Source: a virus. Taken from it: a stretch of 28,655 nt of DNA. This document shows positions 1 through 28,655 of the stretch, piece by piece. Positions within the stretch are counted from its first letter, which is position 1. Each line of letters opens with the position of its first letter. Made by a program: the position numbers and the translations under genes. The notes under the pieces are model-generated. The model was not told the DNA's origin, did no database searches, and saw only the letters and a program-made list of their open reading frames with translations. Where the stretch lies: the IMG/VR virus record IMGVR_UViG_3300027631_000100, positions 1 to 28,655 of that record; one strand, written 5' to 3'.

Positions 1-510
1 ATATAAACCTACACAATATGGTAAGTTAGTGGCAATTGGTTGTTCTTCGTTAGCACCAGTGTAAAATCTATCTTCATCACTCACCTCTTCTTTCTTTGCC
101 TTTTGAGCTTCTTGAATTAAGTTTGATGGTAGTCGGATAGTTCTTGCATTTTCATTTAGAGATGCCATAATGGATTGTCTAACCCACCAAACCGCATATG
201 AGATGAATTTTAATCCACTTGTTGGGTCGAATCTTTCTGCTGCCTTTATAAGACCAATATTACCTTCTGATATTAAATCCATAATATCCATTCCTTGGTT
301 TTGATACATTTTTGCAACGGAAATAACAAATCTTAAATTACCCACAACTAATTCTTCGTGTAATTTTGATTTTAACTCCTTACTAATTTTTTTATCATTT
401 AGTAATGTAAAAATTTCTTCTTGTCTTTCGTGAGAAATAACAGAAATTTTACGAATGTCTTTGATGTACTGTTGGATTTCCTCAGTATTGGTGATGATAG
501 ATTTCTTCAT
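1..510 (-). CDS. RNA polymerase sigma factor, sigma-70/RpoD-like (3' end outside window)
   Basis: I read 170 codons without a stop from an ATG at 508-510 to the left edge, so the C-terminus is missing. The protein directs RNA polymerase to promoters. Residues about 12-50 resemble region 1.2 (start MKKSIITNTEEIQQYIKDIR). Residues about 56-125 are a classical region 2: NLRFVISVAKMYQNQGMDIMDL, then a segment around residues 81-95 like SEGNIGLIKAAERFD, and KFISYAVWWVRQSIMASL (residues 101-118), which carries the aromatic -10 recognition and melting residues. RTIRLP at 123-128 opens region 3. The sequence is closer to bacterial RpoD than to T4 gp55. In a phage operon it most likely reprograms host polymerase towards phage promoters (inference). 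A TATCTTTA box lies about 35 bases upstream of the start. The family call is firm; the phase of infection it serves is not known. Confidence 0.93.
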   Translation of the reverse strand, partial: MKKSIITNTEEIQQYIKDIRKISVISHERQEEIFTLLNDKKISKELKSKLHEELVVGNLRFVISVAKMYQNQGMDIMDLISEGNIGLIKAAERFDPTSGLKFISYAVWWVRQSIMASLNENARTIRLPSNLIQEAQKAKKEEVSDEDRFYTGANEEQPIATNLPYCVGLY

Positions 511-545
511 AAAATGAATAATTTAATAGTGACGTGATAGTAGGA

Positions 546-553
546 TAAAGATA
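546..553 (-). promoter_or_regulatory. possible promoter -7 box for the sigma-factor gene
   Basis: On the minus strand this reads TATCTTTA, close to the Bacteroidetes -7 consensus TAnnTTTG, and lies about 35 bases upstream of the sigma-factor ATG. No convincing TTG -33 element was found at the expected distance, and the box falls in AT-rich DNA, so the call is weak. Confidence 0.25.
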
Positions 554-564
554 AGTAATTTTTT

Positions 565-1008
565 TTACTTTGCAAAATTGTCTAGGAAATTTTTTTCCTC
601 GGGGGTAAGACTATCAATCCCCATTTGTTCTATTTTATCTAATAATTCGTCTAAATCCATACTTGGACTTGAGTTCTTATCATAATCTACCCTAATCATC
701 GTAGATGTACCACTTGGTTTAAAGATGAAATCCTTTACTTGTTGTGGTAAGTGGGCTGTAACTAAACTATCCCTATCAAATATAAAATAAAATTTAACAT
801 TGTCATTCATTAACAATGTATATAAATCTTGTGAAAGAGTCTTGTAATCCGTTTCAGAATCAAATATAACAATAATGTTCTGAGAATTCTCTATAACATA
901 CCTTACGGAATTAATTGTCGGCGACTCACTTAATATCTCATTACAAAAATACTCTATATCTTCGTGGTCTTCAAACATACCAAAAATAAATAATATGAAT
1001 GTTTTCAT
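565..1008 (-). CDS. hypothetical protein with DUF6576-like C-terminal tail
   Basis: 147 aa, starting at an ATG seven bases after the stop of the upstream gene, so probably in the same transcript. The body (residues 1-110) alternates hydrophobic and charged stretches, consistent with a small alpha/beta fold (IIVIFDSETDY, KFYFIFDRDS). I do not recognise it. The last ~30 residues (LDELLDKIEQMGIDSLTPEE, then KNFLDNFAK) closely resemble the short helical tail pattern 'D.ILDKI...G..SLT.EEK..L' seen at the C-terminus of Bacteroidetes rhomboid proteases and named DUF6576. That tail may be a docking or interaction motif, but its role is not established. No signal peptide or membrane segment is evident. 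Confidence 0.7.
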   Translation of the reverse strand: MKTFILFIFGMFEDHEDIEYFCNEILSESPTINSVRYVIENSQNIIVIFDSETDYKTLSQDLYTLLMNDNVKFYFIFDRDSLVTAHLPQQVKDFIFKPSGTSTMIRVDYDKNSSPSMDLDELLDKIEQMGIDSLTPEEKNFLDNFAK

Positions 1009-1015
1009 ATCAAAT

Positions 1016-1672
1016 TTAGTTTCTTTTAAACTTTAACTTCCAATAAACCCCTCCACCAATAAATGGAGTTAAACTACCATTAGTACCTTGGTCATCCACT
1101 CTATTTGTAACCCCGACTCCCACTCTATACATGTGGTTGTCATCTTTATTTTTAAATAACATGCTCACACCTATGATATTCACAACGTTAGGTTTATCAA
1201 ATTTAGCATCAATACCTAAATAAGCCTCAGTTTTTCTTGGTATTTGTGTGTAAACGGTGTCTGTAACAATCATACGTTTAACATCTGCAATGAACTTTCT
1301 ATTAACAATACTATTTTTAGATATAGTATCTATAAGTGTAACCGTTCCTTGATTATTTGGTAACGTTAATACTTCTTTGTGTTGTACCTTCGCAAAATGT
1401 ACTTTTAATATTTCCATAGTGTCTATCACCTGATAAACTGGAACCTCTACTCTTTTCTCAACCTCTACTTCAACGGGTACTTCAACCTCCACTTCCACTT
1501 CAACTAATGAATCCACAGTTACCGTATCATGAACGGCATAGGGAATTGAATCTGTTTGAGGTACATATTTTGTTCTTGTGGGTAGATGTCCACCAGGATT
1601 TAAAAATACCAAGAATAATAAAATTATTAAAATAACAATCGTAATATTCTTGGCGTTGAAATGTTTTTTCAT
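1016..1672 (-). CDS. membrane-anchored envelope protein with VEV repeats
   Basis: 218 aa. The ATG directly follows the stop of the upstream gene (TAAATG), which suggests translational coupling. Residues about 9-25 form one strong transmembrane helix (ITIVILIILLFLVFLNPGG) after a basic N-terminus (MKKHFNAKN), so the rest should lie in the periplasm. Residues about 45-85 are built from short VEV/VPVEVEVE repeats (VDSLVEVEVEVEVPVEVEVE). The C-terminal ~70 residues look beta-rich and end in an aromatic strand (FIGGGVYWKLKFKRN), like an outer-membrane-type strand or a small beta domain. Position and topology suggest an inner-membrane-anchored, envelope-spanning protein, possibly in lysis. No family is recognised with confidence; a DUF6808-like phage membrane protein is one possibility. 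Confidence 0.75.
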   Translation of the reverse strand: MKKHFNAKNITIVILIILLFLVFLNPGGHLPTRTKYVPQTDSIPYAVHDTVTVDSLVEVEVEVEVPVEVEVEKRVEVPVYQVIDTMEILKVHFAKVQHKEVLTLPNNQGTVTLIDTISKNSIVNRKFIADVKRMIVTDTVYTQIPRKTEAYLGIDAKFDKPNVVNIIGVSMLFKNKDDNHMYRVGVGVTNRVDDQGTNGSLTPFIGGGVYWKLKFKRN

Positions 1673-2098
1673 TTACTTAAGTAGGTATAAGGATGTCATA
1701 ATTATTCCCGCGAAAGACCCTACCTTATATAAAAAAGTCTTTCTTCTCTGTCCTTTTAATTCTTTTAATAGACTTTCCGACTTTTGTCTTTCTAAACCAA
1801 ATTGTTCATCTTTTTTGTTGATTATCAATTCAAGATTAGAAATCTTTTGATCCTTAAGTGTGTCTTTTTGTTTGAATAAATTAATTTGTTGGTCTTTTAA
1901 ACCAATAACATTGTTTAATTCAACAATCTCTAATTTTGCTCCGTCATAACGAAGTAAATCTTGAAAGGCCAATCTAGCAACTCTTGTTGGTAGGGTGACT
2001 TTAGTTGTATCTAATACAGTAACTTTAGTTGTATCTGTTTGTGAATAACTGCTCAAGCTCAACATTACCAATAGTGATAATAGAATTAACTTTTTCAT
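1673..2098 (-). CDS. exported coiled-coil protein with C-terminal hydrophobic segment (spanin-like topology)
   Basis: 141 aa. The N-terminus (MKKLILLSLLVMLSLSSYSQ) is a textbook Bacteroidetes signal peptide with a likely cleavage before Q20, which supports this start despite a 74-base overlap with the gene upstream. The middle (residues ~50-115) is a charged helical region likely to form a coiled coil (NNVIGLKDQQINLFKQKDTL and following). The end (KVGSFAGIIMTSLYLLK) is a hydrophobic helix that could insert in the inner membrane. An exported N-terminus, coiled coil and C-terminal membrane helix match a unimolecular spanin layout, but the lipobox cysteine that would anchor the N-terminus in the outer membrane is absent. 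A lysis or envelope role is inference. Confidence 0.78.
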   Translation of the reverse strand: MKKLILLSLLVMLSLSSYSQTDTTKVTVLDTTKVTLPTRVARLAFQDLLRYDGAKLEIVELNNVIGLKDQQINLFKQKDTLKDQKISNLELIINKKDEQFGLERQKSESLLKELKGQRRKTFLYKVGSFAGIIMTSLYLLK

Positions 2099-2360
2099 CT
2101 GTGTTGTTTTTAATAATAGTTATGTTTTTTGTTACGTTGTCGATTTGTTTATCAACATTAACAATGTGATTATCGACCTTTTCGATTTGATTGTCTATTT
2201 CTTTATTTGCAGTATAAACAGAATCTATCTCTTTTTGTAAGGATTCAATTTTAGCGTTATATGCTGCAACGTCAGTTTTTATACCTTGATTTTGGAATAT
2301 GGTATAAGCGGCTAAACAAGCAATCAAAACTAATAGGATGTTTGTTTTATCAATCTTCAT
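2025..2360 (-). CDS. small membrane-anchored coiled-coil protein (possible i-spanin-like)
   Basis: 111 aa. Residues 8-23 are a transmembrane helix (ILLVLIACLAAYTIFQ) behind a short basic N-terminus, giving an N-in/C-out protein. Residues ~35-90 carry heptad-like spacing (IESLQKEIDSVYTANKEIDN, IEKVDNHIVNVDKQIDNVTK), so a periplasmic coiled coil is likely. The 3' end overlaps the next gene in another frame by 74 bases (2025-2098), the sort of nesting seen in Rz/Rz1 lysis pairs. It is first in a three-gene membrane-protein run. A TATTTATAA box lies 13 bases before the ATG. No family is recognised; holin or spanin accessory are alternatives. Confidence 0.75.
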   Translation of the reverse strand: MKIDKTNILLVLIACLAAYTIFQNQGIKTDVAAYNAKIESLQKEIDSVYTANKEIDNQIEKVDNHIVNVDKQIDNVTKNITIIKNNTDEKVNSIITIGNVELEQLFTNRYN

Positions 2361-2373
2361 ATTATATGTTTTA

Positions 2374-2382
2374 TTATAAATA
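2374..2382 (-). promoter_or_regulatory. TATTTATAA box upstream of the membrane-protein run
   Basis: The minus strand reads TATTTATAA, 13 bases before the ATG of the 111-aa gene. The same box precedes several other genes here on both strands. It faces a similar plus-strand box at 2460-2470 across the divergent gap. Confidence 0.35.
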
Positions 2383-2459
2383 TGAAGATTTTATCTTTTA
2401 GAATATCGGTAAATTACTTAACCCCCCGAATAATAACTATGATTTTTTCTTTTTTTAAT

Positions 2460-2470
2460 TATATTTATAA
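2460..2470 (+). promoter_or_regulatory. TATATTTATAA box before the GIY-YIG gene
   Basis: TATATTTATAA lies exactly three bases before the ATG of the only plus-strand gene. The core and spacing match the boxes before two minus-strand structural genes, so the motif follows gene orientation. If it is a promoter -7/-10 box, the transcript would start at or next to the ATG. A ribosome-access (A/T-rich) element is the alternative. Confidence 0.4.
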
Positions 2471-2473
2471 TAT

Positions 2474-3199
2474 ATGGAAAACAATAAAACATACATTTAC
2501 GGATTATTTGACATTAACCACCCTAATGAAATTAGGTATATTGGTAAAGCCGATAATCCCTTAAAAAGGTTAAAAAGACATATACAAAATACAAAATATT
2601 CATTTAAACATAATAAAATATTAACTCATAAAGATAGATGGTTAAAAAGTATTAATTTCAATATTGGTTATGTTATCTTAGAAGAATGTAATAAAAATAA
2701 ATGGCAAGAAATTGAAATCAAATATATTAAAAAATTTAATAATTTAACAAATACATCAACCGGCGGAATGGGTGGTGCTGGTTTAATATATAAATTACCA
2801 TTTAATGAGGTTAAACTTTGGGTTAAATCTAATACAAAAATTAATTCTAAATCAAAATGGTATGAATATATTAAAACTAATGATTTACCTATTTTTATAC
2901 CTAATAATCCTAGAGAAGTTTTCTTGAATAAAGGATGGGTTTCTTGGGGTGATTTTTTAGGTACCGGAAGATTATGGGATAATAATGTTAATTATTTAAA
3001 TTATAATGATGCTAAAAAAATAATCAAAAATCTAAATATTAAAACGGGGTTAAAATATAAAGAATTTAGTAAAAATAATTTAATACCTGATAATATACCA
3101 AATAGACCTGAACGTTATTATAAAAAAAGAGGTTGGGTTTCTTGGGGTGATTTTTTAGGTACCGGAAGAATTGCTAATCAATTAAAAACCCCCAATTAA
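2474..3199 (+). CDS. GIY-YIG endonuclease with two phage-integrase-type (INT_rpt) repeats
   Basis: 241 aa. The N-terminal ~100 residues form a GIY-YIG nuclease: YIYGLFD at 7-13, RYIGKA at 21-26, the catalytic-arginine region RLKRH at 32-36 (R32 expected), a probable metal-binding Glu in EIEIKYI (E81) and the closing LTNTSTGG at 91-98. It is followed by two copies of a ~55-residue module (about 112-166 and 176-231), each ending in GWVSWGDFLGTGR, which matches the 'phage-integrase repeat unit' family (PF14882), probably a DNA-binding region. It is the only gene on the plus strand, sits alone between two minus-strand gene sets, has its own box and terminator, and looks AT-richer than its neighbours. 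These traits fit a free-standing homing endonuclease that inserted between two phage genes. Confidence 0.9.
   Translation: MENNKTYIYGLFDINHPNEIRYIGKADNPLKRLKRHIQNTKYSFKHNKILTHKDRWLKSINFNIGYVILEECNKNKWQEIEIKYIKKFNNLTNTSTGGMGGAGLIYKLPFNEVKLWVKSNTKINSKSKWYEYIKTNDLPIFIPNNPREVFLNKGWVSWGDFLGTGRLWDNNVNYLNYNDAKKIIKNLNIKTGLKYKEFSKNNLIPDNIPNRPERYYKKRGWVSWGDFLGTGRIANQLKTPN
2936..2971 (+). repeat. 36-bp direct repeat, copy 1 (encodes GWVSWGDFLGTGR)
   Basis: This stretch is identical base for base to 3134-3169, 198 bases away in the same frame. It encodes the conserved end of the first phage-integrase-type repeat. Identity at synonymous positions suggests recent duplication or gene conversion. Confidence 0.9.
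3134..3169 (+). repeat. 36-bp direct repeat, copy 2
   Basis: Exact second copy of 2936-2971, encoding the end of the second repeat module of the GIY-YIG protein. Confidence 0.9.
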
Positions 3200-3215
3200 G
3201 GGGGTTATAATTTTA
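3187..3215 (+). terminator. hairpin terminator at the end of the GIY-YIG gene
   Basis: AACCCCC (3187-3193) pairs perfectly with GGGGGTT (3200-3206) around the loop AATTAA, followed by TATAATTTTAT. The stop codon of the endonuclease is inside the loop. It lies between convergent genes and could also slow the leftward clpP transcript, since the hairpin is symmetrical and A-rich DNA lies on its other side. Confidence 0.75.
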
Positions 3216-3896
3216 TCATTTTCTATCCTTTATTATCTCATCAATTATTTTATACTCCACCGCCTCTTCCGCATCTAACCACAAATCACGAATCGCATCT
3301 TTTTTTACTTGTTCGGATGTTTTATCTGTATACTCACCCAACATTGTAAATATTTTATCATTTGTTTTTGTCCATTCTTTAAATTGAATTTCTGCAGCTG
3401 CAAATTCACCACCAAAACCACCAGAAGATTGGTGAATCATTGTTTTAGCATTTGGTAAAGAACATCTTTTACCCTTCGTACCTGCACCTAATATAAGAGA
3501 CCCCATTGATGCTGCAAGTATTAAATTAATTGTTCTAACATCACATTTAATATATTTCATTGTATCAATAATACCTAAACCACTAGAAACACTTCCACCT
3601 GGACTATTGATTTGGAATGTGATGTCGTTCGCATCAACACTATCCAAATATTGTAATTGTGCAATGGTATACATAGCCATAGTATCGTTTACTTCTCCCG
3701 CCAAAAAAATAATACGATCATACATCATACGGCTAAAGATATCTAAAGCGGTTGCGTTCATAGATCTCTCTTCTAAAACGTAAGGAGTTAAACTACTTTT
3801 AATTTGTTCTCCAACATAATGTTGTTTTAATGAACTAACACCAACACTTTTGGCAAACGATTGAAAATCGTTATAAAATTTTTCTTTCTGACTCAT
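3216..3896 (-). CDS. clpP: ClpP-family serine protease (S14)
   Basis: 226 aa, slightly longer than bacterial ClpP because of a ~45-residue N-terminal extension. ClpP forms barrel-shaped peptidase rings fed by Clp ATPases. The fold markers are present: INSPGGSV at 96-103, the nucleophile Ser130 in LAASMGSL, the base His155 in MIHQSSGG and Asp204 in IRDLWLDAEEAVEY, giving the full Ser-His-Asp triad. It ends in the usual 'EAVEYKIIDEI' helix. No Clp ATPase is visible in this window, so it may rely on the host ClpX/ClpA. In phages, ClpP-type enzymes can also act as head-maturation proteases; the nearby genes are for recombination rather than head assembly, so the target is open. The promoter-like TATATTTG upstream suggests it can be transcribed separately. 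Confidence 0.94.
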   Translation of the reverse strand: MSQKEKFYNDFQSFAKSVGVSSLKQHYVGEQIKSSLTPYVLEERSMNATALDIFSRMMYDRIIFLAGEVNDTMAMYTIAQLQYLDSVDANDITFQINSPGGSVSSGLGIIDTMKYIKCDVRTINLILAASMGSLILGAGTKGKRCSLPNAKTMIHQSSGGFGGEFAAAEIQFKEWTKTNDKIFTMLGEYTDKTSEQVKKDAIRDLWLDAEEAVEYKIIDEIIKDRK

Positions 3897-3917
3897 ATAT
3901 GTTTTGTTTATGTTTTA

Positions 3918-3925
3918 CAAATATA
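3918..3925 (-). promoter_or_regulatory. Bacteroidetes-type -7 box upstream of clpP
   Basis: The minus strand reads TATATTTG, an exact fit to TAnnTTTG, 21 bases before the clpP ATG in the 45-base gap after the Rad50-like gene. No clear TTG -33 element was found at the usual distance. Confidence 0.45.
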
Positions 3926-3941
3926 TGTCAAATTAATGACA

Positions 3942-6275
3942 TTAAGAAATTTTTGTTGTAATAAAATCTATGGACGATACGTTCTCCTCTTTTTTAATCA
4001 TAATGATGTTATCCGACCAGTTACGTATTAAAGAATTGTGTGATATAACAAGTATGTGGTCAAAGTAATTTTTAATCTTTTTAAAGAATTCTCCCACCAT
4101 TTCCAAGTTCTCATCAGCAATCTTTCCGAACACTTCATCCATAACCACAATGTTTGGTTTAGGTAACGACGATATCTTGGTTAACACACTACGAAGTGCT
4201 AATGATGATATGGTTCTTTCGTAACCAGACCCCGCATTAAGAGGTTTAACGATTCGGGTCTCAGTATCTATCATAATAAATTCAACCTCGTTCTTATCGT
4301 TTATATTCATCTCTAAAATGAAGTGACAACTGTCTACCAATAATCGATACAACTCCTGATTGATTAATGGGATCATATTCTTAAGAATAATCTTAGAGAT
4401 ACCGTTCTTACCATAAACAGTTAAATAGATTTTAAACACCGCAGACAATTCTTCCTCTGCGATAATCTTTTTAATTAACTCTTCATTGATACCAATCTTC
4501 TCATTCATGTTTGTAATGTTATTGGTATGTTTTTCAATACTGGTATTTGTTTGTCTGATGTCTCCGTTCGCAGTTTCTATTTTAGTTTTAAGTGCAATGA
4601 CTTCAGCGTCAATCTTTTGGTTGTCTTCAAGTTTCTTTTTATTACTTTCGTAATTGTCTAATCTTTTTTGTTTACTATCAATCTCTAATTGTTTTTGTTC
4701 AACTTCCAATTCATAACGAGCTTTACGAAGTTTATTTCTTTCGTAAGTTTCAAACTCAGTTTTTAATGTTTCAAATCCTTTCTCCTGTTCTTTTAATAAA
4801 TCAAACTGTATTTGATTTAATTCCATCTCCTTGATGATGTCTTCGATTTCTTTTTTAATCTTTTCGATTTCATCTGTATGGTCTACCTCATCTAATGCAC
4901 GATTACAAGTTGGGCAAACGGTTCCTTCTTCAAATTGTTTTATTAATTTTTCCTTATCACCTTTTTCGTATTTGTATGCAATATCAATTCCCTGAAGATT
5001 TGCCATCTGACCTCTCAACTCTTTATGTTGATCCTCGTGGTAGAATTGTGAAGGTTCAATTACGGTGACACCATCAACATTGGTTTGACTTGTGTTTCTT
5101 TGTGTTGTTAAATCGTTGATTTCTCTTTGTAGTAACGTTGGGTTTGTGTTGATTAGTTCCCTATCAACGTCATTATTTCTTTTTAAGAAAACCTCATCTC
5201 TTTTACCTTCTAACTTTTCTAATTCCTTTTGAAACTTACCTAACTCTTTTGTGAGTCGCTCAATTTCATTCTCGGAATTACTAAGACTTTCCTTATAATT
5301 GGTTATGTCCAATTCTAAAGTTACTTTGTTATATGTGTTAGATACTAACTTCTTACTCCAATCGTTATAAATTTCTTTTGCAATTTCTTCCTTTGCTTTC
5401 AAACTTTCTAAACCCAAAAATTTGGTGAGGATTTGACCTCTAGCCGTTGGTTTAGATTCAATAAGTTCTTCTAAATTATAACCAGTGGTTAAAATAGTTG
5501 AGAGGAAATCTTCCTCAGTACCAATTGCAGATGCAATAAACGATTCGGTTTCTCTTCTTTGTTCACCCGAAAGATTTTCAATTTCCCCGTCTTCTTTTCT
5601 TTTATAGAATTCAAGTTTATTGGTAACTGTATAATCTCCTGATTTTGATTTCTTTCTTAATGTTTTTCTTTCAATAACATAATCATCTCCATCGATTGTT
5701 ATTTCACCTCGTACACTAACTTCATCCTTATCGGTGAATCTATTAAAGATTTCACCATTGGTTTTGGTTTTAGTTGTTGAGTTGAAGAAAAGAAACATTA
5801 ATAAATCTACGGATGATGTGGACTTGCCTCCAAAATTTTTGGGTGTTGATTCTATTACTGTAATACCATCGAGGCCAGTGAAGTCAATAACATTAGAATC
5901 ACCAAAAGATAAAAAATTAGAAAACTCGACTCTTTTAATGAACCATTTGTTGTATCTGACTTTGTTTTCATTTAATTTATCTATCTGTGTATTAACTTTA
6001 TTATCTAACCTATCAACCAATTCCCATTTAATATCGATAGAATTATCCTTAATGAAATCTTTCATTAATTTCTTTTGGTACTGATGGTCCAAAATATTAT
6101 CAGATGCCTCTAAAGACTCCAAACGAGTTTCATTAACATTCGCTAATGTCTTTGTAATTACTTGTACGTTCTTGGAATTGTATTTCTCCTGAAAGTATGA
6201 CTTTACTCTCCTGATTTTTTCAGGTGTAAAATTCTCAGGTACGTCTTGCCAAGTTACTTTTATAAATGGGTTCAT
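3942..6275 (-). CDS. Rad50/SbcC-like (T4 gp46-like) recombination ATPase subunit
   Basis: 777 aa. This family pairs with Mre11-type nucleases to process DNA ends for recombination-dependent replication. After a ~110-residue extension, the ATPase head begins (IKRVEFSNFLSFGD) with a P-loop at about 145-152 (PKNFGGKS). Two long coiled-coil arms flank a zinc hook CPTC at 454-457. The C-terminal half has the signature-like NAGSGYERT at 680-688, Walker B NIVVMDEVFG at 708-717 and the H-loop His746 in VISHNS. The first P-loop glycine is replaced by Pro145, and the N-terminal extension is unusual. T4 gp46 is about 560 aa, so this is longer. The probable partner is the Mre11-like gene at 7782-8606, separated by three small genes. 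Confidence 0.93.
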   Translation of the reverse strand: MNPFIKVTWQDVPENFTPEKIRRVKSYFQEKYNSKNVQVITKTLANVNETRLESLEASDNILDHQYQKKLMKDFIKDNSIDIKWELVDRLDNKVNTQIDKLNENKVRYNKWFIKRVEFSNFLSFGDSNVIDFTGLDGITVIESTPKNFGGKSTSSVDLLMFLFFNSTTKTKTNGEIFNRFTDKDEVSVRGEITIDGDDYVIERKTLRKKSKSGDYTVTNKLEFYKRKEDGEIENLSGEQRRETESFIASAIGTEEDFLSTILTTGYNLEELIESKPTARGQILTKFLGLESLKAKEEIAKEIYNDWSKKLVSNTYNKVTLELDITNYKESLSNSENEIERLTKELGKFQKELEKLEGKRDEVFLKRNNDVDRELINTNPTLLQREINDLTTQRNTSQTNVDGVTVIEPSQFYHEDQHKELRGQMANLQGIDIAYKYEKGDKEKLIKQFEEGTVCPTCNRALDEVDHTDEIEKIKKEIEDIIKEMELNQIQFDLLKEQEKGFETLKTEFETYERNKLRKARYELEVEQKQLEIDSKQKRLDNYESNKKKLEDNQKIDAEVIALKTKIETANGDIRQTNTSIEKHTNNITNMNEKIGINEELIKKIIAEEELSAVFKIYLTVYGKNGISKIILKNMIPLINQELYRLLVDSCHFILEMNINDKNEVEFIMIDTETRIVKPLNAGSGYERTISSLALRSVLTKISSLPKPNIVVMDEVFGKIADENLEMVGEFFKKIKNYFDHILVISHNSLIRNWSDNIIMIKKEENVSSIDFITTKIS

Positions 6276-6282
6276 TAATTAA

Positions 6283-6942
6283 TTATTTATTTGCAAACAT
6301 AACTTCTCTTACTCTTTGTTGAGTAAATTCTTTTTCCATATCCTCTAATTCTTTTTGTGTTGGTCCGCAATATGGTCCATTTTCTAACCATTCTCCGTTG
6401 GGTTGTTTATTAAATGTACGTACAAACTCTTTTGGTATTACTATCCAATCTTCCGGATCATCACTATTACTAACTTTCCTATTAAAGACAAATTTGATTT
6501 TATTAAAGTCTTTTATTGTTTGAGCTTCTACCATACAAATTTGGTCAAATTGTGCATTAACTCTAAAATATATATTTTTATCATGACCTGGATGTGATGT
6601 CAACCATTTGCCAGTATTTCTTTCAGACAATTCACCCAACCCAAAATAAAACCATTTCCAATTTTGCATATTAAGACCCGCAAATCCGAGATTAAAAATA
6701 TCTTGTTGATTACCTGCCCATCTATCTCCCTGAAATGAACCATTTTCACCTTCAGCACCCCATGATGGGTTGTCTACACATACTAAATCAATACCATATT
6801 TGGTACCGCTAATGAATTTTAATCCCAATACTTTTTCCGCAAATGATATGAAAAGTTTTCTCATATCCTCATCATCAAATGGGTCTTGGATTACCTTACC
6901 ATTAATCCTTATGTATCTAAATTTTCTTTTTTGTTGTGACAT
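6283..6942 (-). CDS. hypothetical protein, possible PD-(D/E)XK-like nuclease
   Basis: 219 aa from the ATG at 6940-6942 (MSQQKRKFRYIRINGK), one base after the stop of the gene upstream. A longer reading would need a TTG start at 6966 and a 23-base overlap, so I prefer the ATG. It is not recognised. Residues ~44-75 contain YGIDLVCVDNPSWGAEGEN, which places Asp52 before the pair Glu64/Glu66. That spacing is reminiscent of PD-(D/E)XK nucleases, in which a D and an E(x)E/K pair bind metal, but the classical lysine is absent. Many aromatic residues follow (NWKWFYFGLGE). Its place between the two subunits of a DNA-end-processing pair is consistent with DNA work. The functional suggestion is tentative; the gene call is solid. 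Confidence 0.72.
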   Translation of the reverse strand: MSQQKRKFRYIRINGKVIQDPFDDEDMRKLFISFAEKVLGLKFISGTKYGIDLVCVDNPSWGAEGENGSFQGDRWAGNQQDIFNLGFAGLNMQNWKWFYFGLGELSERNTGKWLTSHPGHDKNIYFRVNAQFDQICMVEAQTIKDFNKIKFVFNRKVSNSDDPEDWIVIPKEFVRTFNKQPNGEWLENGPYCGPTQKELEDMEKEFTQQRVREVMFANK

Positions 6943-6943
6943 A

Positions 6944-7252
6944 TTACTTAATTCTACTTTCTTCAAAAAATTCGACGATTCCGTTTATTGCCCAAACTAT
7001 TCCTGCGGTAAACATACCATCAAAGAATAGATTAATAATCCAAAGGGTATCAAAATACTTTGTTGTTATGCTACCCAAAACAAGTGACATAAAAAATCCA
7101 ACCCAAGTTGAAGTACACAATGTACAACCTATTAAGTCACCAAAAAATTTTGAGTGTGCCTTTATCCATATACGTTGGTTTTCAAAAATAGAACCCCAAA
7201 TTAAAATGTTTGTCATTCCGTAGGCCATAAATGCCCATAATAATATTTCCAT
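6944..7252 (-). CDS. small membrane protein, DUF1360-like
   Basis: 102 aa, hydrophobic almost throughout, with about three membrane helices: residues ~3-22, ~45-62 and ~70-92. A conserved cytosolic/loop motif GDLIGCTLCTSTWVGFF places a CxxC pair just before a helix and resembles DUF1360 proteins (pattern 'L..C..C.GFWVG'), which occur in many bacteria and phages with no known function. An IFENQR motif after the first helix also fits that family. The next gene starts one base past its stop, so the two are coupled. No catalytic residues are visible apart from the cysteines. Confidence 0.72.
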   Translation of the reverse strand: MEILLWAFMAYGMTNILIWGSIFENQRIWIKAHSKFFGDLIGCTLCTSTWVGFFMSLVLGSITTKYFDTLWIINLFFDGMFTAGIVWAINGIVEFFEESRIK

Positions 7253-7300
7253 GTTTATATATTTTATAATAATATAATAAATTTTATTGTTAAAAACAAA

Positions 7301-7813
7301 TTATTCATCATATAAACTATTCAAATCACTATTCTTCATAAAAGAACCTTTGTTGAATTTATTTAATGCGTTTGTTAAAGTATCTAATTCTTCTTTTAAT
7401 TTACTATTTGCTTCTGTTAAAGTTATTAACATATTTTTACATTCATTATCCTCAATTAGTTTCTCAACGATTACCTCTTTGATTACTTCTTGAGTTATTA
7501 TTTGAGTTTCCCCTTTTACTTCAACAGGTACCTCTTTAATAACTTCTACTATTTTATCAACAGGGATTTCTTTGATAACTTCCACCTCTTTAATAACGTC
7601 TTGATAGATAATTTTTTCAACTGTCACCTCTTTAATGACTTCAACAATTTTTTCTTTTTCAGTTATATTTCCTGATGGTGTTTCACCATATTTTAACAAA
7701 GAAAACCCTCTATTGAAGGTTTCGTTTGCAATTTTACTTATATCTTTTATGTTATTTAACTCACAATAAAGAATAAACTCTTTATCCAAGGTTAACGTGT
7801 GTCTCTTCTCCAT
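7301..7813 (-). CDS. phage protein with RHH-like N-terminus and KEV/VEV repeats
   Basis: 170 aa from the ATG at 7811-7813; a TTG two codons upstream is also possible. It overlaps the end of the Mre11-like gene by 32 bases. Residues ~3-45 (HTLTLDKEFILYCELNNIKD, then ISKIANETFNRGFSLLKYGE) have the strand-helix-helix look of a ribbon-helix-helix segment, which would allow dimerisation or DNA binding. Residues ~50-120 are short KEV/VEV/PVDKIVEV repeats (EVIKEVPVEV), and the tail (~125-155) is a short leucine-containing helical region. The protein is very acidic and lysine-rich and has no signal or membrane segment. Function unknown; a scaffold or adaptor for the surrounding recombination proteins is only a guess. 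Confidence 0.7.
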   Translation of the reverse strand: MEKRHTLTLDKEFILYCELNNIKDISKIANETFNRGFSLLKYGETPSGNITEKEKIVEVIKEVTVEKIIYQDVIKEVEVIKEIPVDKIVEVIKEVPVEVKGETQIITQEVIKEVIVEKLIEDNECKNMLITLTEANSKLKEELDTLTNALNKFNKGSFMKNSDLNSLYDE

Positions 7814-8606
7814 TTTCAATTTCTTTTATGTCTGATATAGTGAAATGTAGGAATGGTTGTTCATTTGGTAAATCATGGAACGTGTACTCGTCTGTTGTAA
7901 CATCATATATACCGTACCCATGATGTTTAACGGTTTCACCAAAATTTTGTTGTATTAAACTACCGACCATTATTGCCTTTCCACCATTTGGTAATGTGAA
8001 TTGTTGTCTCTTGTGAATGTCACCACACAGTAATAAATCCAAATCAACAAAGTTTAATTGGTCATACGCATCTTCAAACTCATAACCTAAATCAGTTGAT
8101 AACCCCATAATAGGACCGTGAAATAACCCAACCGTCAATAACCCTTCTTGTTTTGTGAATTCAGGTCTTACATTATGTTGATATAACGAATAAACGACCC
8201 ATTGAACGTTACCATCGGTATCAACATAATCACCACTATCTTTTAGATATGTAATATGTGGATTGTTTAACAATTCAACAACGGGGGTTATACTATCCAT
8301 ACGTTGGGTATTATTCTCTAAAAAATCATGATTGCCGGGAATGATAACAATCTTACCATATTTGGTTAATTCTCTTAAAAACCAACTTGTTAAAAGTAAT
8401 TGTTCATTTGAGATATTAATTTTTTGATGTGCGATGTCACCCGCAATAACAATTCTAATTTCGTTGTGCGATATATTTTCATCTGACCATTCTAAAAATT
8501 TTACACTTAATTCATTCAAAAGTTTTTGGAGTTGTTCTCTATACAAATCATGCATTTGTATTGTGCGAATATGTAAGTCGGCAATATGTATTATTTTTTT
8601 TACCAT
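7782..8606 (-). CDS. Mre11/SbcD-like (T4 gp47-like) recombination nuclease subunit
   Basis: 274 aa calcineurin-type metallophosphoesterase; T4 gp47 is about 339 aa, so the C-terminal capping part appears short. The metal-binding motifs are complete and in order: IADLHIR (D10, H12), IAGDIAHQ (D57), IPGNHDF (N92, H93), LFHGP (H163) and CGDIHKRQ (D196, H198), followed by MVGSLIQQ. The enzyme cuts DNA ends together with the Rad50-like ATPase encoded at 3942-6275. Its start overlaps the upstream PD-(D/E)XK nuclease gene by seven bases, so the two are translated from the same message. The pair likely supports recombination-dependent replication of the phage genome, as in T4. Confidence 0.93.
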   Translation of the reverse strand: MVKKIIHIADLHIRTIQMHDLYREQLQKLLNELSVKFLEWSDENISHNEIRIVIAGDIAHQKINISNEQLLLTSWFLRELTKYGKIVIIPGNHDFLENNTQRMDSITPVVELLNNPHITYLKDSGDYVDTDGNVQWVVYSLYQHNVRPEFTKQEGLLTVGLFHGPIMGLSTDLGYEFEDAYDQLNFVDLDLLLCGDIHKRQQFTLPNGGKAIMVGSLIQQNFGETVKHHGYGIYDVTTDEYTFHDLPNEQPFLHFTISDIKEIENGEETHVNLG

Positions 8607-9460
8607 CTTTTAATATAGTTTGATAAATCCATTGTAAGGATTGCATTATTAATTTGGGGTGGAACTTTGTACTCTACAAATGTACCGTCATCTTTTAATA
8701 GAACCACAACATTTCCCAACAATTTAGTATCGTTGTATTTTGTTTCTTTTAACATTTTACGTAACAACCTACCATATAATGGAAGTTGTAAATAATAATG
8801 ACCTAATGCATTATCATGATAATTGTTAAATGGTGGGTACAATTTACCAGTATAATGATGTACTTCAAAGTTTTTTGGTTGATTTGTTTTCCAATCGGTA
8901 ATAACAAACCCAAAATTATCTTTCTCTTTAGTTTCCATTAACCACACCTTATCAGGTTGTCCTGTGTATTGTTCTTCAGGATCACCCAATACGATTTCAG
9001 TATCTAATAATACTCCACCTCTTTCTAACATTAAATCAAGAAATTGTTTTCCCGCAATAATCATATTATCACTCTTACGTTGTTGTTCTTCGTTGATTTC
9101 GAATATCGGTTGTCTAACTTCTTTGTAATTATCAAACCTACCAATCAAATCGGATTCCAATTCAAAGTGAACTCTACTACCCATGTTGGTTGATAGGTCA
9201 CCTGCTTGTTTCCATTCCGCGAGTAATTGTGCTTGACCTTCAGGGTCTCCTTTTGACATACGAAGTGCCATACCTTCAGCATCAAATGGTTTATGAAATT
9301 TCTTTATGATTTTAGAAACTGAAGGAAAATTCTTTTTAACAACACCGTCAACATCTTTCATGTGATAGATATGTTGTTCTTCTATGAATGTTAATTCTAA
9401 TTCTTGTCTTTTCTTTTCTAATAAGTCGTTAATCTCTAATGAGATGTCTTTTAAATTCAT
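8600..9460 (-). CDS. PD-(D/E)XK nuclease, RecB/Cas4-like
   Basis: 286 aa, length typical of stand-alone RecB-type nucleases of phages. The active-site elements are visible: a helix with GSRVHFELE (H98), Glu155 in LLDTEIVLG, TGQPDKVWL (D170), the core TDWKTNQ (D189, K191) and the QLPLYGRLL helix (Q225, Y229). The order H-E-D-DxK-QxxxY matches RecB/AddB/Cas4 family exonucleases. There is no CxxC cluster, so no iron-sulphur site is apparent. Its ATG shares a base with the primase stop (TAATG), and its 3' end overlaps the Mre11-like gene. It probably processes DNA ends during phage recombination or host-DNA degradation; the specific role is inferred. Confidence 0.9.
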   Translation of the reverse strand: MNLKDISLEINDLLEKKRQELELTFIEEQHIYHMKDVDGVVKKNFPSVSKIIKKFHKPFDAEGMALRMSKGDPEGQAQLLAEWKQAGDLSTNMGSRVHFELESDLIGRFDNYKEVRQPIFEINEEQQRKSDNMIIAGKQFLDLMLERGGVLLDTEIVLGDPEEQYTGQPDKVWLMETKEKDNFGFVITDWKTNQPKNFEVHHYTGKLYPPFNNYHDNALGHYYLQLPLYGRLLRKMLKETKYNDTKLLGNVVVLLKDDGTFVEYKVPPQINNAILTMDLSNYIKRW

Positions 9461-10404
9461 TAATCTAGTTGTTTTATTTTATAATTTTCTAATTTTCCTT
9501 GTAAGTCGGCAATATCTTTATCACCCTCTAATTTAATTGCAAAAACCCTACCCATTAATTTACCACAATTTAACTTATGATATAATCTTTCGGCATCATT
9601 CCAAGCATCTGGATCAAGAACAATAATTATTTTACCTTTAACCTTTTCATATAGAGTGTGAAATAAATGCTCACTCATAAATTTTCCTAACAATGGAATT
9701 GCGTTAGGTATGAATATACTATCAAATGCACCCTCCACAATGTATATTGTTTCATTCCAATCAACCAAGTACTCGTTGAATATGATGAGTTCCTTTTGTG
9801 CCTCAGGATTCTTATATTTCATCTTTGTTCTATTCAAATAAGAACGTGCAATAAAATAATTAATTCTCCTTTCACAATCATACGATGGGATGATAATTCT
9901 ATTTTCGTAGATACCTCTATAACAAAAACCAATGTTGTACATCTGTACCATTAAGTCAGTTATGTTTCTACTTTTTATATAGTTGTATGCTTGTTTATAA
10001 TATGGTGTCATTTTAAGACCCTCACTCGCTTCTTTAAATGGTATGAAGTCTTGGGGTAGTTTTACTGTTTTATAAACACGTTTACTAAAATCTTCACCTT
10101 CGTCAGGTTTCAATAATAGATAATTTTTTAATTGTTTTGGATTGCCGAATTTTTTAACCAATTTAAAAATTGATCCGTGAGTTTCGTGTGATTCGGCACA
10201 CACCCAACATTTAAAAACATTGTATTTGTAGTTGACCTCTAAATTTCCTTTTCCGTCACCGTGGTCCAATCCTTTTATGTCATATGAACACACTGGACAA
10301 TCAAAAGACATCTGTCCTTTATAATCATTATGCATATTAGAGTCACCCAAAATATCTTCGAGAATTTCAATAACAGGAGAATAGTCAACTTCTTGATTTA
10401 CCAT
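9460..10404 (-). CDS. DnaG-type DNA primase
   Basis: 314 aa from the ATG at 10402-10404. A GTG-initiated extension to 10458 would run into the terminator upstream, so I rejected it. The protein makes RNA primers for DNA synthesis. The N-terminal zinc ribbon uses four cysteines: CPVC (36-39) and CWVC (66-69). A TOPRIM domain follows, with IYIVEGAFDSIFIP (Glu224) and IIIVLDPDAWND (Asp264, Asp266), the metal-binding E and DxD. A helicase is not encoded in this window. The next gene overlaps its stop by one base (TAATG). A TATATTTC box is six bases before the ATG, so the gene can restart transcription after the terminator. Confidence 0.93.
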   Translation of the reverse strand: MVNQEVDYSPVIEILEDILGDSNMHNDYKGQMSFDCPVCSYDIKGLDHGDGKGNLEVNYKYNVFKCWVCAESHETHGSIFKLVKKFGNPKQLKNYLLLKPDEGEDFSKRVYKTVKLPQDFIPFKEASEGLKMTPYYKQAYNYIKSRNITDLMVQMYNIGFCYRGIYENRIIIPSYDCERRINYFIARSYLNRTKMKYKNPEAQKELIIFNEYLVDWNETIYIVEGAFDSIFIPNAIPLLGKFMSEHLFHTLYEKVKGKIIIVLDPDAWNDAERLYHKLNCGKLMGRVFAIKLEGDKDIADLQGKLENYKIKQLD

Positions 10405-10410
10405 ACTATA

Positions 10411-10418
10411 GAAATATA
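10411..10418 (-). promoter_or_regulatory. possible -7 box before the primase gene
   Basis: The minus strand reads TATATTTC, six bases before the primase ATG and between that ATG and the terminator T-run. A restart promoter here would explain expression of the primase operon beyond the terminator, but the last base deviates from TAnnTTTG. Confidence 0.3.
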
Positions 10419-10433
10419 TGTAAAAAAATTGAT

Positions 10434-10468
10434 AAAAAAAAATCCCCCGGAACACCACCTCCGAGGGA
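10434..10468 (-). terminator. strong rho-independent terminator after the resolvase gene
   Basis: On the minus strand TCCCTCGGA (10460-10468) pairs with TCCGGGGGA (10443-10451) over nine base pairs including one G-U pair, with an eight-base loop, followed by nine consecutive T (10434-10442). The G-U pair forms only in the minus-strand RNA, which fixes the orientation. Confidence 0.88.
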
Positions 10469-10505
10469 AACCAACCAAAAGTGTATTTCTACACTTCCCG
10501 TCTTC
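10434..10505 (-). ncRNA. candidate structured small RNA or structured 3' UTR
   Basis: A visibly GC-rich island in AT-rich DNA with no credible ORF. On the minus strand it reads a perfect 7-bp hairpin AAGTGTA-GAAA-TACACTT (10479-10496) closed by a GNRA-type tetraloop, a short G/T linker, then the terminator hairpin and nine T. A TATATTTATAA box (10508-10518) lies a few bases upstream, so a ~70-base transcript ending at the terminator is conceivable. The 5' GGGAA could also pair with TTCCC of the terminator stem, an alternative fold. It may simply be the end of the resolvase mRNA. Confidence 0.4.
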
Positions 10506-10507
10506 TT

Positions 10508-10518
10508 TTATAAATATA
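10508..10518 (-). promoter_or_regulatory. TATATTTATAA box upstream of the structured RNA region
   Basis: The minus strand reads TATATTTATAA, identical to the box before the GIY-YIG gene and the box before the gene at 16134-17057. It sits in the non-coding gap, just ahead of the GC-rich hairpins. Confidence 0.35.
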
Positions 10519-10544
10519 TGATAAACAATCGGTAAAGTAAAATA

Positions 10545-11162
10545 CTAGTTGCCGGATTTTTCTAATTTGTTCATGTTAACGTAACCAATCACACAAGTTG
10601 CGGCGTCTGCCATGTCATAGTTTTCTTTTTTAAGGTTACCTGTTTTACCATATAACCAATTAACATCAGGACAAACAGCGTTTACGTGTTCCCAAATAAC
10701 ATGTTTCTTATCAATGTCTCTTGGATAACCACCAAATAAAACATTTCGACCTTTATCATTTGCACCCACTAAATCTGGAAATGCAAATTTTCTTGAATTA
10801 TATGTTGAAATGAATGTTGGTAAAATTCCTAATACATCATAACATGACTTGAGAATCAATGTGTTATATCTTAATAAGGTACCAATTGTATAAACATTGT
10901 TTGATTGTAATAATGGTTCCTCAATAATAACACGAGTAATACCAACATCTTTATAACCTAACAAATGTTTTTTAAACGCTTCAGCCTTTAAGATTAATTC
11001 TTCAATCTTGTCTTCTGGTTGAGGTTTAATTTTTGGGGAAAAATGTGTTAATTCTAATAGTTTAGACCCTGTCATATCGAACAGTGCCCACCCAATTGTC
11101 TTGGTCGAAATATCGAGTCCTAAGATTTTTGGCTTGTTTTTTAATTTTACATCTATACTCAT
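10545..11162 (-). CDS. RuvC-like Holliday-junction resolvase
   Basis: 205 aa RNase H-fold nuclease. The acidic residues of RuvC are all visible: Asp17 in ILGLDISTKTIGWAL, Glu81/Glu82 in RVIIEEPLL and Asp183/Asp186 in YDMADAATCVIGY. Such enzymes cut four-way junctions to resolve replicated, recombined phage DNA before packaging; T4 uses the unrelated endonuclease VII for this. It is the first gene of the DNA-metabolism block, ends in TAG and is followed by a structured non-coding region with a strong terminator. A role in other branched-DNA cleavage cannot be excluded from sequence alone. Confidence 0.88.
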   Translation of the reverse strand: MSIDVKLKNKPKILGLDISTKTIGWALFDMTGSKLLELTHFSPKIKPQPEDKIEELILKAEAFKKHLLGYKDVGITRVIIEEPLLQSNNVYTIGTLLRYNTLILKSCYDVLGILPTFISTYNSRKFAFPDLVGANDKGRNVLFGGYPRDIDKKHVIWEHVNAVCPDVNWLYGKTGNLKKENYDMADAATCVIGYVNMNKLEKSGN

Positions 11163-11201
11163 ATAACAATATATAATGAATATTTTTAGAAATGTAAAGC
11201 T

Positions 11202-12785
11202 TTAGAAATCAAGTTTTACAGAAAAAACATCAACAGAGGTTATTCTTGCTCTTGGAGCACTAAACTTACCCATCACCATTGTTTCTTTATTTGAATTTAA
11301 TAAGGCAATTTCAGTAATATATTTCGTACCCGAAACGTATGTTGGATTTTGAGATATAGTGAACTTACTGTCAGGTAAATTAATAACAAAATTCATAACT
11401 TGAACGTCAGTTCCAGTAACCACACTTACGGTCCCTTCACTATACGTCCTTTCTTTTCCAAAATTTGTTAAAGAAGAAACGTAATATCCATTATTTTCTG
11501 CTTCGTCTATTTTAGTCTCATTTAATATAAATGAGAATCCTGTTTTTAAATCGTTTATACTTGATAACTCATTTGTATAATTTTTACTATACCATAGATT
11601 TGGGTCTGGTTGTTTTCCGTTATCTGTAAATTGGTGTAGTATGTGAATTTGTGTTGCATTATAACCACTATTTAAATGTTTAAATCCACCACTATTAAAT
11701 TTAACACTTACATTTTCAGGATTTGTTGAACCAGTTACTTTCATAAAATAACTACAAGGTAAATCTCCCGATACTGTACCTCCACTTAAAACATATGTAA
11801 TCCATAAAGTTTGGCCTGTTGTTAAACCAACAATTGGGTCTGCATTTGTTATATACGAACTAACTTTTGGTGCTGTGAGTGTGTAGTTTCTAGTCGAGCC
11901 CGTATCCAATGCAGTTACAATTTCTTGGTCATCGAATACTATAATTTTTTGGTTAAAGAAAATTTTACCGACGCTATAATCATTAACATCTAGTAAGTCA
12001 ACATAATCAAGTTGGAAATCCGGATTATAATCACTTGTTACTGATTTTGTTTTTCCTGTACTCATATGAAATGTTGTACCGGTAGAATCGTCACTTAATC
12101 TATGATACATTAAATTTGGTGAGGTAAGACTAAAGTAATCTACATCGGTGCTAGTGTTAGGTGATGTAATACCACTATAGTTACTAATGTAATCATCATA
12201 TTTAAAAAATCTGTATGGGTCAACTGTGGTCCCACTTTCCGAATAATGTAAAATTGCAATAGTATTTTGTTCTTCAGGTAATACTTGAACTTCTTCTAAC
12301 ATTGTATTTCTTATTGTTGTACCTGTAATAGTTCCACCTGAATAGTTAATAAAAGTTTGACCCGAAGATGATGTGTATCCTAAATAACTTTTAACACCAC
12401 TATAAACATTACTTTGGTAATCTTTTAATGCAATATTATCACTAACACCTAATGGTTTTTTTTCCCAAACGGTGTTTAAAGTCCATCCACTATTTGCGGT
12501 CATTACGTTCCTACATTGTTGATTTTCATCATCCGGACTTTCAACGGGAATTCCGTAAATTGTTGATCCCGTTGCTGAATATAAAAATGGGTATTTAACG
12601 TGCGTATTTTTATCGAATGGAGCAAAAACTCGTTGACTTGTAAGACCACTTAAATTATAATTATATTCTGAGTCACCTATTGAAAAGTAACTAATTAAAA
12701 AATCCCCTTTTGCAATTGCATTTCTACCTGCCTTAGTTAATCTTGCCGAAACTGTGGGTGTAAACCCTGTATTTAAGAAGCTCAT
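11202..12785 (-). CDS. tail/baseplate-associated structural protein (fibre-like)
   Basis: 527 aa. The N-terminus (SARLTKAGRNAIAKGDFLIS, then YFSIGDSEYNY) resembles the attachment segment of phage tail-fibre and baseplate proteins with the pattern 'LT.AG...IA.G....F..IGD', where the strand-helix-strand joins the baseplate. The rest is rich in Ser, Thr, Gly, Asn and Tyr with short beta strands and no signal or membrane segment, typical of trimeric tail proteins. No catalytic motif is visible. It lies just downstream of the gpI-like baseplate gene, so a baseplate-fibre connection is likely. A TATTTATAA box is three bases before the ATG. The exact family is not recognised. Confidence 0.72.
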   Translation of the reverse strand: MSFLNTGFTPTVSARLTKAGRNAIAKGDFLISYFSIGDSEYNYNLSGLTSQRVFAPFDKNTHVKYPFLYSATGSTIYGIPVESPDDENQQCRNVMTANSGWTLNTVWEKKPLGVSDNIALKDYQSNVYSGVKSYLGYTSSSGQTFINYSGGTITGTTIRNTMLEEVQVLPEEQNTIAILHYSESGTTVDPYRFFKYDDYISNYSGITSPNTSTDVDYFSLTSPNLMYHRLSDDSTGTTFHMSTGKTKSVTSDYNPDFQLDYVDLLDVNDYSVGKIFFNQKIIVFDDQEIVTALDTGSTRNYTLTAPKVSSYITNADPIVGLTTGQTLWITYVLSGGTVSGDLPCSYFMKVTGSTNPENVSVKFNSGGFKHLNSGYNATQIHILHQFTDNGKQPDPNLWYSKNYTNELSSINDLKTGFSFILNETKIDEAENNGYYVSSLTNFGKERTYSEGTVSVVTGTDVQVMNFVINLPDSKFTISQNPTYVSGTKYITEIALLNSNKETMVMGKFSAPRARITSVDVFSVKLDF

Positions 12786-12788
12786 ATT

Positions 12789-12797
12789 TTATAAATA
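12789..12797 (-). promoter_or_regulatory. TATTTATAA box three bases before the ATG at 12785
   Basis: Minus strand TATTTATAA-AAT-ATG. The same box and three-base spacing occur before the gene at 17776-18387 (identical) and before the plus-strand GIY-YIG gene. Confidence 0.4.
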
Positions 12798-12816
12798 TTT
12801 TATTATTTCTTTTATA

Positions 12817-15800
12817 TTAATTACCAGGAACCGAATAGCAATCGGCATTACCGATACAATTCCCGTTTGGACCTGAACGTGTTATTCCATTTGCTGTTCC
12901 AATCGATTGATATACCGGCCAAGCTGATGTATCTAGTAATGTTGGTTCAATTTCAGTACACACAGAATATGCATAAACACCTTCAGAAACTTGTACAGAT
13001 GCTATTCCATTAAATTGAGAATATGAATCCACGGATGTTCCAACCGCTCTATATCTTACACCATAATTGGTGTCACTGGCATACGCAATTTCAAGAGTAT
13101 ATGTATAACATTGACCGAATGCCTCCGTTGTTGGTGTTGGGGTTGGTGTAGGAGTTGGTGTTCCCATTACACTAGCCGCAGGTGTGTTAGTTGGTGTGTT
13201 AGTTGGTGTACTCGTTTGGGTGGCAGCTGGTGTAGATGTTGGGGTTTGCGTAGGAGTTGTTGTTCCCATTACACTAGCTGCAGGTGTACCTGTTGGTGTA
13301 CCTGTTGGTGTAGATGTTTGAGTTGATACGGGTGTGCCTGTTGGCGTAGATGTTTGAGTTGCTACAGGTGTACCTGTTTGGGTGGCTGTTGGTGTAACGG
13401 TTTCTGTTGGGGTAACAGTATTTGTTGGTGTAATAGTATTTGTTGGCGTAACAGTATTTGTTGGCGTTTGCGTAGGCGTTTCTGTTGGTGTAACAGTATT
13501 TGTTGGCGTAACAGTATTTGTTGGCGTTTGCGTAGGCGTTTCTGTTGGTGTAACAGTATTTGTTGGCGTTTGCGTAGGCGTTTCTGTTGGTGTAACAGTA
13601 TTTGTTGGCGTAACACTTGCTGTTGGGGTATTTGTTGGTGTCGCAGTTGGCGTTGGCGTTTTAGTTTGTGTAGGTGTAGGTGTTGGTGTTTTAGTATTTG
13701 TAGGTGTTGGTGTTGGTGTTAATGGCGGTAATTTATAACATTGAAAATCAATACTGTTCCTATCTTCCGTGGTATTATAATCATTTGGTGTACCATATCT
13801 CGGTCTAAGGTATGTATGTTTTGACCTGTTAAATAAATTATTTTCAGTTAAATTTCCTCCTGTCCATAAAGTCGTTGCGGGAATAAATTGTTCGATAATT
13901 TTCATCCAATTAGGACTCATTTTAGTTATGAACGTATTTAAATCGACATCATTATAAGGAACAAAATTTGTATTTGTTACATATTCGTTATAAACCTGTT
14001 CCAAAGAAAAATATGATTTATTATATTTTGATTCGCTTGTGGAAATAAAACCATTTAAAATTTCTTTAGTAAATTCTTCAAATGTTACACCTGACGTATA
14101 TTGTGGTGTAACTCCTCCGATTGATATTTCTAAATTTCTTGACTGTCTATAAATGTCATATTCAATGCACTGTGCTGAAGATAAATAAACTCCAATATTC
14201 TTTCTATTAAGAATTAATTTAGAATTGTATTCATCATCACTAACACTTATTTTTAAATTGTCTATTTTAGGTTCTAATTCAAATCCAGATTCTAATCCAG
14301 GTAATGTTCTAAAATAGTTAAAATAATCCTCACCATATGTATAATCTTTAGGTTTGGTTTTAATAGTTTTAGTTCTTCCTGTTAATTGGAAAACTCCATT
14401 AATAGTTGTACCACTAGATGTACTTTCATCAATAACATCTGACGATCTATGACTTAAAGTTAAATCATACCAACCTGAACCCTTTTGGAAAAATATATCA
14501 TCTTTTAAATTCGTTATTTTTCTTGGTAATCCATCACTATCTATTGGATACTCGTCTCTTGTTAGATTAGTTGTTCCTGTTATTGTATTTTCAGTAAATC
14601 CAGTTCCATTATAACCCGTAATAACAAATTCAGTTTTTGTACCTTGTATTAAATCGTACAATTCAGTTTGTACTGAATCATTTAATTTTGATTTTACTTT
14701 ATAAACGTATTCGTTTATTTTAATCATTGGTTCAGGTGCACCTAAAAATCTTAAGAAAAATTCAATTGAATTTCTTGTTCCTTTTGATTTATAAATGTGT
14801 GAAAGATTAACTAATAATCTTCTATAAAATTCGTGTTCAGACTCAATTAGGTTTTTACCAATTGATTGTCCTCCATATACACTATCTTGTCTTGTATATA
14901 AAGTATCTTCTATATTTTGTTCTTCAAATAAATTATGTGAATCTAATCCTAAATTATCTGATAAATTCTTTAATAATAAATCAGGAACATTATTGATAGC
15001 GTCATATGTAACATTTCTCATGTTAGCAATGTTATCAATATATTTCTTTACTCTATCGAAACTTTGTCCATATAATTGAAATATTGTTTCTCCCTTTTTA
15101 TCATTAGTATCAAATTCGAATAATTGTGGTGCTGCTAAAAATCTAACAACCAAGTTAGATTTATAATCGTCTATCTCGTCAGCTAAATCACTTAACTTTG
15201 AAATGTAATCATCAAAATCTAATCCTACAGTTTGTAAGTTCCAACCATCTAACGCCAATGGCCAATTAACTTCAATTGTTACAATATCTGTTGTCCCACC
15301 ATCAAAACTATCTCTTGGTACTTTAAAACTCGCTTCGTATTTTGGATTGGTTTCTCTATTAAGTAATAGTTCTTCTAAATCATCTAAATTATTAAAGAAC
15401 TCCTCTGTTATACCATTATTGGGTCTAATTAAAAAACTATCCGTGGTTCCTGTAAGTACACCAAATGGGTTACCCGAAACTTTTAAAATAATATTTGTGG
15501 TACTTGTTGGTTCAGAATATGTTAAGATATCATATGTTGCTCCACTATAGTCTACAACGTATTTTTTGTATGTGGAATAAAAATTCCTAAAATTATTACT
15601 TGTTTCATTAATCGTTAAACTTTGTGGTTCATTGATAACAATATCAAATGGATTATATAAACTTGATTTTTCTATCTCAAATTGTGTTGTTTTCGATAGT
15701 GTATCATATATAATATTTTGAGCCGTATAATCTGAAATTCTAACAGGTATTGTACCATCAACATAGAGAGCGGCGGGAAACTTTTTTACAATTCTTGAAA

Positions 15801-16134
15801 TTGAAACGTTTAACCTTTGTTTTAATGAACCAAATAAAGATTTACCAGCGTCGTCAGTACTACCTTTAAATTTAATACTTTCTTTTTTCTCCGTAACACC
15901 ATCTTGTGTTGTTACTGCGGTGGTTTCTTCTTTTAATGAATCTAAGGTTAAGAAATCCGAAAATGGTGATGTTTTAAAATTCTTACTATCTCTTTGTGGG
16001 ATAATTTTATCCAACGCAAAGTTAGTATTAGTTAATTGACTACTACCATCGGTAATTTGTACACCAACTAAACTATCACTAAACGTTTGTAATCCATTTG
16101 CCGCTTGGCTTGGTACCTTTGTAAATTTTGCCAT
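12817..16134 (-). CDS. baseplate protein, P2 gpI-like core with PT linker and C-terminal beta domain
   Basis: 1105 aa. The N-terminal ~800 residues are the structural part. Residues ~421-467 ([20 protein letters not shown], then [20 protein letters not shown]) match the 'YRRLL...I...KGT...I...LR.LG' signature of phage tail protein I (P2 gpI), a baseplate wedge component. A TPT linker of about 200 residues (about 800-1005) follows, made of [22 protein letters not shown] and similar units. The last ~100 residues (CYTYT...VRYR...YSVC) form a Cys-containing beta domain also found at the C-terminus of the 2594-aa protein. Fusion of a linker and a display-type domain to a baseplate subunit is unusual. 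The ATG shares its A with the upstream stop (TAATG). Confidence 0.85.
13120..13735 (-). repeat. low-complexity tandem-repeat DNA encoding the PT linker of the 1105-aa protein
   Basis: Imperfect GTTGGTGTA/TTTGTTGG units encode TPTNTVTPT-type repeats. The clearest part is an exact 60-bp tandem pair at 13441-13500 and 13501-13560, followed by a third copy at 13561-13602 that lacks 18 bp. Long ORFs in other frames here are by-products of the periodicity. Confidence 0.9.
13441..13602 (-). repeat. 60-bp exact tandem repeat (two full copies and a third shortened by 18 bp)
   Basis: 13441-13500 and 13501-13560 are identical over all 60 bases. 13561-13602 continues the pattern with an 18-base, in-frame gap. 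Each copy adds 20 residues of linker (the third 14), so copy-number change keeps the reading frame. Confidence 0.95.
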
Positions 16135-17057
16135 TATTCGGTAATGTTGTCAAAGTCTAAACTTTCATCAATGATTTCTCTCTCTTCTCTAACCTCATAC
16201 ATAGTTTCATTGAATTGGTCTTTAACTTCATACAAGTTAAATTGTTTGTATATTGCGTTATTGTTATTGTTGTCATAGATAGTGTAGATACCCGGAGTAA
16301 TCGCCTTAGTTTGATTACCGTATAGAGCGTGAGCCAATGTACTTGCATCATGTTCTACCATTTCTATTTCAAGTGTAGTTGGATTAAAAAATGTATTTGT
16401 TAGAATAATATTTTGTCCAGGTTGTCCAATAAATGGAACCACATTCGGTCTACTCGATGGTGATGACGAAGGTGTTATTGTTAAAAACACCAAATTTGAT
16501 GTTTGATCTGTATATTGATAACGTATTGCTTTATCTGTTGAATTAGATAAATTCGACACTATTGGTTGACAATAAAATGAGGATGTAACAACTCTATAAA
16601 AGTTTGGTATTTTTTGGAAACTATTTGTGTTAATATATTCAATTCTATAACCAACTAAACCTTGTGGTGTAAATCTATTTCTATATGCCGCAGGTACGTT
16701 ATTTAAATCGATAACTAAACCCCTAACAGATGGTAATGATGCTAAGACTCCACAATCTGTGATTGAGGTTCTAATTTGTTTTGGTCTAAGATGTAATGTG
16801 TAAACACCAAGTTCTGAGAATTTCTCAGCTGTTAACTTTAAATTGTACAAACCTCCCAAGATTTCATTTCCTTGAACATTAGAATCATCAACAGTATTTG
16901 CATTGTGGTATACTGGTGTTAAAACGTCCTCAGCATTCAATCTTGTCAAGGTAATTGGTGCCGTGGTTGTTCTACCAGAAGTATAATGATATAAAATCTC
17001 AACATCTTCTGGTGATACATCTGCGGGTCTTACTATACCATAACTTCCTACTGCCAT
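16134..17057 (-). CDS. tail/baseplate structural protein, unknown
   Basis: 307 aa, starting [20 protein letters not shown]. It has an N-terminal mixed region, then beta-rich stretches ([34 protein letters not shown]), a Ser/Pro spacer ([11 protein letters not shown]) and an acidic C-terminal helix ([20 protein letters not shown]). No signal peptide or membrane segment and no catalytic motif. It overlaps the gpI-like baseplate gene by one base (TAATG), so it is probably made in similar amounts and joins the same complex. A TATATTTATAA box is 10 bases before the ATG. I do not recognise the family. Confidence 0.75.
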
Positions 17058-17067
17058 ATCTTTTTAT

Positions 17068-17078
17068 TTATAAATATA
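17068..17078 (-). promoter_or_regulatory. TATATTTATAA box before the 307-aa structural gene
   Basis: The minus strand reads TATATTTATAA, running on into TATAAATA, 10 bases before the ATG. It matches both the TATATTTATAA box seen elsewhere here and the T4 late-promoter octamer. Confidence 0.4.
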
Positions 17079-17082
17079 ATTT

Positions 17083-17691
17083 TTATTGTTTTTTCACTTT
17101 AAAATACCCTCCACTATACACACTTAGTTCTCCCATATTGTCAACTTCACCTAATCTTAGGTTCACTTCCATCACACCTTGTTTACCTCTTTCAACAAAA
17201 ACATCAGAATAAACGGTTGGTTGTTCCACAAACCCTAAAAAATGTTCGTTTCTCGTCAATATACCATCAAATATCTCTTCTTTTGTAAATCCAGTGGTAT
17301 TACCTGTAATCATGGTATAACCGTCTGCGTAGTCTCTATATTGTAAAGTACCTGTTACGGTTGACCCAACGTGTGATAAAGTATATCCCGTCCAACCAAC
17401 TCCTTCTGAATTAGAACCTGATGTTAATGTTTGTGTAAATCCTGTTGAACCGTATTTTCTTAATTCGTCAATTCTACTTCCACCTACTCCCAAATATGTA
17501 AATGTTGTATTTCCCGTATATGGATAGGTGGGTGTTTGCCCCAAAACAGTGTTATCATGTTCATAATAACCTGAATCTCTAAAATCTAAAAAACTTTGTG
17601 TAACTGCAGATGCGGATGAAAATGTACCATCTTCCAAAAGGAATGATGGAATAACGAACGACATTGTTGCAAAACTACCAGAATTTGACAT
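17083..17691 (-). CDS. phage structural protein, unknown
   Basis: 202 aa, Gly/Ser/Thr/Tyr-rich beta protein without signal peptide or membrane helix. The C-terminal third is the most distinctive part: EIFDGILTRNEHFLGFVEQP, then VYSDVFVERGKQGVMEVNLR and LGEVDNMGELSVYSGGYFKV. That 'DVFVERG......LRLGEV..MG.L..Y..G.F.V' pattern resembles small structural proteins of Bacteroidetes phages that accompany the tail genes (from memory, not checked). It lies between two other small structural genes in the late block. A 40-base hairpin precedes its start. No function can be assigned beyond virion or assembly protein. Confidence 0.72.
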   Translation of the reverse strand: MSNSGSFATMSFVIPSFLLEDGTFSSASAVTQSFLDFRDSGYYEHDNTVLGQTPTYPYTGNTTFTYLGVGGSRIDELRKYGSTGFTQTLTSGSNSEGVGWTGYTLSHVGSTVTGTLQYRDYADGYTMITGNTTGFTKEEIFDGILTRNEHFLGFVEQPTVYSDVFVERGKQGVMEVNLRLGEVDNMGELSVYSGGYFKVKKQ

Positions 17692-17699
17692 AATTTAAA

Positions 17700-17739
17700 T
17701 TGTACACTAGTAAATATCTTTACTATGTATTTGGTACAA
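17700..17739 (-). promoter_or_regulatory. intergenic inverted repeat just upstream of the 202-aa gene
   Basis: TAGTAAA (17708-17714) pairs with TTTACTA (17719-17725) around TATC. The stem continues by ACA/TGT past one bulged C, and TTGTAC (17700-17705) faces GTACAA (17734-17739). The structure ends about nine bases before the ATG. No T-run follows on the minus strand, so it is more like an operator, RNA-processing site or translation-control hairpin than a terminator. Confidence 0.5.
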
Positions 17740-17775
17740 TATAAACAATTAATTACTTTTAATAAACCGTTAAGA

Positions 17776-18387
17776 TTAAAGTCCAGTAACCCAATAAAAA
17801 TTAAAATCTCTTGATAATCCATTTGGGTTATACGTCACTCTATATGTTGAGGTGTTAAGTGTTTGATCTAAGGTATAATTAGTTCTTGTTTCCCCAAATA
17901 ATTCTAAAGTTGTGCTCCCTACAATACGAGTTCCCAAAGTGCCAGCTAAAAAAGGTCCCGTACTGAGTCCACCTACTGTTGATACGTGTGTAAGTGTAAA
18001 ATCTGTCTCATTCATAAAAGGATAAACAATAGTATCCCCAAGTACTAATTCGTAAGCACCAGGTGAACCATCACGACCTCCACCTACATCAAAAGAATAA
18101 GGTTCCCCAGCAAATGTGGTACCTTCAACTGGACTTGGCCTATATGTTTGTAGAGCCAGCGTTGATACATCAACATCAGCTGAACTACCACATACACCTG
18201 TGCTTGTTGCTCTAATTGTAACATCACCCGGATTAATGGTTACATTATATCCACTAATTAATGTTGATCTGGAAATATTTGTTGCATACAGAGTAGTTGC
18301 TCCTAAATAATCAATAATTGCTATTGTGAAATTATTTGCAGCGGTTGCCAAATTTAATCCTGTCCCTGTTATTGTTGCTACTGCCAT
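17776..18387 (-). CDS. phage structural protein, unknown
   Basis: 203 aa, starting MAVATITGTGLNLATAANNF. It is composed of short beta strands rich in Thr, Gly and Ser (TISRSTLISGYNVTINPGDV-like segments) with a central Gly/Asp-rich loop (GGGRDGSPGAYELVLGD) and no hydrophobic helix. The start is marked by a TATTTATAA box three bases before the ATG. It stands between the giant fibre-like gene and the 202-aa gene, all in one direction. It may be a tail-associated or capsid-decoration protein. No family was recognised. Confidence 0.72.
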   Translation of the reverse strand: MAVATITGTGLNLATAANNFTIAIIDYLGATTLYATNISRSTLISGYNVTINPGDVTIRATSTGVCGSSADVDVSTLALQTYRPSPVEGTTFAGEPYSFDVGGGRDGSPGAYELVLGDTIVYPFMNETDFTLTHVSTVGGLSTGPFLAGTLGTRIVGSTTLELFGETRTNYTLDQTLNTSTYRVTYNPNGLSRDFNFYWVTGL

Positions 18388-18390
18388 ATT

Positions 18391-18399
18391 TTATAAATA
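18391..18399 (-). promoter_or_regulatory. TATTTATAA box three bases before the ATG at 18387
   Basis: Minus strand TATTTATAA-AAT-ATG, identical over 15 bases to the sequence before the gene at 11202-12785. Confidence 0.4.
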
Positions 18400-18428
18400 T
18401 TTGTTTATTTTTATTATTTCTTTAAAGC

Positions 18429-21400
18429 CTAACTTGGGTTTATTAGACAAAAACCATTTGTTGAACATTCTTCAGTACCTGGAATCCATATGTTAGGACA
18501 TGTTACTTCACTTCCGTATTGAACACAAACAGGTATAGCATATGAAGAACCTGTTTTAACACATATACCTGCAGTGTATGTACCGTCACCATTATCCATA
18601 CTTTCAAGATCTATTATTCTTACTGTTATAACATCAGTATTAATGTCTCTATATCTTACATACAAGTCACTTGGTACTGAGCTATACGTATATGTGTAAC
18701 AAATAGCGTTTGCTGTAACTGTTGCACATGGTACCTCAACTTGTCCAGCATTTGCTTGACATCCATTTGCATCGGTAACTTGTAACCAATAATAACCACA
18801 AGTTAATCCTGTAACAACTATAGCAGGTGCTGTATGTGGTACATCAGTATATGTTGCAATTAAATTATCAGTTGGGTAGTGGTTATATGGGGACGCCGTA
18901 TCTTTATATAATCGATATGTCTTAGACCATACACCTCCACTAGAAGAAATTGTTATTGATCCATCATTGTCCGCAACAGATGCTCCTACTACATTATACA
19001 TTGATGCCTCTTGTAGTGATGGTTGGGTGATTGTTACGGTGTAATCTTTCCAACATGTTTCAGCCGCATTATAAACTCTGAAGGTATAACTACCAGCAAG
19101 GAATTGATACATTATTGAATAATTCGTTCCAACATTATATCTTGTGGTATTTGAACCAGTGAAACTACTTCCAGAATTAAATCTAAAGAATGTACTTGTT
19201 GATGATTGTCCTGATGTTCCAATAGATGTAGATCCTCCATGACAACTTATAGTACCAACTGAAAGGTTTGCATTTGGTATTCCCGTATTTAGGTCAACAG
19301 AGTTTCCTGTTGATGGTGATTCGCAATCACTACTATCTCTAACTCTTATATAATAAGTTCCTCTTGCTAAATTAATAAACTGTGCACTTTCTTGGTACGT
19401 GTCACCATTATCAATACTATAGTTATATACACCTGATCCTCCGCCAGCATTTATTGTGATGCTACCATTTATACTATCCCAACATGTTGGATAACCCACA
19501 CTTGATACACTTGCAGTAATTGCTCCAGGTATTGTAATAGTACGTGAATATTCAGTTACGCATGGAGTGCTGTCTTTAACAAAAACACTATAAGTGCCAG
19601 TAGTTGTATACGAATATGTTTGTGGTGCATCTAACCAATCACCATTGGTTCCCTTTCTAACTTTATAACCAGTTCCAGAACCACCTGTTGGACTTGATAT
19701 AGTTATTGTACCCGAATTTCCAGGACATGTTGGATTAGATACACTAACCGTTGCAGTTACTTGTGAAGGTTCGGATACTACAACTCCATATGAAAACTCA
19801 CAATCATCTTTATCTCTAAGATAGATATAGTATGTTCCTCCTCTTAATCCACCCCAAACTAATGTGGTTCCCGGCCAATTAGTCCAATCACCTGAACCTA
19901 ATTTATATTTGTAAGTTCCTCCATTTCCACCACTTACTGAGTTTATCGTTATTGAACCGGCGTAAATACCATCACTATTTTGTTCATAACAAGTTAAGTT
20001 TGAAACGGTATAATTCATCGCAGGATGTGATTTAGATAATGTTACATTATTGGAGAATGCCGTACAATAATTACCATCAACAACTAATACTGAATATGTT
20101 CCAGTTGGTTTATTTGAGAATGTGCCGGTTGATTGTTGTTCACCATAACTAGATTCATTACTACTAATATAATATGTGTAACTTCCTGAACCTCCAGAGG
20201 CGGTTGCAACAACTGAACCTGTGTTACCTGTATAACATGTTGGGTGATTTCCTACCGCTAATGATACTGTTAATGCCGTTGGTTGGGTTACTACTACTGA
20301 ATACCAATCACTTTCACAATCAGATGCGTCCTTTACTTTATAGTAATAAGTTCCCGCCGTTTTACCGGTATATTCTCTACTTGTTGTGGTAGTTTGGTAA
20401 GTTCCTCCTGACATTGCATTAACATCACTAAGTTTAATTGTATATGGTCCTCCCTGTCCTCCACCCATAGAAGAAATTACAATTTTACCGCTCGAGTTGC
20501 CATTACAATCAACATTAGTAACTACAGTTGATGCTGATGGTTGGCTTCTGGCCAAATCAATTCCAAAAACAGATGAAACACAACTTGGTGTATTTCTATC
20601 TCTTATTTTTGCATAATAATATCCACTAGATAAACTATTAAATGTTGTTCCTGTTTGCCATGTTCTACTAGCATTAGCAGTATCAGTATTTAATGAAATT
20701 GAATAATCATATAAACCTGAACTACCAGACCCGGACAATATTATTTGTCCTGTTGTACCAGTCCAACATGTTGGTTTTGTTGTTGAGGCCGTTGTTACAC
20801 TAAGTTGTGTTGGTTGTGTTATTGTTGCCGATGTGTAACCAGTTTCACCAAAACTATCTTTTGCATAGATATTATAATCTCCAGCGGTTAAACTACCGAA
20901 TGTTGCGCTAGATTGATAATCCACATTATTTCTAGAGTACGTGTAATTTGCGGTACCACCAACAACATTACTTACAGTAATTGAACCGGTACTACCATGA
21001 CATGTTGCATTGGTTACTGATAATGTTGGTGTTATTGTTACATTGGTTATCGAAATGAATAATGTTCTTTCAAATGTTAAACTTGTACTATCTGTTACTC
21101 TTACATTAATTTGGTATGTATTTTTTGTTTCGTAATCAAAAACGGCAGCACTTTTTAATACACCTGACGCAATTGAGAAACTATTGTTATCTGGATAATT
21201 TACACTATCAACTAATGCAAATGTCATTGCACCACCTTCTTGGTCTGTTGCTGAGAATGTTCCGATTGTAGTTCCTGTTGGTACATTTTCAGATATTGAT
21301 GCGGAACTTAATGAAATGTTAGTAGGTGCTTCATTTACGTTTGTAACAGTAATTCCAGAAAATATTCCTTCGTAATATAATCCAGCTGCATCTGTTGTTC

Positions 21401-24400
21401 TTACTCTTATAGAATAAGAGTTTTTAGTTTCATAATCAAATACAATTGCATTTCTTAAATTAGCTCCACTAATACTAAATGATGAGTTATTAGTAGCACC
21501 TTCTCCAGCAGTTAAACTATAAGTAAACGTATCTCCACTATCAACATCTAATGTTGAGAATGTACCAATTGTTGTTCCTGTTGCAGTATTTTCAGCTTGT
21601 GATTGGTTACTTAATGTTAATCCATAAGGTGCTTCATTAACGTTAACAATATTAATTGTAAATTGTTTTTCAGTAAATTGTCCAATACTATCTGCACTTC
21701 TAACTCTAATTTTATATGAATTTTTTGATTCATAGTTTGGTATAAATGCATTTTTTAATAATGAACCCGATATTGTAAAACTACCATTGTTATCGTCTCC
21801 TGTACCCGCAACTAATGAGTAGGTATATGTGTCACCCGGATCAAGACTTGTTGAGCTAAATGTACCGATAGTTGTACCTGTTGCGGTATTTTCATTTATT
21901 GAATCATTACTTAACGAAATATCTGTCGGTGGATAGTTTGGAGTTGATGATGGAGTTGGTGTTGGTGTTGGTGTTAATACTTGAACCGATAATCCGAACT
22001 CACAAATTGTTGTTGGTGTTGGTGTTTGCGTTTGAGTAACGGTTGGTGTAACCGTTTTTGTAGGTGTTATGGTTGGTGTTACTGTATTTGTTGGTGTTAC
22101 ACTTGGCGTTAATGTTGGGGTTTGAGTTTGAGTAACGGTTGGTGTTGGTGTTGGTGTTAATATAATCACTGATAAACCAAATTCGCAGACAGTTGTTGGT
22201 GTTGGTGTTTGCGTTTGAGTAACGGTTGGTGTAACAGTTGTTGTTGGTGTCACTGTTGGAGTAACTGTACTTGTTGGTGTTAATGTTGGTGTAACTGTAC
22301 TTGTTGGTGTTAATGTTGGTGTAACCGTCATCGTTGGTGTAGGTGTAGGTGTAGGTACCGTATAACAATCTCCCGTTTCCAAAATTCTAATATTTGCAAC
22401 AGGAGAATAATTAACCTCATCTTGTGAACCTTTTAATGATTTATAAGCAATCGGTTGAGTTATTGTATATATACCTTCGGTAACATTTGAATATATTGTA
22501 TCAACTATACCTGTACTTATGTCAAATTCATCATATTGTACGTAACCAAATGAATCCACAATGTATGTTGTTCCACTATAATATTCACATGGATCCACAC
22601 CCGCACTTTGTGCAAATGAACCTTGTTCAAATGTTGTTTTATTAAATGGATTTGGTGAATCCCAACTTGTTATATCAACACTTGTTATTGTACCACCACT
22701 ATATGGAATGTTTAGTTGGACAAATTTAGTTGTTTCATTTGGTCCAATAGTTACATTTTTTGTTGCAAATAATACCGTACTTCCCGTGTAAATGTTTACT
22801 GTAAATGTAATTCCAACAAATGTTGGTGATGCGTTTCCATTAGAATCAAAAACATTAAAATTTAAACCATTATCATCATTATCTAAATCACAAACCTCGA
22901 CGGTATTAATAAAAAGCGTTTGTGGTTTATAGTATGTAAATACTACACTATCAAAAGGATAAACTTCCCTAAATGAAGATTCATTTGCTTCACTATATGT
23001 TGTTGCCGATAAGTTGTTATCATAAAGATAAAAACTTTCAGGATTTAATCTATTTTTTACTATACCTTTATTAATTGTATCTCCAGTATAAAATTGATTC
23101 GTATTCCAATTTGTTATAAGACCGTCAAAATCATTTGCAAACGATAATGATAAATCACTTGGGTTATATGAATCTATAAACCAAGCACTTGTATAATCAA
23201 AATCAACACCATTCAAATTATAAGTTCCACCATTCATTTGTGATGTTAAAGAAGTTGTTCCTGAAAAAATATCAGTAACAATACCATATTGAACTTTATA
23301 AAATACTAAATTATTCTTTTTATAATCTCTATAATATCCATTTAATGCCGATAATTTTCCGTCAACGTCATAATATAATTTTTTATTTATTGTGACACCT
23401 AAAGAATCTGAATTATCATACCAAAGTTCAAAATAATTTGGCACCATTTCTAATTTTAATTCATGTGTAAAATATGTTTCAATATTAATTATACCTGGTT
23501 TTCTTTCTGCCGATACTGTACTTGTACTTAATGAAGTCGTTAAACTATCAATATAAGCCTGTGCTTGATTATCCGCGTCTTGTTGTGATACCATTGACAC
23601 AATATACCCAGCAGGAAGTGAGTATGATATTGGTACAGGGTTATTTAATTCACCGATTATTGTTGAACTTTGTCCATCACCAATTAACGAAATTGCGTTA
23701 CTACTATATAGTGGTGGGTTAGTTGAGTATTTTTCAGGGAAACCAAAAATATAAGATAGAAAAAATAATCTATGTACGTCGGTAATATATTCTCTTTTTG
23801 TTACATCACTTAGAATATCAACTTCATTATACGTTTTAATTCCGTCAACATATTTGTATGATAATTTTCTAGTTGTTGGCGGCCCAAAAATTGGTCCAGC
23901 TGGTACATAATATATATACCCACCATCTGAATAGTACCCACCTATGTCTCCAGTTAAATTATCATATTTTTTAATAACGGAATCACTATTATTTAAGAAA
24001 GGTTTATTTGAAAATCTTCTTCTAAAATATTTTGGTCTTTGTACAAATAATTTTTGTTGTGGAATTATTAAATAAACAATTGCCACGAAAACTAAAAGAG
24101 GCCAAATAAATCTAACTAACGTTACTGCAATTTTATTCCACACTCCACTTAATCCATTTGAAATTAGAGCCGTTTTTGTGGCATCTGTAAAAAGACCTAA
24201 AGTATGAGTTTCAAAGTAATTAGCCACAAGACCTCCTCCACCAGCCCACAATTTGAACTTATTGTCTGGCATGTATTTTATCAAATCGGGAATACTACTT
24301 CCACCGACATACCCTCTTGTCATATAATTCACACAATGTTCAAATCCTGTGGCGGGTATATGTCTTTCATTTCCAAAATCATAAGTTGTAAATGTGTTAT

Positions 24401-26213
24401 TATTTACATCATACTCATTTGACGTTAATCCACTCCAACCTAACAAATATGAATAAACAGATGGCTGTAATAAGTCTGCACCATTCATTATTTTATTTAG
24501 AGTTCCAACACCAACCATTGTGGGTTGTACATCTGCAGGTATATACCTTACATTTGTATCGAATGTAAAATCAGCAGGTGGATTTGTATAAAATTCTCTG
24601 AAATTAATCATTGCAGTATTGAAAGGTCCCCATATAACTTCATTAGTTCGTCTTGGGCCGAATAACCATTTTGTAACAACGTAATTTACTTGTAATCCGA
24701 ACTCTCTTTTAAATAAATTACCAACTTGATAAACTTTATTTGTTGGTGAGGTTCTTACACTATCTCCATAAAAATATGGTAAAGCTGGTGTTGATAATAA
24801 GTCATCCATCCAAATGTAACTACCCTTTACAGAATAATTATTCGTTGATCCTGACCATTGTGATATCGGTAACTTAGACCAAATTTTAGTAACAAATGTT
24901 GGATTATGGTACGCATCATATGGTGAGTATGGGTTTACTCCCATATCATAACCATATATCTGATTACCGCAACCAATTGTAACTTTCACATTAGTTGTGC
25001 CTCCATTGAATGATTTATTTTGACCCACAGCCAATCTAAGATTAACCATTCCACTTTTTGTAACAACATAAAATGTTTTAGAGGTGTTAAAATTTCTTGG
25101 TCCAATTTTTATAAAAGCACCTTCACCAAGTTTATATCTTACTTTTATTAAACTATAAGGTGTTACAACATTATATGTGCCAGAATTTCCAGAATTATAT
25201 GAATATGAAACTTCACCAATTTGACCACCATATAATCCATCAGTTATTAATAATGATACATCTTCAGCACTATCTGTGGCGGTAACTGTTACAGGTACTA
25301 TTCTATTTTGAGTTGCAGTACCCGCTAATACATTCTTAATTGCGTATTTTAATCCATTTGGTTTAATACCTTCCGTTCCGGGTATAAAAGGGGTACTTTC
25401 AGTATAATCACTTAAATTAAACGGTATTGTTAATTCCCCTGTACCGCAACCATAACCGTCACCAAAACAGTTACCTAAATATTCAAATTTGTGTGTTGTT
25501 GAATTATAACTATATTTTGTTCTATTATTTAAATCTCCAATACTTAATGTTAAAGTTTCATTACTACTAATTTCAGTTTGTAAATATGGATCAACGTACC
25601 ATGGTCCAACTGTAAATGGTGTATAGTCAGTAATGTTTTTATTCACTAAACCAACAATTGGTGAATTAGGTAATTTTTCTCTATAATATGTAACTATTTG
25701 TGGACAAGTTGAACAATGTTGGGTTGAGGATGTAAACCCTCTACAAAATTCAGCAAAAATTAATGATGGATTACAATCTAATTCTACGTTGATTGCTCCA
25801 CTTGTTCCATCGGACGTAATAACATCTAACATAATAAAACCATTATCTTCGATATTTGCATCCATCAAAAATTGGTGATATTTTATTGTTTGTGTAGATA
25901 TATTACCTAAATCATATTCATCTAATATTCTTAGAACTCCGTCTACTTTGTATTTTACTCTTACTTTAACTTTTGTTGACCCAATATTTGGATTTATTGG
26001 TGTGAATATAAATTTTAAAAGTTTTAATACTTTTGGTATTTTAAAAACATATGATAGTTTTAAATCAGGTAATTGTGATCTTAATAAATAAAATGAAAGT
26101 CCACTATGTGTACCGTTTCCGGTCCATGTTAAATTTTTGGTGACACCACATTCGTGTGATAGATTATCTGGTGCCTCCCCCGCTACTGTACAATTTATTT
26201 CAAATGAACTCAT
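18429..26213 (-). CDS. giant fibre/adhesin-like structural protein with cadherin-like and SprB-like repeats
   Basis: 2594 aa, by far the largest gene. Rough order: N-terminal structural region (1-690); one strong hydrophobic helix (~700-722, VTLVRFIWPLLVFVAIVYLI) followed by a basic stretch (RPKYFRRRFSNK); a DUF5977-like segment near residues 860-895 (SYSLPAGYIVSMVSQQDADN); further beta modules; a double PT linker (~1285-1425) with CEFGLSV inserts; three cadherin-like domains (~1426-1720) with NVNEAP joints; about nine SprB-like repeats (~1725-2500), each with a Cys, a GSITI-type strand, a GG loop, and GTYYIYLRD or similar ending; and a C-terminal CYTYT domain. No secretion signal or T9SS sorting tail is seen. 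Probably a host-binding fibre or central tail protein. SprB repeats are known from the Flavobacterium gliding adhesin. Confidence 0.88.
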   Translation of the reverse strand: MSSFEINCTVAGEAPDNLSHECGVTKNLTWTGNGTHSGLSFYLLRSQLPDLKLSYVFKIPKVLKLLKFIFTPINPNIGSTKVKVRVKYKVDGVLRILDEYDLGNISTQTIKYHQFLMDANIEDNGFIMLDVITSDGTSGAINVELDCNPSLIFAEFCRGFTSSTQHCSTCPQIVTYYREKLPNSPIVGLVNKNITDYTPFTVGPWYVDPYLQTEISSNETLTLSIGDLNNRTKYSYNSTTHKFEYLGNCFGDGYGCGTGELTIPFNLSDYTESTPFIPGTEGIKPNGLKYAIKNVLAGTATQNRIVPVTVTATDSAEDVSLLITDGLYGGQIGEVSYSYNSGNSGTYNVVTPYSLIKVRYKLGEGAFIKIGPRNFNTSKTFYVVTKSGMVNLRLAVGQNKSFNGGTTNVKVTIGCGNQIYGYDMGVNPYSPYDAYHNPTFVTKIWSKLPISQWSGSTNNYSVKGSYIWMDDLLSTPALPYFYGDSVRTSPTNKVYQVGNLFKREFGLQVNYVVTKWLFGPRRTNEVIWGPFNTAMINFREFYTNPPADFTFDTNVRYIPADVQPTMVGVGTLNKIMNGADLLQPSVYSYLLGWSGLTSNEYDVNNNTFTTYDFGNERHIPATGFEHCVNYMTRGYVGGSSIPDLIKYMPDNKFKLWAGGGGLVANYFETHTLGLFTDATKTALISNGLSGVWNKIAVTLVRFIWPLLVFVAIVYLIIPQQKLFVQRPKYFRRRFSNKPFLNNSDSVIKKYDNLTGDIGGYYSDGGYIYYVPAGPIFGPPTTRKLSYKYVDGIKTYNEVDILSDVTKREYITDVHRLFFLSYIFGFPEKYSTNPPLYSSNAISLIGDGQSSTIIGELNNPVPISYSLPAGYIVSMVSQQDADNQAQAYIDSLTTSLSTSTVSAERKPGIINIETYFTHELKLEMVPNYFELWYDNSDSLGVTINKKLYYDVDGKLSALNGYYRDYKKNNLVFYKVQYGIVTDIFSGTTSLTSQMNGGTYNLNGVDFDYTSAWFIDSYNPSDLSLSFANDFDGLITNWNTNQFYTGDTINKGIVKNRLNPESFYLYDNNLSATTYSEANESSFREVYPFDSVVFTYYKPQTLFINTVEVCDLDNDDNGLNFNVFDSNGNASPTFVGITFTVNIYTGSTVLFATKNVTIGPNETTKFVQLNIPYSGGTITSVDITSWDSPNPFNKTTFEQGSFAQSAGVDPCEYYSGTTYIVDSFGYVQYDEFDISTGIVDTIYSNVTEGIYTITQPIAYKSLKGSQDEVNYSPVANIRILETGDCYTVPTPTPTPTMTVTPTLTPTSTVTPTLTPTSTVTPTVTPTTTVTPTVTQTQTPTPTTVCEFGLSVIILTPTPTPTVTQTQTPTLTPSVTPTNTVTPTITPTKTVTPTVTQTQTPTPTTICEFGLSVQVLTPTPTPTPSSTPNYPPTDISLSNDSINENTATGTTIGTFSSTSLDPGDTYTYSLVAGTGDDNNGSFTISGSLLKNAFIPNYESKNSYKIRVRSADSIGQFTEKQFTINIVNVNEAPYGLTLSNQSQAENTATGTTIGTFSTLDVDSGDTFTYSLTAGEGATNNSSFSISGANLRNAIVFDYETKNSYSIRVRTTDAAGLYYEGIFSGITVTNVNEAPTNISLSSASISENVPTGTTIGTFSATDQEGGAMTFALVDSVNYPDNNSFSIASGVLKSAAVFDYETKNTYQINVRVTDSTSLTFERTLFISITNVTITPTLSVTNATCHGSTGSITVSNVVGGTANYTYSRNNVDYQSSATFGSLTAGDYNIYAKDSFGETGYTSATITQPTQLSVTTASTTKPTCWTGTTGQIILSGSGSSGLYDYSISLNTDTANASRTWQTGTTFNSLSSGYYYAKIRDRNTPSCVSSVFGIDLARSQPSASTVVTNVDCNGNSSGKIVISSMGGGQGGPYTIKLSDVNAMSGGTYQTTTTSREYTGKTAGTYYYKVKDASDCESDWYSVVVTQPTALTVSLAVGNHPTCYTGNTGSVVATASGGSGSYTYYISSNESSYGEQQSTGTFSNKPTGTYSVLVVDGNYCTAFSNNVTLSKSHPAMNYTVSNLTCYEQNSDGIYAGSITINSVSGGNGGTYKYKLGSGDWTNWPGTTLVWGGLRGGTYYIYLRDKDDCEFSYGVVVSEPSQVTATVSVSNPTCPGNSGTITISSPTGGSGTGYKVRKGTNGDWLDAPQTYSYTTTGTYSVFVKDSTPCVTEYSRTITIPGAITASVSSVGYPTCWDSINGSITINAGGGSGVYNYSIDNGDTYQESAQFINLARGTYYIRVRDSSDCESPSTGNSVDLNTGIPNANLSVGTISCHGGSTSIGTSGQSSTSTFFRFNSGSSFTGSNTTRYNVGTNYSIMYQFLAGSYTFRVYNAAETCWKDYTVTITQPSLQEASMYNVVGASVADNDGSITISSSGGVWSKTYRLYKDTASPYNHYPTDNLIATYTDVPHTAPAIVVTGLTCGYYWLQVTDANGCQANAGQVEVPCATVTANAICYTYTYSSVPSDLYVRYRDINTDVITVRIIDLESMDNGDGTYTAGICVKTGSSYAIPVCVQYGSEVTCPNIWIPGTEECSTNGFCLINPS
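21945..22365 (-). repeat. tandem-repeat DNA encoding the double PT linker of the 2594-aa protein
   Basis: GTTGGTGT-rich repeats. Two exact 30-bp units lie at 22261-22290 and 22291-22320. An exact 44-bp direct repeat (22009-22052 and 22193-22236) marks a larger ~184-bp duplication that carries TPTPTT(V/I)CEFGLSV, so a whole linker-plus-insert was copied. Confidence 0.92.
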
Positions 26214-26228
26214 CTACTATAATTACTT

Positions 26229-26519
26229 TTAACTTGTTTTTAGTCCGTAAATTGGTGAATTTAATCCGGGAGTATGTCTTATTTTTATTGTTTCATTAAT
26301 AATACCACTATTTGACGATTTTGGGTATGTTTTACTAAAATGTTCTTCCTTTGTTACATAATTAAAAACTCTAACTGTGGTATCTAATGATTGACTAGGT
26401 GTTATGAAAAGATTAATACTATATGTACCGTCAATATCAGACACATTAAACCAAATTATTTTATCTACCTTATTAAAATTGTTCGATATTTCAGGAACTT
26501 TTAATGTTGTTATTGCCAT
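26229..26519 (-). CDS. small structural protein, unknown
   Basis: 96 aa, starting MAITTLKVPEISNNFNKVDK. Beta-strand-rich, with WFNVSDIDGTYSINLFI and TTVRVFNYVTKEEHF segments and no membrane helix or signal. It is sandwiched between two large fibre-like genes with gaps of 13 and 15 bases, so it is surely co-transcribed. A fibre chaperone, adaptor or small decoration protein would fit the position, but nothing in the sequence decides this. A TATTTATAA-like TTTATAA lies further upstream, in the end of the 658-aa gene. Confidence 0.68.
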   Translation of the reverse strand: MAITTLKVPEISNNFNKVDKIIWFNVSDIDGTYSINLFITPSQSLDTTVRVFNYVTKEEHFSKTYPKSSNSGIINETIKIRHTPGLNSPIYGLKTS

Positions 26520-26532
26520 ATTTCAATTAATT

Positions 26533-28509
26533 TTATAAACATGTATAATTTTGTAATCCAACTTCACCAGTTATTTTATTATAATCATATCCACTGGCAC
26601 CTAATGCCGGAATTGGAGAGTAGACGAAATAATTTAAATTAAACGGTGTTGTTCCAGCAGCATCTTGGAAAATATACCTTGGTGGTGCAAATAATTGAGT
26701 TCCAGGTACGTAGTAGAAACTAATTGGATATCCTCCACACATATTATTATTATCTTTAACATTAGAGAACCAACCATTAAAGTGATATTCAGAATTAACA
26801 TCGTTATAGTATATGTCCGCAGGGGTTACCGTTCCTGAACATAACGCACCTTGTGAAATAGATACTCCTTCTCCGTATCCACTGTCCTTAACCCCACAAG
26901 TTGTGAATATCTCTCCAGATATTAACGTTCTTGTTCTCCAAGCTCCAACACAACTAACCCATCCAATTGTTGTATCCGTTTCACCACCATTAGAAACAAA
27001 TGTTAATTCTAAACAATCGTCAGTTCCTGCGTTACATGAATAACCACTATATAATTCTGTGAACACCGCTAAATCTGCAAATGGGGTACCAGCGGCTAAT
27101 GATTCATAAACATAACAATCATCTATTCTATGCATTCCGGTTGATGATACAAACTTATAAACGGTGTCTGTGTTGGTATCGTATTTAATATATCCAGTAT
27201 TTGTCACATTTATTTGAGTTCCAGTTACATAAGTTTTTGTCACTAAATTACTACCACAATCTAATGTACTAGGACACTCCATTTTAATTGTTAATGTGTA
27301 TGGTATAAAGACGTTTTCATATGCGGTTGAATACACGACTACGTCCATTGTGGTTTTTTCTTTTGTACTATAAAAACCAACTACATCTTCTTGGTAAACA
27401 ACTTGTCCAGGTGTTGATGTGTATAATTCCCCTATTCTTTCATCATGATTACCAACAAATACCTCGTCTGATGAATTTAATGATGTGTACGATACCGTTA
27501 CAGGTACGTTACCATAAGTTTGACCAATATCAAATTTAGTGTTTATATATGTATAACCCGGTGATGAAATAGTAAATTGATATTCGGTATTACTACACGA
27601 AACACTTCTAAATGTAATACCTAAAGTTGCACAATCTCCATCTTTTTCCACTAATCTAGAATTATTTTGTGGTGATGTACATTCTTCACCATTTTGTATA
27701 CAAACATATGGTTCAGTTGAACAGTTATCACTACAAATGTAATTTGTATATGTACCTGGATTTGTGAATGTCAAATATGACATATCTCCAGTAGATGTTC
27801 CACATTGATAATAATAAACATATACTTTACCGTCAGTGCTTAAATTAATATCACCTTGTGTGATAACAATATCATATGACGTACATCCTTCACAACTTCT
27901 TGGTGTACTTGTAGGTGTAGGTGTAGGAGTTTTGGTTGGGGTTGGGGTTATTGTCTTGGTTGGTGTTAATGTTGGTGTAACAGTTGTAGTTGGTGTAACA
28001 GTTGGTGTAACAGTATTCGTAGGTGTCACACTATTAGTAGGTGTCACACTATTTGTTGGTGTTTGTGTATTAGTAGGTGTTACACTTGGTGTAACAGTAT
28101 TTGTTGGAGTAACGGTAGGAGTAACGGTCGCCGTTGGTGTAACAGTATTTGTAGGTGTAACCGTTGGTGTAACAGTATTTGTAGGTGTAACCGTTGGTGT
28201 TGCGGTTGGCGTAACCGTCATTGTTGGTGTAACAGTTGACGTTGGTGTAGGTGTTGGAGTTAATGGCGCTAAAGGTTTATCTAAAGTGTTTTCACAAATA
28301 AAATCGGTATTTTTGACAATAATTTTAGTTGTCTCTAATGGTACTGAAACTAAAACTCCATCATAAAAAGTTAATTGACTTAATGTTAAACCTGTTGCAG
28401 GACTATTTTCATAGTATAGAGTCGCCAATGTGGACAAATCATCATAATAGATGTTGTAAGGTCCAATTGCGGAGTTCCCCTGAAGTTTAACATATATATA
28501 CCTTACCAT
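26533..28509 (-). CDS. fibre-like structural protein with PT linker and Cys-rich modules
   Basis: 658 aa. The N-terminal ~80 residues ([40 protein letters not shown]) form a beta domain that resembles the 'GPYNIYY...L..L..G..V.VP' module of Bacteroidetes-phage structural proteins (recalled, not searched). Residues ~82-205 are a TPT linker ([27 protein letters not shown]). Residues ~206-658 hold several small Cys-containing modules: [10 protein letters not shown]..., [18 protein letters not shown] and [20 protein letters not shown]. One of these resembles GYVQYDEFDISTGIVDTIYS in the 2594-aa protein. No catalytic motif, signal or membrane segment. Probably a fibre or receptor-binding accessory. 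Confidence 0.82.
27895..28265 (-). repeat. tandem-repeat DNA encoding the PT linker of the 658-aa protein
   Basis: GTAACAGTATTTGTAGGTGT-type units, including two exact 30-bp copies (28141-28170 and 28171-28200). A ~22-base GTAACAGTATTTGTTGG-containing stretch is also shared with the 1105-aa gene. Confidence 0.92.
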
Positions 28510-28540
28510 TATTTGTTTATATTAAATATTTTTTTTAACA

Positions 28541-28655
28541 TTATCCACACGTTATTTTATTTATCACTAAATCATATGTTAAGAATCCTGTCGATGTTTT
28601 AGTTATTAATTCTCCACTTACCCATTTACCATCTAATCCTACGAATTTATAACAG
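28541..28655 (-). CDS. C-terminal end of a further CDS (5' part outside window)
   Basis: Reading leftward from the window edge, one frame stays open for 37 codons and stops at TAA (28541-28543). It begins CYKFVGLDGKWVSGELITKT and ends FLTYDLVINKITCG. The other two frames are closed early or lack coding character. The start is 31 bases upstream of the 658-aa ATG, so it belongs to the same transcript. The N-terminal Cys-Tyr and short beta strands (a Cys at both ends) fit the small Cys modules of the neighbouring fibre genes. Too short to name. Confidence 0.7.
   Translation of the reverse strand, partial: CYKFVGLDGKWVSGELITKTSTGFLTYDLVINKITCG

Follow-up and report, generated by a model that had tools for sequence, protein, structure and literature searches.

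SprB-like and cadherin-like repeats in a putative modular adhesin of a large contractile-tailed phage

Surface proteins of Bacteroidota such as SprB of Flavobacterium johnsoniae carry repeats of the family PF13573 in strings of Ig-like domains (the SprB of PMC8987985 is, by the available part of that paper, an unrelated Bacillus protein). Little is known of which receptors flavobacterial phages use, and the gliding machinery has been proposed as one: as far as the accessible text of each source goes, the receptors of F. columnare phages likely lie within this machinery (PMC7345892), and SprB and RemA may be phage receptors (PMC13288928). Phages of Bacteroidota are the carriers of the modular Ig-type adhesins described from the gut, with BACON, PKD and Ig-like domains, which bind epithelium according to the available part of PMC13370021. 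No report of SprB repeats in phages was found among the listed titles and abstract beginnings from the open-licence PMC literature. The phage ORF of 2594 aa described here shares with the Bacteroidota proteins both the family PF13573 and the Ig-like string.

The window, i.e. the whole stretch of 28,655 nucleotides analysed (IMG/VR record IMGVR_UViG_3300027631_000100), belongs to a large contractile-tailed phage, a genome type read from the tail sheath and baseplate wedge genes of a relative contig (G002, 150,872 b). Further phage-type genes in the context are those of a sigma factor, a head maturation protease, SbcC/D and a primase. Neither the window nor G002 contains tRNA genes, and a search with phrog_2 (terminase) returned weak matches only, in two of seven records. 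The host is probably a member of the Flavobacteriia or related Bacteroidota. Three features were counted for Flavobacteriia: scarce SD-like motifs (0 of 20 window ORFs, 0.5 expected from shuffles, and 3 of 111 ORFs of G002, 3.5 expected), baseplate wedge matches and NrdA matches. The baseplate wedge matched eight phage records, four of which are Flavobacterium phage immuto at 28% identity; against this host group, an uncultured 484-kb phage scores best, and a Microcystis phage is level with immuto (173 bits each). For NrdA, the top nine rows among 4833 records belong to phages of Tenacibaculum and Cellulophaga and to the uncultured LR756502 (50-53%). The searched stretch of the immuto genome holds no counterpart to the profiles of the N-terminal scaffold or of the neighbouring protein P0002 (Table 1).

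Table 1. Layout of the cadherin-SprB ORF and of two neighbouring proteins in the window.
Feature	Position	Strand	Details
Cadherin-SprB ORF	18429-26213	-	2594 aa
N-terminal scaffold, residues 1-1285	22359..26213	-	30-98% identity to relatives by stretch, hydrophobic part excluded
Pro/Thr-rich linker, residues 1286-1424	21942..22358	-	P or T at 87 of 139 residues; two CEFGLSV inserts
Three cadherin-like domains, residues 1425-1726	21036..21941	-	PF00028 E 1.1e-20
SprB-like unit 1, residues 1727-1804	20802..21035	-	Pfam, phage-unit HMM, bacterial-unit HMM
SprB-like unit 2	20541..20801	-	Pfam below cut-off; both HMMs
SprB-like unit 3	20271..20540	-	Pfam, both HMMs
SprB-like unit 4	20025..20270	-	Pfam, both HMMs
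SprB-like unit 5	19761..20024	-	Both HMMs; no own Pfam match
SprB-like unit 6	19518..19760	-	Both HMMs; no own Pfam match
SprB-like unit 7	19278..19517	-	Pfam, both HMMs
SprB-like unit 8, weakest	19011..19277	-	Bacterial-unit HMM iE 0.13; no own Pfam match
SprB-like unit 9, longer (97 aa)	18720..19010	-	Pfam below cut-off; both HMMs
C-terminal tip domain and stop, residues 2499-2594	18429..18719	-	Tip comparison
P0003, Pro/Thr-linker protein	26533..28509	-	N-terminal ~65 aa like module start of L048/L051
P0002, Pro/Thr-linker protein	12817..16134	-	C-terminus weakly related to tip

The first-pass annotation had read about nine SprB-like repeats behind three cadherin-like domains in this ORF. 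Pfam and HMM searches confirm nine units (21035-18720) and three cadherin-like domains (21941-21036), and residues 1425-2498 fall on 21941-18720, where the repeats had been placed. Among the repeat searches Pfam is the independent test: PF13573 matches the whole protein at E 2.8e-30 and 104.1 bits (curated cut-off 28), with four stretches passing on their own, and a search of the window gives six matches, of which units 1, 3, 4 and 7 exceed the curated cut-off and units 2 and 9 fall below it. The phage-unit HMM, made from the same nine units and thus fitting by construction, places all nine contiguously. A bacterial-unit HMM recovers eight of them at iE 5.2e-7 or better, leaving unit 8 as in Table 1, with no hits in 200 composition-preserving shuffles; its 317 bacterial units were themselves chosen with the phage-unit HMM, so it is not fully independent. 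The cadherin family PF00028 reaches 74.3 bits (curated cut-off 28.8), with two stretches passing alone in the window ORF; relatives show three stretches. A cysteine pair, Cys12 with Cys65-75, is present in seven of the nine units; unit 1 lacks the second cysteine and unit 9 the first.

Pairwise identity among the nine units is 15-41%, and in a unit tree they cluster by position across four viruses. The array predates the split of these viruses, and a recent expansion, already doubted from the sequence alone, is rejected for this virus. In a wider unit tree, unit 2 of the relatives L048 and L056 falls with unit 1, which indicates replacement of individual units. For one common origin of the array the p-AU is 0.495, a value that decides neither for nor against a single phage clade of units. 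Selection is mostly purifying, with dN/dS of 0.19-0.27 for the cadherins (five pairs) and 0.24-0.29 for units 1-4 (four pairs), rising to 0.53 (units 1-4, L050) and 0.62 (unit 9, L007), both at high dS.

By sequence, the units are closer to adhesins of Bacteroidota, gliding members included, than to the domains known from phages. In the PDB, the phage-unit profile finds its best sequence matches in decoration proteins (5lxk, from phage T5, E 2.4e-4; 8zvi, E 8.5e-4), and structure prediction yields a plain Ig/FN3 sandwich. For a model from cadherin 3 to unit 3, the top seven Foldseek matches are GhpA of Aureispira (E 3e-12 to 7e-10), whose fragments (Z 8.8-10.3 over ~300 residues, rmsd 12-13.5) tie with fibronectin. 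Both the decoration proteins and this tie would suit generic phage Ig-like decoration domains that resemble SprB by convergence or deep Ig-fold ancestry. To that account we give very little credence, and it was rejected as the main reading, because the matched Pfam family is SprB, no PHROG family matches the ORF at E 0.01, the array is recovered with the bacterial-unit HMM, and a bacterial SprB array has matches in 11 phage records, ten of them flavobacterial and the other an uncultured 642-kb phage. The Pfam, PHROG and phage-record results thus do not show the nearer kinship to generic phage Ig domains that, by the first-pass annotation, would have refuted its proposal.

That annotation had also considered a gain from a host gene. 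Such a gain is made plausible by a bacterial ORF (G227, from a genome with GldJ) in which two cadherin-like domains are directly followed by three SprB units; the donor and the direction of transfer we infer. The nearest sampled bacterial units share 25-46% identity with those of the window and no donor was found among the sampled bacteria; the cadherins of L007 have bacterial counterparts with 43-55% identity over 200+ aa. Of the 36 genomes whose GldJ exceeds the cut-off, 34 have SprB repeats, against 42 of the 260 others; the repeats are hence tied to gliding genes but not confined to them.

SprB-like units are present in each of the eight complete protein types built on this scaffold, numbering three to nine by the phage-unit HMM; Pfam calls SprB in five, yet the units of the other three (L058, L103, L108) are found by the bacterial-unit HMM. 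Another four types encode the module as a separate ORF, and at least two of these ORFs begin with the anchor of a neighbouring gene: in L048 and L051 the module protein is located after a separate scaffold ORF and starts with a short anchor, 36-37% identical over 67 aa to the N-terminal ~65 aa of P0003 (E 3e-7 to 9e-7, three-sequence comparison). Exchange shows in the identities by stretch. Compared with the window protein, L046 has 40-60% identity in the scaffold and 88% and 94% in the first cadherin and unit 1, L010 has 75-87% in the scaffold and 100% in units 4-6 and the tip (both scaffold values outside the hydrophobic part), and L007 has 88-98% in the scaffold and 27% in the tip; L007 and L046 share 53% in the scaffold and 84% in the tip. 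The C-terminal tips form six types among 13 proteins and do not track the scaffold. The window tip, identical in L010, has 21-32% identity to the 11 other tips compared, and the C-terminus of P0002 resembles it at 28% over 60 aa (E 2.5e-4, two-sequence comparison). One tip type is common to seven viruses at 61-94%, for which reason a simply hypervariable tip was rejected. A diversity-generating retroelement behind the tip variation was also dismissed, no reverse transcriptase being found in the three relative contigs searched, which may be incomplete. Module and tip are thus exchanged between phages, and recombination has set one module on more than one anchor. With three to nine units, cadherins present or absent, and various anchors and tip types, the ORF shows the exchangeable combinations of Ig-type domains by which modular Ig-like phage adhesins are recognised; its adhesion is putative.

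The account that we consider reasonably probable is that of a tail-region adhesin of a Bacteroidota phage, composed of a scaffold anchor, an exchangeable host-type Ig stalk and a swappable contact tip. The product would be a baseplate or fibre adhesin, fastened to the virion by the N-terminal scaffold; linker, cadherin-like and SprB-like domains would form a long stalk, and the small tip would contact the cell surface specifically. The domains of the stalk, which are of Bacteroidota surface-adhesin type, would probably have been acquired from host adhesins long ago, and phages would now recombine stalk and tip and set the module on different anchors. Since the ORF matches neither PHROG nor Pfam tail or tail-fibre families and the scaffold model (pLDDT 35.6) has no usable fold, we infer the place in the virion from the gene neighbourhood and a remote precedent.

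All 12 scaffold rows examined contain a strongly hydrophobic stretch (KD 2.15-2.69 over 19 residues), of helix length at residues 699-717 of the ORF, whose eight most hydrophobic 19-residue windows all begin at residues 694-706. Such a stretch is unusual for a fibre and counts against the tail adhesin. It would fit a membrane protein displayed on the infected cell, for instance causing cells to aggregate or keeping other phages out, as would the SprB protein of LR756502 with its signal-peptide-like start and T9SS domain. We hold this non-virion role to be very improbable for the ORF, which lacks both an N-terminal signal and a T9SS domain, whose gene adjoins tail genes and whose relatives in L048 and L051 carry the short anchor described above. 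The ORF begins with MSSFEINCTVAG and, judged from sequence and hydrophobicity windows, has no signal peptide of the kind found in the gliding adhesin SprB; a Pfam scan (E 0.01) detected neither CHU_C nor Por_Secre_tail. A T9SS-exported host-type adhesin was accordingly rejected here, though it fits LR756502.

That the repeats of the tail adhesin serve mainly as stalk is suggested by the tips, which are swapped as whole types, an argument short of proof. It is possible, if rather unlikely, that the repeats themselves bind, as the first-pass annotation had suggested for the same surface polymers or the gliding track; the virion would use the ligand preference of the host adhesin for polymers, crawled surfaces or the gliding machinery and thereby encounter hosts more frequently. 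SprB units persist in all eight scaffold types while cadherins and tips change, their association with GldJ genomes is strong, and the receptor proposals and epithelial binding cited above are in keeping with this; however, such binding is putative from sequence, the fold is generic Ig/FN3, unit number ranges from three to nine, and genomes without clear GldJ have SprB repeats as well. Improbable is the bolder version in which phages of gliding flavobacteria domesticated a motile-adhesin module, so that the units engage the same polymers or gliding machinery and gliding cells capture or carry particles before injection. For lambda, the available part of PMC10434198 describes transport mostly by fluid flow with particles seldom bound to cells; in that phage, hitch-hiking through binding is thereby disfavoured. 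On the tail-adhesin account, the repeated stalk domains of a phage tail-region protein would be of the kind found in the surface adhesins of the phage's likely hosts, and an adhesin built of host-type modules would be a defined, expressible protein for testing how phages locate gliding cells.

Among known phage proteins, an SprB-like unit lies within tail-region virion proteins of flavobacterial phages (Cellulophaga phi19:1 gp98, Nekkels_1 gp50, Polaribacter P12002S gp28 and Leeuwenhoekiella Arctus_1). These are different proteins with one or two units by the phage-unit HMM and none by Pfam, and have neither array nor cadherins; phi19:1 gp98 (41.8 bits, best of 100 shuffles 6.5) provides the virion precedent, as its record states that the protein was seen by MS/MS. 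The uncultured 642-kb phage LR756502.1 also encodes an SprB array (13 Pfam stretches), but with a signal-peptide-like start and a CHU_C T9SS domain it is a secreted adhesin of host type; of its 12 repeats in the tree, 11 group with those of bacteria and away from the tail-phage units, and a scan of viral contigs found no relative. Phages of the alphaproteobacterial hosts Caulobacter, Brevundimonas and Rhizobium possess proteins with cadherin-like domains, similar at 25-34% to residues 1431-1802 at most, i.e. hardly past the cadherins. The grappling-hook protein GhpA shares the fold only, being absent from sequence matches at E 10. In comparison with the gut-phage adhesins, as the available part of PMC13370021 presents them, the ORF has SprB and cadherin modules and belongs to a large contractile-tailed phage, its adhesion being putative. 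Compared with the SprB proteins of Bacteroidota, and with G227, whose combination of cadherin-like and SprB domains it repeats, the ORF is phage-encoded, without signal peptide or T9SS domain, and joins the shared repeats to another scaffold and another tip.

A single ORF of the window, a virus record of 28,655 bases, encodes a protein of 2594 residues, in which the Pfam scan (E 0.01) detects SprB (E 2.8e-30) and cadherin (E 1.1e-20); the SprB-like and three cadherin-like repeats that the first-pass annotation had placed in this stretch are correct. Individual Pfam SprB matches lie in units 1, 2, 3, 4, 7 and 9, four of them above the cut-off. With an HMM of 317 bacterial units, eight of the nine score at iE 5.2e-7 or below, unit 8 reaches iE 0.13, and 200 shuffles of the array yield no matches. 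The phage-unit HMM had been used to gather these bacterial units, so Pfam is the remaining independent evidence for SprB identity. At least two Cys are retained by 56 of 66 units from tail phages and by 295 of 317 from bacteria. DUF5977 is sub-threshold in the window protein (24.5 vs 25 bits, Pfam at E 0.01) and over the cut-off in the relative L050 (29.6); the N-terminal scaffold is a member of, or borders on, this family of unknown function. Long Pro/Thr linkers are found in three separate window ORFs, and relatives hold further ones.

Coordinates of features in the window and in related phage records
Feature	Record	Residues	Positions	Strand
Cadherin-SprB ORF	window		26213-18429	-
Hydrophobic helix-length stretch in scaffold	window	699-717	24119-24063	-
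DUF5977 match	window	858-890	23642-23544	-
Three cadherin-like domains	window	1425-1726		-
Nine contiguous SprB-like units, 77-99 residues each	window	1727-2498		-
Pro/Thr linker (TPTPTxT)	window		22358-21942	-
Pro/Thr linker (TPTPTxT)	window		within 12817-16134	-
Pro/Thr linker (TPTPTxT)	window		within 26533-28509	-
Homing-endonuclease ORF	window		2474-3199	+
Head maturation protease gene	window		3216-3896	-
Positive GC skew (among other windows)	window		13001-14000, 21001-23000	
First anchor-HMM match	L056		4966-6039	
Second anchor-HMM match	L056		6048-9866	
phi19:1 gp102	L095		7402 onward	
LR756502.1 SprB protein	L030		12802-17814	

Of 395 Bacteroidota genomes, 126 have matches to the cadherin-SprB module of L007, a locus on a related viral contig. 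Cadherin domains give the best of these (43-55% across 200+ residues), and the SprB part reaches ~27-44% among the matches listed. Cadherin and SprB occur together in at least 1 of the 41 bacterial loci scanned, a lower bound given short loci. The ORF concerned, in the bacterial genome G227, combines LRR_5, two cadherin-like domains with three SprB units directly behind them, and nine MBG_2; one cadherin of this ORF passes in Pfam itself, and GldJ is over the cut-off in the genome. Related cadherins also occur in two further bacterial proteins, both with T9SS domains and one of them beside PorP/SprF. PF13573 occurs in 76 of 296 Bacteroidota genomes vs 0 of 14 controls and is strongly associated with GldJ, being found in 34 of the 36 genomes whose GldJ exceeds the cut-off vs 42 of 260 others (p 4e-21, uncorrected for relatedness). 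The module is of host-adhesin type, and the window protein appears to be a new form of the known modular Ig-like adhesins of Bacteroidota phages; no earlier report of SprB repeats in phages was found in the literature searched (open-licence, titles and abstract starts). The model of cadherin 3 to unit 3 is all beta (mean pLDDT 78). Foldseek top ranks are seven fragments of the Aureispira grappling-hook protein GhpA, the best with Z 10.3 (308 residues, rmsd 12.2), level with fibronectin (10.4) and NCAM2 (9.7); GhpA is not among the sequence matches of the phage-unit profile. The model suggests a chain of Ig/FN3-type sandwiches and gives no indication of function.

A bacterial SprB array matches 11 of 50,697 phage records at E 0.01, i.e. 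five Cellulophaga, four Polaribacter, one Tenacibaculum and the uncultured phage LR756502. The L007 array matches six phage records at E 1, namely LR756502 (E 2e-11) and, at E 0.2-0.3 only, four Polaribacter and one Leeuwenhoekiella. Among these phages, the phi19:1 protein gp98, annotated as virion protein from MS/MS, scores 41.8 bits with a combined unit HMM, next to P12002S (43.9), Nekkels (39.8) and Arctus (33.8); 100 shuffles reach 6.5 at most. Pfam calls SprB in none of these four proteins, so the virion precedent consists of remote relatives. Close to gp98 lies the pectate lyase gene gp102, likewise annotated from MS/MS proteomics. The 642-kb phage LR756502.1 encodes an SprB protein of 1670 aa whose N-terminus resembles a signal peptide; with 13 SprB stretches, PKD and a CHU_C T9SS domain, it is an exported adhesin of host type in a phage record.

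Eight complete scaffold protein types were counted, leaving out L013 (ending at a contig edge) and L012 (beginning within the gene). They possess 9 (window), 6 (L007), 9 (L010), 6 (L046), 6 (L050), 3 (L058), 3 (L103) and 5 (L108) units; the L007 protein is identical in four contigs, and L107 differs from L103 by one residue. SprB units are present in all eight types according to our own HMM and in five according to Pfam (window, L007, L010, L046 and L050). In L058, L103 and L108, where Pfam calls no SprB, the bacterial-unit HMM detects all but the last unit at iE 1.3e-9 or below (2 of 3, 2 of 3 and 4 of 5, respectively); the last one scores weakly, and 150 shuffles yield no matches. Cadherins occur in five of the eight types (BLAST, own HMM or Pfam). 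Units cluster by array position across four viruses, some groups with weak support. L007-type viruses have six units: the first four as in the window, a differing fifth and a sixth related to unit 9. In the wider tree, unit 2 of L048/L056 clusters with unit 1, so units also get replaced. A further tree has 120 units, drawn from 78 phage ones (42 used) and 317 bacterial ones (78 used). Forcing the 30 tail-phage units into one group is not rejected there (p-AU 0.495), and 11 of 12 LR756502 units are placed elsewhere, among bacterial ones; single-unit trees are weakly resolved. Values of dN/dS are 0.19-0.27 for cadherins (five pairs), 0.24-0.29 for units 1-4 (four pairs; 0.53 in L050), 0.26-0.43 for units 5-8 (three pairs with 81 codons only) and, partly at high dS, 0.18-0.62 for unit 9.

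The module forms its own ORF in L048 (= L049), L051, L052 and L056, all with a stand-alone scaffold-like ORF (27-28% in L048, L051 and L056; truncated at the contig edge in L052). The L048 and L051 module proteins begin like P0003, encoded by the gene adjoining the window ORF (36-37% over 67 residues); in L056 this start is found only via an anchor HMM that itself includes L056. Two adjacent L056 ORFs match this HMM, of which the second was in it; one is short and lacks SprB, one carries the module, as after duplication. Compared with the window protein, L046 is 40-60% identical in the scaffold outside the hydrophobic part, 88% in the first cadherin and 94% in unit 1, and L010 75-87% in the scaffold and 100% in units 4-6 and tip. 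This identity pattern shows mosaics. The 13 C-terminal tips fall into six types, i.e. window and L010 (100%), seven L007-kind viruses (61-94%) and four singles, with 18-42% identity between types and no hypervariability within a type. Tip type does not follow the scaffold: window vs L007 yields 88-98% in the scaffold outside the hydrophobic part and 27% in the tip, L007 vs L046 53% and 84%. The end of P0002, another Pro/Thr-linker protein of the window, is weakly related to the window tip (28% across 60 residues; E 2.5e-4 when the two sequences alone are compared), which would fit a tip family common to several proteins.

The repeats may form a length-adjustable stalk, with 3-9 units and cadherins gained or lost, and the tip a swappable contact domain exchanged as whole types. 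Varying unit number, cadherin gain and loss, kept Cys and whole-type tips are the expected look of such a protein; the tip result slightly lowers our confidence in it. The constant presence of SprB units across scaffold types leaves room for a putative binding role of the repeats themselves, a more exciting outcome than a stalk; one paper calls the gliding machinery the likely phage receptor (PMC7345892), and another states that SprB/RemA may act as phage receptors (PMC13288928). The hydrophobic stretch, poorly conserved in sequence but seen in all 12 scaffold rows, speaks against a simple virion fibre; it could serve for contact with the membrane during entry or mean membrane insertion.

Window genes comprise a sigma factor, head maturation protease, SbcC/SbcD, primase, exonuclease, RuvC-like resolvase and homing endonuclease. 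The homing-endonuclease ORF has PHROG matches, one of GIY-YIG type, and adjoins the protease gene on the opposite strand. The relative contig G002 (150,872 bases) carries baseplate wedge, tail sheath, ribonucleotide reductase and DnaB-like helicase genes; the window virus is therefore a contractile-tailed phage. No SD-like motif stands before any of 20 window ORFs (shuffle expectation 0.5), and 3 of 111 G002 ORFs have one (3.5), counting ORFs of at least 100 aa. The G002 wedge matches eight phage records, four Flavobacterium immuto, two Streptomyces, one Microcystis and one uncultured; the uncultured scores highest, and Microcystis is level with immuto. For NrdA, searched in 4833 records, the nine best rows (50-53%) are all from Tenacibaculum pT24 and Larrie, from Cellulophaga phages or from LR756502. 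Taken together, motif, wedge and NrdA results point to Flavobacteriia as the probable host group. On the same strand as the wedge gene of G002, and ~14 kb downstream of it, lies the SprB gene, with other large ORFs in between, two of which have Pro/Thr linkers. Flavobacterium phage immuto likewise possesses large ORFs, a tail fibre and tail spikes after its wedge gene.
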